A stretch of 64,000 nt of DNA from Fidelibacterota bacterium (lineage in GTDB: Bacteria; Pseudomonadota; Alphaproteobacteria; Rhodospirillales; Rhodospirillaceae), in contig CANJRX010000001.1 of NCBI GenBank assembly GCA_947476895.1, forward strand, positions 496,865-560,864, in the 5' to 3' direction. A model generated the notes under the pieces. It had not been told where the DNA came from. It searched no databases and saw nothing but the letters and a program-made list of their open reading frames with translations. How positions within the stretch are numbered: the stretch's first letter is position 1; every line of letters begins with the position of its first letter. The position numbers were made by a program, and so were the translations under genes. This document shows, piece by piece, positions 1 to 64,000 of this stretch.

Positions 1-1677
1 ATTGCTCCAGGCCCAATAGATCACCAGACCCGCGGCGTAAGGTGCGAGAACGAATGTGATGATGATGGGCATCAGCATCATGATGCGCGCCTGCATGGGG
101 TCGGCCGGTTGCGGGCTCAGCTTCTGCTGCAGGAACATCGTGACGCCCATGATCAAGGGCCACGCGCCGATGCTGGCGAAGGCCAGGAACGTTGGGATGT
201 GATAGGGCAAGAGGCCAAACAGGTTCAACACACTCGTCGGGTCCGGTGCTGACAGATCGTGAATCCAGCCGTAGAACGGCGCGTGACGCATTTCGATGGT
301 CACCGACAGCACTTTATAAAGCGCATAGAACACCGGGATCTGAATCAAGATCGGCAAACAACCGGCCAACGGATTGGCTTTCTCGCGCTTATAAAGCTCC
401 ATCAGTTCCTGATTAAGCTTGGTTCGGTCGTTGGCGTGTTTTTCCTGCAAGCGCTTCATTTCGGGCTGAAGGCGCTTCATGTTGTTCATGGTCTTGAACT
501 GCTTGTTGGCGATAGGGAACATCAACAAGCGCACGATGGTCGAGAAGGCGATAATCGCGAGGCCGAAGTTGCCCAAGAGGCCGTGCAGCCAACGCAGGGT
601 TAGGAAGAACGGCTTGGTGAGGAAGTAGTACCAGCCGAAATCGATGGCGAGATCGAAGCGCTGCAGGCCCGGGTCTTTGGAATAATCATCCAGAAGTTCC
701 AGTTCCTTCGCGCCGGCGAAGACATAGCCCTTGATGCTTTTGGTTTCGCCCGGGGCAACGGCAATGGGATCAGCGCGCAAGTCGGTTTGAAAACGGTCGC
801 GGCCGCCGGCATCGGCGTAACGGTAGGAGCCTGCAATTTTAATCGAGGGATCGAAGGCCACAGCCGACAACCAATATTTGTCCGAGAAACCGATCCAACC
901 GCCGACAGATTCAGCAGCGTCGCTGAGTTTCTTTTTCAGATCGGCGTATTTCACTTCTTTCGACTGATTGTTGAAAGCGCCGATGGGGCCTTCAAAACCG
1001 AAACCCGCCCCTTTGCTTTCATGCGCATCCAGGCGCGCGACCAGGCTGTAAGGATACAGCGTCACGGCGCGCTCGCCGGTGTTGGCGACGGTCTGATCAA
1101 TGGTGAACAGATATTTTTTGTCGGCGCGGATCGTGCGCGTGAACAGCAAGCCTTGGCCGTTGTCCCAGGTCAGCACTAAAGGCGTGCTGTCGGTCAACTG
1201 AGCGTCGGGACTAGCGGCGGTCCATTCTGTCGTCGGCGTCGGCAAAGCCACGCCCGTGTCAGATGTGATCCAACCCCACTCGATATAATAAGGATGCGCA
1301 GCGCTGGCGGGGGCCAGCAGCGTGATCGGCGGACTGGTGGGATCGATAGTCTCGCGGTAGCCGACGAGTGTGATGTCATCGAAACGCGCACCGGTCAGCG
1401 AGATCGAACCCAGCAGGAACGGCGTGACGATCTTCACGCGTGCGGCGGTGGCGACAGGGGCCGCTTCAGCGTTCGGCGTCGTGCCCGGCGCAGTAACGCC
1501 CGGCGGTGTCATCGGCAATGTGGCATCGGCACTGCTGCCCGGTGTGACGGGTGTGGCGACTGCGGTCGCGGCCGGCTGATCGCTCGGCGGCGGATCCTTC
1601 GGCGCGAAGAAGAATTCCCATCCAATCAAAATGGCGATTGAGAGAGCGATAGCGAAAACGGTGTTGCGATTGTCCAT
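1..1677 (-). CDS. yidC: Membrane protein insertase YidC (3' end cut off by window)
   Basis: YidC inserts and folds inner-membrane proteins, alone or with SecYEG. The frame is open from ATG at 1677 to the window edge (559 codons). It begins with one N-terminal membrane segment (residues about 6-22), then a Pro/Thr/Ala-rich linker, the periplasmic beta-domain (about 90-340) and the hydrophobic insertase core. The last visible residues (AGLVIYWAWSN) match the penultimate segment of the family, so only a few dozen residues are missing. It lies last in rpmH-rnpA-yidD-yidC, the standard bacterial order, 21 bases after yidD, and is probably cotranscribed. Identification is secure. Confidence 0.96.
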   Translation of the reverse strand, partial: MDNRNTVFAIALSIAILIGWEFFFAPKDPPPSDQPAATAVATPVTPGSSADATLPMTPPGVTAPGTTPNAEAAPVATAARVKIVTPFLLGSISLTGARFDDITLVGYRETIDPTSPPITLLAPASAAHPYYIEWGWITSDTGVALPTPTTEWTAASPDAQLTDSTPLVLTWDNGQGLLFTRTIRADKKYLFTIDQTVANTGERAVTLYPYSLVARLDAHESKGAGFGFEGPIGAFNNQSKEVKYADLKKKLSDAAESVGGWIGFSDKYWLSAVAFDPSIKIAGSYRYADAGGRDRFQTDLRADPIAVAPGETKSIKGYVFAGAKELELLDDYSKDPGLQRFDLAIDFGWYYFLTKPFFLTLRWLHGLLGNFGLAIIAFSTIVRLLMFPIANKQFKTMNNMKRLQPEMKRLQEKHANDRTKLNQELMELYKREKANPLAGCLPILIQIPVFYALYKVLSVTIEMRHAPFYGWIHDLSAPDPTSVLNLFGLLPYHIPTFLAFASIGAWPLIMGVTMFLQQKLSPQPADPMQARIMMLMPIIITFVLAPYAAGLVIYWAWSN

Positions 1678-1698
1678 AAACGGTTCGGAACTTACTGT

Positions 1699-2019
1699 TT
1701 AAAGGTGAGGGGTGTGTATTTCGCAGCAAGACCTATGGGGCTTGCTCGCGTCCGTCAAGTTTAGGGGCATTAAAGTATCTGGAACCGGATCAAAACCGCC
1801 GTCGCACCAGGGGTGGCAGCGCGCGAGGCGCTTGGCCGCAAGCCAGGACCCGCCGACCGCGCCGTGGCGGGTGATGGCTTCGGCGGCATAGGCCGAGCAG
1901 CTGGGCAGAAAGCGGCAGCGCGGACCCAACAGGGGCGCGATCGCCAGCTGATACACGCGAATCATCAGCCGTAACGTCAGCGCCGGTAAGGCCAGGATGA
2001 CATCCAAGATTCGCATCAT
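1699..2019 (-). CDS. yidD: Membrane protein insertion efficiency factor YidD
   Basis: Small YidD-family protein (106 aa) thought to help YidC-dependent insertion. The family core is visible: an N-terminal amphipathic/hydrophobic stretch, RYQ-like [18 protein letters not shown], and the cysteine motif around PSCSAYA (about residues 39-45), followed by RHG, RCHPW and GGFDPVP. The ATG at 2017-2019 overlaps the rnpA stop in an ATGA, so translation is probably coupled. The C-terminal tail of about 20 residues beyond GGFDPVPD is poorly conserved in the family. Confidence 0.95.
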
Positions 2020-2429
2020 GGCGTCACCGTCTTGGGCGCGGCTTTTTTAAGGGCGTGGCGCAAATCCCGCTCCATGGCGGCGAAATCGCGCTTCAAGGTT
2101 TCGGTGCGGCCGATGAAAACGTAGTCCAGCGCCGGGTCGGCGGCCTCGGGCATAACTTTGTCGGCCAGGGCGCGCAGGCGGCGTTTGGCGCGGTTGCGGG
2201 CCACGGCGTTGCCGACTTTACGGCTGGCGGTGAAGCCAACGCGCAAAGCGGCGCTGGCATCTTCAATATGCGGGGCGACTTGCAGGATGAAGCCGGGGGT
2301 CACGCGGCGCGTGCCGGCCGCACTAATACGCAGGAAATCGGCGCGCTTGAGCAGCGTCGCCCATATACGGCCACGAGGTAGTTCCGGACGCCGAAGCTTG
2401 TTCGAGACTTGCTCCGTGTCCCCGGCCAT
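2016..2429 (-). CDS. rnpA: Ribonuclease P protein component
   Basis: Protein subunit of RNase P, which binds the catalytic RNA and helps trim tRNA 5' leaders. The family signature is clear: [10 protein letters not shown] near the N-terminus, [22 protein letters not shown] in the middle (RNR box) and a C-terminal helix with RDLRHALKK. The frame stays open to an ATG at 2477, but that ATG has no spaced ribosome site. The ATG at 2429 follows GGAACGCC and gives 137 aa, a usual length, so I chose it; the start remains uncertain. It is followed by yidD with a 4-base overlap and preceded by rpmH. Confidence 0.92.
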
Positions 2430-2520
2430 GGCGTTCCATCTCTCAGCGGTGATGTTGGCCTTTTGAGCGTCGCCCATGCCCCAACCGTTAAGTGGGCGGC
2501 ACAGGTGGTGATCGCTTCAA

Positions 2521-2655
2521 TTAGGCTGAAAGGCGCTTACGGCCTTTGGCGCGGCGGTTCGCGAGCACTTTGCGGCCACCAACGGTCGCCATGCGGGCGC
2601 GGAAGCCGTGGCGGCGGGCGCGGACGAGTTTGCTCGGTTGATAGGTGCGTTTCAC
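2521..2655 (-). CDS. rpmH: 50S ribosomal protein L34
   Basis: Forty-four residues reading [19 protein letters not shown] and ending RLSA, the canonical L34 sequence and length. L34 is a small, highly basic protein of the large ribosomal subunit. The start is GTG at 2653-2655. It heads the rpmH-rnpA-yidD-yidC block. Every motif of the family is present, so the call is certain. Confidence 0.98.
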
Positions 2656-2946
2656 GTCACCAACTCCAGTACATTCGAAAAAGGAAAACACAGCCCCGCG
2701 GACGGGGTGGGTTCGTAGAGGGGCGGTGTATACGGGTGGGGGGGGGCAAAGTCAATGCTCCGCCCCGGCGTATCAGGCGAAAATCCACCCTTTTCAGCCC
2801 CTTAGCAGGGATGACCCACCCCGCTTCCGGCAAGTATCTGACAAACCACGGCCGAATCCGATTCGGGGGGCGCCCGCCCCTGGGGCCGGGGTTTGGCGGC
2901 GTGGGGCGGGAGGGCTACACTTCGGCGCGTTTTGGAGGCTGCCTGT
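2656..2946. other. Intergenic region between rpmH and the sensor kinase
   Basis: About 290 bases separating divergent genes, so it should hold promoters for both. It contains a run of nine G near 2740-2748 and several G-rich tracts. I saw no DnaA-box cluster, no RNA gene and no convincing ORF. GGAGG at 2934-2938 is the likely ribosome site of the kinase. Confidence 0.4.
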
Positions 2947-4422
2947 TTGAACCGTGCCGATTCCACCTTTAAGGCCGATACCAGCCTTCAGGACCCCCCA
3001 AGCGCGGCGGGTGGTCCTGGCGTTAGCCCGACACCGGGTGAATCTCGCGCCCCAGGCTTCATGCGATCGGTCAGCCTCTCGGGCCGGCTGTTGTTGCTCA
3101 CACTCATCTTCGTGTTGCTGGCCGAAGTGGTGATCTTCGTGCCGACCATGGCGCGGTTTCGCTGGGTCTATTTCAACGACAAACTCGCGACGGCTCACTT
3201 GGTGCTGACGGCCCTCGACGTCGCGGCCGATGAAACCGGGCGCATTGATCCGCTGCTCCGCGACAATCTTTTGTCGCAAGGGCGCATCCTCGGCATGTCG
3301 GCGCAGCGCCCCGGTTTACACAAACTCACCTTCGGCCCAGCGATTCCGTCGCGCATTCGCTATGCCTACGATTTGCGCCGCGACACATATTGGGATTTGG
3401 TCGTCGACGTGGTCAAGACCATGCGCCGGCGCAGTTACGCCGTCATGGTGACCGGGTACAGTCCGTCGAATCCGGCGGTGCTGGTGGATGTGGTGTTCGA
3501 CGAGCGGCCCTTGCGCCGCGAATTGCGTGCTTACGCCGCGCGCATTTCTTTAATCAGCCTGTTTATTTCCGTGATGACCGCGATGCTGGTTTATGCCGCC
3601 GTGCAATGGCTGGCGGTGCGGCCTTTGCGGCGTCTCACGCTGAGCATGACCGGCTTCCAGAACGCGCCGGAAGATCCGCGCAGCGTTATTAAGCCTTCCG
3701 CACGCACAGACGAAGTTGGTATCGCCGAGCGTACGCTGGCCTCTATGCAACAAGAACTGCGCACGGCGCTTTTGCAAAAAGAACGCCTGGCGGGTGTCGG
3801 CACCGCCGTGACCAAAATCTCCCACGATCTCAAAAATATTCTGGCGACGGCCATGCTTGAGTCCGAACGGCTCGAGGCTTTACCGGATCCTGAAGTAAAG
3901 CGCCTGACCGCGGGTATGGTGCGTGCGGTGGATCGCGCAGTACAGTTATCAGCCTCGACGCTCAGGTTCGCCAAAGACGGTCTGCCGCAGGTCAATAAAC
4001 AAACCCTGCAAACAGCCGCCTTACTGGAAGATATAAGAACGCAGGTGCAGCCGGTTTTGAAAAGCGCGACCATCAAGATCATCGACAACGTGGACGCACC
4101 ATTTTCAGGCGATGCCGACCTCTTACAGCGGGCTTTCGAAAATCTTTTGCGCAACGCCGATGAAGCCGGCGCGACAACCGTTGAGTTGATTGTCGCGGAA
4201 GAGGGCGGTTATCAAACCGTTCGTGTGACCGACAATGGTCCGGGCCTCTTACAAAAGGCGCGCGACAATCTGTTCGTGCCCTTCGCAGGCTCTACGCGGT
4301 CGGGTGGGTTCGGGTTAGGTTTGCCCATCGCGCGCGAACTGCTGCGCGCCCAGGGCGGGGACGTCACGCTTTACTCCACCGGTCCAAATGGAACGTGCTT
4401 TGTCGTACGGCTTCCGCTATGA
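2947..4422 (+). CDS. Membrane sensor histidine kinase (orphan)
   Basis: Two-component sensor kinase of the inner membrane. Segments: TM helix near residues 45-65, an extracytoplasmic loop of about 110 residues, a second TM (about 200-222), a HAMP-like linker, a dimerisation helix with the phospho-acceptor H293 (KISHDLKN), and a C-terminal HATPase domain with N box (NLLRNADEAG), G1 box (DNGPG) and G2 box (GFGLGL). I chose TTG at 2947, preceded 8 bases upstream by GGAGG; the frame is open further upstream, and an ATG at 3061 begins just before TM1. No response regulator lies beside it. The ligand is unknown. Confidence 0.85.
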   Translation: MNRADSTFKADTSLQDPPSAAGGPGVSPTPGESRAPGFMRSVSLSGRLLLLTLIFVLLAEVVIFVPTMARFRWVYFNDKLATAHLVLTALDVAADETGRIDPLLRDNLLSQGRILGMSAQRPGLHKLTFGPAIPSRIRYAYDLRRDTYWDLVVDVVKTMRRRSYAVMVTGYSPSNPAVLVDVVFDERPLRRELRAYAARISLISLFISVMTAMLVYAAVQWLAVRPLRRLTLSMTGFQNAPEDPRSVIKPSARTDEVGIAERTLASMQQELRTALLQKERLAGVGTAVTKISHDLKNILATAMLESERLEALPDPEVKRLTAGMVRAVDRAVQLSASTLRFAKDGLPQVNKQTLQTAALLEDIRTQVQPVLKSATIKIIDNVDAPFSGDADLLQRAFENLLRNADEAGATTVELIVAEEGGYQTVRVTDNGPGLLQKARDNLFVPFAGSTRSGGFGLGLPIARELLRAQGGDVTLYSTGPNGTCFVVRLPL

Positions 4423-4450
4423 CGGCGCGGCTTCTTTAAGGGACTAGATC

Positions 4451-4531
4451 TTGGGTGCTTCCGAAATCCTCGGCACGATCTTGCTGGTGGCGGCCATCGC
4501 CGCCGTGATGTGGTATTACCGCGCCAAATAG
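4451..4531 (+). CDS. Putative 26-residue single-pass membrane peptide
   Basis: A short frame with TTG start, AAGGGA 7 bases upstream (4438-4443), and a sequence that is one hydrophobic helix (ILGTILLVAAIAAVMWYY) ended by RAK. It fills the gap between the sensor kinase and panB. The helix and positive C-terminal end fit a small inner-membrane protein with its N-terminus outside. No homologue is known to me. A ribosome site, clean helix and stop codon support it, but its short length leaves real doubt. Confidence 0.45.
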   Translation: MGASEILGTILLVAAIAAVMWYYRAK

Positions 4532-4565
4532 GCTAAACCCTTAGCGACTTTCCTTTGAGGTTTTT

Positions 4566-5411
4566 GTGAGCGCAGCTCCTCCCAATTCTTCGCGTCTGAC
4601 CATTCGTGATCTCGCGGCCCGCAAGGGCGGCGTGCCGATGGTGTGGTTGACCGCGTACTCCGCGCCGACCGCGCGCGCGCTGGACCCTCATGTGGACGCC
4701 ATTCTCGTCGGCGATTCGATGGGCATGACGTTCTACGGCATGGAATCCACGCTTGGGGTCACGCTCGACATGATGATCGCCCACGGCAGCGCTGTGGTAC
4801 GCGCTTCGAAACGCGCCTGCGTCGTCGTCGACTTGCCGTTCGGCACCTACCAGGCTTCTCCCGCCCAGGCCTTCACGTCGGCAGCCCGCGTCATGGCTGA
4901 AACCGGCTGCGCCGCTGTGAAACTCGAGGGTGGCGTGGAAATGGCCGAAACCATCGCATTCCTCGTGACACGCGGCATTCCCGTCGTCGGTCACGTCGGG
5001 CTGACGCCGCAGTCCGTAAACGCCTTTGGCGGTTTCCGCACGCAAGGCCGCAGCGCTGCCGAGGCCAAGAAGGTCATGGACGACGCCAAGGCCGTGGCCA
5101 AGGCTGGCGCCTTCGCGCTCGTCATCGAAAAAACCGTGGAGCCTTTGTCGCGCGCCATCACCAAGGCCGTGCCTGTGCCGACCATCGGCATCGGCGCGTC
5201 ACCGGCGTGTGACGGCCAGGTGCTGGTCCTCGACGACCTCACAGGCATGTTCGATCTCTTCCTGCCCAAGTTTGTCAAACGCTACGCCGAAATGGGCCGC
5301 GACATGGACAAAGCCGTCGCGGCTTATGCCGCCGATGTACGTGCGCGCAAGTTCCCGCAAGCCGAACATTGCTTCACGGCTACTCCCGCTAAATCTAAAA
5401 CCAAGAAGTAG
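4566..5411 (+). CDS. panB: 3-methyl-2-oxobutanoate hydroxymethyltransferase
   Basis: First committed step of pantothenate synthesis: transfers a hydroxymethyl group from 5,10-methylene-tetrahydrofolate to 2-oxoisovalerate, giving ketopantoate, in the cytoplasm. The 281-residue (beta/alpha)8 barrel has the family motifs [13 protein letters not shown], the metal-binding VGDSMGM (48-54), KLEGG (119-123), GHVGLTPQS and [21 protein letters not shown] start with GAGG 5 bases upstream. panC follows after 17 bases, so the two form an operon. A short basic C-terminal tail extends beyond the barrel. Confidence 0.97.
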
Positions 5412-5428
5412 TCTTCGCGGTCCCGATC

Positions 5429-6286
5429 ATGTCGAATTCCTATTCAGGATCTTTGGTTGCCGTCCGCGATGTGGACAGCTTACGCCGCCGCGTGCAGGCC
5501 TGGCGTCGCGAAGGGCGTTCGGTTGCGCTGGTGCCCACCATGGGCGCTTTGCACAAAGGCCACCTCACGCTCATGGATCGCGCGCAGAAAATGGCCGACC
5601 GGGTGATCGCGACAATTTTTGTGAATCCCAAACAGTTTGGCGTCGGGGAGGATTTCAATTCCTATCCCCGCCCTGAACACCAAGATTTTGAATTGCTGAA
5701 CACGGCGGGTGTGCATCTGTTGTTCGCGCCCGATGTCGCAGTCATGTACCCGCAAGGCTTTTCGACTGCAGTAAGCGTCGCGGGTCTTAGCGATGTGCTG
5801 GACGGCGCGCACCGGCCAGGCCACTTCAACGGCGTTGCGACCATCGTGAGCAAGCTGCTGTTGCAAACGCTGCCCGACATCGCGTTGTTCGGTGAAAAGG
5901 ATTACCAGCAGCTCGCGATCATCAAGCGCTTGGTGGTGGACCTCAACATTCCGGTCGACATCATCGGCGTGCCGACGGTACGCGATACCGACGGTCTCGC
6001 ACTGTCGTCGCGCAACGCCTATCTCACACCGGAAGAGCGCGCGAAGGCGCCGGCACTGCATCGTGCCATCACAGCCGCTGCGGCAACGATTACTGCGAAA
6101 GGCGATATCGCCTCTGCGGTTTCAAAAGCGCGCGATGAAATTCTGAAAGCCGGATTTGCGAACGTGGACTATGTCGAGGCGCGTCACGCCGAGACATTGC
6201 AGCCGCTTCAAGCCGGTGAACCCGGCCGTATTCTCGCGGCGGCGCAGCTGGGCCGCGCGCGTCTTATCGACAACGTCGCGGTCTAA
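5429..6286 (+). CDS. panC: Pantothenate synthetase
   Basis: Joins pantoate and beta-alanine with ATP, via pantoyl-adenylate, to make pantothenate in the cytoplasm. The 285-residue protein shows the nucleotidyltransferase motif PTMGALHKGH (36-45), FVNPKQFG, the ATP-site GEKDYQQL and VRDTDGLALSSRN. An N-terminal tail of about 8 residues precedes the usual start. It is the second gene of the panB-panC pair. I see no panD or panE nearby. Confidence 0.97.
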   Translation: MSNSYSGSLVAVRDVDSLRRRVQAWRREGRSVALVPTMGALHKGHLTLMDRAQKMADRVIATIFVNPKQFGVGEDFNSYPRPEHQDFELLNTAGVHLLFAPDVAVMYPQGFSTAVSVAGLSDVLDGAHRPGHFNGVATIVSKLLLQTLPDIALFGEKDYQQLAIIKRLVVDLNIPVDIIGVPTVRDTDGLALSSRNAYLTPEERAKAPALHRAITAAAATITAKGDIASAVSKARDEILKAGFANVDYVEARHAETLQPLQAGEPGRILAAAQLGRARLIDNVAV

Positions 6287-6297
6287 TACAAAAAATC

Positions 6298-7344
6298 TTA
6301 GTGAACGTAGATGTGCACTTCCGGCGTGGTGGCCGAGGCGCTGGCCATCGTCGCCATTGCCACGCGTTCTGCAGGCAAGCCCATGTTGGTCATGGACTTG
6401 AACACCGAGTCAGCGTCGCGGCGTGCGGCAGACTGGCCAGCTTCGTTGGGTGGAAACCGCCACGAGGTCGAAGGTCGCATCGGGGCGGCGTTCCAAAGCA
6501 CGGCTCAAAGCCTGATACAGCGCGGGTTCGTAAGCCACGTCAGGCTTATCGAAACGAATCACGACCAGCGGGCGCTTGTCGGCGAAGGACGCGGGCGTCA
6601 CTGTCGAAACGGGGCGCGGCGCAGTGTTGGCGCGGCGGCCGGGCGTCGAATAGGACTGGCCGGTGTTGATGTCGGCGGCCAGTTCGACGAGCGACGTGCG
6701 CTCGGACGTGACGTACTGGGCCTGACGATTAAGTTCGTTGTTGAGGCTAAGCAGCGCGCGATCAATAACTATGGCGTTCTGATTCACTTCGTCTTCCAGC
6801 AAACGCAGCTGGCGATGATCTTCTTCGAGCGCGCCAGACAGGCTGTAGGCCGCGCGGATGTTTTCAAGCAAGTACGACGACGTGCCGGCATCGCTCGACA
6901 CCTGCGCCGAGAGTTGGTTCAAGGTCGCGATGTCGGCATCGATCTGCGTCAACTGGGTTTGCGCTTGGCTCCATTCGGCGAGCAGTTCCGGGTTGCCCGG
7001 TGTGGAACCCATCTGCAGGCGCGAGCGGATCGCGCCGACGCGGCTGTGATAAGAATTCACATATTGGAAACGGTTTGATTGCGGATGACATCCAGCTGTT
7101 GGCTGCGGGTCGCGGTATTGGTTTTGAGTTTTTCGAAATCGGCGCGCAGTTGCGCGGCTTTCTGACCAACGGCTGTGGGACCGAATTTGCTGGAGGTTCC
7201 CGACAGCGGCGCGGACTGCACATCTGCTGCGGCAACCTGAGTCACGGATTCCGCGGCTTTCGCGCCGGACATATCCGCTGAACATGCACCCAAGGCCAGA
7301 ACCAGAGTCGCCAGGCCAATCTGCCCGAAAACGCTAAAGCTCAT
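6298..7344 (-). pseudogene. Alphaproteobacterial envelope lipoprotein broken by two compensating frameshifts
   Basis: Reading from ATG 7344 gives a lipoprotein signal with lipobox LALGAC (Cys21) and a coiled-coil-prone region, then a shift near 7068-7071 (codons ACC GTT TCC). The middle (about 7070-6450) continues in another frame with long helical segments and GSTPGNPELLAEW. A second shift near 6450 (GCG GTT TCC ACC) returns to the first frame for the end, with VFKSMTNMGLPAERV and EVHIYVH. One extra T at the first site and one C fewer at the second restore a single protein of about 348 residues. Its C-terminal half looks like a conserved but unnamed alphaproteobacterial envelope domain. Sequencing error, true decay or recoding cannot be told apart here. 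Confidence 0.7.
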
Positions 7345-7729
7345 GGTTTGACGGATTTGCACGCGCTCGATTTGTCCCCGAAATTGGTTGGACAGCCCCT
7401 GTACCTGCATCACACTCACATTCCCACTACCGGTTAGGCCGATGCTTGTTGCGCCGCCGTATGTTCCGGTCTGCCCCGAAAACAACCCTTAACATCAGCC
7501 CCCAAAGGCTTGGCGAGGCTCCAAAATTTAGGAACACCCCACTCAGAGGGCGACTTTACTCAATGGTTTCCTAGAGAACAAGTCGCCAGACGTCCCCAAC
7601 CTGGACGAACCTCAAGGATTTCCAATTGTTTTCCTTGCATCGCCCCGGCGATCTTAGTATCCCAGGCCTCCCCACGAACCGGGAAATGGCGGTTTCACGC
7701 CCCTTTTGCCGGTTTAGGGCACTACCTGC
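7345..7729. other. Non-coding stretch upstream of tRNA-Arg
   Basis: About 385 bases with no ORF of coding character. It should hold the promoter of the minus-strand lipoprotein gene and that of tRNA-Arg. I saw no terminator, repeat or riboswitch-like fold by eye. Confidence 0.4.
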
Positions 7730-7806
7730 GCGCCCGTAGCTCAATTGGATAGAGCATCTGACTACGAATCAGAAGGCTGGAGGTTCGAGTCCTTCCGGGC
7801 GCGCCA
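7730..7806 (+). tRNA. tRNA-Arg (anticodon ACG)
   Basis: A 77-base cloverleaf. The acceptor stem GCGCCCG (7730-7736) pairs with CGGGCGC (7796-7802), then discriminator G and encoded CCA. D-arm TAGCTCAATTGGATAGAG, anticodon stem-loop CTGACTACGAATCAG with ACG, and T-arm GGTTCGAGTCC. ACG (first base deaminated to inosine) reads CGU/CGC/CGA. No integrated element adjoins its 3' end. Confidence 0.97.
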
Positions 7807-7983
7807 TTCTCTCTCACGTCTCCCCACGCCTATCCAAACCCATAGCTTACGTTGTTACGACAGTCAGTCTGGCTGACCGCGTCGCGTCGGACTATTCTCA
7901 ATGCGCCTGAGGTTAGAGGCCGGCCGGGGGGTGTGGTTTTTTACCGGACCGTTGGGAAGGTGTGAAGATCCAGGGAGAACTGC

Positions 7984-8424
7984 ATGACGACCATGATTCG
8001 CATTACCGTCGGCGCGGTGATTGCCGCCGGACTAGCTTTTACCAGCGCCAATGCTGCCGAACATAAGTTGAAAGCTTCGCTCGATGCGAAGCAGGAAGTG
8101 CCTGCAAATCCGAGTGGCGGAAGAGGCACAGCCGAATTCACCGTCAACGACACGACCAAAGAAGTCAGCTGGAAAGTGACCTTCGAAGGCCTGACGGGTC
8201 AGGCTTCGGCGGCTCACATTCATGGGCCTGCTGATGCCGGCGTCAACGCGGGTGTGATCACGGCCCTGGTTGGGGTGCCCGGCGCACCGCTGAAAAGCCC
8301 GCTTGAAGGCAAAGCAACCATCACCGACGCGCAAATCGCCGATATTCTCGCCGGCAAGAGCTACGTCAACGTGCACACAATCGCCAACAGAGGCGGAGAA
8401 ATCCGCGGCCAGATCACCAAATAA
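7984..8424 (+). CDS. Secreted CHRD-domain protein, copy 1
   Basis: 146 residues: a signal peptide (about 1-24, ending ANAAEH) followed by one CHRD domain, a beta-rich fold first described in chordin and common in bacterial exported proteins. Signature pieces: LKASLDAKQEVP, GTAEFTVN, SAAHIHGPADAG, and the closing YVNVHTIANRGGEIRGQI. The role of bacterial CHRD proteins is not established. GGGAGAA lies 5 bases before the ATG. It carries its own terminator and is followed by a close paralogue, so the pair arose by tandem duplication. Confidence 0.9.
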   Translation: MTTMIRITVGAVIAAGLAFTSANAAEHKLKASLDAKQEVPANPSGGRGTAEFTVNDTTKEVSWKVTFEGLTGQASAAHIHGPADAGVNAGVITALVGVPGAPLKSPLEGKATITDAQIADILAGKSYVNVHTIANRGGEIRGQITK

Positions 8425-8446
8425 TTGGTTGAATACAGCTGTGACG

Positions 8447-8490
8447 AAAGGCCGGATTACGTGTCTTAAACCACGTGTCCGGCCTTTTTT
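8447..8490 (+). terminator. Intrinsic terminator of CHRD copy 1
   Basis: AAAGGCCGGA (8447-8456) pairs with TCCGGCCTTT (8478-8487), extended inward by ACGTG/CACGT, and ends in a run of T to 8490. It lies 23 bases after the stop codon. Confidence 0.9.
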
Positions 8491-8623
8491 CATTGGCGCC
8501 GAGTCCGCGCTTTCATCAGCTTACAATCATGTGAATCTTGCTTTGCCGCTCTGGCTGGACAGCGCGGATTGGGGCTATTGTTGCGCGCCTCGCATTCCCG
8601 AGGCCCACCTAGGGAGAATTCAC

Positions 8624-9058
8624 ATGACGAAGATGATTCGCATTGCCGCCGGCGCGTTGATCGCCGCCGGATTGGCTGCCAGCGCTCACGCCGCCGAACA
8701 CAAGCTGAAGGCTTCGCTCGACTCAAAGCAGGAAGTGCCTGCCAACACCAGCACCGGAAAAGGCACCGCTGAAATCACGGTCAACGACACGACCAAAGAA
8801 GTCAGCTGGACCGTGAACTTCGAAGGTCTGAGCGCCGACACCACGGCCGCTCACATCCATGGCCCCGCCGCCGCCGGCACCAACGCCGGTGTGATCCAGG
8901 CGCTCTCGCCTCAGGGCACGGCGCCGAAAAGCCCGCTCACCGGTAAAGCGACGCTGACCGATGCGCAGATTGCCGACATCCTGGCCGGCAAGACCTATGT
9001 CAACGTGCACACCACCGCCAACAAAGGCGGCGAGATTCGCGGCCAGATCAGCCCGTAA
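8624..9058 (+). CDS. Secreted CHRD-domain protein, copy 2
   Basis: 144 residues, strongly similar along its whole length to copy 1: the same signal peptide type (ending AHAAEH), LKASLDSKQEVP, AAHIHGPAAAG and YVNVHTTANKGGEIRGQI. AGGGAGAA precedes the ATG. It differs mostly in the loop after the HIHGP motif (LSPQG instead of LVGVPG), which may mean different partners. It has its own promoter region of about 130 bases and its own terminator, so the copies are probably separate transcripts. Confidence 0.9.
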   Translation: MTKMIRIAAGALIAAGLAASAHAAEHKLKASLDSKQEVPANTSTGKGTAEITVNDTTKEVSWTVNFEGLSADTTAAHIHGPAAAGTNAGVIQALSPQGTAPKSPLTGKATLTDAQIADILAGKTYVNVHTTANKGGEIRGQISP

Positions 9059-9080
9059 TCTTTTTGCAAAGCTTGAGACC

Positions 9081-9108
9081 AAAGGCCGGGCGCGATGCCC
9101 GGCCTTTT
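9081..9108 (+). terminator. Intrinsic terminator of CHRD copy 2
   Basis: AAAGGCCGGGC (9081-9091) pairs with GCCCGGCCTTT (9097-9107) around a 5-base loop, with T's at the 3' side. The stem shares its AAAGGCCGG core with the terminator of copy 1, so terminator and gene were duplicated together. Confidence 0.9.
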
Positions 9109-9172
9109 CTTTTGCGCGAGCTTTTAAGAGAAGACTCTTGCGCCCTGCGCCGTTCCATCCCCAAACTTATGC

Positions 9173-11020
9173 ATGCCTGACGACACCGCCAAGCCGAACG
9201 CGCCGACGTCCCAAAACGCAACACATGCGTCGCCCGAGGTCGATGGAATACCGACAACACCGCTCGCACTGATTTGGAATCAGGCGCGGCGTAACGGCGG
9301 TTGGCGACTTTCCGGCATTGTCAGTTTGGCGCTGATGGGCGCGCTGATCGAAAATTTGCAGCCCTATGCCTTGGGTGCGTTGATCAACGCGCTCACGGTC
9401 ATTTCCGGCGCTGCTCTGCCGGTGGATGATGTCGCGGACGCACCGGCCCATCAGGCGCTCATATGGTTTGTTGTGTTGTGTGGCATCTGGATCATTGGTC
9501 CTGTGCTGTCGCGTGTGCATACGCTGGCCAGCACCACCAACATGCTGGCGGTGCGGTCGCATATTCAAGATGATCTGTTCACTTACGTTCACGGTCATGC
9601 GCCGCGTTTCTTTCTCGATCAATTCTCGGGCGCTTTGTCGTCCAAGGTGCGCAATGCGGCGGGTGCGGCCACCAGCGTGGTTGATTATCTTTTCTCGACC
9701 ATGCCGCGCCTGATCATCCTTTTTGCGGCATCGACCGTTCTCGTCGCCCATCAGGCCCCGCAATTTCTGCTTCTGTTCGGCGCGTTCGCCGCTGTGTTCA
9801 CCATCGTTGCGGCGACGCTGGCGCAGAGCTGCCGCAAGTACGCCAAGGCTGCCTCCGTCGCCAGCACGACTTATACCGTGCGCCTGGTAGACTCGCTCAA
9901 TAATTGGGATCTGGTGCGAGCCTTCGCGCGCCGCAGCTTAGAGCGCGCGACGCTCGATCCTTTAAACCGCAAGGAATACGACGCCGCTGTGCAGCTGCGC
10001 CTCGTTTTGTTTCGCATGCGCTTGGCTCTGCACGCTGTCGGTGTGGCGTTCCTGATTGTTTTGGTGTGGTGGGCTTTTCAAGAGGCTGTGGCGGGGCGGG
10101 TGTCGGTCGGCACCTTCACGATGCTGATGTCTCTGAGCCTTCTGATCTCGGCGCACGTGAATACGCTGGGCGATAGCTTGCTGGTTTTCTTCGAGCAGCT
10201 GGGCGTGATGACCGAAAGTTTGGAAACCGTCACGCGGCCCCATGAAATTGTCGATCCACCGGGCGCGCAGCCTTTGAAGATCACGGGCGGACGTGTCGAG
10301 GTGCGCGACGTAACGTTCCGCTATCCCGACGGCACGTCGGTGTTCGCGAATCTGAACCTCACCATCAAAGCCGGTGAAAAGATCGGTCTTGTGGGTCCGT
10401 CGGGTGCGGGGAAAAGCACACTGCTGCGTCTTTTGCGCCGGCAATTTCCGCTGGTGGGCGGCGGCATTTTTATAGACGGCCATGACATCGCCGATAAGAC
10501 CTGGGATTCTCTGCACGAAGCTTTCGCCGAGGTCTCGCAAGCCCCCAGCGTGTTCCACCGCTCGGTGCGCGACAACATCATGTACGGCCGCCCCACGGCG
10601 ACGGACGATGAAATGATCACAGCGGCGAAGCTGGCCCATTGCCACGAATTCATTTCCGCCAGGCCCGGTGGTTACGATGCTGTGGTGGGCGAAAAGGGCA
10701 TGAAGCTTTCGGGCGGCGAGCGTCAACGCGTCGCCATCGCGCGGGCGTTCCTTAAAAACGCGCCGGTCCTGATCCTCGACGAAGCCACATCGTCGCTGGA
10801 CAGTGAGGCCGAACATTTGATTCAAGACGGCATCCTGAAACTTATGAACGGCCGCACGGTGATCGCAGTGGCGCATCGGCTCTCGACGATCATGCATCTC
10901 GACCGCATTGTCGTGCTGGAGGAGGGGCGCATTGTCGAGCAAGGTTCGCACGCTGAATTGCTGCAACGGGGCGGCACCTATGCGCGCCTGTGGAACCGTC
11001 AGGCTGGGGGATTCATGTAA
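9173..11020 (+). CDS. ABC exporter, fused permease and ATPase
   Basis: A 615-residue half-transporter of the MsbA/exporter type that would act as a dimer in the inner membrane. Residues about 40-310 hold six membrane helices. The nucleotide-binding domain has Walker A GPSGAGKST (near 408-416), the signature LSGGERQRVAIARA (near 512-525), Walker B LILDEATSSLDSEAE and H-loop VAHRLST. The N-terminal 30 residues are polar and Pro/Thr-rich. Substrate unknown: lipid, peptide and drug are all possible. The stop codon overlaps the start of the GST-like gene by one base (TAATG), which implies coupling. Confidence 0.9.
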   Translation: MPDDTAKPNAPTSQNATHASPEVDGIPTTPLALIWNQARRNGGWRLSGIVSLALMGALIENLQPYALGALINALTVISGAALPVDDVADAPAHQALIWFVVLCGIWIIGPVLSRVHTLASTTNMLAVRSHIQDDLFTYVHGHAPRFFLDQFSGALSSKVRNAAGAATSVVDYLFSTMPRLIILFAASTVLVAHQAPQFLLLFGAFAAVFTIVAATLAQSCRKYAKAASVASTTYTVRLVDSLNNWDLVRAFARRSLERATLDPLNRKEYDAAVQLRLVLFRMRLALHAVGVAFLIVLVWWAFQEAVAGRVSVGTFTMLMSLSLLISAHVNTLGDSLLVFFEQLGVMTESLETVTRPHEIVDPPGAQPLKITGGRVEVRDVTFRYPDGTSVFANLNLTIKAGEKIGLVGPSGAGKSTLLRLLRRQFPLVGGGIFIDGHDIADKTWDSLHEAFAEVSQAPSVFHRSVRDNIMYGRPTATDDEMITAAKLAHCHEFISARPGGYDAVVGEKGMKLSGGERQRVAIARAFLKNAPVLILDEATSSLDSEAEHLIQDGILKLMNGRTVIAVAHRLSTIMHLDRIVVLEEGRIVEQGSHAELLQRGGTYARLWNRQAGGFM

Positions 11021-11739
11021 TGAGCATCACGCTGTTTCAGTTCAGACCGCTGTTTGGACTGCCGAACGCCAGTCCGTTTTGCATGAAGCTTGAGACCTAC
11101 CTGCGGCTTGCAGGTTTGCCCCATACGGTCGCGCGGGTGAACAGCCTCGGTAAATCTCCGACCCATAAAGCGCCGTTCATAGAATTTGGCGGCACGGTCA
11201 TGTCGGACTCCGGCCTCATCATCAATCACCTCGAACGCACCCATGGGCATCCCGTCGACGGCAAACTCACCCTGGCCCAGCGTGCGGAGTCATTGGCTTT
11301 TCAACGTCTGATGGAAGAGCATCTCTATTGGGCAGCGGTCTACATGCGCTGGGTCGATCCCGCAGGGCGCGCAGCATGGCAACCCTATATGCAGCAGCTG
11401 CTGGGTCTGCCGTCGTTCCTGACGCCGTTGGTATCGCGCATGGCAGCGCGGGGAATCATGAAGACCTTGCGGGCGCAGGGTATCGGCCGTCATGCCCCAG
11501 AAGTCATCTGGCAGATGGGCATCGCCGACATTCAGGCGCTGGCACATTGGCTCGGCAACAAACCGTGGGGTTTCGGTGAGACGCCGACGACCTTCGATGC
11601 CTGCCTCGCCTCAATCGTCGGCAATATCATCCGCACGCCTTGGGACAACCCGATGAAAACGGCGACCTTGAAGCACGGCAACCTCGTCGCGCATTTCGAA
11701 CGGCTCATGGCGCGCTGTTATCCGGAACTCGCGAAATGA
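11020..11739 (+). CDS. Glutathione S-transferase-like protein (Faxc/metaxin type)
   Basis: 239 residues with an N-terminal thioredoxin-like fold and an all-helical C-terminal domain. The N-terminal region carries NASPFCMKLETYLR, where S/C occupy the GST active-site turn, and FIEFGGTVMSDSGLIINHLE, the usual glutathione-binding ESxxI equivalent with Asp-Ser. C-terminal PTTFDACLASIV matches the GST N-capping box. Translation starts in the stop codon of the exporter gene, so the two probably work or are expressed together; the biochemical role is unknown. Confidence 0.8.
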   Translation: MSITLFQFRPLFGLPNASPFCMKLETYLRLAGLPHTVARVNSLGKSPTHKAPFIEFGGTVMSDSGLIINHLERTHGHPVDGKLTLAQRAESLAFQRLMEEHLYWAAVYMRWVDPAGRAAWQPYMQQLLGLPSFLTPLVSRMAARGIMKTLRAQGIGRHAPEVIWQMGIADIQALAHWLGNKPWGFGETPTTFDACLASIVGNIIRTPWDNPMKTATLKHGNLVAHFERLMARCYPELAK

Positions 11740-11795
11740 CGGAAATTTAGGTGCACTGGTTTAGCGATGGGGGACATCGCAGTATCTGGGGGCTT

Positions 11796-12236
11796 ATGCT
11801 TAACAACCGCGCCGTCTTTTTGCCGATCATAATCGTGCTGTCGTTAAGCGCGTGCTCGGGAAAAGAGTCGGTCAAAGCCGATACGGTTGCTTCGGCGACC
11901 GGCGTGAACATGGCGCCCATCGCCGCGGGCACAGCCTTGCCGGCGGGCTATAAGGTTGATTCCGACCGCACGATTATTTTTGGCTCCAATGAAGCCTGGA
12001 CGGGGCGTCTGTCCTACACCACCGGCACCAACGCCGATGAGGTGTTCGATTTCCTGCACAAGGAAATGCCCAACTTCGGCTGGAGGGAAGCTACGGCCAT
12101 GCGCTCTGACCCTAGCCTTTTGACCTTCAATAACGACGCCACCAATCGCACGGCGACGATCACGATCCTACGCGGTTCGGTCATCGGCAGTACGCGGGTC
12201 GATATGGTGGTCTCGCCGATTACCTCAAACCATTAG
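11796..12236 (+). CDS. Small lipoprotein of unknown function
   Basis: 146 residues starting at ATG 11796 after a GGGGG ribosome site. The signal peptide ends in lipobox LSAC (Cys20), so the mature protein is a lipid-anchored envelope protein. The mature part has a central AWTGRLSYTTGTNADEVFDFLHKEMPNFGW, which resembles two-layer alpha/beta lipoproteins. No family is recognised. An upstream GTG-started extension is rejected because it would bury the signal peptide. Its stop overlaps the stop of the convergent acyl-CoA dehydrogenase gene. Confidence 0.75.
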   Translation: MLNNRAVFLPIIIVLSLSACSGKESVKADTVASATGVNMAPIAAGTALPAGYKVDSDRTIIFGSNEAWTGRLSYTTGTNADEVFDFLHKEMPNFGWREATAMRSDPSLLTFNNDATNRTATITILRGSVIGSTRVDMVVSPITSNH

Positions 12237-14503
12237 CGATTATTCCAAAGAGGCGAGATTTCCTCCGGCGCGAAGTCGTCCACGGTGATGACTTTGCGCG
12301 TCAGATCTTCGGCGCGGTCCAGCACCTTCTTCTCAGCTGCATTGCTGGCGCCTTGCGCGAGGGCCTCTTCGCCCGTCTTGATGCCGATACGGCGCAGCCG
12401 CGCGAGGGTAGCGTCAGCTTCGATCACCGCTTCTAACGCGATATCCAACTGTCCCACAGGTTGGTCGGCTGGTCCGATGTAAATGCCGGCGGTCAGTCGA
12501 TCACGCGCGGCGTTGGGCGCTAAAAGCAAGTCAGCAATGCGGCCTGAAAGCTCGTCGCTCGGCGGTTGGCGTCTGCGGCCCAGCGGAAACACGATCAAGC
12601 GCATCAGTGTGCCCAAGGGGGGATAAGGGAAATTGGCAAGCACGCCGTCCAGTGCGTTTTGAATTTCGTAAAGACTGTGGCGCGCGCCCCATTTCAGCAG
12701 CGGTAAATCGCCTTCCGGGCGGCCATCGTCCTCAAAGCGCTTCAGGGCACAGCTCAAAATATAGAGATGCGATAAGGCATCGCCCAAACGCGCCGAAAGA
12801 CTCTCGCGGCGTTTTAAAGCGCCCCCCAACAGCACCATGGCGACTTCGGCCACAAAGGCGAAGGACACACTGGCGCGGGTGAGTTGGCGATAAATGCTTG
12901 TGGCTTTGCCGGCGGTTGGCGCAGAGGCGAACATGCCGCCCGTGAGGTTGTGAAGGAACCCACGCCCCGTGATCGAAAACATATGGCCCAAGTGCCGCCA
13001 GATCAGGGCGTCGAAATCAACCAGGCTGCGCTCGTTGTTTTCGTCGCGTGCCGCCTGCATTTCCTTATAGAGGTATGGGTGACAGCGGATCGCGCCTTGG
13101 CCGAAGATGATCAAGCTGCGCGTGAGAATGTTTGCGCCCTCGACGGTGATGCTCACCGGCATGGCGTGATAAACGTTGGCCAGATAATTGCGCGGGCCTT
13201 CGATGATGCCCTTGCCGCCATGGATATCCATGGCGTCGTTGATGACCTTGCGCATCATCTCAGTGGCATGGGACTTGGCGATAGCCGAAAGCACTGAAGG
13301 TTTCTCGCCCATATCGATGGCAACGGCGGTCAAGCGACGCATGGATTCGATCAGATAAGCGTAACCGGCAATGCGCGCGAGGGCTTCCTGCACACCTTCG
13401 AATTTTCCGACCGGCACGCCGAATTGTTTGCGGATGCGGGAATAGGCGCCTGTGGTGCGGGCAGCGAATTTGATTCCACCCGCCGACAAGGCCGGCAATG
13501 AAATCCCACGCCCGGCCGCAAGGCATTCCACCAGCATACGCCAGCCTTCGCCGATACGTGCTTGTCCGCCCAGCAGCCACTCCATCGGAATAAAAACGTC
13601 TTTGCCGCTGTTGGGTCCGTTCATGAAGGCTTGGCCGACGGGTAAGTGACGCCGCCCGATGTTCACACCGGGTGTGTCCGTCGGGATCAGCGCGACGGAG
13701 ATGCCGCGCTCAACGGTTTCGCCCAGCAGACCATCGGGATCGCGCACGCGGAAAGCCAAACCCATCACCGTGGCGACGGGCCCCAGTGTGATGTAGCGCT
13801 TCTCCCAGGTGACGCGCAGACCGAGGACTTCACGCCCTTCAAATGTGCCGCGGCAGACAACGCCCACGTCAGGCATGCCAGAAGCATCCGATCCGGCTTC
13901 TGGACCCGTGAGCGCAAAACAGGGGATGTCTTCACCCACCGCGAGACGCGGTAGATAATAATCTTTCTGTTCGTCGGTGCCGTAATGCAGCAGCAGTTCG
14001 GCGGGACCGAGGGAGTTGGGGACCATCACCGTTACCGCGGCGGCGATACTGCGGGTCGAAATTTTACTAACGACAGCTGAGTGCGCTTGCGCCGAGAACC
14101 CCAAACCGTCGTAGCGCTTGGGTATAATCATCCCAAAGAAACGATTGGCTTTGATGAAGGCCCAGACATCGGGCGGCAGATCGCGCCACTCGTGCTCGAT
14201 GCGCCAATCGTCCAGCATGCCGCAAAGCTCTTCCACGGGACCGGCCAGGAAGCTTTCTTCTTCCTCCGAGAGTACGGCCTTCGGTGCGCGCAGCAGCATC
14301 GGCCAATCGGGCTTGCCCGTGAACAGCGAGGCATCCCACCACACCGTGCCGGCTTCGATGGCTTCGCGCTCGGTATCCGACATGGGCGGAATGCGCTTGC
14401 GATACCAGGCGAGCAAAGGCTTCGTCACATAGTCGCGCCGCCACAGTCTCAGTTGACTGAGCAGGTCGCCAGAGTCACGGGGCGAATCATCATCGGTTGT
14501 CAT
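12233..14503 (-). CDS. fadE: Acyl-CoA dehydrogenase, FadE type
   Basis: Large acyl-CoA dehydrogenase (756 aa; E. coli FadE is about 814) that oxidises acyl-CoA to trans-2-enoyl-CoA with FAD in beta-oxidation. The N-terminal helical domain, the beta-barrel with CFALTGPEAGSDASG, and the C-terminal helical domain with DIHGGKGIIEGPRN are visible, followed by the extra FadE C-terminal region. Its 5' end overlaps the matB-like gene by ATGA, so the two form an operon for acyl-CoA metabolism. The symbol follows domain layout rather than a proven orthologue. Confidence 0.88.
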   Translation of the reverse strand: MTTDDDSPRDSGDLLSQLRLWRRDYVTKPLLAWYRKRIPPMSDTEREAIEAGTVWWDASLFTGKPDWPMLLRAPKAVLSEEEESFLAGPVEELCGMLDDWRIEHEWRDLPPDVWAFIKANRFFGMIIPKRYDGLGFSAQAHSAVVSKISTRSIAAAVTVMVPNSLGPAELLLHYGTDEQKDYYLPRLAVGEDIPCFALTGPEAGSDASGMPDVGVVCRGTFEGREVLGLRVTWEKRYITLGPVATVMGLAFRVRDPDGLLGETVERGISVALIPTDTPGVNIGRRHLPVGQAFMNGPNSGKDVFIPMEWLLGGQARIGEGWRMLVECLAAGRGISLPALSAGGIKFAARTTGAYSRIRKQFGVPVGKFEGVQEALARIAGYAYLIESMRRLTAVAIDMGEKPSVLSAIAKSHATEMMRKVINDAMDIHGGKGIIEGPRNYLANVYHAMPVSITVEGANILTRSLIIFGQGAIRCHPYLYKEMQAARDENNERSLVDFDALIWRHLGHMFSITGRGFLHNLTGGMFASAPTAGKATSIYRQLTRASVSFAFVAEVAMVLLGGALKRRESLSARLGDALSHLYILSCALKRFEDDGRPEGDLPLLKWGARHSLYEIQNALDGVLANFPYPPLGTLMRLIVFPLGRRRQPPSDELSGRIADLLLAPNAARDRLTAGIYIGPADQPVGQLDIALEAVIEADATLARLRRIGIKTGEEALAQGASNAAEKKVLDRAEDLTRKVITVDDFAPEEISPLWNNR

Positions 14504-16044
14504 GACGTTTTCATTTCCGCATCCCAGGCCGGGCGATACTCGGCGCGCAAAAGATTCTTCTGCACCTTACCCATGGCGTTGCGCGGCAAGGCCTTGGCCA
14601 CCACGATCATCTTAGGCACTTTGTAGTTGGCCAGCACGCCTTTCAGGCCTTCCCGCACGGCATGCACATCCAAAGGTGGTGCGCCTGCGTTGAGGGTGAC
14701 GATAGCTAGCCCCGCCTCACCGAAATCGGCGTGCGGCATGCCGACCACCGCGGACTCGTCCACGCCCGGCAGCCCATCGATCACGGCTTCGATTTCCTTC
14801 GGGTACACATTGAAGCCGCCGCTGATCATCATATCCTTGGCGCGGCCGACGATGTTCACCATGCCATCAGGCTCAAACTGCGCGAGGTCACCGGTTTTAA
14901 AAAAACCGTCGGCCGTAAAGTCCTCGGCGGTCTTTTCAGGTTTGCGCCAATAACCGACAAAAAGGCTGGGACTTTTAATCTGGATTTCGCCGGTTTCGCC
15001 CTTGGGCACATCGCGGTTGTCGCCATCGACAATGCGCAACGTAACCCCTGGCAAAGGCCACCCCACCGCACCGGCGTGACGTGGTTTGTCGATGTCCGCA
15101 CTTGTGATCATGCCGGCTTCCGTCATGCCGTAACGCTCGACGATCTCATGGCCACTACGTGCTGCGAAGCTTGCGAAAGTTTCCGCCAGTAAGGGTGCGG
15201 AACCGCTGAGAAACAGACGGATCTTGCGGCAGACGTCCGGCGTCAGCGCAGCATGTGCCGCAAGCCGTACGTAATACGTCGGCACGCCCATGAAGACAGT
15301 GGCGCGGGGCAAATCGGCAATCACATCTTCCGCCACGAACTTCGCATGGAAGATCATGGCGCTGCCGTTCATCAGCGTGGTGTTGAGGGCCACGAACAAG
15401 CCGTGGACATGGAAAATCGGCAGCGTATGCAAAAGCACGTCGTCTGGTTTGAACTTCCAAAGCTTGTGTAAAGTCTGCGCATTGGCAGCGAGATTGCCGT
15501 GGCTCAGCATCACGCCCTTGGGTTTGCCGGTGGTGCCCGACGAATAAAGGATGGCGGCGAGGTCGGTAGTGCCCCGCGCGACTGTCACGAATGTTAACGG
15601 CTGCGTCGCGCTCTGATCGATCAGAGAACCTTTTCCATCGGCACCCAGCGTGAGGCGATGACGTATGCCGCGCGCCGCACACAAGGACGCAACCGCTGTA
15701 TCGCCCGTATCGCAAATCACGACGGTCGGTTCGGTATCTGCCAGGAAGTAATCCAACTCATCTGCGCGATAAGCCGTATTGAGCGGCAGGAACACAGCAC
15801 CTGCGCGTAAAGCGGCGAGATAGAGGATCACCGCCTCGGGCGATTTCTTCACCTGTACGACGACGCGGTCGCCGGGCTTTACACCGAGACTGACCAGCAG
15901 ACTAGCGATGCGCGCAGTGCCGGCCTCAACGTCGGCATAGGTAACCACCCGGCCGCCCGGCAGCATCATTAGAGGTTGCGCAGTGTCTTTCGGGAATCGC
16001 GCCCGGAAAATGTCGAACAAATTGGCATTAGGCTGAGCGGTCAC
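14500..16044 (-). CDS. matB: Malonyl-CoA synthetase-like AMP-forming ligase
   Basis: 514-residue member of the ANL superfamily. It carries the P-loop YSSGTTGKPKG (167-177), the A5 motif ERYGMTEAGM, the hinge GRAKDMMISGGFNVYP and the C-terminal catalytic lysine in MGKVQKN. Length and sequence (VQVKKSPEAVILYLAALRAG, PLNTAYRADELDYF) closely resemble malonyl-CoA synthase MatB, which activates malonate with ATP and CoA. It is the first gene of a pair with the FadE-like dehydrogenase, and another short acyl substrate is possible. No matA decarboxylase or matC carrier is in view. Confidence 0.82.
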   Translation of the reverse strand: MTAQPNANLFDIFRARFPKDTAQPLMMLPGGRVVTYADVEAGTARIASLLVSLGVKPGDRVVVQVKKSPEAVILYLAALRAGAVFLPLNTAYRADELDYFLADTEPTVVICDTGDTAVASLCAARGIRHRLTLGADGKGSLIDQSATQPLTFVTVARGTTDLAAILYSSGTTGKPKGVMLSHGNLAANAQTLHKLWKFKPDDVLLHTLPIFHVHGLFVALNTTLMNGSAMIFHAKFVAEDVIADLPRATVFMGVPTYYVRLAAHAALTPDVCRKIRLFLSGSAPLLAETFASFAARSGHEIVERYGMTEAGMITSADIDKPRHAGAVGWPLPGVTLRIVDGDNRDVPKGETGEIQIKSPSLFVGYWRKPEKTAEDFTADGFFKTGDLAQFEPDGMVNIVGRAKDMMISGGFNVYPKEIEAVIDGLPGVDESAVVGMPHADFGEAGLAIVTLNAGAPPLDVHAVREGLKGVLANYKVPKMIVVAKALPRNAMGKVQKNLLRAEYRPAWDAEMKTS

Positions 16045-16109
16045 AGAGAACTCCAGAACGTGGGGAGTCCTTCATAGCCATTCGAAGCGCCCACGCAAGC
16101 CGGGTGGCG

Positions 16110-16286
16110 TTAGACTGTGGTGTTGATGTTGTGGCCGCGGAAGGGATGCGGACTTTGACTGTCGGCCGGCCGCTCTTCGGCCTTGGGCGGCGGCGGAGGG
16201 TTGGCGTTCTGGGTCGGGCCGGCATCCTTTACCCGGGTGGTCTGGGTCTGCTGGAAAACGACGGCTTCGTTGGTAATGGGGTCCAT
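16110..16286 (-). CDS. Small Pro-rich hypothetical protein
   Basis: 58 residues from ATG 16286, with AAGGA 7 bases upstream. The sequence is polar with NPPPPPK in the middle and ends HPFRGHNINTTV. No membrane segment or signal peptide. It sits alone between the flavoprotein and the malonyl-CoA synthetase genes. Function unknown; probably disordered. Support comes from the ribosome site and a clean frame, not from homology. Confidence 0.5.
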   Translation of the reverse strand: MDPITNEAVVFQQTQTTRVKDAGPTQNANPPPPPKAEERPADSQSPHPFRGHNINTTV

Positions 16287-16355
16287 GGCCCTATCCTTGC
16301 CTGGGCCGCCCCTTCATTCAACCCTCAAATCATTAAGGGTAGGGACTTTCAACTA

Positions 16356-17567
16356 TTAGGACGCCCCTAAGTCCTTGAGGGCAATAGAACTATCAGCCAA
16401 TTTGGCCGAATCCGGCCGGGCGTGCTCGGCAATGAGCTTTTTGGACTGCAGGAAATCCTTGGCCATGTTCACGGCCTGGCAGGCCACAAAGACTCCGTTC
16501 CGCAGGTAACAGGCCGAAAACTTGCGTTCCGCCATGCTGCCCCGGATTACGATTTGGTCCCCCGGTTTTGAAAGACCGGTCATCTGAAGCTTCAGATCAT
16601 ATTGGTCCGACCAGAACCACGGCACTTCGACTACAGGTGTCGGTTTGCCCATGATGGCGAGAGCCACAGCTTTGCCCTGAGCGAGGGCATTGGGCACCGA
16701 CTCGAGACGCAATCGTTCACCGATGATGGCGTTGGGATGGTTGGTGCAATCGCCGGCGGCGAAGATGTCGGGATCATCAGTGCGCGTGCAGTCGTCGACC
16801 ATAATACCGTTGTCCACCGCAAGGCCCGCTTCAGCAGCAAGTTCCACATTGGGAACGATGCCGATACCGACAATCACCAGATCGACTTCATAGGATGCGT
16901 CACCGCATATTACACGGTCGACTTTGCCGTTTCCTTCGAAAGCGGTGACGGCGGTTGAGGTGCGGATATCCACACCGGCGGCGCGGTGCACATCGGTGTA
17001 AAAGTGCGACATCTCGGGCGCCACGACGCGATTGAGTACCAAGGGCATCATCTCGAGCACGGTGACTTTGCAGCCACGCTTGACGGCGACCGCAGCAACT
17101 TCCAAACCGATATAGCCGCCGCCCACAATCACCAGCTTCAATCCCGGCGTCATGCGATCGCGGAAGCCGAGTACGTCGTCGATGTTGCGCAAGTAATGCA
17201 CGCCGGGCAGATCGGCGCCGGGGCACATCATCTTGCGCACACGTCCACCCGTGGCGAGCACCAGCTTGCTGTAGGGTAAAGACGCGCCATCGGAAAGCAG
17301 CACACGATGTCCCGCGCGATCAATGCGCGCAACCGTGGCCTGCTGCATTAGAGTGATGTGTTTATCGGCATAAAACGCGGCGGGGCGCATGAACATGCGC
17401 TCTTCCGTCACGTCGCCGGCCAGAAAACTTTTTGAAAGCGGCGGGCGTTCGTAGGGCACATAAGGCTCGTCACCGACGACGGTGATAGACCCCTCATAGC
17501 CGTTCTGCCGCAGCGAAAGCGCGGCCTGCCCGCCAGCCTGTCCGCCGCCTACAATGACAACGCTCAT
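16356..17567 (-). CDS. NAD(P)H:ferredoxin/rubredoxin-reductase-like flavoprotein
   Basis: 403 residues in the family of putidaredoxin and rhodocoxin reductases. FAD-binding GGGQAGG (7-13) near the N-terminus, PYERPPLSKSFL, the NAD(P)H-binding GGGYIGLEVAAV (about 153-164), and the second FAD motif DIFAAGDC with NHPNA. It would move electrons from NAD(P)H through FAD to a small iron-sulfur protein in the cytoplasm. No ferredoxin, P450 or oxygenase gene adjoins it, so the partner is unknown. It is downstream of the receiver-protein gene. Confidence 0.88.
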   Translation of the reverse strand: MSVVIVGGGQAGGQAALSLRQNGYEGSITVVGDEPYVPYERPPLSKSFLAGDVTEERMFMRPAAFYADKHITLMQQATVARIDRAGHRVLLSDGASLPYSKLVLATGGRVRKMMCPGADLPGVHYLRNIDDVLGFRDRMTPGLKLVIVGGGYIGLEVAAVAVKRGCKVTVLEMMPLVLNRVVAPEMSHFYTDVHRAAGVDIRTSTAVTAFEGNGKVDRVICGDASYEVDLVIVGIGIVPNVELAAEAGLAVDNGIMVDDCTRTDDPDIFAAGDCTNHPNAIIGERLRLESVPNALAQGKAVALAIMGKPTPVVEVPWFWSDQYDLKLQMTGLSKPGDQIVIRGSMAERKFSACYLRNGVFVACQAVNMAKDFLQSKKLIAEHARPDSAKLADSSIALKDLGAS

Positions 17568-17608
17568 GGTGATTTAGAAAAAAGGGGGAGATGCGTGAGC
17601 ATGCCTGC

Positions 17609-18199
17609 TTAGTGCTCGCGGATCGCGTCGCCGGCCACCAGTTTGTCGATCTGCTCTTGGGTAAGACCTTCTCTCGGATCTTCCTTGACGGTGGAGCGCG
17701 GTCCGCCCTTGCCGCGTTTTTCTTCGCCCTCGGACATGACTTCCGAACGGCGGCGGCGGTCGGGTCCGAAGTACAGGCCCACATCCACGAACGGACGCGG
17801 CCGTTCAATGACTTCGCGAATGCGCAAAATCAAACTTTTGGCGTTGAAGGGCTTGGCCACATATTCCGTGACGCCGGCATTGCGCGCCATGATGACGCGC
17901 TCGCGCCGGGTCTCGGACGTGATCAGAATAATCGGTGTGAATTTCAGCGGGCCTTTGTCGGCACGCACGGCTTTCAGCATCTCGATGCCGTTCATGGGGC
18001 CGAGCAGCACTTCGCTGAGAACGATGTCGGGCGGCCAGCTGCGCATGATCGAAAGCGCTTCGCCGCCGTGATGGGCCTCATCAATACGTTTGCAGCCCAA
18101 GGTTTCCAGAATACTCTTGATCACCCGGCGCATGTAGGCACGGTCATCCACGACCAAGAAACTGATCGGTTTCAAATAATCTGAAGTGGCCGCTACCAT
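17609..18199 (-). CDS. Receiver-domain protein with Glu at the phospho-Asp position
   Basis: 196 residues: a CheY-like receiver (about 12-130) followed by a basic/acidic, probably disordered tail with no DNA-binding domain. The acidic pair D18-D19, T94/S95 and K116 of the receiver fold are present. The normal phospho-acceptor Asp is replaced by Glu63 in IVLSEVLLGPM (codon GAA on the sense strand). Glu often mimics the phosphorylated state, so the protein may be constitutively active or unresponsive. No kinase gene adjoins it. Related single-domain regulators usually act on flagellar, stress or kinase partners. Confidence 0.85.
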   Translation of the reverse strand: MVAATSDYLKPISFLVVDDRAYMRRVIKSILETLGCKRIDEAHHGGEALSIMRSWPPDIVLSEVLLGPMNGIEMLKAVRADKGPLKFTPIILITSETRRERVIMARNAGVTEYVAKPFNAKSLILRIREVIERPRPFVDVGLYFGPDRRRRSEVMSEGEEKRGKGGPRSTVKEDPREGLTQEQIDKLVAGDAIREH

Positions 18200-18336
18200 A
18201 TCGCCGTGCTCATAGTTTCGCCGTGGGCCGTCACCTTAATGGCGTTATAGCCCACCCCCAGCTTCCGAGGATGCCCCCGAAACTTTAAGGTATTCTTTCT
18301 GTTGGGAAATTTAAACCGTTCTAAAGGACTAGCCGT

Positions 18337-19014
18337 ATGGCTCCCCCCACATCTTCCTCTAGGTCTTTGGGCGCGAAACCGCCAATTGTGACCACAGCCG
18401 GTCATTTAAGCGCGCATGCGCCCCGGACCTGGCAGCGCATGCTGTCGGGCCGGCGCCTGAATTTGATTGAGCCCTCGCCTTTGGACATCGAAATCGAGGA
18501 CATCGCCCTGGGCCTCGCCCGCAATACCCGTTGGAACGGGCAGACCGTCGGACCCCACGCCTGGAGCGTGGCTCAGCATTCGGATCTGGTGGTTGAGATT
18601 GTGCGGCGCATTAAGCCCCGGGCTAATGCCCGCCTGTTGATGGCAGCGAAACTTCACGATGCCTCGGAATATGTCACCCACGACCTCATCACGCCCTTGA
18701 AGGCGGTGGTGGGCGATGTGTTCAAAGAGGTCGAGCAGCGGCTGACCTCGGCGATTTATTTGCGCTTCGGTCTTGTCGCCGTGCTGGCGCCGGCCGACCG
18801 TGCGCTGATCAAAGAGGCTGACCGGATCGCGGCGGCGACCGAAGCCGTGCAGCTTGCGGGCTTCACGGCAACCGAATGCAAGACCGTTCTCAACTTCAAG
18901 GAAAAGCCTTTGAAGGATGTTAAGCTGATACCTGTGCCCGTGGCCGAAGCCGAGCGGCTGTTTCTGGAAGGATTTCGCGTTCTGGAAAAGGCCGTCGCCC
19001 TGCAAAGCCGATAA
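18337..19014 (+). CDS. HD-domain hydrolase (YfbR/YfdR-like phosphohydrolase)
   Basis: 225 residues with the metal-binding HD signature: H81, H107-D108 (AAKLHDASEYV) and a distal Asp in KEADRIAAATE. The layout RRLNLIEPSP, then RWNGQT and WSVAQHSDLV is typical of HD-family nucleotidases that act on deoxynucleoside monophosphates or related phosphoesters in the cytoplasm. The substrate here is unknown. DUF423 follows after 17 bases on the same strand. Confidence 0.82.
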   Translation: MAPPTSSSRSLGAKPPIVTTAGHLSAHAPRTWQRMLSGRRLNLIEPSPLDIEIEDIALGLARNTRWNGQTVGPHAWSVAQHSDLVVEIVRRIKPRANARLLMAAKLHDASEYVTHDLITPLKAVVGDVFKEVEQRLTSAIYLRFGLVAVLAPADRALIKEADRIAAATEAVQLAGFTATECKTVLNFKEKPLKDVKLIPVPVAEAERLFLEGFRVLEKAVALQSR

Positions 19015-19031
19015 TCGAAAAAGGACGTGTC

Positions 19032-19457
19032 ATGATTCTCAGCCGCTTTGCCGTCGGTGCATATGTCTTTGGCGCGTTGTCGGCCCTCGTGTCCGTGGCG
19101 GCTGCAGCCTTCACGTCTCACGGGCTCGCCACTGTAGCGCCCGCGGCGGACCTGGCGGTGGAGTGGTTCAAGATCGCCACCAACTTCCAGATAACGCACG
19201 CCATCGGCATGATTGTGGTCGCAGCGATTTCAGACCATCTTCCCGCAGGGCGTCCGCGCGCGGTTATGCGTATGGGTGCTGGGCTGCTCGGGGCCGGATC
19301 ATTCCTGTTCCCGGTCGCGCTCTATTCGCTGTCTTTTGCAGGCCCATCATTCTTCGCGCCGTATGGCGGCTTCGCGGCCATGGCCGGTTGGATAGCCTTT
19401 GCGATCGGAGCGGTGTTGGCTTTTAAAGCCAAAACTTATGAAGTGAAAAACACCTAG
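19032..19457 (+). CDS. DUF423 family membrane protein
   Basis: 141 residues with four hydrophobic helices (about 6-28, 55-75, 82-103 and 108-130). It matches the DUF423/YgdD family (FGALSALVSVAAAAFTSHG near the start and NFQITHAIGM). Inner membrane; function unknown. AAGGACGTGTC precedes the ATG. Its stop shares four bases (CTAG) with that of the convergent downstream gene. Confidence 0.85.
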   Translation: MILSRFAVGAYVFGALSALVSVAAAAFTSHGLATVAPAADLAVEWFKIATNFQITHAIGMIVVAAISDHLPAGRPRAVMRMGAGLLGAGSFLFPVALYSLSFAGPSFFAPYGGFAAMAGWIAFAIGAVLAFKAKTYEVKNT

Positions 19458-20083
19458 AGCCTTTTGGCGATCCTGCGCGCGAGGGATTCTTCCATCGTAC
19501 GCTGCGCCGGCTTGTCGCCGTTTTGCAAGAAGACGGAGATGCCGAAGCTTTTGTCGCCTTTGCGCGCCGCGACGCCGTCACCCCACCACAAGCCTTCATC
19601 ACCGACTTTGACCGGCACAGGATCGCTGGGGATCTCGCCGCTTTTGAAAGCATCGTGAAAACTTTGCAGGAACTTGGCAGCCTCGCCGCTGCCCGCAGGC
19701 CAGACCATGGCGTTCAGGATGGCAAAGCGCCGCCCGCCCAACGGACGCTCGATGCCTTGCATTTGATCCAGCATTTTTCCGGCTTCGTCTTCTTCGGTGT
19801 CAACAAACCGCCAGACACAGGTGGATGAGTAGGTTCCATTGAGGGCGTATTCGCCCTGACCGCCGACATCGCCTTGATCATGGCGCTCGCCCGGTTGGAC
19901 TTCTGCGCCGACGGTTGCGGCCACTTCTCGATCTGACAGCAGGGCGCAGGCGTTGATGGGCGTACCGTCCGCGGCGACGTCCGTTCCGCCACTAACGCCG
20001 CGGGCTTCGGTATAAGAAAGGACAGCCACACCGGCCAAAGCTACAGCGGCGACGGCGAGCATGCTTTTTGTGGCGAGCGTCAT
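19454..20083 (-). CDS. Hypothetical secreted or membrane-anchored protein
   Basis: 209 residues from ATG 20083, which has GGAGG 7 bases upstream; an ATG at 20104 is less well placed. One N-terminal hydrophobic helix (about 8-27) acts as signal or anchor, followed by a soluble region with CALLSDREVAATVG and SSTCVWRF. Cysteines in ACALLS and TCVWRF could form a disulfide in the periplasm. The layout resembles DUF3558-like exported proteins, though I cannot confirm the family. Function unknown. Confidence 0.7.
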   Translation of the reverse strand: MTLATKSMLAVAAVALAGVAVLSYTEARGVSGGTDVAADGTPINACALLSDREVAATVGAEVQPGERHDQGDVGGQGEYALNGTYSSTCVWRFVDTEEDEAGKMLDQMQGIERPLGGRRFAILNAMVWPAGSGEAAKFLQSFHDAFKSGEIPSDPVPVKVGDEGLWWGDGVAARKGDKSFGISVFLQNGDKPAQRTMEESLARRIAKRL

Positions 20084-20192
20084 GGTGGGCCTCCCTTGAT
20101 CCATAGGCGAGATATAAGACTAAAAGCGCCCAGGTTAAAGGCGGCTATTTCGTTATAATCGGCATAACAATCGCGAACGTGAGGGAATGTCC

Positions 20193-20498
20193 ATGACACT
20201 CGAAGAATACGCCGCCTGGGCCGAGACCATTCACAGCAAAGCCACCTCGGGCGACCGTGACAGGTTGCTGTCTTATCTAGGCCTCGGAATTTCAAGCGAA
20301 GCCGGTGAAGTGGCCTCCGAAATCAAAAAGCTCATCCGCGACGGCAGTTGGGACCCAGAGCGCATGGCGGAGGAATTGGGCGACGTGATTTATCACTGGA
20401 GCCGTCTGGTCACGGCCACGGGGCGCAAACCTGCCGACATTCTCGCGGCCAGTCGCGCAAAGATCGACGCCAAGATCAAAGCCAAAAGTCAGAGTTAG
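20193..20498 (+). CDS. MazG-like nucleotide pyrophosphohydrolase
   Basis: 101 residues of the all-alpha NTP pyrophosphatase fold. The metal-binding helices show SSEAGEVASEIKK and EELGDVIYHW (E-x-x-E and E-x-x-D patterns). Such proteins hydrolyse non-canonical or specific (d)NTPs to monophosphates in the cytoplasm. GAGGG at 20181-20185 favours the ATG at 20193 over the one at 20187. The stop overlaps that of the convergent MFS gene. Confidence 0.82.
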   Translation: MTLEEYAAWAETIHSKATSGDRDRLLSYLGLGISSEAGEVASEIKKLIRDGSWDPERMAEELGDVIYHWSRLVTATGRKPADILAASRAKIDAKIKAKSQS

Positions 20499-21742
20499 TC
20501 GGTGATGAGTGGCGGGTCTTTCGGTCGCCGCCATATGACGACCGACCCAACGCAGGCTGTAACGACACCCGCCACGAAGATCGGCTTGGTGAATCCGAAC
20601 AGGCTCGAAGCCGTGCCCATCAGCAACCCGCCGACCGCCAAGGCCGCGCGCGTCACCATGTACCAAATGCTCAAGGTGCGCCCGCGCATGTGTTCGACGA
20701 CGTGCGTGTGAATGACGGTCTGCGACCCTGCGCCGCTCATAACCATGAAAACGCCATTCAGCGCGAACAACGGCACCGCGAGCCAGAAGTTCTTGGTCAC
20801 CGCGAAGATCGCCACGCAGATGCCGTTCAGCAGAACCGCGCGCCCGAAGATTAAATCGATGTCTCCACCGCCTTTGCGCTGGGCCAAAAACAGCGCGCCA
20901 CAGATCGCCCCGAACCCTTGGGCCGATGTGAATGCCGCCAATCCGCCCACGCTGCGTCCGTATTCATGGTCGGCGATTCCCGCCAACAGGTCGGCCACGG
21001 GCCATGTGAGAACGCAAGCCGTGGCGGCGGTCGGGATCACCCACTTCAACGTCGGATGCGTGAAGGTATAGCGCCAGCCTTCGCCGAAATCGGCCCAAAT
21101 GCCGTGCAGCAAAGACGCATGCTGTTTGATCAGCGGCAAATGCGGCGGCATTTTCAGGCTTGATAAGGCGCCAATCACGAACAAATACGACGCCGCGTTA
21201 AAAGCGAATGAGTATCCGGCGCCTACCGCCGCAATCAAAATGCCCGAGAGGGCCGGTCCGATGATGCGGGCACTGTTGAAGCACAAGGATGTGACGGCGA
21301 CCGCATGACCGGCATTCTCGCGCGGGACTAATGTCGGCACCAAAGCCAAACGCGCCGTCTGAATCACCGGCTGAATAACCCCCGCTGCGATCTGCAAAAA
21401 CAGAATGAGCAACGGCGTGATGTGGCCCGAGATGGTAAAGCCCGCGAGAATCGCCGCCTGTAACGTCGCCAGAATCTGCCCCAGAACCGCGATCTTGCGA
21501 CGGTCAAAGCGATCGGTCATGACCCCTGTAATGGGAGCCAGCAGAATTACCGGCGCAAATTCGGCCATGGAGACCGCGCCCAGCCAGGCGGCGGAATGCG
21601 TCAGGTCCCAGGTGACCCAGCCCACGGCCACGCGCTGGACCCATGTCCCGATGAGGGACACGGCGTTGCCGGCGGTGAAGACGGCGAAGTTGCGGCTGCC
21701 AAGCGTGCTGCGTAGGGCGGAAAAGTCGTAACCGAGAGGCAT
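20495..21742 (-). CDS. MFS transporter (EntS/DHA3-like)
   Basis: 415 residues with 10-12 predicted membrane helices and the MFS loop motif TDRFDRRKIAVLGQ between helices 2 and 3. The N-terminus FRNFAVFTAGNAVSLIGTWVQRVAVGWV-type pattern is that of the DHA3/EntS group of drug or siderophore exporters in the inner membrane. The substrate is unknown. No siderophore genes adjoin it. It is transcribed divergently from the ATP/ADP-carrier-like gene. Confidence 0.85.
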   Translation of the reverse strand: MPLGYDFSALRSTLGSRNFAVFTAGNAVSLIGTWVQRVAVGWVTWDLTHSAAWLGAVSMAEFAPVILLAPITGVMTDRFDRRKIAVLGQILATLQAAILAGFTISGHITPLLILFLQIAAGVIQPVIQTARLALVPTLVPRENAGHAVAVTSLCFNSARIIGPALSGILIAAVGAGYSFAFNAASYLFVIGALSSLKMPPHLPLIKQHASLLHGIWADFGEGWRYTFTHPTLKWVIPTAATACVLTWPVADLLAGIADHEYGRSVGGLAAFTSAQGFGAICGALFLAQRKGGGDIDLIFGRAVLLNGICVAIFAVTKNFWLAVPLFALNGVFMVMSGAGSQTVIHTHVVEHMRGRTLSIWYMVTRAALAVGGLLMGTASSLFGFTKPIFVAGVVTACVGSVVIWRRPKDPPLITD

Positions 21743-21843
21743 GGTGCTTTAAGAATAAACCTCTCGCGACATTGCGCTAGGATTTTGAGCGTCCCTCAAA
21801 CGGGTTATACTCGCAGCCGTATTGAGAAGGGGAGCGGTTTGTT

Positions 21844-23160
21844 TTGACGGATGAGGTTTCACCAGCATCGCCGATGGCGCGGTTGTTCAAGACCGCAGGG
21901 CGGGTCGAGCCCTACGAGGTGCGGGCGGTGGTGCTCAGCTTCGTCTTTTTCTTTTTCCTGCTCGGCAGCTATTTCATCCTGCGCCCCATGCGCGACGCCA
22001 TGGGCACGATCTTCGGCGTCGAGCACCTGCAGGAGCTCTATACCGGCACGTTCATCGGGACGTTTGCCTTAGCCCCGATTTACGCGGCGGCCGCCGGCCG
22101 CATCAAGCTTTCGACGCTGTTGCCCTGGGTCTACGGCATGATCGCCATCTCGCTCTTGGTGTTCTATGCGCTGTTCGCGGCCGACCCCGAGGACCGTTGG
22201 ACTGCGGCCGCCTTCTTCATTTGGGTAAGTGTGTTCAATCAGCTCATCACGTCGGTGTTCTGGAGCTTCATGGCGGACCTGTTCTCGCGCAAACAGTCCA
22301 ACCGCCTCTATGGCCTAATCACGGCCGGCGGCAGCCTCGGCGCCGTCGCGGGTCCGAGCCTGACTGCTTTGCTGGTCACGGTTGTCGGCACCCACACTCT
22401 GCTTTTGATATCAGCGGCCGGTTTTGTTGTGACGGCGGTGCTGGTTCTGTTGCTGGTGGGCGAGAAAGAAAAACTGCGTGTGATGGGCGAGGACGCCCAG
22501 CGCACAACCTTGGATCATTCACTCGCCTGGAATCCGTTCGCCGGCTTCAGTCTCCTGGCCAAGTCGTCCTATCTGCTGGGTATCGCAGCCTTCATTGCGC
22601 TGTCGAACTGGGTCGCGGTGATCCTCTATTTCCAGCAGCAGGATTTTATTTCTAAAGCCTTCGTGAGCGTTGATGAACGCACACAAGCCTTCGCGCTTGT
22701 CGATGTGATCGTCAACGTACTGTCCATCGGCATTCAATTTTTCGGCACCGGCTGGATGGTGGCGCGCTTCGGCGTGAAAAAGACGCTGGTGTTCAACCCC
22801 CTGCTGATGATCGGCGCACTCGTGGTGCTGGCGATGGTGCCGGGTTTGTGGATGGTGCTGTTCGCACAAATCTTGCGGCGCACGTCAGATAACGCGCTCG
22901 CGCGCCCCAGCCGCGAGATGCTGTTCACGCTGGTCGATCAGGAAACCAAGTACAAAGCCAAGAACGTTATCGACACCGTGGTCTACCGCTTCGCCGACCT
23001 GACCGGCGCCTGGCTGCAGGCCGGTCTCGCCCAGTTTGGCGTCGCTGGTGCCGGCGTAGCCCTGGCGGGCGTGGGGGTCTCGAGCTTATGGGCCTGGAAC
23101 GCGGCTCGGATCGGCCGACGGTATGAGAGCCATATTGGCGGCGACAAAATTTCGGGTTAG
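21844..23160 (+). CDS. ATP/ADP translocase-like (TLC/AAA family) membrane transporter
   Basis: 438 residues with about 11-12 membrane helices, starting at TTG 21844 after GGGGAG. The first helix region FFFFLLGSYFILRPMRDAMG and the later WSFMADLFSRKQSNRLYGLI are hallmarks of the NTP/NDP exchanger superfamily known from Rickettsia and Chlamydia. Free-living bacteria carry related proteins without proven nucleotide exchange, so the substrate is open. The helix sequence around KAKNVIDTVVYRFADLTG is typical. It stands alone upstream of a TfoX-like gene. Confidence 0.8.
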   Translation: MTDEVSPASPMARLFKTAGRVEPYEVRAVVLSFVFFFFLLGSYFILRPMRDAMGTIFGVEHLQELYTGTFIGTFALAPIYAAAAGRIKLSTLLPWVYGMIAISLLVFYALFAADPEDRWTAAAFFIWVSVFNQLITSVFWSFMADLFSRKQSNRLYGLITAGGSLGAVAGPSLTALLVTVVGTHTLLLISAAGFVVTAVLVLLLVGEKEKLRVMGEDAQRTTLDHSLAWNPFAGFSLLAKSSYLLGIAAFIALSNWVAVILYFQQQDFISKAFVSVDERTQAFALVDVIVNVLSIGIQFFGTGWMVARFGVKKTLVFNPLLMIGALVVLAMVPGLWMVLFAQILRRTSDNALARPSREMLFTLVDQETKYKAKNVIDTVVYRFADLTGAWLQAGLAQFGVAGAGVALAGVGVSSLWAWNAARIGRRYESHIGGDKISG

Positions 23161-23189
23161 AAGCAGCAGTCTTTTTTGCGGAACATCCT

Positions 23190-23582
23190 TTGCCCGACTT
23201 TTTCTTCCCCGACTATGTCCTAGAGCAGCTGACGTCTTTTGGCGGCGTGGCGGCGCGCCATATGTTCGGCGGCAGTGGCCTGTTCAAAAGCGGCGTGATG
23301 TTCGGCTTGATCGCCGAGAGCGAGCTGTATTTCAAAGTCGACGACACCAACCGCGCGGACTTTGAAACCAAGAAGTCCCACGCTTTCACGTATGAAGCGC
23401 GCGGGCGTAAAATCGCTTTGTCCTATTGGTTCGTGCCGGAAGATGTGATCGAAGAACCGGCACTTCTGGTGCAATGGGCCGCGAAGGCTTATGCGGCGGC
23501 TTTAGCAGGACGTAAAGATCAAGCCACGAAGCCCAAAGCCCGGCGGCGCGCCCTGGGGCAACCGGCACGCCGTCGGCGTTAG
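23190..23582 (+). CDS. TfoX/Sxy N-terminal domain protein
   Basis: 130 residues: a TfoX N-terminal domain (FGGVAARHMFGGSGLFKSGVMFGLI, then YFKVDDTNRADFE and ALSYWFVPEDVIEE) and a basic tail rich in Lys/Arg. In gammaproteobacteria the family is linked to competence, but stand-alone N-domains in alphaproteobacteria have no settled role. TTG start with GGAA 6 bases upstream. The stop shares TTAG with the convergent dehydrogenase gene. Confidence 0.82.
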   Translation: MPDFFFPDYVLEQLTSFGGVAARHMFGGSGLFKSGVMFGLIAESELYFKVDDTNRADFETKKSHAFTYEARGRKIALSYWFVPEDVIEEPALLVQWAAKAYAAALAGRKDQATKPKARRRALGQPARRRR

Positions 23583-24670
23583 TAGCCGCGCTTCACGTCC
23601 ACAACCGAATACATTTTTTCGCCGGCCACATAGCGGCGGATATTTTCCCGCATCACAATCCAAGCGCGTTCGTCTTTGAGTTCCGAGGTGGCGGCGGTGT
23701 GGGGCGTGATGACAACATTGGGCGCTGTCCACAGCGGATGACCCTTCGGTAACGGGTCTGGCGTCACGACGTCGAGACCTGCGCCAGCAAGTTTACCTGA
23801 AGTGAGTGCTGCCACCAGATCATCGGTCTCGACACTCTCGCCGCGTCCGACATTGATGAAATACGCTCCTGTCTTCATGCGCGCGAACATGGCCGCATCG
23901 AACAAGCGCATGGTCTCGGGTGTCAGCGGTGCGGCATTCACCACCACATCGGCTTCGCCAATCATCGCGGGCAATTCGTTCGCCAAGCCGACGCGCGCGA
24001 CAAAGGACGGGCCTTCGCGGCTTGAATTGCGGGTCGCGATCACTTTCATGCCGAAGGCATCCGCGCGCTTCGCGATATCGGTGCCGATGCCGCCGAGCCC
24101 CACAATCAGCATGGTCTTGCCGTTGAGGTCCGTCGGCGCGCCCAGGCTGAGGGCATCCCATTTTCCGTCGCGCTGGTTGGCGAGCGCCGGGGCGATTTTG
24201 CGGGTGAGGGTCAGCAGCAGCGCCATCGCATGTTCAGACACATTGGGCCCGTTGATGCGCTGCACGTTGGTGACCAGCACGCCGCCTGCGCGGACTTTCG
24301 GCGTAAGGCATTCTTCAACACCCGCCTGTTGCGAGTGAATCCACTTCAGCTTCGCTCCAGCGTTCAGAAGCGCGCCCTGGCAGAATCCGAGAAAAGCATC
24401 GGCGTCGGTGATGGCGGCGAAAGCTTCCTTGGGTGTGCGTACGGGAACCAGGGTCACGCCCTTGATGGTTTCATGCAGCCAGGCGAGGCGCGCGAGTTTA
24501 TCGCTCACGAACACGATCTTGCGAGGTTTTTCCCAGCCTTTCATCTCACGCACGGGCACAGCGCTCTCGCGCAAGCCCAAAGCGACGGCCACATCTCCCG
24601 CAGATTCCGCTGCGAATGCTTGCGTCGAAACGCTGAGGAAAACGCCGACAATCATCGCGCGCAAAAACAT
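23579..24670 (-). CDS. Exported D-2-hydroxyacid dehydrogenase
   Basis: 363 residues. The catalytic region is a standard NAD-dependent D-2-hydroxyacid dehydrogenase: Rossmann motif VGLGGIGTDIAKRA, the Arg-containing NVGRGESVETDDL segment, and the His in TPHTAA. The N-terminus, however, reads as a signal peptide (about 1-20, ending TQAFA-AES), which is unusual for an NAD enzyme because the cofactor is scarce outside the cytoplasm. A later internal start would lose the signal but has no clear ribosome site. The gene begins at the end of a 23-base tandem duplication and overlaps a TAATG. Confidence 0.85.
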   Translation of the reverse strand: MFLRAMIVGVFLSVSTQAFAAESAGDVAVALGLRESAVPVREMKGWEKPRKIVFVSDKLARLAWLHETIKGVTLVPVRTPKEAFAAITDADAFLGFCQGALLNAGAKLKWIHSQQAGVEECLTPKVRAGGVLVTNVQRINGPNVSEHAMALLLTLTRKIAPALANQRDGKWDALSLGAPTDLNGKTMLIVGLGGIGTDIAKRADAFGMKVIATRNSSREGPSFVARVGLANELPAMIGEADVVVNAAPLTPETMRLFDAAMFARMKTGAYFINVGRGESVETDDLVAALTSGKLAGAGLDVVTPDPLPKGHPLWTAPNVVITPHTAATSELKDERAWIVMRENIRRYVAGEKMYSVVDVKRGY

Positions 24671-24713
24671 TAGGTCTTGTCCTCGTACATCATTAGGTCT
24701 TGTCCTCGTACAT
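24668..24713. repeat. Perfect tandem duplication, 2 x 23 bases
   Basis: Two identical 23-base units (24668-24690 and 24691-24713) lie across the junction between the 62-residue gene and the dehydrogenase. On the coding strand each copy encodes MYEDKT and a stop, ending TAATG. The first copy closes the upstream gene; the second forms a six-codon mini-ORF that again ends in the TAATG overlapping the dehydrogenase start. Confidence 0.95.
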
Positions 24714-24881
24714 CAAGCTGCGCATGGCGCGCACAATCTGTTCACGCATCTGCGGGTCGTCCATGGCGGTGGAAAGCTTCTCTTTGATCTTGGCGACGTT
24801 GCGCGCTGCACGGCGTTCATCGATCGACTCATCAACCGCCGCGGGTTTCTTAGTGCCCTTATCTTTTTTGTCTTTGCTCAT
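24693..24881 (-). CDS. Small charged hypothetical protein
   Basis: 62 residues, very rich in Lys, Asp and Glu, with a predicted helix over KIKEKLSTAMDDPQMREQIVRAMRS. No signal peptide or membrane segment. Its ATG overlaps the stop of the membrane gene upstream by four bases, so the two are coupled. Its 3' end has been duplicated. Function unknown. Confidence 0.7.
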   Translation of the reverse strand: MSKDKKDKGTKKPAAVDESIDERRAARNVAKIKEKLSTAMDDPQMREQIVRAMRSLMYEDKT

Positions 24882-25129
24882 AGGCGTGGCCAGTCTTCGG
24901 GGTTGGGATCTTCGAGCGGTTCTTTATAGGGACCGCGATAGGGCTTTACCCGGGAAACAATGAAACAGAATGCGCCGTGACTGATGGCAAAGCACAGCAA
25001 CACCGGCCACGGTGGCAAGCCTTGGAAGAACATGACTGACAGCACAGTGAGCACGATGAATACCCCGACCGTCATCCAAAAGATGACGCGACGGGGGTTC
25101 ATGCGGCTGCCGTGAAAACCAGAGACCAT
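24878..25129 (-). CDS. Small two-helix membrane protein
   Basis: 83 residues from ATG 25129, chosen because AAGG lies 6 bases upstream; the frame is open to 25162. Two membrane helices (about 16-36 and 42-60) are followed by a polar tail with PYRGPYKEP and NPEDWPRL. Inner membrane; no family recognised. First gene of a run with the 62-residue protein and the dehydrogenase. Confidence 0.65.
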   Translation of the reverse strand: MVSGFHGSRMNPRRVIFWMTVGVFIVLTVLSVMFFQGLPPWPVLLCFAISHGAFCFIVSRVKPYRGPYKEPLEDPNPEDWPRL

Positions 25130-25196
25130 GCGTAACCTTACCTCGGGAATAAGGCCGCACAATGCGCAGCTTTAAACGCCTGATTTAACGTGGTTA

Positions 25197-26444
25197 TCAG
25201 GTTTCGTTGGGATCGCGGATGGTCAGCGTGAAGCCGGCGGCGCGAATGCGGTCCATGACCAGCTGGGCATGTGCGCTGTCCCGGGTTTCGATGGTCAGGC
25301 CTAGGCGCGCTGCATTGGCCGAAAGGTCCAAGGCAAAGCGGCCATGCGAGATCTCAAGCACGTTAGCGCCCAGCTCGGCGCAGATCGCAGCGATAATGCT
25401 GAGCGAACCGGGACGATCCGGCATTTCGATGGAGAGCGTCAGCACCTGTCCTACGCGCACCAGATCGCGCATCAAAACCGACGACAGCATCCGCGCGTCG
25501 ATATTGCCGCCCGAAAGCACCACGCCGACTTTGCGGCCCTTGAAACGATCCGGATATTCCAGCAGCGCGCCCAAGGGTGCTGCGCCAGCACCCTCGGCCA
25601 CGGTCTTAACCATCGTCGCGTAGATGCTGATGCCGCGTTCCATATTGGTTTCGGTAACCGTGAGCGTTTCCTTCACGTGCGATTTGACGATGGGGATCGA
25701 AAGCTGCCCCACATCGCGCACGGCGATACCTTCGGCCACGGTGGAGCCCATGCACGGGCGATTGCCGCGCGTGAGCGCATTGATCATGGACGGATAAAGT
25801 TCAGGCTCGACGCCGATGATTTCGACGCTGGGCTTCATATCTTTGGCAGCCAGTGCGATGCCGGCGATCAATCCACCGCCGCCAACGGGCACGACGATGA
25901 CGTCGAGTTCCGGGGCTTGCTCCAGCATTTCATACCCGATGACGCCTTGGCCCGAGATGACGTGCGCGTCGTCGTAAGGGTGGATGAGAGTCAGGTTCTG
26001 CTCTTTGGCCATGCGCTGCGCGGCGGCGCTGGCTTCCGTGAAGTTGTTGCCTTCCAGCACAACCTTGCCGCCGTAGTCGCTGGTCTTGCGGGTTTTGTTG
26101 AACGGTGTGCCGAAGGGCATGACGATGGTAGCCGGGATGCCGAGGCGCGTGGCATGGAAAGCGACACCTTGCGCATGATTGCCGGCCGACATGGCGATGA
26201 CGCCGGCTTTTTTCTGAGCATCCGTGAGCGTGGTCAGCTTGGCGATGGCGCCGCGGGCCTTGAAGGCGCCGGTGTGCTGCATGTTTTCGTATTTGACGTA
26301 AACATCGCAGCCCATGGTTTGCGACAGGGCCGGGCGGAAAACGGTGGGCGTGACGATGAACTGGCCTTTGGTGCGTTCGCGCGCGGCGCGGACCAAGGCA
26401 GGATCAAGCGTGACGGTATCCGAAGAAGATGCGGGAGAATTCAT
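25197..26444 (-). CDS. ilvA: Threonine ammonia-lyase with ACT domain
   Basis: Converts L-threonine to 2-oxobutanoate and ammonia (first step towards isoleucine, or threonine catabolism). The 415-residue protein has the PLP lysine K62 in HTGAFKARGA, the phosphate-binding glycine loop PVGGGGLIAG and the SAGNHAQGVA motif. The C-terminal 80 residues form one ACT-like regulatory domain (IEMPDRPGSLSIIAAI). One short ACT domain is closer to the TdcB/YgjF-like short form than to E. coli IlvA, so the physiological role may be catabolic. It is a stand-alone gene. Confidence 0.92.
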   Translation of the reverse strand: MNSPASSSDTVTLDPALVRAARERTKGQFIVTPTVFRPALSQTMGCDVYVKYENMQHTGAFKARGAIAKLTTLTDAQKKAGVIAMSAGNHAQGVAFHATRLGIPATIVMPFGTPFNKTRKTSDYGGKVVLEGNNFTEASAAAQRMAKEQNLTLIHPYDDAHVISGQGVIGYEMLEQAPELDVIVVPVGGGGLIAGIALAAKDMKPSVEIIGVEPELYPSMINALTRGNRPCMGSTVAEGIAVRDVGQLSIPIVKSHVKETLTVTETNMERGISIYATMVKTVAEGAGAAPLGALLEYPDRFKGRKVGVVLSGGNIDARMLSSVLMRDLVRVGQVLTLSIEMPDRPGSLSIIAAICAELGANVLEISHGRFALDLSANAARLGLTIETRDSAHAQLVMDRIRAAGFTLTIRDPNET

Positions 26445-26622
26445 GGCAGAAGGATCCTTGCAGAATGGCAGACGACAGACAAAGCAACGCTAGCCCGGCC
26501 TCTTTAGAGGGCCGGGGGCGTAATTCGTCCGCTGATGATCCGCTGCGTCATGGGGGCTGACATATCAGGTCCCGGCCTTTGAGACAAGCCGTGAGGCCTG
26601 GAAGCACCTGGAAAGGCTCGGT

Positions 26623-27378
26623 TTATCTGGGTTTGAAGATGAAATTGTTGATGTAGCCCGGCTTCTTGCAAAGGTCGCGGTTCTTGGCCGGGTCGAATTC
26701 CGAGATCGGGCGCAACGCCCCGTCCCGCAGGAAAAACGCCTCCATGTTGAGGGACGTCACACCCTCCAGGCATTGTTCGATGGAGAGGCCGGTGTGCTGT
26801 TCTTCCAGCTCCACCTGCATGACGGGACGCTCGCGCAAGATGGTCTCGCGTGCGCCGGTTAGAACGGCGGCTTCGAAACCTTCCACGTCTATTTTGATGA
26901 AGCCGACGTTAGTGAATCCGTAGGAGTCGAGTGTGCGCTGGGCGACTTTCACGACGCCGGCGCCTTCGTTGCGCTTGCGCGGATTGAGCGAGGCGGTCTG
27001 GTTGGAAAAGCCGCCGCCGTACATGGGCACGATCAGCTCCGCCGTGCCGACTTTATCCGACAGCGCCACCTGATGCGTCACCACATTCGACGGCAAAGTA
27101 CGCGTGAGGATGCGGTAGATTTTCGGATTGGGCTCAAAAGCTTCGACGCTTTGGCAAAGGCGTGACAGCAGATGTGTGTAGACGCCTTTGTTGGCGCCGA
27201 TGTCGATGGCGATGCGATCGCGCGGCACGATCTGCGGCAGGAATTTAAGTTCAGGCTCGCCCTTACGCAGATGTTTGCGAATCAACCGCCACATATAAAG
27301 CCGCGCCGGAAACAGCGTGTACTTGATGCGCTCTTCAAAGGAATAAGGCGGCGTCCAGTCGGCAGGCATTTCGTTCAC
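26623..27378 (-). CDS. FkbM-family methyltransferase (cluster 3' gene)
   Basis: 251 residues with the FkbM SAM-binding core: AIDIGANKGVYTHLLS (motif I), EAFEPNPKIYRIL, FIKIDVEGFEAAVLTGA and VMQVELE. Such enzymes methylate sugars or secondary metabolites. GTG at 27378 overlaps the stop of the small membrane gene in a GTGA, so it is the last gene of a four-gene set. The acceptor is unknown; glycan decoration fits the neighbours. Confidence 0.85.
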   Translation of the reverse strand: MNEMPADWTPPYSFEERIKYTLFPARLYMWRLIRKHLRKGEPELKFLPQIVPRDRIAIDIGANKGVYTHLLSRLCQSVEAFEPNPKIYRILTRTLPSNVVTHQVALSDKVGTAELIVPMYGGGFSNQTASLNPRKRNEGAGVVKVAQRTLDSYGFTNVGFIKIDVEGFEAAVLTGARETILRERPVMQVELEEQHTGLSIEQCLEGVTSLNMEAFFLRDGALRPISEFDPAKNRDLCKKPGYINNFIFKPR

Positions 27379-27509
27379 GGCTTTACCTGCTTCATGACTT
27401 CAACGGGCGACATCGGCGGTGCGGATGAAGTTTCATCATCGGGAACAGCGAGCATAACGCCGCCCACCACGACAAGTGCGATCAAAAAATACAAAATAAT
27501 TGTCGGCAT
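27375..27509 (-). CDS. 44-residue membrane protein in FkbM cluster
   Basis: Short frame starting at ATG 27509 with GGAG (GGAGACTTTA) upstream. One N-terminal hydrophobic helix (about 3-21, with LIALVVVGGVML) is followed by an acidic, Pro/Ser-rich tail ending KQVKP. The stop overlaps the GTG of the FkbM gene (27375-27378), which points to translational coupling, and it starts 12 bases after the preceding gene. No known family. Confidence 0.6.
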   Translation of the reverse strand: MPTIILYFLIALVVVGGVMLAVPDDETSSAPPMSPVEVMKQVKP

Positions 27510-27521
27510 TAAAGTCTCCGC

Positions 27522-28550
27522 TCAGACCATAGCATGGCGGAGCATTTGTGAAAGTACACGGATCGTCGTGGGCCGGGGTGCATAGTGTTCAATGGCCCAG
27601 GCGCGACCTTGTTCTGCAATAGCCGGCCAATCCTTCTCACGATCCAACATGGCGTCAACGGAGCCGGCGATATTGTCGAGATTGATGGGGACGTAGTGTT
27701 CCCAGGCCTTGGGCTTCACCGGCAAGGCGAAACCGTACTTCTCGAAATCCAGATGCACGGTCAGGCATCCCGCCGCGAATGACTCCCACAAGCGGAAGCT
27801 GTCCCAGCGCAAAATCACAGCGGGCGCATCAAGCCGCGTAAAAGTGTGCGCCTCGGCAAACGCGGGGTCGTTCTTCGCAAACCAGGCATTGCCCATGATG
27901 GGGCTGTAGAAGTCGCCACCGTAAGCGAGGCAAACGGATGTGTTGAGCAAAGCATCAAGATAGGCGTGAGGCACTAAGTCCGTACTGTCTACGGGGATAC
28001 GTTTTGCCAGCGCCGGGATATAGGAAATGTCGAGCAGCGCGCGCAGGCTTTGATTCAAAGTCGGGCGGAAATTACGCAAGGCGGCGCGCTTGCGATTAGC
28101 GAAGGCTGGGCGCTGTGCGGCGGCGGCGATAAGGCTGTTGCTCAAGCCAAAAGCAATAGGCTGGCGCATACCCGCTTTGCTGATGAACGCGTTTTCATGG
28201 GCGGCGAATAATAAATGTTTGTTCGGCACACTGCTAAAGGCGGCAGCGTCGCTTTGGTTGAGATAAGCCAGCGGTGCCGTAATGCCGTCGAAAGGCGCAA
28301 ACTGATTGGTATGCGTGATATCGACGAGATATCCTCCGTAGCCCGCAAAGGGCTGTGAGACGAGAGGTTTTAAATCCACGTCTTTGAGTGGCATGGAGGC
28401 GTGGCGCGAGGTCACTTGCGCCACGTTCAATTTCACAGGAATGCCCAGGTCCAAGGCACCCTCGACCAGACAGCCGCTGTTATGCGTGAGGGGGCCGCCG
28501 ACGGCGTGCACATAGAGGCCCTTGGCGAAGGCTTTAGTTAAATCGTTCAT
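27522..28550 (-). CDS. Putative glycosyltransferase-like protein
   Basis: 342 residues with no membrane segment or signal peptide. The C-terminal third (WDSFRLWESFAAGCLTVHLDF and a closing DWPAIAEQGRAWAIEHYAPRP) resembles the CgeB/GT1-type nucleotide-sugar site, where a Glu in E-x-x-A-A-G contacts the donor. The N-terminal half matches nothing I recognise. It lies between two FkbM methyltransferases and overlaps the upstream one by four bases, so a role in sugar transfer is likely but not proven. Confidence 0.6.
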   Translation of the reverse strand: MNDLTKAFAKGLYVHAVGGPLTHNSGCLVEGALDLGIPVKLNVAQVTSRHASMPLKDVDLKPLVSQPFAGYGGYLVDITHTNQFAPFDGITAPLAYLNQSDAAAFSSVPNKHLLFAAHENAFISKAGMRQPIAFGLSNSLIAAAAQRPAFANRKRAALRNFRPTLNQSLRALLDISYIPALAKRIPVDSTDLVPHAYLDALLNTSVCLAYGGDFYSPIMGNAWFAKNDPAFAEAHTFTRLDAPAVILRWDSFRLWESFAAGCLTVHLDFEKYGFALPVKPKAWEHYVPINLDNIAGSVDAMLDREKDWPAIAEQGRAWAIEHYAPRPTTIRVLSQMLRHAMV

Positions 28551-29578
28551 GGCGTCAGCACGACGTTGCGGTAATTGCCACGATCAAAGACGCGCCGTTC
28601 GCAATAGCCGCGCGCCGTGAACCAATCGATGACGGCGCTGTGAGTCTCCGGCGTGGTTTCAATCATGACGGCGGGACGCGAAGTTTCAATTACCGCTGCG
28701 GCACCTTTCAGGACCTTTTCCTCGCTACCGTCGACATCGATCTTCAAGAAATCAACGCGGCCATCGACCAAGCCGCTCAAGGGGCGCATGGGCACTTTGC
28801 TTCCGGCAAAAGTAACCTCGCCGTCCTGATCGCCTACAAAAGCGTTATGGATCGCGGGGCGCAACGCACTGTTGTAAGTCACGGTGCTCTGCATGAACGG
28901 GATATTCGCCGGATCGGCATCGATCAGCGTGATGTGCTCGGGACGGAAGGTTTTTAAGAAGAACGCCGAATGATTTCCCAAAAGCACGCCGACCTCGGCG
29001 ATGCGGCGGATTTTTGTCGGCTCCAGAAGATCGCCCAGATATTGCAGCTCTTCCCACTCGGTCAACAAACCAATGCTGTGAAAGGCGCTCGACTCAATGG
29101 CGGCGGCGTTATGTGTCGTGAGATCGAAGGCGTAGTGCTGACCGCCGAGATCAAAGCCGACTTTTTTTACGTCCGACATCAGCATCTGGGCGAGGGCGCG
29201 GAAGTTATCGAAGTTGACCGGCGACGCGATGGTTTTAACGGCCGAGAACGCGAGAAAGGCATCGCGGTAATCGCGGCGGGTCAAAGCGGCGAAACCGAGC
29301 AGCCGATAACCGTCGCTAAGATCAGGCGCCATTTCAATCAGGCGCTGGGCAGCATCCCGCGCACGCGCAGAGTCGGGTTTACGCTGATCGGCGATCCAGC
29401 AGCGCTGGGCATAAACCATCAGCAGTTCGGCATTCTCGGGGCTGCGGTCCAACGGACCAGCGAGGGCCTCGCCCAACCGGCGCAGATATTCCGGACCCGT
29501 CCCGCGGCGGTATTCGGCGAGCAAAGCTGTGCGCGCCGCTTGTGTATCGGCGGGAGAGAGGGCTGGGTTGATATTCAT
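28547..29578 (-). CDS. FkbM-family methyltransferase with helical N-terminus
   Basis: 343 residues from ATG 29578; the longer GTG start at 29629 is less likely because it precedes a non-conserved tail. Residues about 1-140 are helical repeats of TPR character (AELLMVYAQRC, ALTRRDYRDAFLAF). The C-terminal half is an FkbM fold with EVGVLLGNHSAFFLK, LIDADPANIPFM, FLKIDVDGSEEKVLKGAA and VMIETTPE. It overlaps the next gene by ATGA and begins the cluster. Probable role: glycan or polysaccharide methylation. Confidence 0.75.
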   Translation of the reverse strand: MNINPALSPADTQAARTALLAEYRRGTGPEYLRRLGEALAGPLDRSPENAELLMVYAQRCWIADQRKPDSARARDAAQRLIEMAPDLSDGYRLLGFAALTRRDYRDAFLAFSAVKTIASPVNFDNFRALAQMLMSDVKKVGFDLGGQHYAFDLTTHNAAAIESSAFHSIGLLTEWEELQYLGDLLEPTKIRRIAEVGVLLGNHSAFFLKTFRPEHITLIDADPANIPFMQSTVTYNSALRPAIHNAFVGDQDGEVTFAGSKVPMRPLSGLVDGRVDFLKIDVDGSEEKVLKGAAAVIETSRPAVMIETTPETHSAVIDWFTARGYCERRVFDRGNYRNVVLTP

Positions 29579-29659
29579 GCCTTGGCATCCTATTGGGCCA
29601 AAGGCTGAAACGCCAAGCTCTCCTTGCACGAAAGGGCAAGGGATTTGCTTCTCGGTGTT

Positions 29660-30301
29660 TTAGGCCGCGGAAAAAGCCGGGCAGGCGATATCCGTGCCGC
29701 CGTGGCCGCAATAGCCGCCGGGGTTTTTCGCCAGGTACTGCTGGTGATAGTCCTCGGCGTAATAGAACTTCGGTGCATCAATGATTTCAGTCGTGATCGG
29801 CCCGTAGCTCTGTTTACCAAGCGCACCTTGATAGGCAGCTTTTGAAGCTTCCGCCGCGCGGCGTTGGGCGTCGTTGTAAACATAAATGCCGGAGCGGTAT
29901 TGCGTGCCGACGTCGCCGCCCTGGCGCATGCCTTGCGTCGGATCGTGGCCTTCCCAGAATTTCTTAAGCAGCGTTTCAAAGCTGACTTGCGCGGGATCAA
30001 AGTGCACGCGCACCACTTCATTGTGGCCGGTCATGCCGCTGCACACTTCACGGTAGGTGGCGTTGGGCGTGAGGCCGCCGGCGTAGCCCACTTGCGTCGA
30101 ATAGACACCGGGGATTTGCCAGAACAGTTTCTCCGCACCCCAGAAACATCCCAAGCCGAACATCGCAATCTCAAGGCCATCCGGAAACGGCCCCTTCAAA
30201 CGGTTGCCATTGACGAAATGTTTTTCCGGCACGGGCATGGCGTCGGCGCGGCCAGGAAGCGCATCAGCGGAGCCGGGCATGCGGGCTTTGGTGAAGGCCA
30301 T
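29660..30301 (-). CDS. msrA: Peptide methionine-S-sulfoxide reductase
   Basis: Repairs oxidised methionine in proteins by reducing the S-sulfoxide with thioredoxin as donor. The catalytic GCFWG motif (about residues 51-55) and [42 protein letters not shown] and YHQQYL match the family. ATG 30301 has GGAGC 6 bases upstream. An extra N-terminal segment of about 40 residues precedes the family core. No msrB is adjacent. Convergent neighbours are absent, and the efflux operon lies immediately upstream. Confidence 0.95.
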
Positions 30302-30318
30302 GAAAAAGCTCCTAAGAC

Positions 30319-31746
30319 TCACAGCGGATTGGAAACCATGCTCATCGGTGGCGCATCCGGCTTGGTGCCATCCCATCCGCCACCGAGGGCCGCAGTGAGG
30401 CTAATCACCGCAGTGAAACGCGACAGGCGGCTTTGCACCAAAGATTCTTGAGACGAGAAGGCGGAGTTCTGCGCGTTCAGCACAGTTTGGAAATCCACCG
30501 CACCGGCACGGTAGCGCAATTCCGCCAACCGATAAGCAAGGTCGGCTTGGGTTGAGGCTTCCTGCACCAAGCCGTACTGCTGACCATTATAGTCCACGGC
30601 CGCCAGTGCGTTCTCGACATCGCTGAAGGCCGAGATGACAGCCTTCTGATAATTCGCCGCGACCTGCAAGTAGCTTGCGCGCGACCCTTGCTCCTGGGCC
30701 TGCAATCGTCCGCCGGCAAAAATACTTTGCGAGGCGGAGCCTGCGAGGCTGTAAAGGAACGTGCCGGTCGTGAACAAACTGGCCAGTGCGCTCGACGAAG
30801 TTCCGCCAGATGCTGTGAGAGAGATGCTCGGGAAGCGCGCCGCGCGTGCAGCCGCCACATCAAAGTTGGCGGCTTGAAGGGCTGCTTCCGCGCTGCGCAA
30901 ATCCGGACGGCGGGTCATGAGGGTTGAAGGAATCCCCGCAGCCACCACCGGCAACGAAAGATCGCTCAAAGCCCGCGCTTCCACCGTGAAGCCTTGCGGC
31001 GTGCGGCCCAAAAGTACCGCGAGCGCATTCAATGACTGCGTTTCAGCCAGGCGCAACGCCGGCAGGTTCGCACGCTGGTTAGCAAGCGCGACCCGCTGCT
31101 GCGCTAGCTCTAATTCCGAAAGTGTGCCGACGCGGCGTTGGGTTTCCAGCAGCTTGAAAATTGTCTCGGCATTTCCGAGGCGATCAGAGGTCAGTTTGTA
31201 ACGCTCGCGCGCCGAAAGGACTTGCAGATAAGTGGTGATGACATTTGAGATCAGCGTGATCGTCACCGTCTCGCGGTCATAGAGGCTGGACTCCAAGCGC
31301 TTGGCTGCCGAAGCGGACGAATTGCGCACCTGGCCGAAAAGATCGAGCTGATAAGACGCCTGAAGGCTGGCGGAATATCCAACGTTCGTCGTGTCCGGTC
31401 CGCCGTCAACCTGGCGCACACTGCGGTTGACGCCGCCACCGGCAGAGATGCTCGGGAACAGCGCGGCGCTGGCCGACGCGGAGGAGGCTTCAGCTTGCAG
31501 CACGCGGGCCGTGGCAACTTTGAGATCGTTGTTGTTGGCGATGGCTTCCTGAATGAGCCGGGTCAGCTCCGAACTTTGGAAGCGCTGCCACCACAAGGGA
31601 TCGGGCAGGGTGACGTTGGCGTCGGTGGAGGCTGCGCCCTGCCACGCCTCGGGCATGGTCACTTTCGGATGCGCCATGGAGGCGCAGGCCCCGAGCAGCG
31701 ACAACGCAGCGAGGCTAACGCCAAGCTTATAAATTGATTTGTTCAT
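30319..31746 (-). CDS. NodT-family outer-membrane efflux lipoprotein
   Basis: 475 residues: lipoprotein signal with lipobox LLGAC (Cys21), then two repeats of the outer-membrane factor fold with long helices ([42 protein letters not shown]) and the barrel segments. The trimer would form the outer-membrane channel of the pump made with macB and macA upstream. The start lies immediately after the macB stop, with GGGAGC as ribosome site, so it belongs to the same operon. Confidence 0.92.
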
Positions 31747-33762
31747 CTACTCGGCTCCCAGCGCTACGACCGGATCAAGGTTGGCAGCTTTGCGCGCGGG
31801 CAAGTAACCGAACAAAAGACCGGTGAAAAAAGCGCAGAAGAAGGCGAGCAGTATGGGGCCGGGCGAGAACATGATGGGCTTGCCGAAATAGGTGAAAATC
31901 CAGGCCGTCGTCATGCCAAGGACGACACCGACTACGCCGCCGATGGAACACACCACCAAGGCTTCCGTGTTGAACTGTAAAAGGATGTTGAGTTTGCGCG
32001 CCCCTGTGGCCATACGCACGCCGATCTCGCGTGTACGTTCCGTGACGCTGACCAGCATGATGTTCATGACCCCGATGCCACCCACAAGCAGTGAGATCGC
32101 GGCGATGGAGCCGAGCAGAATAGTGAGGGTGTTTTGCGTTTCCGTCGCGGTCTCAAGCACCGAGACCATGTTGCGGATTTGGAAATCTTCATTCTTGTGG
32201 CGCGCGATTAGAAGCTGTGTGATGGCAGCCTGTGTGGCGTCCATTTTTTCCACGTCCTTCACCGCGACAGTGACGGTCCGGGCATAGCGCTGGCCGTAGA
32301 TGCGTTGGGCTCCAGTGGTGATTGGCACAAAGATCTGGTCGTCCATATCGTTGCCGTTGTTATTGGCGCCTTTTGCCGCCATCACGCCGATGACCTGGAA
32401 CGGGTTATTGTTGATGAGAATGTATTTTCCGAGCGGGTCTTCGCCTTCGGTGAACAGCGCTTTCATCACGGTCTGGCCAATCACGACGACAGGCTCATAA
32501 TCCTGCACGTCCTGGTCCGTAAAGAATGCGCCCCCAGACGTTTGCCAATCGCGTGCGTCGGTGTAATCGGCAGTTGTGCCGTCGACGTTGGTCTGGGCGT
32601 CGTTCTTCTGGTAGCGCACCGTGGCGTTGGTCGGAAATTCCGGCACGGCCTGATCGACGTTGGGCAACTTGGCGATCGCTTCGGCGTCGGCCGGCACTAA
32701 CGTCGCGCGGAAGCCGCCGACAAAGCGCTGGTTGGGCGCGCCGGGCCGGATCAAAAGAAGATCGGTGCCCATGGCCGAAATACGGTCGAGCACTTGTTGC
32801 TTCGCACCGTTGCCGATGGCAAGCATGGCCACAACCGACGCCACGCCGATGATGATGCCGAGCAACGTCAGCATCGTGCGCATGATATTGGTGCTGAGCG
32901 ACCGCAACGCCATTTTGCCGGCTTCAGTAACATCGGGGATGCTAGCGCCGGGCGAGGGGCCAAGGCCCACAGGGCGTATGGTGCGTTCAAGGCGCGCGGC
33001 ATCAGGCTTTGCCGCGCCGGTATCGGACGTAATCACGCCGTCGCGGATTTCGATCACGCGGTTCGCACGCTTCGCAACGTTGGGGTCGTGGGTGATGATG
33101 AGAATGGTATGACCCGCGTCATTCAGCTCGTGCAAAAGCTTCATGACGTCTTCGCCGCTTTTGCTGTCGAGCGCGCCGGTCGGCTCATCGGCCAAAATTA
33201 CAGCGCCGCCGTTCATCAGCGCACGCGCGATAGAAACACGCTGCTGCTGACCGCCGGAAAGCTGGTTTGGCCGGTGATCAAGGCGCTCGCCGAGACCAAG
33301 CTGCGTCAACAAATGTTCGGAGCGGGTAATACGGTCCGCATGAGAAAGGCCCGCATATACAGCGGGAACTTCAACGTTTTCGGTGGCGGTCGACGTAGCC
33401 AGCAGATTGTACTGCTGGAAAATAAAGCCGAAAGCGCCGCGCCGCAGAAGCGCGCGCTGGTCGGCATCAAGCCCAGAGACTTCCTCGCCGGCAAATAAAT
33501 AACTGCCGGATGTAGGACGGTCGAGGCAGCCTAACAGGTTCATCAGCGTGGTCTTACCTGAGCCGCTGGCGCCCATGATGGCGACAAACTCGCCGGGATA
33601 AATATCGAGCGTGATTCCGTGCAACACCTCCACGGCCAGTTCGCCGCGGTTATAAGTTTTGGTGATATCGCGGAGGGCAATCATCGGCGCGACGTCGCCT
33701 TCCGACTGCGCCTGCTCACCCTGCGCTTGCGTGTCGCGCTTAGGATTGTTCAGAGCGGTCAT
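31747..33762 (-). CDS. macB: MacB-type ABC transporter, ATPase-permease fusion
   Basis: 671 residues. The N-terminal ABC ATPase has Walker [12 protein letters not shown], the signature [15 protein letters not shown] and Walker [17 protein letters not shown] linker leads to the MacB permease: one TM (about 288-310), a large periplasmic domain, and three C-terminal TMs. As mechanotransmission transporters they push substrates from the periplasm through an outer-membrane channel. The 5' end overlaps the macA gene by four bases, and the OMF gene follows at once. Substrate unknown; macrolides, peptides or lipoproteins are known for the family. Confidence 0.93.
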
Positions 33763-35195
33763 ATGCGCGGACCTCCGCCTCCGCCTCCGAAGCCGCCGGG
33801 CGGACCACCTTGCCCCTGGCGCTGATTTTGCCGTCCGCCGCCTTGACCCTGTTGAAGGCCGCCGTCGAGCAGCACTTCCTCACCGGGTTGCAGGCCGGAT
33901 TTGATTTCCGCCGACATGCGGTTCACGACACCAACTTCGACTTCGCGGGATTCAACATCGCCGTCTTTGAGAACGTTCACGGTATATCGCGTCGGTACTA
34001 CGTTGCTTGCGCCACCTTCACGCCCACGCCGTCCGCCGCGCGGACGATCTCCGCCCGCTTGCGCGTTGGCTTGCTCAGGCGGCTGACCCGCGGTCTGCGG
34101 TTCGGCAGGCGGTGTTGCAGCCGGCGGTGTCGCGGTTGGCGACGCATTAGGTGCGCCCGCGCCACGCGGTCCACGTCCAGCGCCGCGTACCGGATGCAGT
34201 GCTGTCACCGGCACAATCGGCACACGCTGTGCGGCGGCGACGACAAAGAACACCTGCGCGCTCATTTGCGTGAGCAGATCACCGTCGGGGTTCTCGACGT
34301 CGAACAGGCAGTTATAAAGCACGACGTTGTTGACGACGTCGGGGGTCGGAATAATTTTTCGCAGCTTGCCGTAGCGGCGGCGGTCAGACGTGCCGAGTGT
34401 GGTGAAGTAAGCATCCATGCCGACCTTCAACTTCGGAACGTCGGCCTCCGAGACTTGCGCCCACACGGTCATGGTGTCCAAGTCGGCAATGCGCAGCACA
34501 AGTGGTGCGGTCTGGTTGGCGTTCAGGGTTTGGCCCTGCTTGGCGATCAGGTTCACCACCGTGCCGTCCATGGGCGCAAAAATCTGCGTGTAGCTAAGGT
34601 TGGCCATATCGCCGCTCAAGGTCGATTCAGTCTGCTTGATCTGCGCTTCAAGGGCGGCGATCTGCGCGACGTTGACCTTCAGGTTTGAGTCAGAGGTGTC
34701 GTAGGCATCTTGGCTGGTCGCGTTCTCTTTCAAAAGTTCCTGCTGCCGCTTGAACTGCAGTGCGGCGAGGCTGCGCTGGGCTTGGCGCTGCGCGAGCTGT
34801 GCGCGCAGGTTCATGAGCTGGGCTTGGTCGGCGTTGACGCGCGCCTGGTAAATGGTCGGATCAATCTCGGCCAGAAGGTCGCCCTTCTTGACCATGGCAC
34901 TGTAGTCAACGTGCAGGACTTTCAGCTGCCCCGAGACTTGCGTGCCGACATCGACGTATTGAAGCGGCTGCAAGGTGCCGAGGGCCGTAACCGCATCCTC
35001 GACGTCGCCGATCACCACCGGCTGGGCCAATGCTGTGGTTGCCGGGCTGCTGCGGCCCATGAAGGTCCAGGCGATGCCGCCGACGATCACGACCGCGACA
35101 GCGCCCAGGGCGGGGAGCAACCAGCGCGGACGAGGTTTGCCCACGATTGTGGAAAACGCGGATTTGTTGGGTAAAATTTTGGCGGGTTCAAACAT
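33759..35195 (-). CDS. macA: MacA-type periplasmic adaptor with Gly/Gln-rich tail
   Basis: 478 residues of the membrane fusion protein family: an N-terminal TM anchor (about 26-45), barrel-sandwich/lipoyl parts ([17 protein letters not shown] and [12 protein letters not shown]), a long coiled-coil hairpin (about 115-190) and a beta-barrel. The family is usually about 370-400 residues. Here a Pro/Ala-rich insert ([14 protein letters not shown]) and a low-complexity Gly/Gln-rich C-terminus ([14 protein letters not shown]) add length. It is the first gene of the macA-macB-OMF operon; promoter expected in 35196-35425. Confidence 0.92.
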
Positions 35196-35425
35196 CGCTG
35201 GTCTTTCTCTAGGGAAATATAGTGTAAAGCCTCTCGCGGCCTGGACTTTCCGTCTTCTAGAGACGGCTGCGCCGCAGAAATCCTGCGCTGGAAACCTTTT
35301 GGCTGCGTCCTATAACGTCTGCTCTCGCACTAAGGGTCTCGCGAAAATGCTAAAGCAGGCTAAGTCGTTATTCACTCTACGATTTATATCTTTATTGTAA
35401 TACCCGCAGAGCGCGTCACATCGGC

Positions 35426-36175
35426 GTGATCGCGATAAAAAGCAGACGTTGGATGACCGCTTTAACACGCAGCACAGCAGCTTTTGTGGGTCTCGGCGCG
35501 GTCGTGCTTATGGCTTGTGTTGGCGCTGTCTTGTCGCGCGGTTCATTTACCGTGTGGTTCGCGGCGGGGTGCTTCTTAACGTATGGCGGAGTCGGCGCCG
35601 TTATCGTGGCGCGGATTAACGCCTTTCATCCGTATCCCGGCTTCGGCGAGGCTAATGTTGTCACGCTGGCCCGGCTCGTTTTAACCAGTTTGTTCGCGGG
35701 CCTTGCTGTGGAAACGAGCGTTTCCCCCGCAGCGCTGGCGCCCGCAGTTGCGTGGTCGTTTGGTGCGACAGCCCTGGTGATCTTAGTGCTCGACGGCTTT
35801 GACGGCATGATCGCGCGCGGCCTGAACCAGGTATCGCCTTTCGGTTCGCGCTTCGACATGGAGACCGACGCCCTCCAAATCCTGGTGCTCTCCGTCATCG
35901 CCTACACGCTGGGCAAGGCCGGGGCCTGGGTTCTGATCGGCGGTTTCTTACGCTACATATATATTGTCGCCGGATGGATGTGGCCGGCATTGGCTCGCCC
36001 CTTGCCGCCGTCCTTTCGGCGTAAAGCGATCTGCGTCATACAAAGTGGCGCGCTTGTCGTGCTTCTGGCGCCCATCATTGTGCCGCCTGTAAGTACCGTC
36101 GTAGGGTTCGTTGCCCTGGCCCTTTTGATTTTTTCGTTTGGCCGGGACGTAGTGTGGAGTCTGCGCGCGGTATGA
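35426..36175 (+). CDS. CDP-alcohol phosphatidyltransferase
   Basis: 249 residues with about 6 membrane helices and the complete catalytic motif DGFDGMIARGLNQVSPFGSRFDMETD-type pattern (D-x2-DG-x2-AR-x8-G-x3-D-x3-D), which transfers a phosphoalcohol head group from a CDP-donor to an alcohol acceptor in the inner membrane. GTG start assumed; ATG 35453 is an alternative. It overlaps the downstream sulfatase gene by ATGA and heads the run into the pterin-like cluster. Product unknown: phospholipid or polar conjugate. Confidence 0.85.
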   Translation: MIAIKSRRWMTALTRSTAAFVGLGAVVLMACVGAVLSRGSFTVWFAAGCFLTYGGVGAVIVARINAFHPYPGFGEANVVTLARLVLTSLFAGLAVETSVSPAALAPAVAWSFGATALVILVLDGFDGMIARGLNQVSPFGSRFDMETDALQILVLSVIAYTLGKAGAWVLIGGFLRYIYIVAGWMWPALARPLPPSFRRKAICVIQSGALVVLLAPIIVPPVSTVVGFVALALLIFSFGRDVVWSLRAV

Positions 36176-37839
36176 AGGTCAGGAAATTCGCCCGGCGAGA
36201 AAGTCCCACGCCCTTGCGGCAAGGCCTGCGCTGGCTTGGCGCGTTGCTGGCAATTTACATCGTTCTGATTCTGCCGGATCGTTTTGGCGGGATTGGATCG
36301 CTGCTCAGCCTCCGCCTGCCGTTAGAACTTCCTTTGATCGTGCTCGCGTTGATCGCGGTGACGGGCAAGCCGCGCATCGTACTGCGAACGCTGATCGTCG
36401 CCGCGCTGACGCTAATCCTGATTTTCAAGCTCGCCAACATGGCGGCGTACTTTGGGTTCGCGCGTGCCTTTAATCCGTTGGTCGACGCACTCATGGTGCC
36501 GGTGGCGCTCGATACATTGGGCAAAGCCGGCGGTATCGGCGCGGTCGTTGCCGCACTCGCCGCGACGGTATTGGTTGTTGCGCTCATGGTCGCGGTGTTC
36601 GTGTGGGCGACGGGTGTGTTCGCCCACAGCATCTCGCGCCACGAACGCCTTCCCGTGGCTTTCGCGGCGCTGGTGGTGGCTGCCATCGGCTTCACGCCTT
36701 ACGGCACCTGGGGCGCCAGCCTGTTCGCGCGCGATCAGGTTGTCGCCATTTTGCAAAGCCTCGAAGATGCGGCAAGTTTCCGCGCGCAGCTTCTTCAAGA
36801 TCCCTTCGCGCAGCTTCCGCTAGACGCGCGCCTCGCGAAACTTAAGGGCAATGACGTCCTTCTGATCTTCGTGGAATCTTACGGGCGTTCATCGCTGGAC
36901 AATCCCGCATACGCATCCTTGTTGCGCGGCACGTTGAAAAAGTTCGGCGCGGCGCTCGAGGAAAAAGGTTTTGCCGCACGCAGCGCTTGGGTGACCTCGC
37001 CCACCTTCGGCGGCGAAAGTTATCTCGCGCATAGCACGTCGGTCTCGGGTCTTTGGATCAATAACCAGCAGCGTTACGTGCAGCTGCTGCGAAGCTCGCA
37101 CGACACGCTCATCAGCGATTTCAATACGGCGGGCTGGCGTACGGTGGCGGTGATGCCGGAGATCACGATGCCCTGGCCCGAAGCCGCCTATTTCCACTTC
37201 GGCAAAATCTATACGGCGCCGGATTTGAATTATAAGGGCGAGCCCTTCGACTACATGACCATGTCAGACCAATACGTGCTTTCGGCTTTTCAAACCCACG
37301 AACTCGCGAAAGAAGATCGCGCGCCTGTCATGGCCGAGATAGCTTTGATCTCTAGCCACATTCCCTGGGCGCCGATTCCAAAATTTGTGCCGTGGGAAGA
37401 CGTCGGCGACGGCAGCATTTTCACAACCGCCCGCACGCCCGAGTCCGCCAACGATGTTTGGCGGGACTCTGCGCGCGTGCCCGTGGCTTACGCAGACTCC
37501 ATCAACTACACCCTGCAAACGCTGCAGTCGTTTGTCACCACCTTCGGGCGCGATAACACGCTGGTGATTATTATGGGCGACCATCAGCCCATGACGTTCC
37601 TCACCGGTGATGGCGCAAGTCATGAAGTGCCGGTGCATATCATCGCCCGCGACCCGGCGCTGCTGGCGTTGCTGGACGAAGGCAAAGGAACGCCCGGCAT
37701 GGAACCCAATGAAACCAGCCCGTCCTGGCCTATGGATAGTTTGCGCGGCCGCATCTTGCGGGCTTTCACGCCGCCTCCGGGTGAGCCATCATTGCCACCC
37801 CCGGCGGCTGTTGAAGAGCCGCCGACCGCTAAACCTTAG
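36172..37839 (+). CDS. LtaS/MdoB-like membrane sulfatase-fold transferase
   Basis: 555 residues from ATG 36172, which overlaps the upstream stop. The N-terminal part has five hydrophobic helices; the extracytoplasmic domain has the alkaline-phosphatase/sulfatase fold, with metal-site VESYGRSS (E235 in the acidic position), TSPTFGGESYLAHST for the nucleophile region, and IIMGDHQPM. Family members hydrolyse or transfer phosphoglycerol or phosphoethanolamine groups. A Pro-rich tail ends the protein. Probably acts with the CDP-alcohol transferase on an envelope lipid; the substrate is unknown. Confidence 0.78.
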   Translation: MKVRKFARRESPTPLRQGLRWLGALLAIYIVLILPDRFGGIGSLLSLRLPLELPLIVLALIAVTGKPRIVLRTLIVAALTLILIFKLANMAAYFGFARAFNPLVDALMVPVALDTLGKAGGIGAVVAALAATVLVVALMVAVFVWATGVFAHSISRHERLPVAFAALVVAAIGFTPYGTWGASLFARDQVVAILQSLEDAASFRAQLLQDPFAQLPLDARLAKLKGNDVLLIFVESYGRSSLDNPAYASLLRGTLKKFGAALEEKGFAARSAWVTSPTFGGESYLAHSTSVSGLWINNQQRYVQLLRSSHDTLISDFNTAGWRTVAVMPEITMPWPEAAYFHFGKIYTAPDLNYKGEPFDYMTMSDQYVLSAFQTHELAKEDRAPVMAEIALISSHIPWAPIPKFVPWEDVGDGSIFTTARTPESANDVWRDSARVPVAYADSINYTLQTLQSFVTTFGRDNTLVIIMGDHQPMTFLTGDGASHEVPVHIIARDPALLALLDEGKGTPGMEPNETSPSWPMDSLRGRILRAFTPPPGEPSLPPPAAVEEPPTAKP

Positions 37840-37848
37840 GAGATCGCT

Positions 37849-38637
37849 TTGGTATTCGTGCCGTTCATCCATCAGACCCAGGCTTCGTTACGGCCAAGCG
37901 ATGCCGTAGCGATCATTCCCTTGGCGGCGGTGGAAACGCACGGGCCGCATCTGCCGCTGGGCACTGACGGCCTGATCGCAGAAGGCATTCTCGACCGCGC
38001 CGCGAAGCTTGATCGTAGCGCGAGCAATTTTCTCCGCTTACCGCTGGTCTGGCTGGGTGCATCCAGTGAACACGCCGACCGCGCCGGCACGCTCAGTTGT
38101 GAACCTGAACACCTGATCGCGCATGTCGTCGCCATCGCCGAAGGTCTTACCCGCTGCGGCGTCACGCGCGCCATGCTGTTTAATGGCCACGGCGGCAATA
38201 TCGCGGCGGGTGCCATCGCGGCTTTGAAACTTAGAACACGCTTCAACATGCTCGCGGCCAGCGCGCATTGGTTGGATTTTGGATTGCCGCCTAAGCTCAC
38301 TGCGCCCGCACCGCTCGCGGGCGATGTGCATGGCGGCTGGGTTGAGACCTCGGTGCTCATGCACCTCACGCCGCAGTTGGTCGTAGAAGATGCGATTGCT
38401 GCGCGTCCCGCCAGCACACCGGCGGCATGTTTGTTTCCGAGCGGTCCCGTTAATTGGGGTTGGAAACTGGACGACCTCGCTGCCCACGATGACGCCAAGC
38501 ATCATCACGGCGGCTGGATCGGCCGGCCCGATCTCGCTACGGCGGAGTTAGGTCAGCAGTTGGTGGATCACGCGGCCAATGAACTGCTTCGTGCGCTGGG
38601 CGAAATTGCAGCAGCGCCCTGGCCGCCGCGCGCTTAG
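37849..38637 (+). CDS. Creatininase-family amidohydrolase (ArfB/MftE-like)
   Basis: 262 residues starting at TTG with AGGAG 6 bases upstream. The metal-site pattern AVETHGPHLPLGTDGLIAEGI and FNGHGGN are those of the creatininase family. Its members include creatininase itself, mycofactocin MftE and archaeal ArfB, which deformylates FAPy in riboflavin and F420 synthesis. Its position beside a GTP cyclohydrolase II and a RibD-like reductase favours an ArfB-like or related amide hydrolysis on a pyrimidine intermediate, but that is inferred. Convergent with ribA, 3 bases apart. Confidence 0.75.
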   Translation: MVFVPFIHQTQASLRPSDAVAIIPLAAVETHGPHLPLGTDGLIAEGILDRAAKLDRSASNFLRLPLVWLGASSEHADRAGTLSCEPEHLIAHVVAIAEGLTRCGVTRAMLFNGHGGNIAAGAIAALKLRTRFNMLAASAHWLDFGLPPKLTAPAPLAGDVHGGWVETSVLMHLTPQLVVEDAIAARPASTPAACLFPSGPVNWGWKLDDLAAHDDAKHHHGGWIGRPDLATAELGQQLVDHAANELLRALGEIAAAPWPPRA

Positions 38638-38640
38638 CGT

Positions 38641-39792
38641 TTATTTCCGGAAAGCTGCCCGGTTCAGGCCCTTAGTGATTTCACCAAGCATGTGGCCGGC
38701 GCGTTCGGCTTTGGTCGTCAGGTAATTGTGGTTGTGCGGATTGACGTTGCCGATGATGCGTTGATGCCCGACCACATCGACGCCGAAATTTTCCAGCGCG
38801 CTGATCTTGCCGGGATTGTTGGTCATCAACGTGATCTGACGGAATCCGAGCAGCGCTAGCATGGCGCCCGCGACGGCATAGCGGCGCTCGTCGGGTCCGT
38901 AACCGAGAACCGCATCGGCATCCATCGTGTCGTGGCCCAACTCCTGCAAACCATAGGCGCGCATTTTGTTGAGCAGGCCGATGCCGCGGCCTTCCTGGTC
39001 GAGATACAACAGCACGCCGCTGCCGGCCGCGGCGATTTCACCAACAGCTAAACGCAGCTGATCGCCGCAATCGCATTTCAAGCTCGCGAACAAATCACCC
39101 GTCAAACAGGCCGAATGCAAACGCGTGAGCACGGGGCGGTGCGGATTTGGCTCGCCAATGACAATGGCGACTTGATCATGCAAGCCGTCGCCGCCGCGGA
39201 AGATCACAAACTCGGCTTCGGTGGCTTCGGCCAAAGGCACGCGTGTACGCGCGGCGATGGTCAGATCGCGCGCCGACTGCTCATGGAAATCCGAAACCGC
39301 CGAGGCATCGACTTCAGCCAGTGCAGGCTGCTCGCCCGCCGCCGTGGGTAACACCACCGCCGACGGCAATAAATAGGCACGCTTCACCAGTTCCAGCGCT
39401 GCGGCTTCCAACGTCGTGGCCGGGCGATGTTCGAACACCGGCACCACCGGTTCTACGGCCAGAAGGATGACGTCGATTTCGTCGCTGGTCAGTCCGGAGA
39501 GTGAAACATAAGAGGCGACCGTTGTGTCGACACCCAAATGCGCCAAGCGCGGCGCAGGCAGGATCAAGCCGGGCGCGCCGCCCGTGGCGCGGTGCCAGGC
39601 CGCAATGCGTCCGCCAGCCAGCATCTCGGCGGCCGCCACCGTCAGGCTCAAACCTCCGGCGCCGGTCAGTTTGACGGGCCGGCCAGCCCTGAGTTCGCTC
39701 ACCGCGCGTTGGACCATAAGACGGCCGGGATTCCCGAACCACCTTGCCAAGTCCCCGTCTACGGTACCAATCTTCACGTCTTCGTTCGGCAC
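38641..39792 (-). CDS. ribA: GTP cyclohydrolase II with N-terminal extension
   Basis: 383 residues from GTG 39792; the frame is open further to 40056 but overlaps the divergent RibD-like gene. The C-terminal domain is canonical: RLHSACLTGDLFASLKCDCGDQL holds the three zinc cysteines, YLDQEGRGIGLLNKMRAYGLQ and GPDERRYA supply Tyr and Arg, and LMTNNPGKISAL closes. It opens GTP to 2,5-diamino-6-ribosylamino-pyrimidinone phosphate. About 170 residues before it form a domain with RAVSELRAGRPV, RibB-like in flavour but without RibB catalytic motifs. The catalytic core is intact, so this is an active enzyme by sequence. Confidence 0.82.
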   Translation of the reverse strand: MPNEDVKIGTVDGDLARWFGNPGRLMVQRAVSELRAGRPVKLTGAGGLSLTVAAAEMLAGGRIAAWHRATGGAPGLILPAPRLAHLGVDTTVASYVSLSGLTSDEIDVILLAVEPVVPVFEHRPATTLEAAALELVKRAYLLPSAVVLPTAAGEQPALAEVDASAVSDFHEQSARDLTIAARTRVPLAEATEAEFVIFRGGDGLHDQVAIVIGEPNPHRPVLTRLHSACLTGDLFASLKCDCGDQLRLAVGEIAAAGSGVLLYLDQEGRGIGLLNKMRAYGLQELGHDTMDADAVLGYGPDERRYAVAGAMLALLGFRQITLMTNNPGKISALENFGVDVVGHQRIIGNVNPHNHNYLTTKAERAGHMLGEITKGLNRAAFRK

Positions 39793-39819
39793 AACTAACC
39801 TGTCAGTCAGAAATTCGTC

Positions 39820-40656
39820 ATGAACACCATTGTGGACTGGGATCGGGACACTCCGCAATGGTCGGCGGTACTGAGTACAGCCCACAATTGTGGCCAAGAT
39901 GGGACACCCCTGGACAGTCCCACATGTGATCTGGCCAAGACCAACACGCTTTGGCCGCTTTACGCGCCTTTGCTCGATGTGCGGGCAGATCAAAGCTTCG
40001 TGATTGGCCAGATCGGCCAGTCGCTGGATGGGCGCATCGCGACTCCCACGGGGCACTCACACTATATAAACGGCCCCGCAGCTTTGGTGCATTTGCACCG
40101 CTTGCGGGCGTTGGTGGACGCCGTTGTGGTGGGTGTGGGCACTGTGATCGCCGACGATCCGCAACTGACGGTGCGGCGTGCGGCCATGAAAGTTGGTCAA
40201 CCGCAACCCGCTCGCGTCGTGATCGATCCGTCCGGCCGCATGCCGGTTGCGGCTAAATGTCTGCAGGACGACGGCGCGCGGCGCATTGTTGTGCACTGCG
40301 GCGCACAACAGCAGGGCCGCGATCCAAAAATAGAATACGTCGATGTGCCACGCACCGACGGGCGCATGGCGTCGCGCGACGTTTTGAATGCACTCGGAAG
40401 ATTGGGTCTGCGCCGCATCTTGGTCGAAGGCGGCGCAAATACCTTATCGGCTTTTCTGCAAAGCGGGTGTCTGCAGCGCCTTCATGTGATGACCGCGCCT
40501 ATCATCATCGGTTCCGGCCCGCAGGGCATTCAGCTGGCCGCCATCGATCGCCTAGATGCTGCCTTGCGTCCGCGGGTTACCAGTTTCGCCTTGCCGGATG
40601 GCGAGGTTCTGTTCGATTGTGACTTTTCGTCAGGTATTGGATCCAAAGCTCCATGA
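39820..40656 (+). CDS. Stand-alone RibD C-terminal-domain reductase
   Basis: 278 residues of the RibD C-terminal/dihydrofolate-reductase-like fold, without the RibD deaminase domain. The core reads GQSLDGRIATPTGHSHYING, then VDAVVVGVGTVIADDPQLTVR and LVEGGANTLSAFL. In riboflavin synthesis this fold reduces the ribose side chain of the pyrimidine intermediate with NADPH. The W-x-x-L start (DTPQWSAVLSTA) looks like that of related alphaproteobacterial RibD-family proteins, so I accept ATG 39820. Divergent from ribA, with only 27 bases between starts. It overlaps cytochrome b561 by four bases. Confidence 0.78.
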   Translation: MNTIVDWDRDTPQWSAVLSTAHNCGQDGTPLDSPTCDLAKTNTLWPLYAPLLDVRADQSFVIGQIGQSLDGRIATPTGHSHYINGPAALVHLHRLRALVDAVVVGVGTVIADDPQLTVRRAAMKVGQPQPARVVIDPSGRMPVAAKCLQDDGARRIVVHCGAQQQGRDPKIEYVDVPRTDGRMASRDVLNALGRLGLRRILVEGGANTLSAFLQSGCLQRLHVMTAPIIIGSGPQGIQLAAIDRLDAALRPRVTSFALPDGEVLFDCDFSSGIGSKAP

Positions 40657-41192
40657 ACGAAGCATCGCCGCGCTATCGTCTGCCTGCGCAAATTCTTCAC
40701 TGGGTCTCGGCGCTGGCTATTATCTGCGGCGTCAGCCTTGGCGTAGCCATGGTGAATGTCGCGCAAGGGCCCTTACAAAATCAGCTGTTCGATCTGCACC
40801 GCTCCTTCGGCGCGCTCATCTTGGCGCTGACCGGCGTGCGGTTGCTATGGCGGCTCTATTCACCGCCGCAGCCGATGGTGGTTGATATGCCGGCGTGGCA
40901 GGAGCGCGCGGCACGAGTGACCCACGTCGCGCTTTATATGTTGCTGTTCGCCGTGCCCCTGGTGGGCTGGGCGGGAACGTCGGCCTTCGGTGCGGCCATT
41001 CGCGTCTTCGGCCTGTTCACGCTGCCGATGATTTTGGAAGAGAACAAGCCGCTGGCCGATGTGTTGCTGAAGCTTCACATGGCGCTGGCTTTCACGCTGT
41101 GCGCGTTGTTCGTCATGCACATCGGTGCGGCGCTGCATCATCACTTCATCCGCAAGGACGATACCTTGCGCCGGATGCTGCCTAAGCTTTAA
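40653..41192 (+). CDS. Cytochrome b561-type diheme membrane protein
   Basis: 179 residues with four membrane helices of the bacterial cytochrome b561 (Cyb561) family, which carry two hemes. Conserved His residues are visible in ILHWVSALAI, LHRSFGALIL, LKLHMALAFT and LFVMHIGAALHHH. It would move electrons across or within the inner membrane. ATG overlaps the stop of the RibD-like gene, so it belongs to the same transcript. Its electron partners are unknown. Confidence 0.85.
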   Translation: MNEASPRYRLPAQILHWVSALAIICGVSLGVAMVNVAQGPLQNQLFDLHRSFGALILALTGVRLLWRLYSPPQPMVVDMPAWQERAARVTHVALYMLLFAVPLVGWAGTSAFGAAIRVFGLFTLPMILEENKPLADVLLKLHMALAFTLCALFVMHIGAALHHHFIRKDDTLRRMLPKL

Positions 41193-42006
41193 CGGCGAAA
41201 ACGTCGCGATGGCCGATGACCAAGCGCGTGCGTTGCTGATCCCGCCACGCCGCAAGTTTCACAGCATCGACAGATCCAAGTTCCGTCACAGCATCCGCGA
41301 TGCCAGTCGCGGTGGCGTGCAGCAGTTCTGATGGCGTGAGAACCCACGGGCTTTCGCCGATGGTTGTGGCATAGCCGGCTTTTTCCAGCGCGCGTTCCAG
41401 ACACGATGCGGCTTGTGGTCCAGCGGCAGGACCGAAACCCTTGTCGGTTGTCTGGTGCAAGCAGAACGCGGTGACAACAGCTTCATCAAGCGGATGCGGC
41501 GGCTCGCTATGGATTTTTCCATCAAAAGTTAGCGTCGCTAAAAGCGGCAGCTGCTTATCCGTTAAAGCTGAAACACACTTTTCGATCCAAGCAGCGGACG
41601 CCAGATCAAATAGCGCCGAAGCGGTGACAAGCTCAGTTCCATCGGGCCAAGCCGCAGGTTCGCGCGCAAAATCGTGCACGCGGGTTTGGACGGTGATGTG
41701 TTTCCGACCGCGGCGGAGCGTGAGGTCTGTGCTTTGGTGCGAGGCTTCGTCAGCCCAGGCCGCGAGAACTTGAAGCGCCGCCGCAAGATTATCTGCGTCG
41801 TGGTCTACCAAGGTCCAGTGCTGGCGATCAGGCAACCGATCGGCAAAGGCCCGCAACGAAGATCCGGTGCCTGCACCAAGATCGCAAATCGACAGCTCCG
41901 AACGCGCAGCAAAAAAATCAGCGCAGGCCGTTAAAACTGCGGGATTGCGCGCGGCCTTATCGGCGGGTTCGCGTAAAGCAAGCCAAGCCGGCGAAAAGCC
42001 GCTCAC
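41182..42006 (-). CDS. SAM-dependent methyltransferase, class I
   Basis: 274 residues, GTG start overlapping the stop of the GT4 gene (GTGA). The SAM-binding motif is ICDLGAGTGSSLRA, followed by LVDHDADNL and TELVTASALFDL. The C-terminal half is helical and not family-specific. Small-molecule substrate unknown. It ends in an 11-base overlap with the convergent cytochrome gene. Last gene of the minus-strand run ppnN-MDR-PTPS-GT4-MT. Confidence 0.78.
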   Translation of the reverse strand: MSGFSPAWLALREPADKAARNPAVLTACADFFAARSELSICDLGAGTGSSLRAFADRLPDRQHWTLVDHDADNLAAALQVLAAWADEASHQSTDLTLRRGRKHITVQTRVHDFAREPAAWPDGTELVTASALFDLASAAWIEKCVSALTDKQLPLLATLTFDGKIHSEPPHPLDEAVVTAFCLHQTTDKGFGPAAGPQAASCLERALEKAGYATTIGESPWVLTPSELLHATATGIADAVTELGSVDAVKLAAWRDQQRTRLVIGHRDVFAVKA

Positions 42007-43046
42007 GGCAAAGCATTCCACAAAGCCTCGGCCACGAAAGCTGCAGTATCGTCCCATGTGGGAAGGGCTTGGCCATGGGCCCACGCGGCATCGCTGAGTT
42101 TCTGGCGATAGGCTTGATCGGACAGCACGCGGCGCAAAGCAGCGGCCAATGCGGCCGGATCGTCGGGCGGCACAAGAAGGCCTGCGTCGGCAGGCACTGT
42201 TTCCGTCACAGCGCCCGCTGCGCAAGCGACGATTGGCAATCCATGAGCGAGCGCTTCGGCGAACACCATGCCGTAACCTTCATGGCGCGACGGCAAAACG
42301 AAAATGTCGGCGCCGGCGTAGGCCGCTTCAAGGTCGGCATTTCTCAACTCACCAACCAGCGTGACGCGATCATTCAATTTGTATTCCTGGATGAGGTCTT
42401 GAACCTTGCGCGTCACCTGCGGGTCCAGGTCCTGACTGCCGACCAGCACGCTAGTCCACGGCAAGTCGATCAAAGTTGCCAGCGCAGGAATAAGGACGTC
42501 GTGGGCCTTACGATGGGTGAGGGTGGCCACGGTCAAAAGTTTCGGCACCGTGTTTGTCTGCGCCGCCCGCGCAGCGCGGTCGGTACCCGGTGGCGCGAGA
42601 TAAAGGTGATTGCGCGAAACGCCGTAATCGCGCGCCAAGGTCTCTACCGTGTGCCTGCTGGTCGCGACGACCGACTGTGCGAGGCGCAGGGCCGCGCGTT
42701 CAGACTCTTTGAATTGCGCTACGGCCGATTCAGACAGCCCCGTTTCCTCGGCCAAAGGGTGATGCACCAAAGCCGTGAGGCTCAGTTCAAACTCTTCCAG
42801 CAAGGCACGCGGGATCGCGCCGTAAGCCAGACCATCAGCCAGCACGGGCGTTTCCGGCGGTAAGGCCGCCAAAATCGCGCGCGTGGCGGCGAGGTCATCG
42901 GCGGTCGGATTGGGAAAGCCTGCGGGCAACGGCAGGTGGTGCGGAAACCACCCCGTTGCGGGCAGCGCTTGCATCAAACGGCGGGCATAAGCGTAACCGC
43001 CGGTCAGCGTCGAGATATCACCTGGGATGGCAAACCAAACATCAGG
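42003..43046 (-). CDS. Glycosyltransferase family 4 protein
   Basis: 347 residues of the GT-B fold. It shows LTVATLTHRKAHDVLIPAL, LVGELRNADLEAAYAGADIFVLPSRHEGYGMVFAEALAHGLPIVAC (donor-site E-x7-E), and a terminal helix. Start set at GTG 43046, eight bases after the PTPS stop; a longer start inside that gene is less likely. Would transfer a sugar from a nucleotide donor, retaining configuration. The acceptor may be the small molecule made by its neighbours. Confidence 0.82.
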   Translation of the reverse strand, partial: PDVWFAIPGDISTLTGGYAYARRLMQALPATGWFPHHLPLPAGFPNPTADDLAATRAILAALPPETPVLADGLAYGAIPRALLEEFELSLTALVHHPLAEETGLSESAVAQFKESERAALRLAQSVVATSRHTVETLARDYGVSRNHLYLAPPGTDRAARAAQTNTVPKLLTVATLTHRKAHDVLIPALATLIDLPWTSVLVGSQDLDPQVTRKVQDLIQEYKLNDRVTLVGELRNADLEAAYAGADIFVLPSRHEGYGMVFAEALAHGLPIVACAAGAVTETVPADAGLLVPPDDPAALAAALRRVLSDQAYRQKLSDAAWAHGQALPTWDDTAAFVAEALWNALP

Positions 43047-43053
43047 CACTGGC

Positions 43054-43461
43054 CTAATTCCCCGAAAGGTCCGCCTCGTACGACGCGAGCGCATTGTGCG
43101 ACTCATGCAGCGTGATCTTCAGGCGTTCCAATCCGCTGGCGCTGGGACCAAGTTTGCCGGCCGCAATCGCGGCTTTGATTTTCTGGAACACCCAATGGGC
43201 AACGGCTTCGGTGGTGGAGCGGCGTCCACGGAAATCCGGATGCTCGTCGAGATTGCTGTAGTTAATGGAGGTCAGCACAGCTTTCAGGGTGTCGATGGCC
43301 AAGCCGATATCGACCACGATGTCGTTTTCGTCCAGCTCGCGGCGCATGAAGCGCACATCGATCACGTAGGTTGCGCCGTGAAGTTTCTGGGCGGGGCCAA
43401 AAACTTCGCCTTTGATGCTATGGGCAATCATAACGTGGTCGCGGACTTCTACGGCGTACAT
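43054..43461 (-). CDS. PTPS/QueD-fold protein lacking canonical catalytic residues
   Basis: 135 residues of the 6-pyruvoyl-tetrahydropterin synthase (T-fold) family. Core segments are recognisable: IAHSIKGEVFGPAQKLHGATY, INYSNLDEHPDF, STTEAVAHWVF and LHESHNA. In active members a Cys precedes an H-G-H zinc motif, and an Asp-His pair follows; here these positions read A, H-G-A and N-Y, so the zinc site and catalytic triad are degenerate. It may bind a pterin- or pyrimidine-like ligand, or catalyse something different. It sits between the dehydrogenase and the glycosyltransferase. Confidence 0.78.
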   Translation of the reverse strand: MYAVEVRDHVMIAHSIKGEVFGPAQKLHGATYVIDVRFMRRELDENDIVVDIGLAIDTLKAVLTSINYSNLDEHPDFRGRRSTTEAVAHWVFQKIKAAIAAGKLGPSASGLERLKITLHESHNALASYEADLSGN

Positions 43462-43478
43462 GGAAATTCCTTGTTGAT

Positions 43479-44450
43479 TTAGGTGTAGCGCAAGACAGTC
43501 ATAAGGCCTGGGCTGTCTGCAGCAAACACTTTAGGTAAAGCAGTGGGCGCATCGGCGAAAGCAATCTCGCCGGTGATCAGGGCGTCAAAGCGCGGATCGC
43601 GTAAAAGCTCCAGCGCTTTGGCCATGCGCCGCGCGGTTGTCCAGCGCGCGCGCCGTGACGTCGGCACCGCGCCGACCTGCGACGATAAAAGTGTAAGGCG
43701 CCGGGAATGAAACGCGCCGCCCAAGGCCACGGATACTTCTTTGTCGCCGTACCAGCTGGCTTCCACTACGCGGGCCTCGGTGCCGGCACTTTCCAAGCCC
43801 AGGCGTAAACCTTCGCCGGTGGCGCTGGTGTGAATGACGATGTCCTGGTCTTTCGGTGCGGCGGCCGGCAGGGCAAAAGCTGCACCCATCTTTTCGGCGA
43901 CAGCTTTGCGGGCGGGATTGATATCGATGACCGTCACAACGGTGCCGGGCATTTGTGCAAGTACGCCTGCAGTCAAAAGACCCAGCACGCCGCCGCCGAT
44001 AATAAGAATGTGATCGCCGGGCGCGGCCTCCGCGTCCCAGCTCACATTCAGCGCCGTCTCCATATTGGCGGCCAGCGCCGCGCGGCGTAACGGCAGGTCG
44101 GCCGGAAGCGTGTGCACCCAGGACGGCTCCACGGCTGCGATTTTTTGATGCGGATGCAGAAGGAAAACGTTTTCGCCGATGCGGTCCTTCGGGCCGTCTT
44201 CAACAACCCCGACCATGGCGTAGCCGTACTTCACGGGAAAAGGGAATGCACCCTCCTGGTGAGGGCAGCGCATGCGTTCATGTTCAGAAACCGGCACATG
44301 GCCTGCCGACACCAGGCGCTCGGTGCCGCGGCTTACGCCGGAAAACCGCGCCGCGACGCGCAACAGTCCCGGTGCGGAGGCAAGTTCGCTCGGCCGGATT
44401 TCGACCGCGTCCTTACCCACGTACCAAATTGCATCGCTCTGCGGCATCAC
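43479..44450 (-). CDS. Medium-chain dehydrogenase/reductase, zinc-less type
   Basis: 323 residues: a GroES-like N-terminal domain (GVSRGTERLVSAGHVP) followed by a Rossmann domain (IGGGVLGLLTAGVLAQ and VVTVIDINPARK). The canonical zinc-binding Cys-Gly-x-Cys of alcohol dehydrogenases is absent, and the RCPHQEGAFPFPVKYGYAMVG segment is that of the BchC-like or SRGTE subgroup. NAD(P)-dependent oxidation/reduction of a small molecule is likely. It follows ppnN by 21 bases and starts the PTPS-GT4-MT run. Confidence 0.78.
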   Translation of the reverse strand: MMPQSDAIWYVGKDAVEIRPSELASAPGLLRVAARFSGVSRGTERLVSAGHVPVSEHERMRCPHQEGAFPFPVKYGYAMVGVVEDGPKDRIGENVFLLHPHQKIAAVEPSWVHTLPADLPLRRAALAANMETALNVSWDAEAAPGDHILIIGGGVLGLLTAGVLAQMPGTVVTVIDINPARKAVAEKMGAAFALPAAAPKDQDIVIHTSATGEGLRLGLESAGTEARVVEASWYGDKEVSVALGGAFHSRRLTLLSSQVGAVPTSRRARWTTARRMAKALELLRDPRFDALITGEIAFADAPTALPKVFAADSPGLMTVLRYT

Positions 44451-44471
44451 TCACCCGACCTTTGCGGCATT

Positions 44472-45908
44472 TTATATGATTTTGTAGACCGGGTGGTATT
44501 CGCCCGAAAGCTTCATACGCTTTTGCGCGATGAATTGCGTCAGGAGCTCGTCTACCGGCTGCATCAGGCGGGCGTCGCCGCTGATCTGGAAAGGTCCACG
44601 CGCCTCGACTTGGCGGATAATCGGCTCGCGGATGTTGCCGGCGACCAGGGCCGAGAACATGCGGCGCAAATTGGCCGCGCGCGTATGCACGGGTTGGTCC
44701 AAGGTTAGGTCTAAGGCTGCGACGCTCTCATGCGTCACGTCGAAGGGCACCTGCATGGCGTGGGGTACGTTCAGGGTCCAGTTGAAGTTATAAGCATCAC
44801 CCGTCACCGTGCGGTGGTGGCGCACGCGCTCCAAACCCATAACCATGGCGCGCGCCGCTTCGGCGGGATCGTCGATGATAATGCGGTACCGCGCCTGTGC
44901 GCTGGCCCCCAGCGTCAGGCCAATGAACTCATCAACGCGCTGAAAGTACGCAGCCGAGGATGCCGGGCCCGTAAAGACCAGCGGCATGGGTTGATCGGCA
45001 TTGGCCGGGTCCAGCAGCACGCCTAACAGATAAAGAATTTCCTCTGTGGTGCCGACGCCGCCCGGGAAAACGATGATGCCGTGGCCGAGACGTACAAAAG
45101 CTTCAAGGCGCTTTTCGATATCCGGCATGATGACGAGGTTGTTGACGATGGCGTTGGGCGGCTCGGCGGCGACAATGCCCGGTTCCGTCAAACCGATGTA
45201 ACGCCCGGTGCGGTTGCGCTGCTTGGCGTGGCCGATGGTGGCGCCCTTCATGGGACCCTTCATGGCGCCCGGTCCGCAGCCCGTGCAGACGTTCAGCCCG
45301 CGTAGGCCAAGCTCATAGCCGACGCGCTTGGTGTAATCGTATTCCTCGCGCGAGATGGAATGACCGCCCCAGCACACAACCAGATCGGGCTGGCCTTTAG
45401 TGTCCAGCACACGCGCGTTCCGTAAAATACAGAACACAGCGTTGGTCACGCCGTCGGCCTGGGTCAGGTCGAAGCGCCCGTTATCAACGATTTCAATCGA
45501 GATGTAGACGATGTCGCGCAGCACCGCGAACAGATGTTCCTTAACGCCGCGGATCATTTCGCCTTCGACAAAGGCCACGCCCGGCGCGTGGGTCAGCTCG
45601 AGCTTGATGCCCCACGACTGTTGAACAATCTTGATTTCGAATTCGCGGTACTTATCGAAGAGCGCGCGCGGATCATCGCTGTAGCTGCCCGAGTTCAGAA
45701 CCGCGAGGGCGCACTGGCGGAACAGGGGATAAAGGCCCCCTTGGCCCCGGTCGAGCAGCTTCGCCACTTCTTCATGCGAGAGATTTTCCAGGCTGCCGCG
45801 TGGCGTCACGCGCGCATCCACGAACTCGGCCGCTTCCACAATCGCTGTGGGCTGGGCTGCCGTGGGTGTGGTGCCCTTATCCATTTGTTCTGAGGTCTGT
45901 GTGGCCAT
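44472..45908 (-). CDS. ppnN: Pyrimidine/purine 5'-nucleotide nucleosidase
   Basis: 478 residues matching YgdH/PpnN (E. coli 454 aa), which cleaves nucleoside monophosphates to base plus ribose 5-phosphate and is a (p)ppGpp target in E. coli. The LOG-like core has CTGCGPGAMKGPMKGA and the signature FPGGVGTTEEILYLL, flanked by the PpnN-specific N- and C-terminal domains. The gene lies 15 bases after the OGT array and 21 bases before the dehydrogenase gene on the same strand. Confidence 0.88.
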   Translation of the reverse strand: MATQTSEQMDKGTTPTAAQPTAIVEAAEFVDARVTPRGSLENLSHEEVAKLLDRGQGGLYPLFRQCALAVLNSGSYSDDPRALFDKYREFEIKIVQQSWGIKLELTHAPGVAFVEGEMIRGVKEHLFAVLRDIVYISIEIVDNGRFDLTQADGVTNAVFCILRNARVLDTKGQPDLVVCWGGHSISREEYDYTKRVGYELGLRGLNVCTGCGPGAMKGPMKGATIGHAKQRNRTGRYIGLTEPGIVAAEPPNAIVNNLVIMPDIEKRLEAFVRLGHGIIVFPGGVGTTEEILYLLGVLLDPANADQPMPLVFTGPASSAAYFQRVDEFIGLTLGASAQARYRIIIDDPAEAARAMVMGLERVRHHRTVTGDAYNFNWTLNVPHAMQVPFDVTHESVAALDLTLDQPVHTRAANLRRMFSALVAGNIREPIIRQVEARGPFQISGDARLMQPVDELLTQFIAQKRMKLSGEYHPVYKII

Positions 45909-45923
45909 GGCTAGAGCATACTC

Positions 45924-47831
45924 TTAACCCAGCCGGGCGACGTGAATATCTTGCGGATTTTCGTCCGCATTATGATGTTTCATCATTTGCAAGTAGGCGG
46001 CTTCAAGATGGCGCGCGAATAACGGCGCATCGAAAAGCGGCGCCGTCAGCAGGTTTTGGGCCAGCTTGTGTTTGATGGCGGAAAGCCGCTCGGCTGCGTT
46101 CGCAAGGTCAATCGCTAATGCCTCATAGCCTTCCACAGAGGTTGTGATGAGTTCCGGCAAATCAACCGCCCGCAACAAGCTGGCAGCGACGCGGGCGGCA
46201 AAGGATGCGCCCATGCGGGTTACTACAGGCAATCCCATCCAAAGCGCATCGCTGGCGGTGGTGTGGGCGTTGTACGGCAGAGAGTCGATAAATAAGTCGG
46301 CCACTTTATGGCGCGCGAGGTGCTCACCTTGATCGACGCGGCCGGCAAAGATCAGGCGTGTCGCGTCCACACCGCGAAGCTCGGCCTCTCGGCGCAAGTT
46401 TACCGAAACCGACGGGTGTTCTTCGAACAGCCAGAGAACGCTGCCCTCGATCTGCTTCAAAATGCGCATCCAGCTGTCGAATACAGTGGGCGTAAATTTG
46501 CGATTGTTGTTGAAGCAGCAAAACACGAAGCCCTGCGCGGGCAGGCCGAAGTATTCGCGCGAATATATTTTGTCGGTTGTTGCGCGCTGCCTATCATTGG
46601 CCTGATAGCTGTGCGGCATATAGACGATTTTCTCGACGTAATGCGCGCGTTCGCTTTCGGGAATCACGGTCGTATCGGCAATAATGTAGTCCATGAATGA
46701 TGCACCCAGGGTGCCGGGATAGCCGAGGTAGTTCACCTGAATGGGCGCGGCACGTTGCGCAAAAATTTCCGTGCGCGCCCGCGTCGTGTAGCCTGCGAGA
46801 TCTATGGCAATGTCGATTTTGCGCGCGCGGGCTAATGTGGCGATGTGGTGCTCAGAGCGGTCGGCAACGTCGAGGAAAACATCACAGGCCTTTTGCACGC
46901 GGGCCCGCATCGCATCTTGCGTGTTGGCGCCATAAGAAAAGCCGTAGATTTCGAACTGATCGCGGTTATGCGCTTCTAATACGCCGGCCATCAGCACCGA
47001 AACCGGATGGTTGCGAAAATCCATAGAGAAATAACCCACGCGGATTTTCCGTGCTGCCACGCGCGCAGGCGCCAGGGGCGGTGCGGGGGCCGAATGTCTC
47101 TCGGCCACCCACAGTTCGGCCGCTTTACGCTGCAAAGCCGGCGCATCAAGAAGGACCAGCGCGGGCCAGGGCGGAATCGCCTTTTCGCCGCGCGCCAAGC
47201 GTTCAGAAATTTGCGCGATAGCCGCGTCGAAGCCGTCCCAGTTGCACAGGCCGGCTTGCGTATAAAGGCGCAAACCTTGGGCGAAGTCGTATCCGGGCCG
47301 AAGGCGCAGGGCCGTATCAAAGCTTTCAATGGCCTCGGCGTAACGGTCTAAGTCACTGAGCGCGATGCCGCGATTGTAGTGCGCCTCGGCATAGGAAGAA
47401 TTGAGCTTGAGTGCCGCGTCAAAGCTTTCGACCGCGGCTTCATTCTGCGTCAGCGCGCTCAAAGCAACACCGCGATTGTTATAAGCTACGAAATGATCGG
47501 GCTTCAGTTTGATGGCTTTGTCGTAAGCGCTGACCGCCGCCCGGTATCGTTTGAGGTCTTCCAACGCATAGCCGAGGTTGTAATGGGCGGCAGCATTGTT
47601 GGGATTGACCTTAATCGCGCCACTGATCAGCTCGACAGCTTCGAAGAAATTGCGTTGCTGTGCCGCGATGACGCCGAGCATGTGCAGCGCATCGAAATGT
47701 TTCGGCTGCACGCCCAATATCCGCTTGTAGGCTGCCTGCGCGTCTTCAAGGCGTCCGCTTTGCTGAAAGCCGACGGCTTCCATCAGCTGCGCATGAATCA
47801 GATTGGGATCGACGAATTTAGATTTTGACAT
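45924..47831 (-). CDS. TPR-containing SPINDLY/OGT-type O-glycosyltransferase 1
   Basis: 635 residues. The N-terminal 190 residues are about five TPR units (ALDAKQ-like AEAHYNRGIALSDL, NRGVALSAL). The C-terminal GT41 domain shows GYFSMDFRNHPVSVLMAG with the catalytic His, VDLAGYT-type binding, FCCFNNNRKFTPTVFDSWMRIL and the YNAHTTASDALWMGLPVVTR donor-site loop. Likely adds a sugar to protein Ser/Thr, as FlmG does for flagellin. Its ATG lies inside the end of gene 2 (14-base overlap). Substrate unknown. Confidence 0.88.
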   Translation of the reverse strand: MSKSKFVDPNLIHAQLMEAVGFQQSGRLEDAQAAYKRILGVQPKHFDALHMLGVIAAQQRNFFEAVELISGAIKVNPNNAAAHYNLGYALEDLKRYRAAVSAYDKAIKLKPDHFVAYNNRGVALSALTQNEAAVESFDAALKLNSSYAEAHYNRGIALSDLDRYAEAIESFDTALRLRPGYDFAQGLRLYTQAGLCNWDGFDAAIAQISERLARGEKAIPPWPALVLLDAPALQRKAAELWVAERHSAPAPPLAPARVAARKIRVGYFSMDFRNHPVSVLMAGVLEAHNRDQFEIYGFSYGANTQDAMRARVQKACDVFLDVADRSEHHIATLARARKIDIAIDLAGYTTRARTEIFAQRAAPIQVNYLGYPGTLGASFMDYIIADTTVIPESERAHYVEKIVYMPHSYQANDRQRATTDKIYSREYFGLPAQGFVFCCFNNNRKFTPTVFDSWMRILKQIEGSVLWLFEEHPSVSVNLRREAELRGVDATRLIFAGRVDQGEHLARHKVADLFIDSLPYNAHTTASDALWMGLPVVTRMGASFAARVAASLLRAVDLPELITTSVEGYEALAIDLANAAERLSAIKHKLAQNLLTAPLFDAPLFARHLEAAYLQMMKHHNADENPQDIHVARLG

Positions 47832-49719
47832 AGATATGGTCCGGCGCGAGGCCCGCGTAATGCCGCGCGGTCATCTGGCGGTAAGCGTCTTCCAGATGGG
47901 ATGTAAACACGGCAACGTTAAATAAAGGCGACGCTAGCCTTTGTCGATCCAGCTTTTGTTTGATCTCTGAAAGCCGCGCGGGGTCGTCGGCTAGGGCAAC
48001 GGCGAGGTCTTCGTATTCGCTTTGTGTCGCCGTAATCAGTTCGGGAAGATCCAAGGTGCGCAGCAGGCTGGCAGCCATTCTGCCGGCGAAAGTCTCGCCC
48101 GTGCGGGTCAAAACCGGCAGTCCCGCCCAAAGGGCATCGCTCGCGGTGGTGCCAGCGTTAAATGGCAGGGTATCGAGAAAGATATCCATCGCCCGAAGCC
48201 GCGCGAGATATTCGGGCATGCTCACGCGCTCACCGAACACTAACCGCTCCGCATCCACACCGCGCGCCGTAGCTTCTTTTTTGAGGTTGGAGGCGGCTTT
48301 CTTCGTATCGGCGTAAAGGAATAGAACACTCCCGGGGACTTTTTTCAGGATGTTCATCCAACTTTCGAAAACACGCGGCAGGATTTTGAACGTATTGTTG
48401 AAGCAACAAAATACAAAGCCGGTTGCGGGCAGCCCTAATTCTGCACGCGTAAATTCTTTTTGCGCGATTTCGCGGCTGCGGTCGTTAGCCTGGAAGTTCG
48501 GCAAGGTGACGATCTTTTCGGTGTAATGCATCTGACTTTCAGCAGGAATGACCGTGCTATCAGCGACGATATAATCAATGAAATCGGCGCCCATGGTTCC
48601 GGGGTAGCCGATATAGGTGGCTTGAATCGGTGCAGCGCGCAGCGCAAATATCCCGGTGCGCGCATGTGTGGTATGTCCCGCGAGGTCCACCGCGATATCA
48701 ATCTTGCGTGCGCGGGCAAGGGTCGCGATATCTTGGTTAGTCCGATCTTTGACATCCAAGAAGGTATCGCAGGCTTTTTTTATACGTGCGCGCATGGCGT
48801 CTTGCGTATCCGGTCCGTAGGAAAAGCCGTAGACCTCGAACGCATCCCGGTTATGGGCTTCCAATACACCTGCCATCAGCGTCGAGACAGGATGATCGCG
48901 AAAATCCATGGAGAAATAACCGACGCGAATTTTGCGTGTGGGCCTTGGAGATACATTGAAGCGGAGGGTTGAGGCGACGGGATAACGCTCAGCCATGGAA
49001 AGCGCGGCCGCTTTGCGCTGCAAAGCCGGCGCATCAAGAAGCACAAGGGTCGGCCAAGGCGGGCTGGCTTTTTCACCGCGGCTGAGGCGCGCGGCAACTT
49101 CGGCGACGCCGGCTTCGAAGCCGTTCCAATTGCAGCTGCCGGCCTGAGCATAAAGTTTTAGGCCTCGCGCATCATCGTAATCCGGATTGAGGCGCAAGGC
49201 CGCGTCGAAACTTTCCGCGGCTTCGTCCTCGCGGTGGAGATTGCTGAGGGCAACGCCGCGATTGTAGTGCGCCTCGGCGCAGGAGGGATTGAGTCTGAGA
49301 GAGGCGTCAAAGCTTTCGACGGCATCAGCATGCCGCGTCAGGTTGCTCAAGGCGACGCCGCGATTGTTGTAGGCCACAAAGTGGTCGGGCTTCAGCTTGA
49401 TCGCTTTATCGTAAGCGATGACCGCCGCTTGATACCGCCCGAGGTCTTCTAAAGCGTAACCAAGGTTATAGTGAGCAGCGGCATTGGCCGGATTGACCTT
49501 AATAGCTGCGCTGATCAACTCAATAGCTTTGGCGAAATCTTTTTGTTGGGCGGCGATGACGCCCAGAAGATGCAGCGCGTCGAAATGCTTGGGCTGTACG
49601 CGCAAAATCCGCTTGTACGCCGCTTGGGCATCCTCAAGGCGGCCGTTTTGTTGAAAGGCGAGGCCTTCCATCAATTGCGCCTGGATCAGTGCCGGATCGA
49701 CAAATTTAGGCTTCGACAT
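47818..49719 (-). CDS. TPR-containing SPINDLY/OGT-type O-glycosyltransferase 2 (mosaic)
   Basis: 633 residues. The TPR half and the first part of the catalytic domain (FSMDFRDHPVSTLMAGVLEAHNR, LARARKIDIAVDLAG) are closest to gene 1, while the remainder (APIQATYIGYPG, FCCFNNTFKILPRVFESWM, SVLFLYADTK, FNAGTTASDALWAGLPVLTRTG, GLAPDHIYV) is closest to gene 3. The switch falls near the DLAG motif, about 48.6-48.7 kb. All GT41 motifs are intact, so it should be active. Both ends overlap its neighbours by 14 bases. Confidence 0.88.
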   Translation of the reverse strand: MSKPKFVDPALIQAQLMEGLAFQQNGRLEDAQAAYKRILRVQPKHFDALHLLGVIAAQQKDFAKAIELISAAIKVNPANAAAHYNLGYALEDLGRYQAAVIAYDKAIKLKPDHFVAYNNRGVALSNLTRHADAVESFDASLRLNPSCAEAHYNRGVALSNLHREDEAAESFDAALRLNPDYDDARGLKLYAQAGSCNWNGFEAGVAEVAARLSRGEKASPPWPTLVLLDAPALQRKAAALSMAERYPVASTLRFNVSPRPTRKIRVGYFSMDFRDHPVSTLMAGVLEAHNRDAFEVYGFSYGPDTQDAMRARIKKACDTFLDVKDRTNQDIATLARARKIDIAVDLAGHTTHARTGIFALRAAPIQATYIGYPGTMGADFIDYIVADSTVIPAESQMHYTEKIVTLPNFQANDRSREIAQKEFTRAELGLPATGFVFCCFNNTFKILPRVFESWMNILKKVPGSVLFLYADTKKAASNLKKEATARGVDAERLVFGERVSMPEYLARLRAMDIFLDTLPFNAGTTASDALWAGLPVLTRTGETFAGRMAASLLRTLDLPELITATQSEYEDLAVALADDPARLSEIKQKLDRQRLASPLFNVAVFTSHLEDAYRQMTARHYAGLAPDHIYVKI

Positions 49720-51946
49720 AAATATGATCCGGCGCGAGACCTGCGTGATGGCGCGCGAACATTTGACGGTAAGACTCTTCTATATGGCCGGCAAACACTG
49801 CGGCGTTAAATAAGGGCGACGCAAGTTTCTGTCGATCCACCTTTTGCCTGATCGCCGTCAGCCGCGCAGGATCGCCGGCGAGGGCGACGGCAAGATCTTC
49901 ATATGCGCTTTGCGTCGTAGTGATCAATTCGGGAAGGCCAAGAGTTTTAAGCAGACTAGCTGCCATGCGGCCGGCGAAAGACTCGCCTGTGCGAGTCAAA
50001 ATCGGCAGGCCCGCCCACAAAGCGTCGCTCGCGGTTGTGCCGGCATTGAAGGGCAGGGTGTCGAGGAATAGGTCCGCTGCGCGGAAGCGCGCCAGATACT
50101 CCGGCATGGCCACGCGTTTACCGAAGATCAGGCGGTCAGCATCCACACCGCGCGCTATCGCCTCGCTTTTAAGATTTGCTGTGGCCTCTTTTGTGTCGGC
50201 GTAAAGGAACAGAACACTACCCGGCACTCTTTTGAGGACGTTCATCCAGCTTTCAAAAATATGCGGCAGGATTTTGAAAGTATTATTGAAGCAACAAAAT
50301 ACGAAGCCTGTTTCGGGCAGCCCCAATTCCGCGCGCGTGAATTCTTTTTTCGCAATTTCGCGGCTGCCATCGTTGGCTTGGAAGTTCGGCAGATAAGCAA
50401 TCTTTTCGGCATAAAGCGCGCGGTCCTCTGCGGGAATCAACGTGCTGTCAGCCACAATATAATCAATGAAATCGGTGCCCATGCTTCCGGGGTAACCGAT
50501 GTAGGTGGCTTGGATCGGTGCAGGTCTTTGGGCGAATATGCCCGTGCGCGAATCGTTCGTGTAGCCTGCAAGATCAACGGCGATGTCGATCCCCATGCTC
50601 CTTGCCAGCGCAGCTATTTCACTGTCGCCGCGGTCCCTCACATCAACGAAGCGGTCGAAGGCGCGTTCCAGACGTTTGCGCATCGCATCTTGCGTGTCTG
50701 ACCCGTAGGAGAAGGCGTAAATCTCAAAGCTCTCGCGATCGTGGGCTTCGAATAATCCGGCGGTTAGAATAGACACAGGATGATCTTTAAAATCCGGCGA
50801 GAAGTATCCAATACGAATTTTGCGGGGACCCGTGAGAGGTTGGAACTCAATCCGCGGCGCTGCGACCGCGTGCTCGGCGCGTGTCCAAATTTCGGCGGCT
50901 TTGCACTGCAGGTTGGGTTCGCCTGTGATCGCGAGAAAAGGGAATGGCGCCGTCGCCCTTTCACCGCGTGCAACCCTGTCATTCAAGTCCGCGATCAATT
51001 CGTCTAGGCTCTTCCAATCGCAGAGCATCATCTTCAAATGCAGCCGGGTGCCGTGCAAAAACGGATAGTCCGGATTCAATTTCAACGCCGCATCGTCATC
51101 GGCCAAAGCGGCGGCATAAAATTTCAAGAGCCTGCGGGCACGGCCACGATTGCCATAGGCCTCGGCATAGTCCGGCTTAAACTTGATGGCGAAGTCGTAG
51201 CTTGTGATCGCTGCGCTATGGTGGCCGACTGCCGTGAGCAGGTTGCCACGATTATTGAAAGCTTCGAAATAGGTGCGTTTGAGCGCGATGGCTTTATCGT
51301 AGTCTGCGAAGGCCTCTTCGTTTTGGCCCAAGGTCGCGCGCGATAGGCCCCGGTTGTTAAAGGCCTCGGCGTAATCCGGCTTCAGGGCGATGGCGCTATT
51401 ATAATCGGCAATAGCTTCGTCGTGCCGCGCGAGAGCGCCGAGCGCAACACCGCGGTTGTTATGAACCTCTGCTTGCCCCGGCTTGATCCGCAAGGACTCG
51501 CCATAACTTTCCACAGCCGCCTGCGGCTGTTTCAAAAGCCACAGCGTATGACCGCGGTAGGTATGCACAGATGCGCTGCCGGGTTGCAGGCGCACACACA
51601 TGTCATAGGCGACGAGAGCCTCGCTGTGACGGCCGTGCGCGGTGAGCGCGCGGCCATGGTGATAATGACTTGCCGCGTCGAGAGGATAAATCGCAACGGC
51701 GCGCGCCAACGCCGCTGCGGCCTCTTCGAAATGTCCGTTACGCAAGGCGATGGCGCCCAACATCTGTAAAGCGTCGGGATGGGCAGCATTAATCTCGAGC
51801 ACCTGGCGGCAAAGGCTTTGCGCGCGGGTCAGATCGCCGTTGTTGTGAGCGACCGCGGCCTCATTCAGCAAGGCTGCAGCGCGCATATCGGCGGCAAGCT
51901 CTTCGGCCGTTTTCGGCTGAGGGGCGGTGGTAAAGTCAGGTTCCAT
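49706..51946 (-). CDS. TPR-containing SPINDLY/OGT-type O-glycosyltransferase 3
   Basis: 746 residues from ATG 51946; the open frame continues upstream to 52162, but the extra part (FHLRPRNRQDSGYGGG) looks non-coding. It has about nine TPR units, roughly three more than the other two genes, then the GT41 domain with GYFSPDFKDHPVSILTAG, FCCFNNTFKILPHIFESWM and the FNAGTTASDALWAGLPILTR loop. The first gene of the tandem array. The longer TPR superhelix could bind a longer or different protein substrate. Confidence 0.88.
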   Translation of the reverse strand: MEPDFTTAPQPKTAEELAADMRAAALLNEAAVAHNNGDLTRAQSLCRQVLEINAAHPDALQMLGAIALRNGHFEEAAAALARAVAIYPLDAASHYHHGRALTAHGRHSEALVAYDMCVRLQPGSASVHTYRGHTLWLLKQPQAAVESYGESLRIKPGQAEVHNNRGVALGALARHDEAIADYNSAIALKPDYAEAFNNRGLSRATLGQNEEAFADYDKAIALKRTYFEAFNNRGNLLTAVGHHSAAITSYDFAIKFKPDYAEAYGNRGRARRLLKFYAAALADDDAALKLNPDYPFLHGTRLHLKMMLCDWKSLDELIADLNDRVARGERATAPFPFLAITGEPNLQCKAAEIWTRAEHAVAAPRIEFQPLTGPRKIRIGYFSPDFKDHPVSILTAGLFEAHDRESFEIYAFSYGSDTQDAMRKRLERAFDRFVDVRDRGDSEIAALARSMGIDIAVDLAGYTNDSRTGIFAQRPAPIQATYIGYPGSMGTDFIDYIVADSTLIPAEDRALYAEKIAYLPNFQANDGSREIAKKEFTRAELGLPETGFVFCCFNNTFKILPHIFESWMNVLKRVPGSVLFLYADTKEATANLKSEAIARGVDADRLIFGKRVAMPEYLARFRAADLFLDTLPFNAGTTASDALWAGLPILTRTGESFAGRMAASLLKTLGLPELITTTQSAYEDLAVALAGDPARLTAIRQKVDRQKLASPLFNAAVFAGHIEESYRQMFARHHAGLAPDHIYVEA

Positions 51947-52146
51947 CGGCAAACAATAAAGCGAATTCGCGCGGGCCGTCCCAGCCAAAAATTTCGGGAA
52001 CCTGAAGACCTTACAAGCTCGCAACGTTACAGCGCCATGGCCACCACCATAACCGGAGTCTTGGCGGTTGCGCGGACGGAGGTGGAATGGGATGATGCCG
52101 CGAGCAAGGGTTGTGGGATCATACCGTGACCGATCGAGACCAAAGA

Positions 52147-52452
52147 ATGAATGACCTACCAAAGTCGCCGGTGCGGCGCGGGCGTTTGTTCTCGTTTCTC
52201 GTCCTGTTCATGCTGTTGGCCGGGCAGGTTGCCCTCGGCATCCATCAGTTCGAACATCATGCTGCACTCAGCAGCGACAAATGCTGTGCCTTTGCGTCGT
52301 CTGTCACGCCCGCTTCAGCGCCTGACGCCATTCTTTCGCCCGGCCTCGTCGGCTTTTTTGACTTCGGTCCCACCGAACAGCAGCTGCCGAGCATTGAACG
52401 TGCTGTCGCCGGCTTCCTCTCCCGCGCCCCGCCTCTCACCACCTCCGCCTAG
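52147..52452 (+). CDS. Small envelope protein of metal-uptake locus
   Basis: 101 residues from ATG 52147. One hydrophobic helix (about 14-32, FSFLVLFMLLAGQVALG) is followed by HQFEHHAALSSDKCCAF, a His/Cys-rich stretch that could bind metal, and a C-terminus ending RAPP. This layout resembles DUF2946-like exported proteins found with copper or zinc genes. It opens the plus-strand run into the porin, ZnuA-like and ZnuB-like genes. Family assignment is tentative. Confidence 0.6.
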   Translation: MNDLPKSPVRRGRLFSFLVLFMLLAGQVALGIHQFEHHAALSSDKCCAFASSVTPASAPDAILSPGLVGFFDFGPTEQQLPSIERAVAGFLSRAPPLTTSA

Positions 52453-52531
52453 AACTTAGCGCCCGTAGTGTCTTTGCGTCGTTCAACCGACCAAGACGCG
52501 GGATGTTTTGCCGTTCACCGGAGGATTCTTG

Positions 52532-53866
52532 ATGAATCGCACTTTATGTCGCGCCATGTCATTGGCGTTCGTCGTTACGACATCGGGCGTTGCCCATGCC
52601 GCGAGTGATACCGACCTTACCGATATCCGCAAACAGATTGACGCCCTGACGCAGCGCCAAGCCGAAGACACGCGGCGCATTCAGGACTTGGAAGCAGCAC
52701 TCGCCCGCGCCGAAACCCAGCATGCTGCCGATCAGGCGAAGCAGGCTGCCTCCGCTCCCGTCGTAGCCAACAACGCGCCCACGTCCGCGGGGGCATTTAA
52801 TCCCGCTATCAACGGCGTGCTTGACGGTAAGCTCGGTGTCTTCAGCCGCGATCCCAGCAACTACGCGATCGCCGGATTCCCGTTGGGCGGTGAAGGCCCT
52901 GGTCAACGCGGCTTGGCGCTGGGCGAGGCTGAGCTGAACGCCACCGCCAATGTCGACGACCTGTTCATGGGCAGCCTGACAATGTCCTTGGAACAAGATG
53001 GCGGCGACACGGAAGTTTCGCTCGAAGAAGCTTTCATTCAAACGCTGTCGTTACCCGGCGGTTTGCAGGCCACCGCCGGCAAGTTTCTTTCCGACATCGG
53101 TTACATGAATTCGCAGCATGAACATGCTGACGATTTCGCCGATCGGCCGCTGGCTTATCGTGCGTTTCTCGCCAACAGCTTTGGCGACACGGGTATTCGC
53201 ATGACCTGGCTTGCGCCGACCATCACCTACATTCGTGTCGGTGGCGAAGTATTTCGCGGCGATAGCTTTCCCGCTGCTGGGGCTGCCAACCGGGGCTTCG
53301 GTGCACACTCTGCCTACGTACGTGTCGGCGACGACCTTGGCACCGATTTCAGCTATCAGACCGGTGTGTCGTGGTTGTGGACGGACGCGCGCGGCCGCGA
53401 GACCGGTGCGTTGTCGGATGTGTTCACGGGCTCAACTGATGTTGGCATCGCGCACTTGGTCGTGAAGTGGGCGCCTAACGGCAACCCCACCCAGCGCAAT
53501 GTGAAGTTCCAGGCCGAAGTCCTACGCAATCACTTGAACGGCGACTTTAATGGCGTGGGAGTCGAACGCACAGACTACGGCGCTTACGGTCAGTTGACCT
53601 ATCAGTTCATGCAGGGCTGGCGTGTCGGATACAGGTTTGATTGGATGAGCGCAGGCGCCGTGCCGGCAAACATTCTACTGGCGACCCTCGACAGCCAAGG
53701 TCATGACGCCACGCGCCATACCGCGATGCTCGAATACAATCGCTCTGAATTCAGCCGCATCCGTTTGCAGTTTGCATCTGATCGTTCGCGCCTCGGCGCA
53801 AGCGACAATCAAATCCTGCTGCAATACACCGCCACCATCGGCGCGCACCCTGCGCATGCCTATTAG
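52532..53866 (+). CDS. Outer-membrane porin-like protein with N-terminal coiled coil
   Basis: 444 residues from ATG 52532, with GGAGG 7 bases upstream. Signal peptide (about 1-24, ending VAHAASD), then a helical coiled coil (IRKQIDALTQRQAEDTRRIQDLEAALARAE, about 30-62) and a beta-barrel of about 350 residues rich in aromatic and Gly residues. A His-rich NSQHEHADDFADR loop is suited to metals. It precedes the metal-binding protein and permease genes, which points to outer-membrane passage of zinc or a related ion. Not a TonB-dependent receptor: no plug domain is seen. Confidence 0.75.
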   Translation: MNRTLCRAMSLAFVVTTSGVAHAASDTDLTDIRKQIDALTQRQAEDTRRIQDLEAALARAETQHAADQAKQAASAPVVANNAPTSAGAFNPAINGVLDGKLGVFSRDPSNYAIAGFPLGGEGPGQRGLALGEAELNATANVDDLFMGSLTMSLEQDGGDTEVSLEEAFIQTLSLPGGLQATAGKFLSDIGYMNSQHEHADDFADRPLAYRAFLANSFGDTGIRMTWLAPTITYIRVGGEVFRGDSFPAAGAANRGFGAHSAYVRVGDDLGTDFSYQTGVSWLWTDARGRETGALSDVFTGSTDVGIAHLVVKWAPNGNPTQRNVKFQAEVLRNHLNGDFNGVGVERTDYGAYGQLTYQFMQGWRVGYRFDWMSAGAVPANILLATLDSQGHDATRHTAMLEYNRSEFSRIRLQFASDRSRLGASDNQILLQYTATIGAHPAHAY

Positions 53867-53876
53867 GACAATTGCC

Positions 53877-54791
53877 ATGAAAAATATTCGAATTGTTTCT
53901 GCGATCTTAGGTTTGTGCAGCACCGCGCTTCTCAGCACCTCAGCCTTTGCGGCCGTTCAGGTTTTTGCCTGTGAGCCTGAGTGGGCCGCGCTCGCCAAAG
54001 AAATCGGCGGCGCTGATGTGGAAGTCTTTGCGGCGACCACGGGTTTGCAAGATCCTCACCAAATCCAAGCCCGCCCCAGCCTCATCGCCCGCATGCGCGG
54101 TGCGGATGTGGCGATTTGCACCGGTGCGGAATTGGAAACCGGATGGCTACCGCTTCTGGCGCACCAAGCCGCCAACGCCAAAGTTCAGCCCGGCGCGCCG
54201 GGATATTTTGAAGCGACAAAATATGTTCAGATGAAGCAGCTGCCCACGGCGCTTGATCGTAGCCTTGGCGACATTCATGCGTCCGGTAATCCGCATATCC
54301 AAACCGATCCCCGCAACATGTTGCCGGTGGCTGCGGCCTTCACCGAAGTTCTGGCCAAAGTCGACGGCGCGAAAGCCGAGGCTTACCGCTCACGTCTCGC
54401 GGCTTTCCAAACACGCTGGACCGCCGCTATCGCCGGCTGGGAAACGCTGGCCGCGCCTTTGCGCGGTGTGCCGGTGCTCACCCAACACAAAAGCTGGGTC
54501 TACATGGTCGAGTGGCTCGGCATGAAAGATATAGCGCAGCTGGAGCCCAAACCCGGCCTTGCGCCCAGCACATCTTATCTCGCTGAGCTGCTCGATAAGG
54601 TCGCCGCAGAAAAGCCGCGCATGACGTTGGTCGCGGCTTACGAAGACGACCGCGGCTCGAAGTGGGTGATGGATCACGCCAAGATTCCGGCGGTGACCAT
54701 GCCCTTCACGGTCGGCGGTACGCCCGATGCGGAAACGCTGACAGCGCTCTACGACGCTTCTATCCAGCGTCTTCTTGCTGCACTCAAATAA
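53877..54791 (+). CDS. ZnuA-like metal-binding periplasmic protein
   Basis: 304 residues from ATG 53877. Signal peptide about 1-26 (STSAFA-AVQ). Cluster A-I fold of the ZnuA/TroA family with the probable metal ligands in DPHQIQARP, GNPHIQTDP, LTQHKSWVY and a C-terminal YEDDRGSKW region. It lacks the His-rich loop of many ZnuA proteins. It would bind zinc or manganese in the periplasm and deliver it to the permease encoded 15 bases downstream. Confidence 0.85.
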   Translation: MKNIRIVSAILGLCSTALLSTSAFAAVQVFACEPEWAALAKEIGGADVEVFAATTGLQDPHQIQARPSLIARMRGADVAICTGAELETGWLPLLAHQAANAKVQPGAPGYFEATKYVQMKQLPTALDRSLGDIHASGNPHIQTDPRNMLPVAAAFTEVLAKVDGAKAEAYRSRLAAFQTRWTAAIAGWETLAAPLRGVPVLTQHKSWVYMVEWLGMKDIAQLEPKPGLAPSTSYLAELLDKVAAEKPRMTLVAAYEDDRGSKWVMDHAKIPAVTMPFTVGGTPDAETLTALYDASIQRLLAALK

Positions 54792-54806
54792 GGAAGGCCT
54801 GCGACA

Positions 54807-55565
54807 ATGGACTCTTCTCTCCTGGTATTTGCTCCGGCTTTTGTCGCGGGCCTGCTCGTGATTACAACCCACGTCCCCTTGGGGCGTGAGGTTCTGAAAT
54901 CAGGCATCGTCTTTCTGGATCTCGCCATTGCCCAGGCTGCCGGCCTCGGTGTGATCCTCGCCGGCCTGGGCGAACACGGCGCCGAAGGTCTCACAGTTCA
55001 ACTCTCGGCGGGGGCGGCAGCGCTCACCGCCGCGGGCCTTCTCAGTTGGACCGAACGCTTCGCCGGCAAATACCAGGAGGCGTTAATCGGGTGTCTCTTT
55101 GTGCTCACAGCCTGCGTGGGGCTTATCGCGCTGAGCTCTAACCCACGCGGCGGCGAACATCTCAAAGACTTATTGGTTGGGCAAATTCTGTGGGTGACGT
55201 GGTCCGACCTGATTCCGGTGGCTATGGTCTACGCTGGCATTCTGCTCGCGTGGTTCGGTTTCGGCGCTCGCCTCGGGCGTGTTGGCTTCTACACCCTGTT
55301 CGCCATTTCGGTGACGGTATCGGTGCAGTTGGTCGGCATCTATCTCGTCTTCGGCACACTTATATTGCCGGCGCTTGGTATCCACCGGGCCACGGGCCGC
55401 GCGTCCTTGGCCATCGCTTACGCCATTGCTGCCGCGGGTTACGTGTTTGGGTTCATAGCCACCACGATGTTCGATCTGCCGGCAGGTCCCGTGATCGTCT
55501 GCACACTCGCCCTGTGCAGTTTGGCCGCGGCTGTAGTGGTGAGAGACGCGCGGGCGGCGGCCTAA
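54807..55565 (+). CDS. ZnuB-like metal ABC permease
   Basis: 252 residues with about seven membrane helices of the ABC-3 permease family (FVAGLLVITTHVPLGREVLKSGIVFLDLAIAQAAGLG near the start, FGTLILPALGIHRATG near the end). It forms the inner-membrane channel for the ion bound by the ZnuA-like protein. No ATPase gene is found in this locus, so it must borrow one or function with a distant partner. The C-terminus ends RDARAAA, followed at once by kinase-like sequence. Confidence 0.85.
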   Translation: MDSSLLVFAPAFVAGLLVITTHVPLGREVLKSGIVFLDLAIAQAAGLGVILAGLGEHGAEGLTVQLSAGAAALTAAGLLSWTERFAGKYQEALIGCLFVLTACVGLIALSSNPRGGEHLKDLLVGQILWVTWSDLIPVAMVYAGILLAWFGFGARLGRVGFYTLFAISVTVSVQLVGIYLVFGTLILPALGIHRATGRASLAIAYAIAAAGYVFGFIATTMFDLPAGPVIVCTLALCSLAAAVVVRDARAAA

Positions 55566-55935
55566 CGCCGATAAGCGGCGAGTGACCCAGATTGTCGTCA
55601 ACCTGCTTTCAAATGCTGTCAAATTTAACAAGCCGCATGGCAACGTATTGCTCTTCGCCGCCCCGAGTCCGGGTGGGGCCCTGCTCGTTTCGGTGAGCGA
55701 TTCCGGAATCGGCATTCCGGCGGGTGAAGTCTCAAAAGTTTTCGAACCTTTTGGCCAGGTGCGGGGCGGCGCCCACGTGGCCCACGAGGGCACCGGCCTG
55801 GGTCTATCTCTGTCGAAGAAACTGATTGAACTGCACGGCGGAACCATCGCGTTGGAAAGCCAGCTGAACAAAGGCACGACCGTGACGATTCTCTTTCCGC
55901 CCGAACGAACAGTGCACCGCAAACTGCGCGCTTAA
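55561..55935 (+). pseudogene. Truncated histidine kinase: HATPase domain only
   Basis: The frame encodes only the C-terminal half of a sensor kinase. It starts with the conserved NADKRRVTQIVVNLLSNAVKF (N box) and continues with SDSGIGI (G1), VFEPFG (F box) and GTGLGLSLSKKL (G2). The dimerisation helix, His and sensor part are missing, and homology begins exactly where the ZnuB gene ends (upstream bases are in the znuB reading region). A GTG at 55582 could give a 117-residue product. Probable remnant of a kinase cut by insertion or deletion; a small ATP-binding protein cannot be excluded. Confidence 0.75.
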
Positions 55936-56027
55936 GGTCTTGTGCCGTGTCGTTAATAACGCCCCCTCGACCGCGGACGGAGGGTGGGCTAGCCTTCCTG
56001 CCGGGAGTTATCAACGGGAGGAGACAC

Positions 56028-57149
56028 ATGACACAGAATCCATTTCTGCTGAGCCGCCGTGGCGCCGTGCAAACGCTTGCCGTAGGCGCTGCAGCGCTTG
56101 CTTTTAACAACGCCACGCGCGCGCCGGCTTTTGCCGCTGCCGCCAAGACAGAACACAATCCCGGTGCGCATTGGGAACGCTGGGCGAAGCCGCAAGATGC
56201 GGGCTTTATGAACGATCTCTCAAAGGTCGAAGACACACTTTATCCCCTCACGACCACGTCCTTCATGGTCGTGCGCGGCGGCAAGATCGCCTACTCCTAC
56301 GGCAATCTTGAACAGGTGAGTTATCTCGCCTCGGCGCGCAAAAGCGTCATGTCGATGCTCTATGGAAAGTACGTCGCCAACGGCACCATCAAACTCGATG
56401 CGACCATGGCCGACCTTGGCATCGACGACATGGTTGGACTTACGCCGCAGGAGAAGTCCGCGACGGTCCGCCACATCCTGATGTCGAGCTCTGGCGTCTA
56501 CACGCCGCAAGGCAGCCCGGGCGGCGACCAAGACACACCGCCGCGCGGCACTTATAAGCCCGGTGAACACTTCCACTACAACAACTGGGATTTCAACGTC
56601 GCGGGCTTTGTCTTCGAAAAGCTCACCGGCAAAACCGTGTTCAAGGCCTTGCAGGAAGATTTAGCGACTCCTTTGGGATTTGAAGATTTCGATATCAACC
56701 GCCAGCGCATGCTCGGTTACGTGCCGGCGACATCAAAATATCAGGCCTATCACCTGTTCCTCTCGAACCGCGATATGGGCCGCTTGGGTGTGTGCATGAT
56801 CAACGGCGGGCGCTGGAACGGAAAACAAATTGTGCCCGAAGCCTGGGTCAAGGAAAGTACCGCGACCCACGTCGTCGAAGCCAACAAAGAAAACGGCTAC
56901 GGCTATCTGTGGTGGTTGCCGTCGCATGGCCGCAAAGGTCCGGAATGGGCGGGTTCGTTTGAGGCCAATGGCCACTTCGGGCAATACATCGTCGTTTTGC
57001 CGGCGCTCGATCTCGTCGTCGTGCATCGCCGCGCTGTGGCCGACGAATACGCCATTGCGCGTAACACGGGCCGCGCCGAGTACGACGCGCCGGGCACGGT
57101 CTCGATTCTGCCGATCGTCGATAAGGTTGTGGCGGCGCTGAAGGCTTAG
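56028..57149 (+). CDS. Tat-exported beta-lactamase-family serine hydrolase
   Basis: 373 residues from ATG 56028 (GGGAGGAG site). A twin-arginine signal (SRRGAVQTLAVG, about 10-21) ends at AFA-AAA. The penicillin-binding/AmpC fold shows S102-x-x-K105 in SARKS, Y184-N-N in HYNNW and a C-terminal VFGQ-like HFGQYI segment. The family includes beta-lactamases, esterases and D-amino-acid peptidases; substrate unknown. A strong terminator follows. Confidence 0.82.
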   Translation: MTQNPFLLSRRGAVQTLAVGAAALAFNNATRAPAFAAAAKTEHNPGAHWERWAKPQDAGFMNDLSKVEDTLYPLTTTSFMVVRGGKIAYSYGNLEQVSYLASARKSVMSMLYGKYVANGTIKLDATMADLGIDDMVGLTPQEKSATVRHILMSSSGVYTPQGSPGGDQDTPPRGTYKPGEHFHYNNWDFNVAGFVFEKLTGKTVFKALQEDLATPLGFEDFDINRQRMLGYVPATSKYQAYHLFLSNRDMGRLGVCMINGGRWNGKQIVPEAWVKESTATHVVEANKENGYGYLWWLPSHGRKGPEWAGSFEANGHFGQYIVVLPALDLVVVHRRAVADEYAIARNTGRAEYDAPGTVSILPIVDKVVAALKA

Positions 57150-57172
57150 GGCGCTTGTCAGATTGGTGAAAG

Positions 57173-57216
57173 AAAAGCGGGCTAACCTCTGGGAGGGGGA
57201 GAGCCCGCTTTTTTTC
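57173..57216 (+). terminator. Intrinsic terminator after serine hydrolase gene
   Basis: AAAAGCGGGCT (57173-57183) pairs with AGCCCGCTTTT (57202-57212), followed by a T run to 57215. The loop is 18 bases. It separates the serine hydrolase and penicillin-acylase-family genes. Confidence 0.9.
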
Positions 57217-57249
57217 GTCATATCCGTCGCTATTTTCCCGGGGGGAATT

Positions 57250-59529
57250 ATGAAATCGAAAATCCTGACAGCGTCTGTGTTGGCTCTGTTTGCCTTTCAG
57301 GCGCCGGTGCAAGCCGCAGAAGACTTCGCGTCACTCGCGAAAGCGTCGCTCGCGACGGTCAACGGGACTTTGAAAATTCCTGGCGTCAAAGACCAGATCG
57401 AAATTCGCCGCGACGAGAATGGCGTGCCGCACATCTATGCCAAGAACACTTACGATCTGTTCTTCGCGCAAGGCTTCGTGATCGCCCAAGACCGCCTTTG
57501 GGAATTGGAAATGACCCGGCATGTGAGCCAGGGTCGGGTGGCCGAGCTTATCGGCCCTGCCGGTCTGCCGCACGATAAGCTGGTCCGCACGCTGACGTTC
57601 CATGGTCCTTATGACGACGGCGAATGGACCAACTACCATCCCGAGGCGCGGCTGATCCTTGGCGCTTATGCCGACGGCGTGAATGCTTTCATTCGCCAAG
57701 CGGGCGACAACTTGCCTGTTGAATTCAAAATCACGGGCCGTAAGCCCGCGTACTGGAAGCCCGAAGAAATTCTGACGCGCGCGCGTGTCAGTGCTGCTGT
57801 TGCTTCGGGGCGTGAAGAACTGCGTCTCGCACAACAAGTGGCGATTCTGGGTGCCGAAGAAGCCAACCGCCGCGACAACCCTGTGCCCTACGGTGATCTC
57901 GTTGTGCCGCGCGGCGTGGACTACAAGCTCATCAACGATGAAGTGATCAATGCTCTGCGCGGCGAGTTCGCCGGCGATTTCCCCGCCGTGGAACTGCTGC
58001 CGCCTTACAAAATTTTGCAGAACGCCATGCTGACGACGGAACAGGGTGCACCCGAGCTGGCCCCCGGCAGCAATAACTTCGCCGTGCGTGGGTCCATGAC
58101 CAAAAGCGGCCTCGCCATGATGGCCGATGATCCGCATCGCCAGGTAACCTTGCCGGCCTGGCGCTACGTCATTCACCTCAGCGCGCCGGGCTGGGATGTG
58201 ATCGGCGCGACGGAGCCAGGTTTGCCGGGCGTGATCCGCGGCCACAACGGCCGCGTTGCCTGGGGCCGCACGGCCACGGGCACCGACGAAGCTGACGTAT
58301 TCGTTGAGACCGTAAATCCCGCTGATCCCAACCAAGTCATGTGGAATGGCAGCTGGGAGCCGCTCAGCACCATTACCGAAGTCATCAATGTCAAAGGCGA
58401 AGCGCCGCAATACCTCGATGTTAAAGTCAGCCGCCACGGGCCGGTGTTCTATCGCGATACCAAAAATAACCTGGCTTATGTGCTGAAGTCGTCGCTGCAA
58501 GAGCAAGGCACGGCGGAATACATCGGGGCCTTGCGCCTCGACCAAGCCTCCGGCGCCAGTGACTGTATCGAAATGGCGAAGTTCGTGAAAAGCCCGCCGA
58601 CGAATTTGGTCTGCGCAGATTCCGCCGGCAACATCGCCTTCAAAGCCACCATCGCTGCGCCAAATCGCAGCGGCGTCGGTTTCAACGGGCGTCTGCCGGT
58701 GCCCGGCACAGGCGCGTATGAGTGGGCCGGCCTTAGAACCGATTCACCCAGCGAGTACAATCCGGCGCGCGGGTATATCGCCACGGCCAACCACAACATC
58801 CATCCGGATGGTTATGGCCAACCGCTGTTCTACAACAAACGTACGTCGTGGCGTGTGGACCGCATTTCCAAGTTGCTCGAGACCGGATCTAAGAAATACG
58901 CGCCGGCGGACTTTGTCAAAATCCTGCGCGACAACTACAGCACGCAAGCTGAAGTCCAGCAGCCCAACTTTGTTGGCTGGAAAAGCCAGAACCCCGACGT
59001 TGAGCGCGCCCGCGCAGCCGTTGAGAAATGGGACCGCGTGATGCTGCGCACCAGTCAGCCCGCTGCGATCTTCGCGACGTGGTTGAAGTTCTCTAACGAA
59101 GATGATTTGGCGAAAGCATCAGCCGACCAGAAGCGCCAAATGACGGAAGCCTCTCTCGTCAAAGCCATCGAAGACCTCAATAAGACCCAAGGCAGCGATC
59201 CCGCAAAGTGGCGCTACGGCATCATTAACCGCAGTGTCTTCGCGCACGCGCTGGTGAAGGCTTACGATCTGCCGACAATGGAACGTGATGGCGGTTTCAA
59301 CAACGTCAACGCCGTCGGCGCGGTGTACCGCATCATCACCGACTTCTCGAACCTCGATGGCTCGCTCTACACCATTGGACCAGGGCAATCGGGCCAGCCC
59401 GGCAGCCCGCATTACGGTGATCTGTTGGAGCGTTGGATCAACGGCACCTTCTGGCCGCTGCACTATTCCCGCCAGGCGGTGGTCGCCAACACCAAGGACA
59501 CGCTGGTCCTGAATCCGGTCGCACAATAA
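57250..59529 (+). CDS. Penicillin acylase-family (N-terminal nucleophile) hydrolase
   Basis: 759 residues from ATG 57250 after GGGGGG. Signal peptide about 1-23, so exported. The proenzyme is expected to self-cleave before the catalytic S274 in APGSNNFAV, giving alpha and beta chains. The alpha part has DENGVPHIYA and FFAQGFVIAQDRLWEME-type motifs. The beta part includes ATANHNIHPDGYG with the His/Asn of the active site. Family members cleave N-acyl groups from beta-lactams, acyl-homoserine lactones or cyclic lipopeptides. Quorum-signal quenching is possible, but the substrate is unproven. Confidence 0.88.
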   Translation: MKSKILTASVLALFAFQAPVQAAEDFASLAKASLATVNGTLKIPGVKDQIEIRRDENGVPHIYAKNTYDLFFAQGFVIAQDRLWELEMTRHVSQGRVAELIGPAGLPHDKLVRTLTFHGPYDDGEWTNYHPEARLILGAYADGVNAFIRQAGDNLPVEFKITGRKPAYWKPEEILTRARVSAAVASGREELRLAQQVAILGAEEANRRDNPVPYGDLVVPRGVDYKLINDEVINALRGEFAGDFPAVELLPPYKILQNAMLTTEQGAPELAPGSNNFAVRGSMTKSGLAMMADDPHRQVTLPAWRYVIHLSAPGWDVIGATEPGLPGVIRGHNGRVAWGRTATGTDEADVFVETVNPADPNQVMWNGSWEPLSTITEVINVKGEAPQYLDVKVSRHGPVFYRDTKNNLAYVLKSSLQEQGTAEYIGALRLDQASGASDCIEMAKFVKSPPTNLVCADSAGNIAFKATIAAPNRSGVGFNGRLPVPGTGAYEWAGLRTDSPSEYNPARGYIATANHNIHPDGYGQPLFYNKRTSWRVDRISKLLETGSKKYAPADFVKILRDNYSTQAEVQQPNFVGWKSQNPDVERARAAVEKWDRVMLRTSQPAAIFATWLKFSNEDDLAKASADQKRQMTEASLVKAIEDLNKTQGSDPAKWRYGIINRSVFAHALVKAYDLPTMERDGGFNNVNAVGAVYRIITDFSNLDGSLYTIGPGQSGQPGSPHYGDLLERWINGTFWPLHYSRQAVVANTKDTLVLNPVAQ

Positions 59530-59590
59530 GCCAATAATTTACCTCCCCCGCGCTGTGGCGCGGGGGAACGGCGCCGTGTAGTAATGTGCA

Positions 59591-61381
<1,791 letters not shown>

Positions 61382-61386
61382 CCGTT

Positions 61387-63087
61387 TTAATTGCGTTCCG
61401 CGAGTTTCGCTACGTTCTCCAGGCGGTCAGCTTCCGCCGCCGGCTTGTCCCAACGAATGCGTGAGACGCGTGGGAAGCGCAAGGCGATGCCCGATTTATG
61501 CCGTGATGATCGTTGCGCGGCATCGAAGGCCACTTCCAGCACGAGTCCGGGTGCTACAGCGCGCACCGGCCCGAAGCGTTCCGTCGTGTTATTCCTGATC
61601 CAGCCGTCCAGCTGTTTCAGCTCGGCGTCGGTGAAGCCGAAATAGGCTTTGCCAATGGGCACCAGTTCGTCATCGCGCCACACACCAAACGTGTAATCGG
61701 AGTAAAAAGAGCTGCGCTTGCCATGGCCGCGCTGGGCATACATCAGTACGGCATCGACCGTCAGTGGATCGCGCTTCCACTTAAACCAATGCCCTTTGGG
61801 CCGCCCGGACATGTAAGGCGAGGCGCGGCGTTTGAGCATGAGGCCTTCCATGCCTGTGCCGCGGGCCGACGCACGAATTTCTGCAAGGCTGTCCCAGCTC
61901 GAGAACGACACCACCGGCGACAGATCGAACGCCGGCCGCGTATCGGCGGGAAGCTTTGCCATGAACGCGTCCAATCGCTGACGCCGTGCGGCCCACGGCA
62001 GGCCGCGCAAATCTTCTTCGCCATCGAACAATATATCGTAGACCCGCACAAATTCAGGATGAGTCTCCAACTGTTTTTTTGTAACGGCTTTGCGGTTGAG
62101 CCGCTGTTGAAGATCGGCGAAAGGTGCGGGGTCGTCACCTTGGCCGCGCACGAGCAATTCACCGTCCAAGACTGCGTCGAACGTCGAGCGCGCGGTGACA
62201 TCCGGGAAGGTGTGGGAAATATCGTCGCCGGAGCGGGCGAACAGGCGCGGCGTGTCGGTTGTTGACCCGGCGATCTGAACGCGGATGCCGTCCCACTTCC
62301 ACTCGGCGACAAAATCCGCCGGGTCCAGCGTTGTGAAATCTTTGTCCTCAATGGCGTGCGATAGCATGAACGGGCGGAATGCGGTGCCCCGTACGGTTAC
62401 GGGTTTCGGCCCACGCTTTTCCGTCCATGCAAAAATCTCGGTGTAGGGCGGCTCCTGCCCGTGCCAGACTTCTTCAAGGTTGGCGAGATCCAGTTCGCCC
62501 CATTGCGCAAGGGCGGTTTTTGTCAGGCGCGCGGATACGCCGATACGCAAGCCGCCGGTCAATAGTTTCAGCAAGGCCCAGCGGCCGGTGGCGTCGAGAC
62601 CGTCCATCCAGGTCGCAATGATATCAGCAACCTTAGACTTCGGCGCGGCGCGCAAGGTGGCGACAATCGCGCTCAAGGTGGGCGGCGGTGCGGCGTTACC
62701 GCCTGTCGGCCACAACAGCGCGATGGTTTCCGCAAGATCACCAACGTAATCGTAAGAATAGGAAAACAGCACCGGGTCCGTGCGCGCGGAGATCAGTTGG
62801 CGTAGCAGTGCCGGTTTAGCGTGGGGAATATCGAGCGTGCCCGCGAGTGCCGCCAACCCATAGCCGCGATCGGGGTCCGGCGTGTTGGCAAAGTAATCTA
62901 TCAGCAGGCGCAGTTTTCCGAGGCGCGACGGCTGGTAGACGAGATGATCTAAAAGCGCTGCGAATGCGTTCGGTGCAGCAAATCCTGTGGCTAAACGGCG
63001 CTGTTCAGCTACACGGTTTATCTCCGTAGCTCTCGCTTCTTCGAGAGTTAGCGCGCCGGGACTGTTGTTGCGAAAAAGTTCGGCCAT
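61387..63087 (-). CDS. ATP-dependent DNA ligase, bacterial TIGR04120-like
   Basis: 566 residues from ATG 63087 (GGAG upstream); earlier ATGs in the same frame are not preferred. N-terminal DNA-binding domain (about 1-210), nucleotidyltransferase domain with catalytic K264 in EWKWDGIR, then an OB-fold with KWKRDPLTVDAVLMYAQRGHG and YFGFTDAELKQLD. It seals DNA nicks with ATP. The family usually lies beside a Lhr helicase, an exonuclease and a phosphoesterase, none of which are seen here; a RecQ gene adjoins it instead. Confidence 0.9.
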   Translation of the reverse strand: MAELFRNNSPGALTLEEARATEINRVAEQRRLATGFAAPNAFAALLDHLVYQPSRLGKLRLLIDYFANTPDPDRGYGLAALAGTLDIPHAKPALLRQLISARTDPVLFSYSYDYVGDLAETIALLWPTGGNAAPPPTLSAIVATLRAAPKSKVADIIATWMDGLDATGRWALLKLLTGGLRIGVSARLTKTALAQWGELDLANLEEVWHGQEPPYTEIFAWTEKRGPKPVTVRGTAFRPFMLSHAIEDKDFTTLDPADFVAEWKWDGIRVQIAGSTTDTPRLFARSGDDISHTFPDVTARSTFDAVLDGELLVRGQGDDPAPFADLQQRLNRKAVTKKQLETHPEFVRVYDILFDGEEDLRGLPWAARRQRLDAFMAKLPADTRPAFDLSPVVSFSSWDSLAEIRASARGTGMEGLMLKRRASPYMSGRPKGHWFKWKRDPLTVDAVLMYAQRGHGKRSSFYSDYTFGVWRDDELVPIGKAYFGFTDAELKQLDGWIRNNTTERFGPVRAVAPGLVLEVAFDAAQRSSRHKSGIALRFPRVSRIRWDKPAAEADRLENVAKLAERN

Positions 63088-63295
63088 TGAAAACTCCATA
63101 GACAAAAGCGCAAAATCGCGCGGTTCATCCTTGATATATTTTCGGAGATTCAAAACAACTAAGGGGGCTCGCTTACGCCCACTATTCACCGACGGCAGCC
63201 TGAAAGTCGGGAGCGTTAAGCCGCAATCAGGACAAGCGATCGCTCGCGGGTACGATCTAATATTTGCACCGCTCGCGCCTGCGGCGCTCGGCACC

Positions 63296-63332
63296 AGCTT
63301 TCGTAAGCTCGCTTTACTCGCTAACGAAAGCT
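63296..63332. other. Inverted repeat downstream of tRNA-Gln
   Basis: AGCTTTCGT (63296-63304) and ACGAAAGCT (63324-63332) form a perfect 9-bp stem around a 19-base loop. It lies five bases past the mature 3' end of the minus-strand tRNA-Gln, so could be a processing or termination hairpin, but no T run follows on the minus strand. Confidence 0.4.
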
Positions 63333-63337
63333 AGGTG

Positions 63338-63411
63338 TGGCTGGGGAACTAGGATTCGAACCTAGATTAGCGGAGTCAGAGTCCGCTGTCCTACCGTTGG
63401 ACGATTCCCCA
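63338..63411 (-). tRNA. tRNA-Gln (anticodon CTG)
   Basis: A 74-base cloverleaf with encoded CCA, read on the minus strand. It begins TGGGGAA (63411 down) pairing with TTCCCCA, then discriminator G and CCA. Anticodon loop CTCTGAC between GCGGA and TCCGC, and T-arm AGGTTCGAATCCT. The U1 start and the CTG anticodon match glutamine tRNA and read CAG. Confidence 0.96.
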
Positions 63412-63692
63412 GCAGAGGCGCCCATAATTAACCGCCACAATATAAGTGAGGGCGCCGGGGCGTGGAAGGCCGGGATACTTGTCGAAACCGCCTCCGGTTT
63501 CAAGGCTTTTCGCCCCATTTCCCACATCGGTTGGCATTTCACCGGATGTTCGCGCCCGGTCGCTGTATTGGCCTTTCCCGGCCCCTTTCCCCAGGCGGGG
63601 GAAGCCGATAGCATGACCTTATATGTGAAATAAGGGCCGACGGCAGATGGCGCGGGGATTCGCGCCCAGTTCGCGGCGGAAGGCTTGATATA

Positions 63693-64000
63693 ATGACCGA
63701 CGACCGACGGTCCGGCAGCGATTCAGCGCCGACCGCCGCAAGCTCCAACGGGGCTGGCGGCCATGCTGCCAATGGTTACGCCGCAAACGGTAACGTTTTT
63801 GCGGCCATCGACCTTGGCACAAATAACTGCCGCATGCTGGTGGCGCGCCCCAACGCGGGCGATCAGCCGCGGAGCGAAACACGCAGCGATTTCCGCGTCA
63901 TCGATTCATTCTCGCGCATCACACGGCTCGGCGAGGGCGTCAGCGGCTCGGGCCGCCTGTCCGACGATGCCATGGACCGCACCATCGATGCCTTGAAATG
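63693..64000 (+). CDS. Ppx/GppA phosphatase (3' part cut off by window)
   Basis: The first 102 codons of an exopolyphosphatase/pppGpp phosphatase-type protein. After a Ser/Gly/Asn-rich lead of about 35 residues the ASKHA fold begins with FAAIDLGTNNCRMLVARP, the phosphate-1 loop, followed by RITRLGEGVSGSGRLSDDAMDRTIDAL. ATG 63693 has GGAAGG upstream. The rest of the gene lies outside the window, so the exact subfamily cannot be given. Confidence 0.85.
   Translation, partial: MTDDRRSGSDSAPTAASSNGAGGHAANGYAANGNVFAAIDLGTNNCRMLVARPNAGDQPRSETRSDFRVIDSFSRITRLGEGVSGSGRLSDDAMDRTIDALK

Follow-up and report, generated by a model that had tools for sequence, protein, structure and literature searches.

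Does a dense run of ten genes on a contig of a Fidelibacterota bacterium (GTDB lineage Bacteria; Pseudomonadota; Alphaproteobacteria; Rhodospirillales; Rhodospirillaceae) represent an undescribed pathway that starts from GTP, or is it a chance assembly or a second riboflavin supply? The window analysed here is a stretch of 64,000 nucleotides (GCA_947476895.1, contig CANJRX010000001.1, positions 496,865 to 560,864), and the genes lie at 35426-44450 of the window. The original prediction was that they convert GTP into a tailored, perhaps membrane-linked, compound which is not riboflavin, since ribB, ribE and ribH are absent. When the region was examined, the ten genes were found as follows:

35426..36175 (+), CDP-alcohol phosphatidyltransferase (CDPPT), predicted to make phosphatidyl-X
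36172..37839 (+), predicted LtaS/EptA-fold membrane phosphotransferase, annotated as sulfatase (LtaS-like)
37849..38637 (+), creatininase-family amidohydrolase (CRN)
38641..39807 (-), cluster-type GTP cyclohydrolase II (RibA) with a decayed RibB-like N-terminal domain; start codon uncertain (about 39778-39807)
39820..40656 (+), stand-alone RibD-type pyrimidine reductase without deaminase
40653..41192 (+), cytochrome b561, a lineage-specific accessory
41182..42006 (-), class I SAM methyltransferase (MT)
42003..43052 (-), GT4 glycosyltransferase; start codon uncertain
43054..43461 (-), PTPS-fold protein of the SCO6650 type
43479..44450 (-), medium-chain dehydrogenase (MDR) without the usual zinc ligands

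The observation behind the prediction was confirmed: all ten genes are present and carry the domains that had been named. Pfam scores were 57 bits for CDP-OH_P_transf, 37.5 for Sulfatase, 185 for Creatininase, 169 for GTP_cyclohydro2, 141 for RibD_C (with no deaminase domain), 98 for cytochrome b561, 110 for GT4 and 79 for PTPS. Two are weak in Pfam, namely the methyltransferase (21 bits, cut-off 27) and the MDR (ADH_zinc_N 22.6, cut-off 31.8). The 4-base overlaps are real at three joints: CDPPT/LtaS-like (ATGA, 36172-36175), RibD_C/b561 (ATGA, 40653-40656) and GT4/MT (GTGA, 42003-42006). Three corrections were necessary. The MDR lacks the usual zinc ligands, the RibA gene begins near 39.8 kb and its first 180 residues are a decayed RibB-type domain, and the sulfatase-like protein is nearest in structure to lipid phosphotransferases, with sulfatases close behind.

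Each protein was then compared with the families it could belong to. The cluster RibA has the zinc cysteines, Arg128 and Tyr105 of E. coli RibA (aligned to an E. coli sequence not taken from a database record), and scored 216.5 bits against NF001591 (cut-off 148) but 195 against TIGR00505 (cut-off 205.85). The PTPS-fold protein scored below the QueD (39.9 of 89.25 bits) and 6PTHBS (34.1 of 125.5 bits) cut-offs. HGAT replaces the zinc motif HGH at 95 % or more in 115 aligned rows, and no catalytic Cys was found at its place in a 14-row alignment; one zinc His is lost, while the pterin-anchor Glu is kept. The protein closely matches Streptomyces coelicolor SCO6650 (phmmer E=1.7e-41 to 3d7j) over its full length and shares the conserved GPAQ...HGAT and HES motifs, which places it in the SCO6650-type family. 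In the MDR, S-x-GTE is found in 110 of 113 copies, and YGY at 95 % or more where GHE is usual; the catalytic Cys and His zinc ligands of zinc alcohol dehydrogenases are absent.

CDPPT contains the intact D-x2-DG-x2-AR...G-x3-D-x3-D site of CDP-alcohol phosphotransferases, and the motif is present in 56 of 58 cluster copies, but the protein falls below the NCBIfam cut-offs of PgsA (30 of 109 bits) and PssA (22.5 of 107 bits). The LtaS-like protein gave no NCBIfam hit. Its AF2 model (pLDDT 86.5) is nearest to LtaP, LtaS, GacH, EptC and MCR (Z 20-22.5; Z 22.5 and 3.6 A over 269 residues to 4uop), and sulfatases, which share the fold, follow at Z 18-19. The predicted fold of its periplasmic catalytic domain is that of the LtaS/EptA type, although transfer of a phospho-head group from a phosphatidyl donor was not assayed. 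CRN is below the NCBIfam cut-offs of MftE (102.8 of 172 bits), creatininase (62.9 of 235 bits) and ArfB (23.3 of 180 bits).

The next question was whether the genes occur together in other genomes, since a lack of co-occurrence had been named in advance as grounds for rejecting the prediction. A scan of one-per-species genomes gave at least 584 matching stretches. A total of 115 homologous loci (numbered L) were compared, consisting of 35 from a sample of the window's class and 80 named ones from four phyla. MDR, PTPS-fold, GT4, MT and RibD-reductase genes recur in 113, 114, 111, 103 and 90 of these, respectively, and cytochrome b561 in 25. MT is found in 73 of the 80 named loci when joined GT4-MT frames are counted. 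The core gene order MDR-PTPS-GT4-MT is kept across the four phyla. PTPS and MDR counts near 100 % are partly due to selection, as the loci were found with them. The 80 named loci are the best of the 584 by PTPS similarity, so that remote carriers are under-sampled, and 86 of 115 loci have 7 kb on both sides of PTPS. In several loci the genes are joined in one open frame: GT4-MT (17 loci), CRN-RibD reductase (L098), CDPPT-LtaS-like (L076) and CDPPT-FkbM (L045 and L057). Pattern matches were also observed in 18 places in viral contigs, but none was confirmed as viral carriage.

In 289 genomes of the class (numbered G), 36 were MDR-positive, with 24 family codes among them. RibD-reductase, CDPPT and LtaS-like genes of this type fall almost only in these 36 genomes (30 of 31, 20 of 21 and 20 of 22; Fisher P 1e-33, 4e-20 and 4e-19, not corrected for relatedness), often unlinked from MDR. 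The cut-offs (1e-55, 1e-30 and 1e-40, respectively) were chosen by us, that for the reductase so as to leave out rib-operon RibD. Only the best 8, 9 and 4 first-look candidates of a genome were scored, so single misses are possible. Six of the 36 genomes have no cluster-type reductase at this cut-off. This is far more than chance, and the set is not a chance assembly.

The second condition that would have overturned the prediction, a riboflavin operon that lacks ribA or ribD and is supplied by this copy, did not hold either. The RibA half of the rib-operon RibBA in this genome is dead (RibBX type). However, a second RibA (C1:274083) is intact, RibD is complete with both deaminase and reductase domains, and RibB and RibE lie in the C7 operon; RibH was not looked for. 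The ten cluster genes include no RibB, RibE or RibH. In the phylogenetic trees, the cluster reductase stands apart from rib-operon RibD (21 rib-operon places, picked by position and frame). A RibA clade of 37 rows (SH-aLRT 94) holds 36 cluster copies, window included, and 1 of 21 copies from elsewhere, that one on a 5.6 kb contig of a genome (G246) whose cluster contig ends just past the reductase. On the other hand, 12 of 48 cluster-located RibA rows fall outside this clade. The tree used 21 of 24 non-cluster RibA places of 150 bits or more and left out L052 and the dead RibBX half; long branches (L073, L146 and L161) and long branches that meet (L106 and two more with L073; L146 with L080) were flagged. 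Three of four actinomycete loci carry RibA, and all four a RibD-reductase, of other lineages, as if recruited separately for the same two steps. A spare or alternative riboflavin supply was rejected for the window's genome by gene content and trees, and is very improbable as the general explanation. In several other genomes (for example G033, G131 and G277) the only RibA over 150 bits lies near the core and may serve riboflavin too, so sharing is not excluded there.

We also considered whether RibA stops at the formylated intermediate, which the creatininase would then deformylate in the manner of BrbF or ArfB, feeding this pathway. BrbF is a creatininase-family formamidase acting on that intermediate (PMC9478397), CRN and the reductase share one frame in L098, and 34 of 34 CRN loci also have the reductase. 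The key tyrosine at E. coli position 105 was used as the test. A RibA hit is present in only 48 of 115 loci, although a housekeeping RibA could supply the RibA step. Of these hits, 47 have all three zinc cysteines (window not counted), and 45 of them keep the tyrosine, as does the window; L073 and L081 lack it. The 48th hit (L052) is not a credible RibA, and L123 has no RibA hit even without filters. The low ArfB score is also against this model, while BrbF clade membership and activity on the formyl intermediate were not examined, as no BrbF sequence was included. Furthermore, the creatininase subfamily is enriched (19 of 36 MDR-positive against 25 of 253 MDR-negative genomes at 200 bits or more, P=9e-9) but not specific, and it was rejected as a pathway marker. 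The deformylase model is weakened and considered unlikely.

The interpretation offered in the original prediction is thus partly supported: the genes co-occur independently of the riboflavin operon, but it was not shown that the product is a pterin or that the lipid arm acts on it. We suggest that the set is a dedicated pathway which borrows the first steps of vitamin B2 synthesis to build a different compound. By homology, RibA would open GTP to 2,5-diamino-6-ribosylamino-pyrimidinone phosphate and the lone reductase would make the ribityl form. With no deaminase the 2-amino group would stay, so that the product keeps the 2-amino-4-oxo pattern that a pterin-binding PTPS fold would recognise. 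The later steps are inference. The PTPS-fold protein, the zinc-free dehydrogenase and, where present, the creatininase would convert this into a pterin-like or pyrimidine head group X, which GT4 and MT would glycosylate and methylate. In about half of the carriers, CDPPT would make a phosphatidyl-linked form, a flippase-like protein (26 of 30 gammaproteobacterial and 4 of 4 actinomycete loci, not among the ten window genes) would turn it over, and the LtaS/EptA-fold enzyme would transfer or release the phospho-head group outside. No compound has been seen and no chemistry was done. We are highly confident that the pathway is real and separate, and consider the conversion of GTP to ribityl-diaminopyrimidine likely. 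The action of the lipid arm on this product is tentative, and the explanation as a whole is only somewhat more probable than not.

Two other readings concern the lipid arm. In the first, the core makes a soluble glycosylated, methylated pterin or pyrimidine, and CDPPT and LtaS-like form a separate phospholipid-modifying module that is merely co-inherited or co-regulated. Neither gene is found in 15 of the 36 MDR-positive genomes, and 8 of these 15 carry OpgH in the same locus. However, among 253 MDR-negative genomes CDPPT was found in 1 and LtaS-like in 2, and in the carriers they are often unlinked from MDR; this reading is possible but less likely. In the second, the product or its phospho-head group decorates a periplasmic glycan, with the LtaS-like enzyme acting as OpgB does and OpgH as an alternative arm. 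OpgH-type genes lie in 37 of 115 loci (two of them were scanned and identified as MdoH by NCBIfam). In the class sample the 8 genomes with OpgH in the locus all lack CDPPT and LtaS-like, against 21 of 28 others that have at least one (P=2e-4). On the other hand, the window's own genome gave no match to MdoH model NF003962, the one model tried, and several gammaproteobacterial loci carry both OpgH and CDPPT. Decoration of periplasmic glucans was rejected as the general function on the lack of a match to this one model in the window's own genome, and this reading is unlikely.

If the lipid arm does act on the product, the set could make a widespread, undescribed class of bacterial membrane lipid whose head group is made from GTP. 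In this view a glycosylated, methylated ribityl-pterin (or pyrimidine) is linked to phosphatidate by a dedicated CDP-alcohol transferase and its phospho-head group is delivered outside by a dedicated LtaS/EptA-type enzyme, with YceI, cytochrome b561 and a flippase-like protein handling it at the membrane in different lineages. This is possible, but less likely than not. Literature searches aimed at the set or its parts listed no paper that describes it, although only open-licence PMC papers were covered, which does not show that none exists, and listed papers that name SCO genes or RibBX were not examined. The set gives the SCO6650-type PTPS-fold protein, a long-standing orphan, a full pathway context. 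Carriers include genera that can be cultured (Halomonas, Marinobacter, Xanthobacter, Azorhizobium, Variovorax and Micromonospora), and the product could be a new cofactor, pigment or membrane lipid, or there may be none.

Among known systems, the closest is the S. coelicolor SCO6650-SCO6655 region (SCO6650, structure 3D7J; SCO6655, GTP cyclohydrolase II). SCO6650 is 53 % identical to the window PTPS-fold protein over 130 residues, and four of four actinomycete loci hold MDR, PTPS, GT4, MT, flippase-like, CDPPT and a RibD reductase, although the SCO region itself was not seen. SCO6655 reportedly carries Met at the key tyrosine and makes the formyl compound, and SCO6650 is reported to lack zinc and PTPS activity, whereas the window RibA keeps Tyr and its cluster adds creatininase and b561. 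The bacterial riboflavin pathway (RibA, RibD, RibB, RibE and RibH) uses RibA and RibD-reductase type enzymes for the first steps, but the set has no deaminase, RibB, RibE or RibH, and its RibA and reductase form separate clades. Toxoflavin-type pathways also use RibA- and RibD-like enzymes to leave the riboflavin route, without the PTPS fold, MDR, GT4 or lipid arm seen here. With the LtaS/EptA/OpgB phosphotransferases and PgsA-type lipid donor synthesis, the set shares the predicted fold of the LtaS-like protein and, by inference, a CDP-alcohol transferase that supplies a phosphatidyl donor, but the head group is unknown. Finally, RibBX (RibB with a dead RibA half; named in the title of 6mnz) has the same domain pair as the cluster RibA in mirror image, as here the RibA half is intact and the RibB half is decayed.

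The genome that carries the window is 2.7 Mb in 46 contigs and is 97.7 % complete; its nearest named relatives (L065 and others) make it alphaproteobacterial by inference. Ten genes fill positions 35426-44450, and three of their joints have 4-base overlaps. The region and its flanks are arranged as follows.
28547-29629, TPR protein with an FkbM methyltransferase domain, 6 kb from the cluster
30319-35195, operon-like MacA-MacB-TolC type export set right beside the cluster
35426-44450, the ten genes, from left to right: CDP-alcohol phosphatidyltransferase (CDPPT), LtaS-like protein and creatininase (CRN) on the + strand; RibA on the - strand (38641-39807); RibD reductase and cytochrome b561 on the + strand; methyltransferase (MT), GT4, PTPS-fold protein and medium-chain dehydrogenase (MDR) on the - strand, so that MDR comes first in its run
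44472-52162, PpnN-type nucleotide nucleosidase gene followed by three tandem large TPR proteins with Glyco_transf_41 (OGT/SPINDLY-like) domains

When ten flanking proteins were searched in 35 other loci from the class of this genome (Alphaproteobacteria), only the MacB-like ABC protein had hits (9 loci, 28-46 % identity), as a common ABC transporter would.

The original prediction had named co-occurrence of the genes in other genomes as its test, and this was examined. The MDR protein was found in 36 of 289 sampled genomes of the class, including the genome of the window. The cut-off was 1e-20 but the weakest match was 8e-54, so the family is sharply bounded. In the 35 other neighbourhoods MDR, PTPS, GT4, MT and RibD-reductase occur in 35, 34, 32, 30 and 27, respectively. 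A scan of the species genomes with the PTPS alignment gave at least 584 confirmed stretches. The best 80 of these lie in Alpha-, Beta- and Gammaproteobacteria, Actinomycetota, Acidobacteriota and Gemmatimonadota, plus two records labelled Fidelibacterota whose label looks wrong. Loci L064 and L067, from records labelled Candidatus Marinimicrobia, hold copies close to the cluster of the window (PTPS-fold protein 90 % and 78 % identical), so their labels or bins are probably wrong.

Over all 115 loci the counts were MDR 113, PTPS 114, GT4 111, MT 103, RibD-reductase 90, CDPPT 61, RibA 48 (one of them, in locus L052, not credible), OpgH 37, flippase-like LPG_synthase_TM 35, CRN 35, FkbM 31, LtaS-like 26, b561 25 and YceI 24. 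All of MDR, PTPS, GT4, MT and RibD-reductase are held by 81 loci. The MDR and PTPS counts are near total partly because the loci were found with them, and the FkbM protein near the window cluster was not compared with those of the 31 loci. Among the 86 loci with 7 kb on both sides, the neighbour pairs were MDR-PTPS in 84, PTPS-GT4 in 83, GT4-MT in 67, divergent RibA/RibD-reductase in 33 and divergent CDPPT/MDR in 30. A YceI-family gene (polyisoprenoid- or quinone-binding type) stands next to CDPPT in alpha-, beta- and gammaproteobacteria (L037, L053, L069, L085, L100 and others), and a luciferase-like oxidoreductase gene (LLM-class, judged by eye) lies next to the RibD reductase in Actinacidiphila (L123:5801-6865).

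Co-occurrence was also observed beyond linkage. Over the same 289 genomes, RibD-reductase of the cluster type is in 31 (30 MDR-positive), CDPPT in 21 (20 MDR-positive) and LtaS-like in 22 (20 MDR-positive). One exception, genome G127, is 74 % complete and has all three without MDR; the other, G056, has LtaS-like without MDR, reductase or CDPPT. Seen from MDR, 6 of 36 carriers lack the reductase at the cut used and 16 lack CDPPT. In some matched reductase and creatininase stretches (G259:C2:267140-267826 and C2:271024-271773; G135:C8; G236:C4) the genome search counted one stop codon at the end or inside, which was not examined. CDPPT and LtaS-like share 20 genomes, and in many of them the LtaS-like gene lies on another contig or megabases from MDR (G015, G033, G095, G135, G162, G236 and G260). 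Fisher P values for co-occurrence with MDR are 1e-33 for the reductase, 4e-20 for CDPPT and 4e-19 for LtaS-like, and the value for CDPPT with LtaS-like is 1e-27; they ignore relatedness, but the 36 genomes span 24 family codes. CRN is different, as 19 of 36 MDR-positive genomes have a copy of 200 bits or more but so do 25 of 253 others.

GT4 and MT share one open frame in 17 loci (that of L087 was read). Single cases are CRN-RibD-reductase in L098 and CDPPT-LtaS-like in L076 (both read), and CDPPT-FkbM in L045 and L057 (domain hits only). The single cases come from draft or metagenome assemblies. The fusions suggest, by inference, that the joined enzymes act on neighbouring intermediates.

OpgH-type glucan glucosyltransferase genes lie near the core in L026, L027, L070, L118 and others, in the class sample apparently instead of the CDPPT/LtaS-like arm. 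In this sample, 8 genomes have OpgH in the same locus and none of these has CDPPT or LtaS-like, whereas of the other 28 genomes 21 have at least one (P = 2e-4) and 7 have none of the three. OpgH elsewhere in the genomes was sought only in that of the window, where a search with one model found none. In gammaproteobacteria OpgH and CDPPT can stand together.

A riboflavin operon that lacks ribA or ribD and is supplied by this copy had been named in advance as a finding that would overturn the original prediction, and the riboflavin genes of this genome were examined. It has three RibA-type and two RibD_C genes. A normal operon on contig C7 holds RibD with deaminase, RibE and an intact RibB domain joined to a RibA half that has lost the zinc cysteines; RibH was not sought. 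A gene on contig C1 has an intact RibA, so GTP cyclohydrolase II is provided without the window.

RibA and RibD sequences were also used for phylogenetic analysis. In the RibA tree (70 rows: 48 cluster-located, 21 from elsewhere and E. coli), 36 cluster-located copies and 1 from elsewhere form one clade with SH-aLRT 94, just under the mark of 95. The one from elsewhere sits on a 5.6 kb contig of genome G246, whose cluster contig ends just past the reductase. The 12 cluster-located copies outside the clade are L036-L040 and L044, among or near housekeeping-type RibA, L073, L080, L114 and the three actinomycete copies. In the RibD tree, 21 rib-operon reductases form one clade with none of the 91 cluster rows in it (support 0.95), and the four actinomycete reductases stand apart from the other cluster rows. 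Recruitment of the same two enzyme types more than once argues, by inference and with a warning of long branches in this part of the tree, that GTP to ribityl-diaminopyrimidine is what the pathway needs.

The gene set, its conservation, the co-occurrence, the joined frames, the separate RibA and reductase lineages and the residue states are shown. The conversion of GTP to ribityl-diaminopyrimidine rests on homology. A pterin-like product, its glycosylation and methylation, its lipid linkage and its export are inferred. No compound has been seen. Our literature searches, limited to open-licence papers, showed no paper that describes the set.

The proteins were then compared with known enzymes. 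For the creatininase-family formamidase BrbF, it is reported that creatininase homologues of Methylobacterium (clade III) and a second one of Ochrobactrum did not complement (PMC9478397). The window RibA keeps the zinc cysteines, Arg128 and Tyr105, so it should give the deformylated product. Its model (pLDDT 81.9) shows a RibB-like N-terminal domain (Z 14.2 over 146 residues to 3ls6) without the acidic motif of RibB. RibA proteins with an intact RibA half and a decayed RibB half are found both in the window (38641-39807) and on contig C1 of the same genome (C1:274083; L062:9009-10142), the mirror image of RibBX, which sits in the rib operon of this genome (L061:8169-9305). The PTPS-fold protein matches SCO6650 of S. 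coelicolor. In 115 rows HGAT replaces HGH, and the Glu that holds pterins in true PTPS is kept, both at 95 % or more, while no Cys is there in the 14-row alignment. The MDR has S-x-GTE in 110 of 113 copies, and the CDPPT site is intact in 56 of 58. The LtaS-like model (pLDDT 86.5) is closest to LtaP, LtaS, GacH, EptC, MCR and BcsG (Z 20-22.5), which move phospho-head groups, with sulfatases at Z 18-19.
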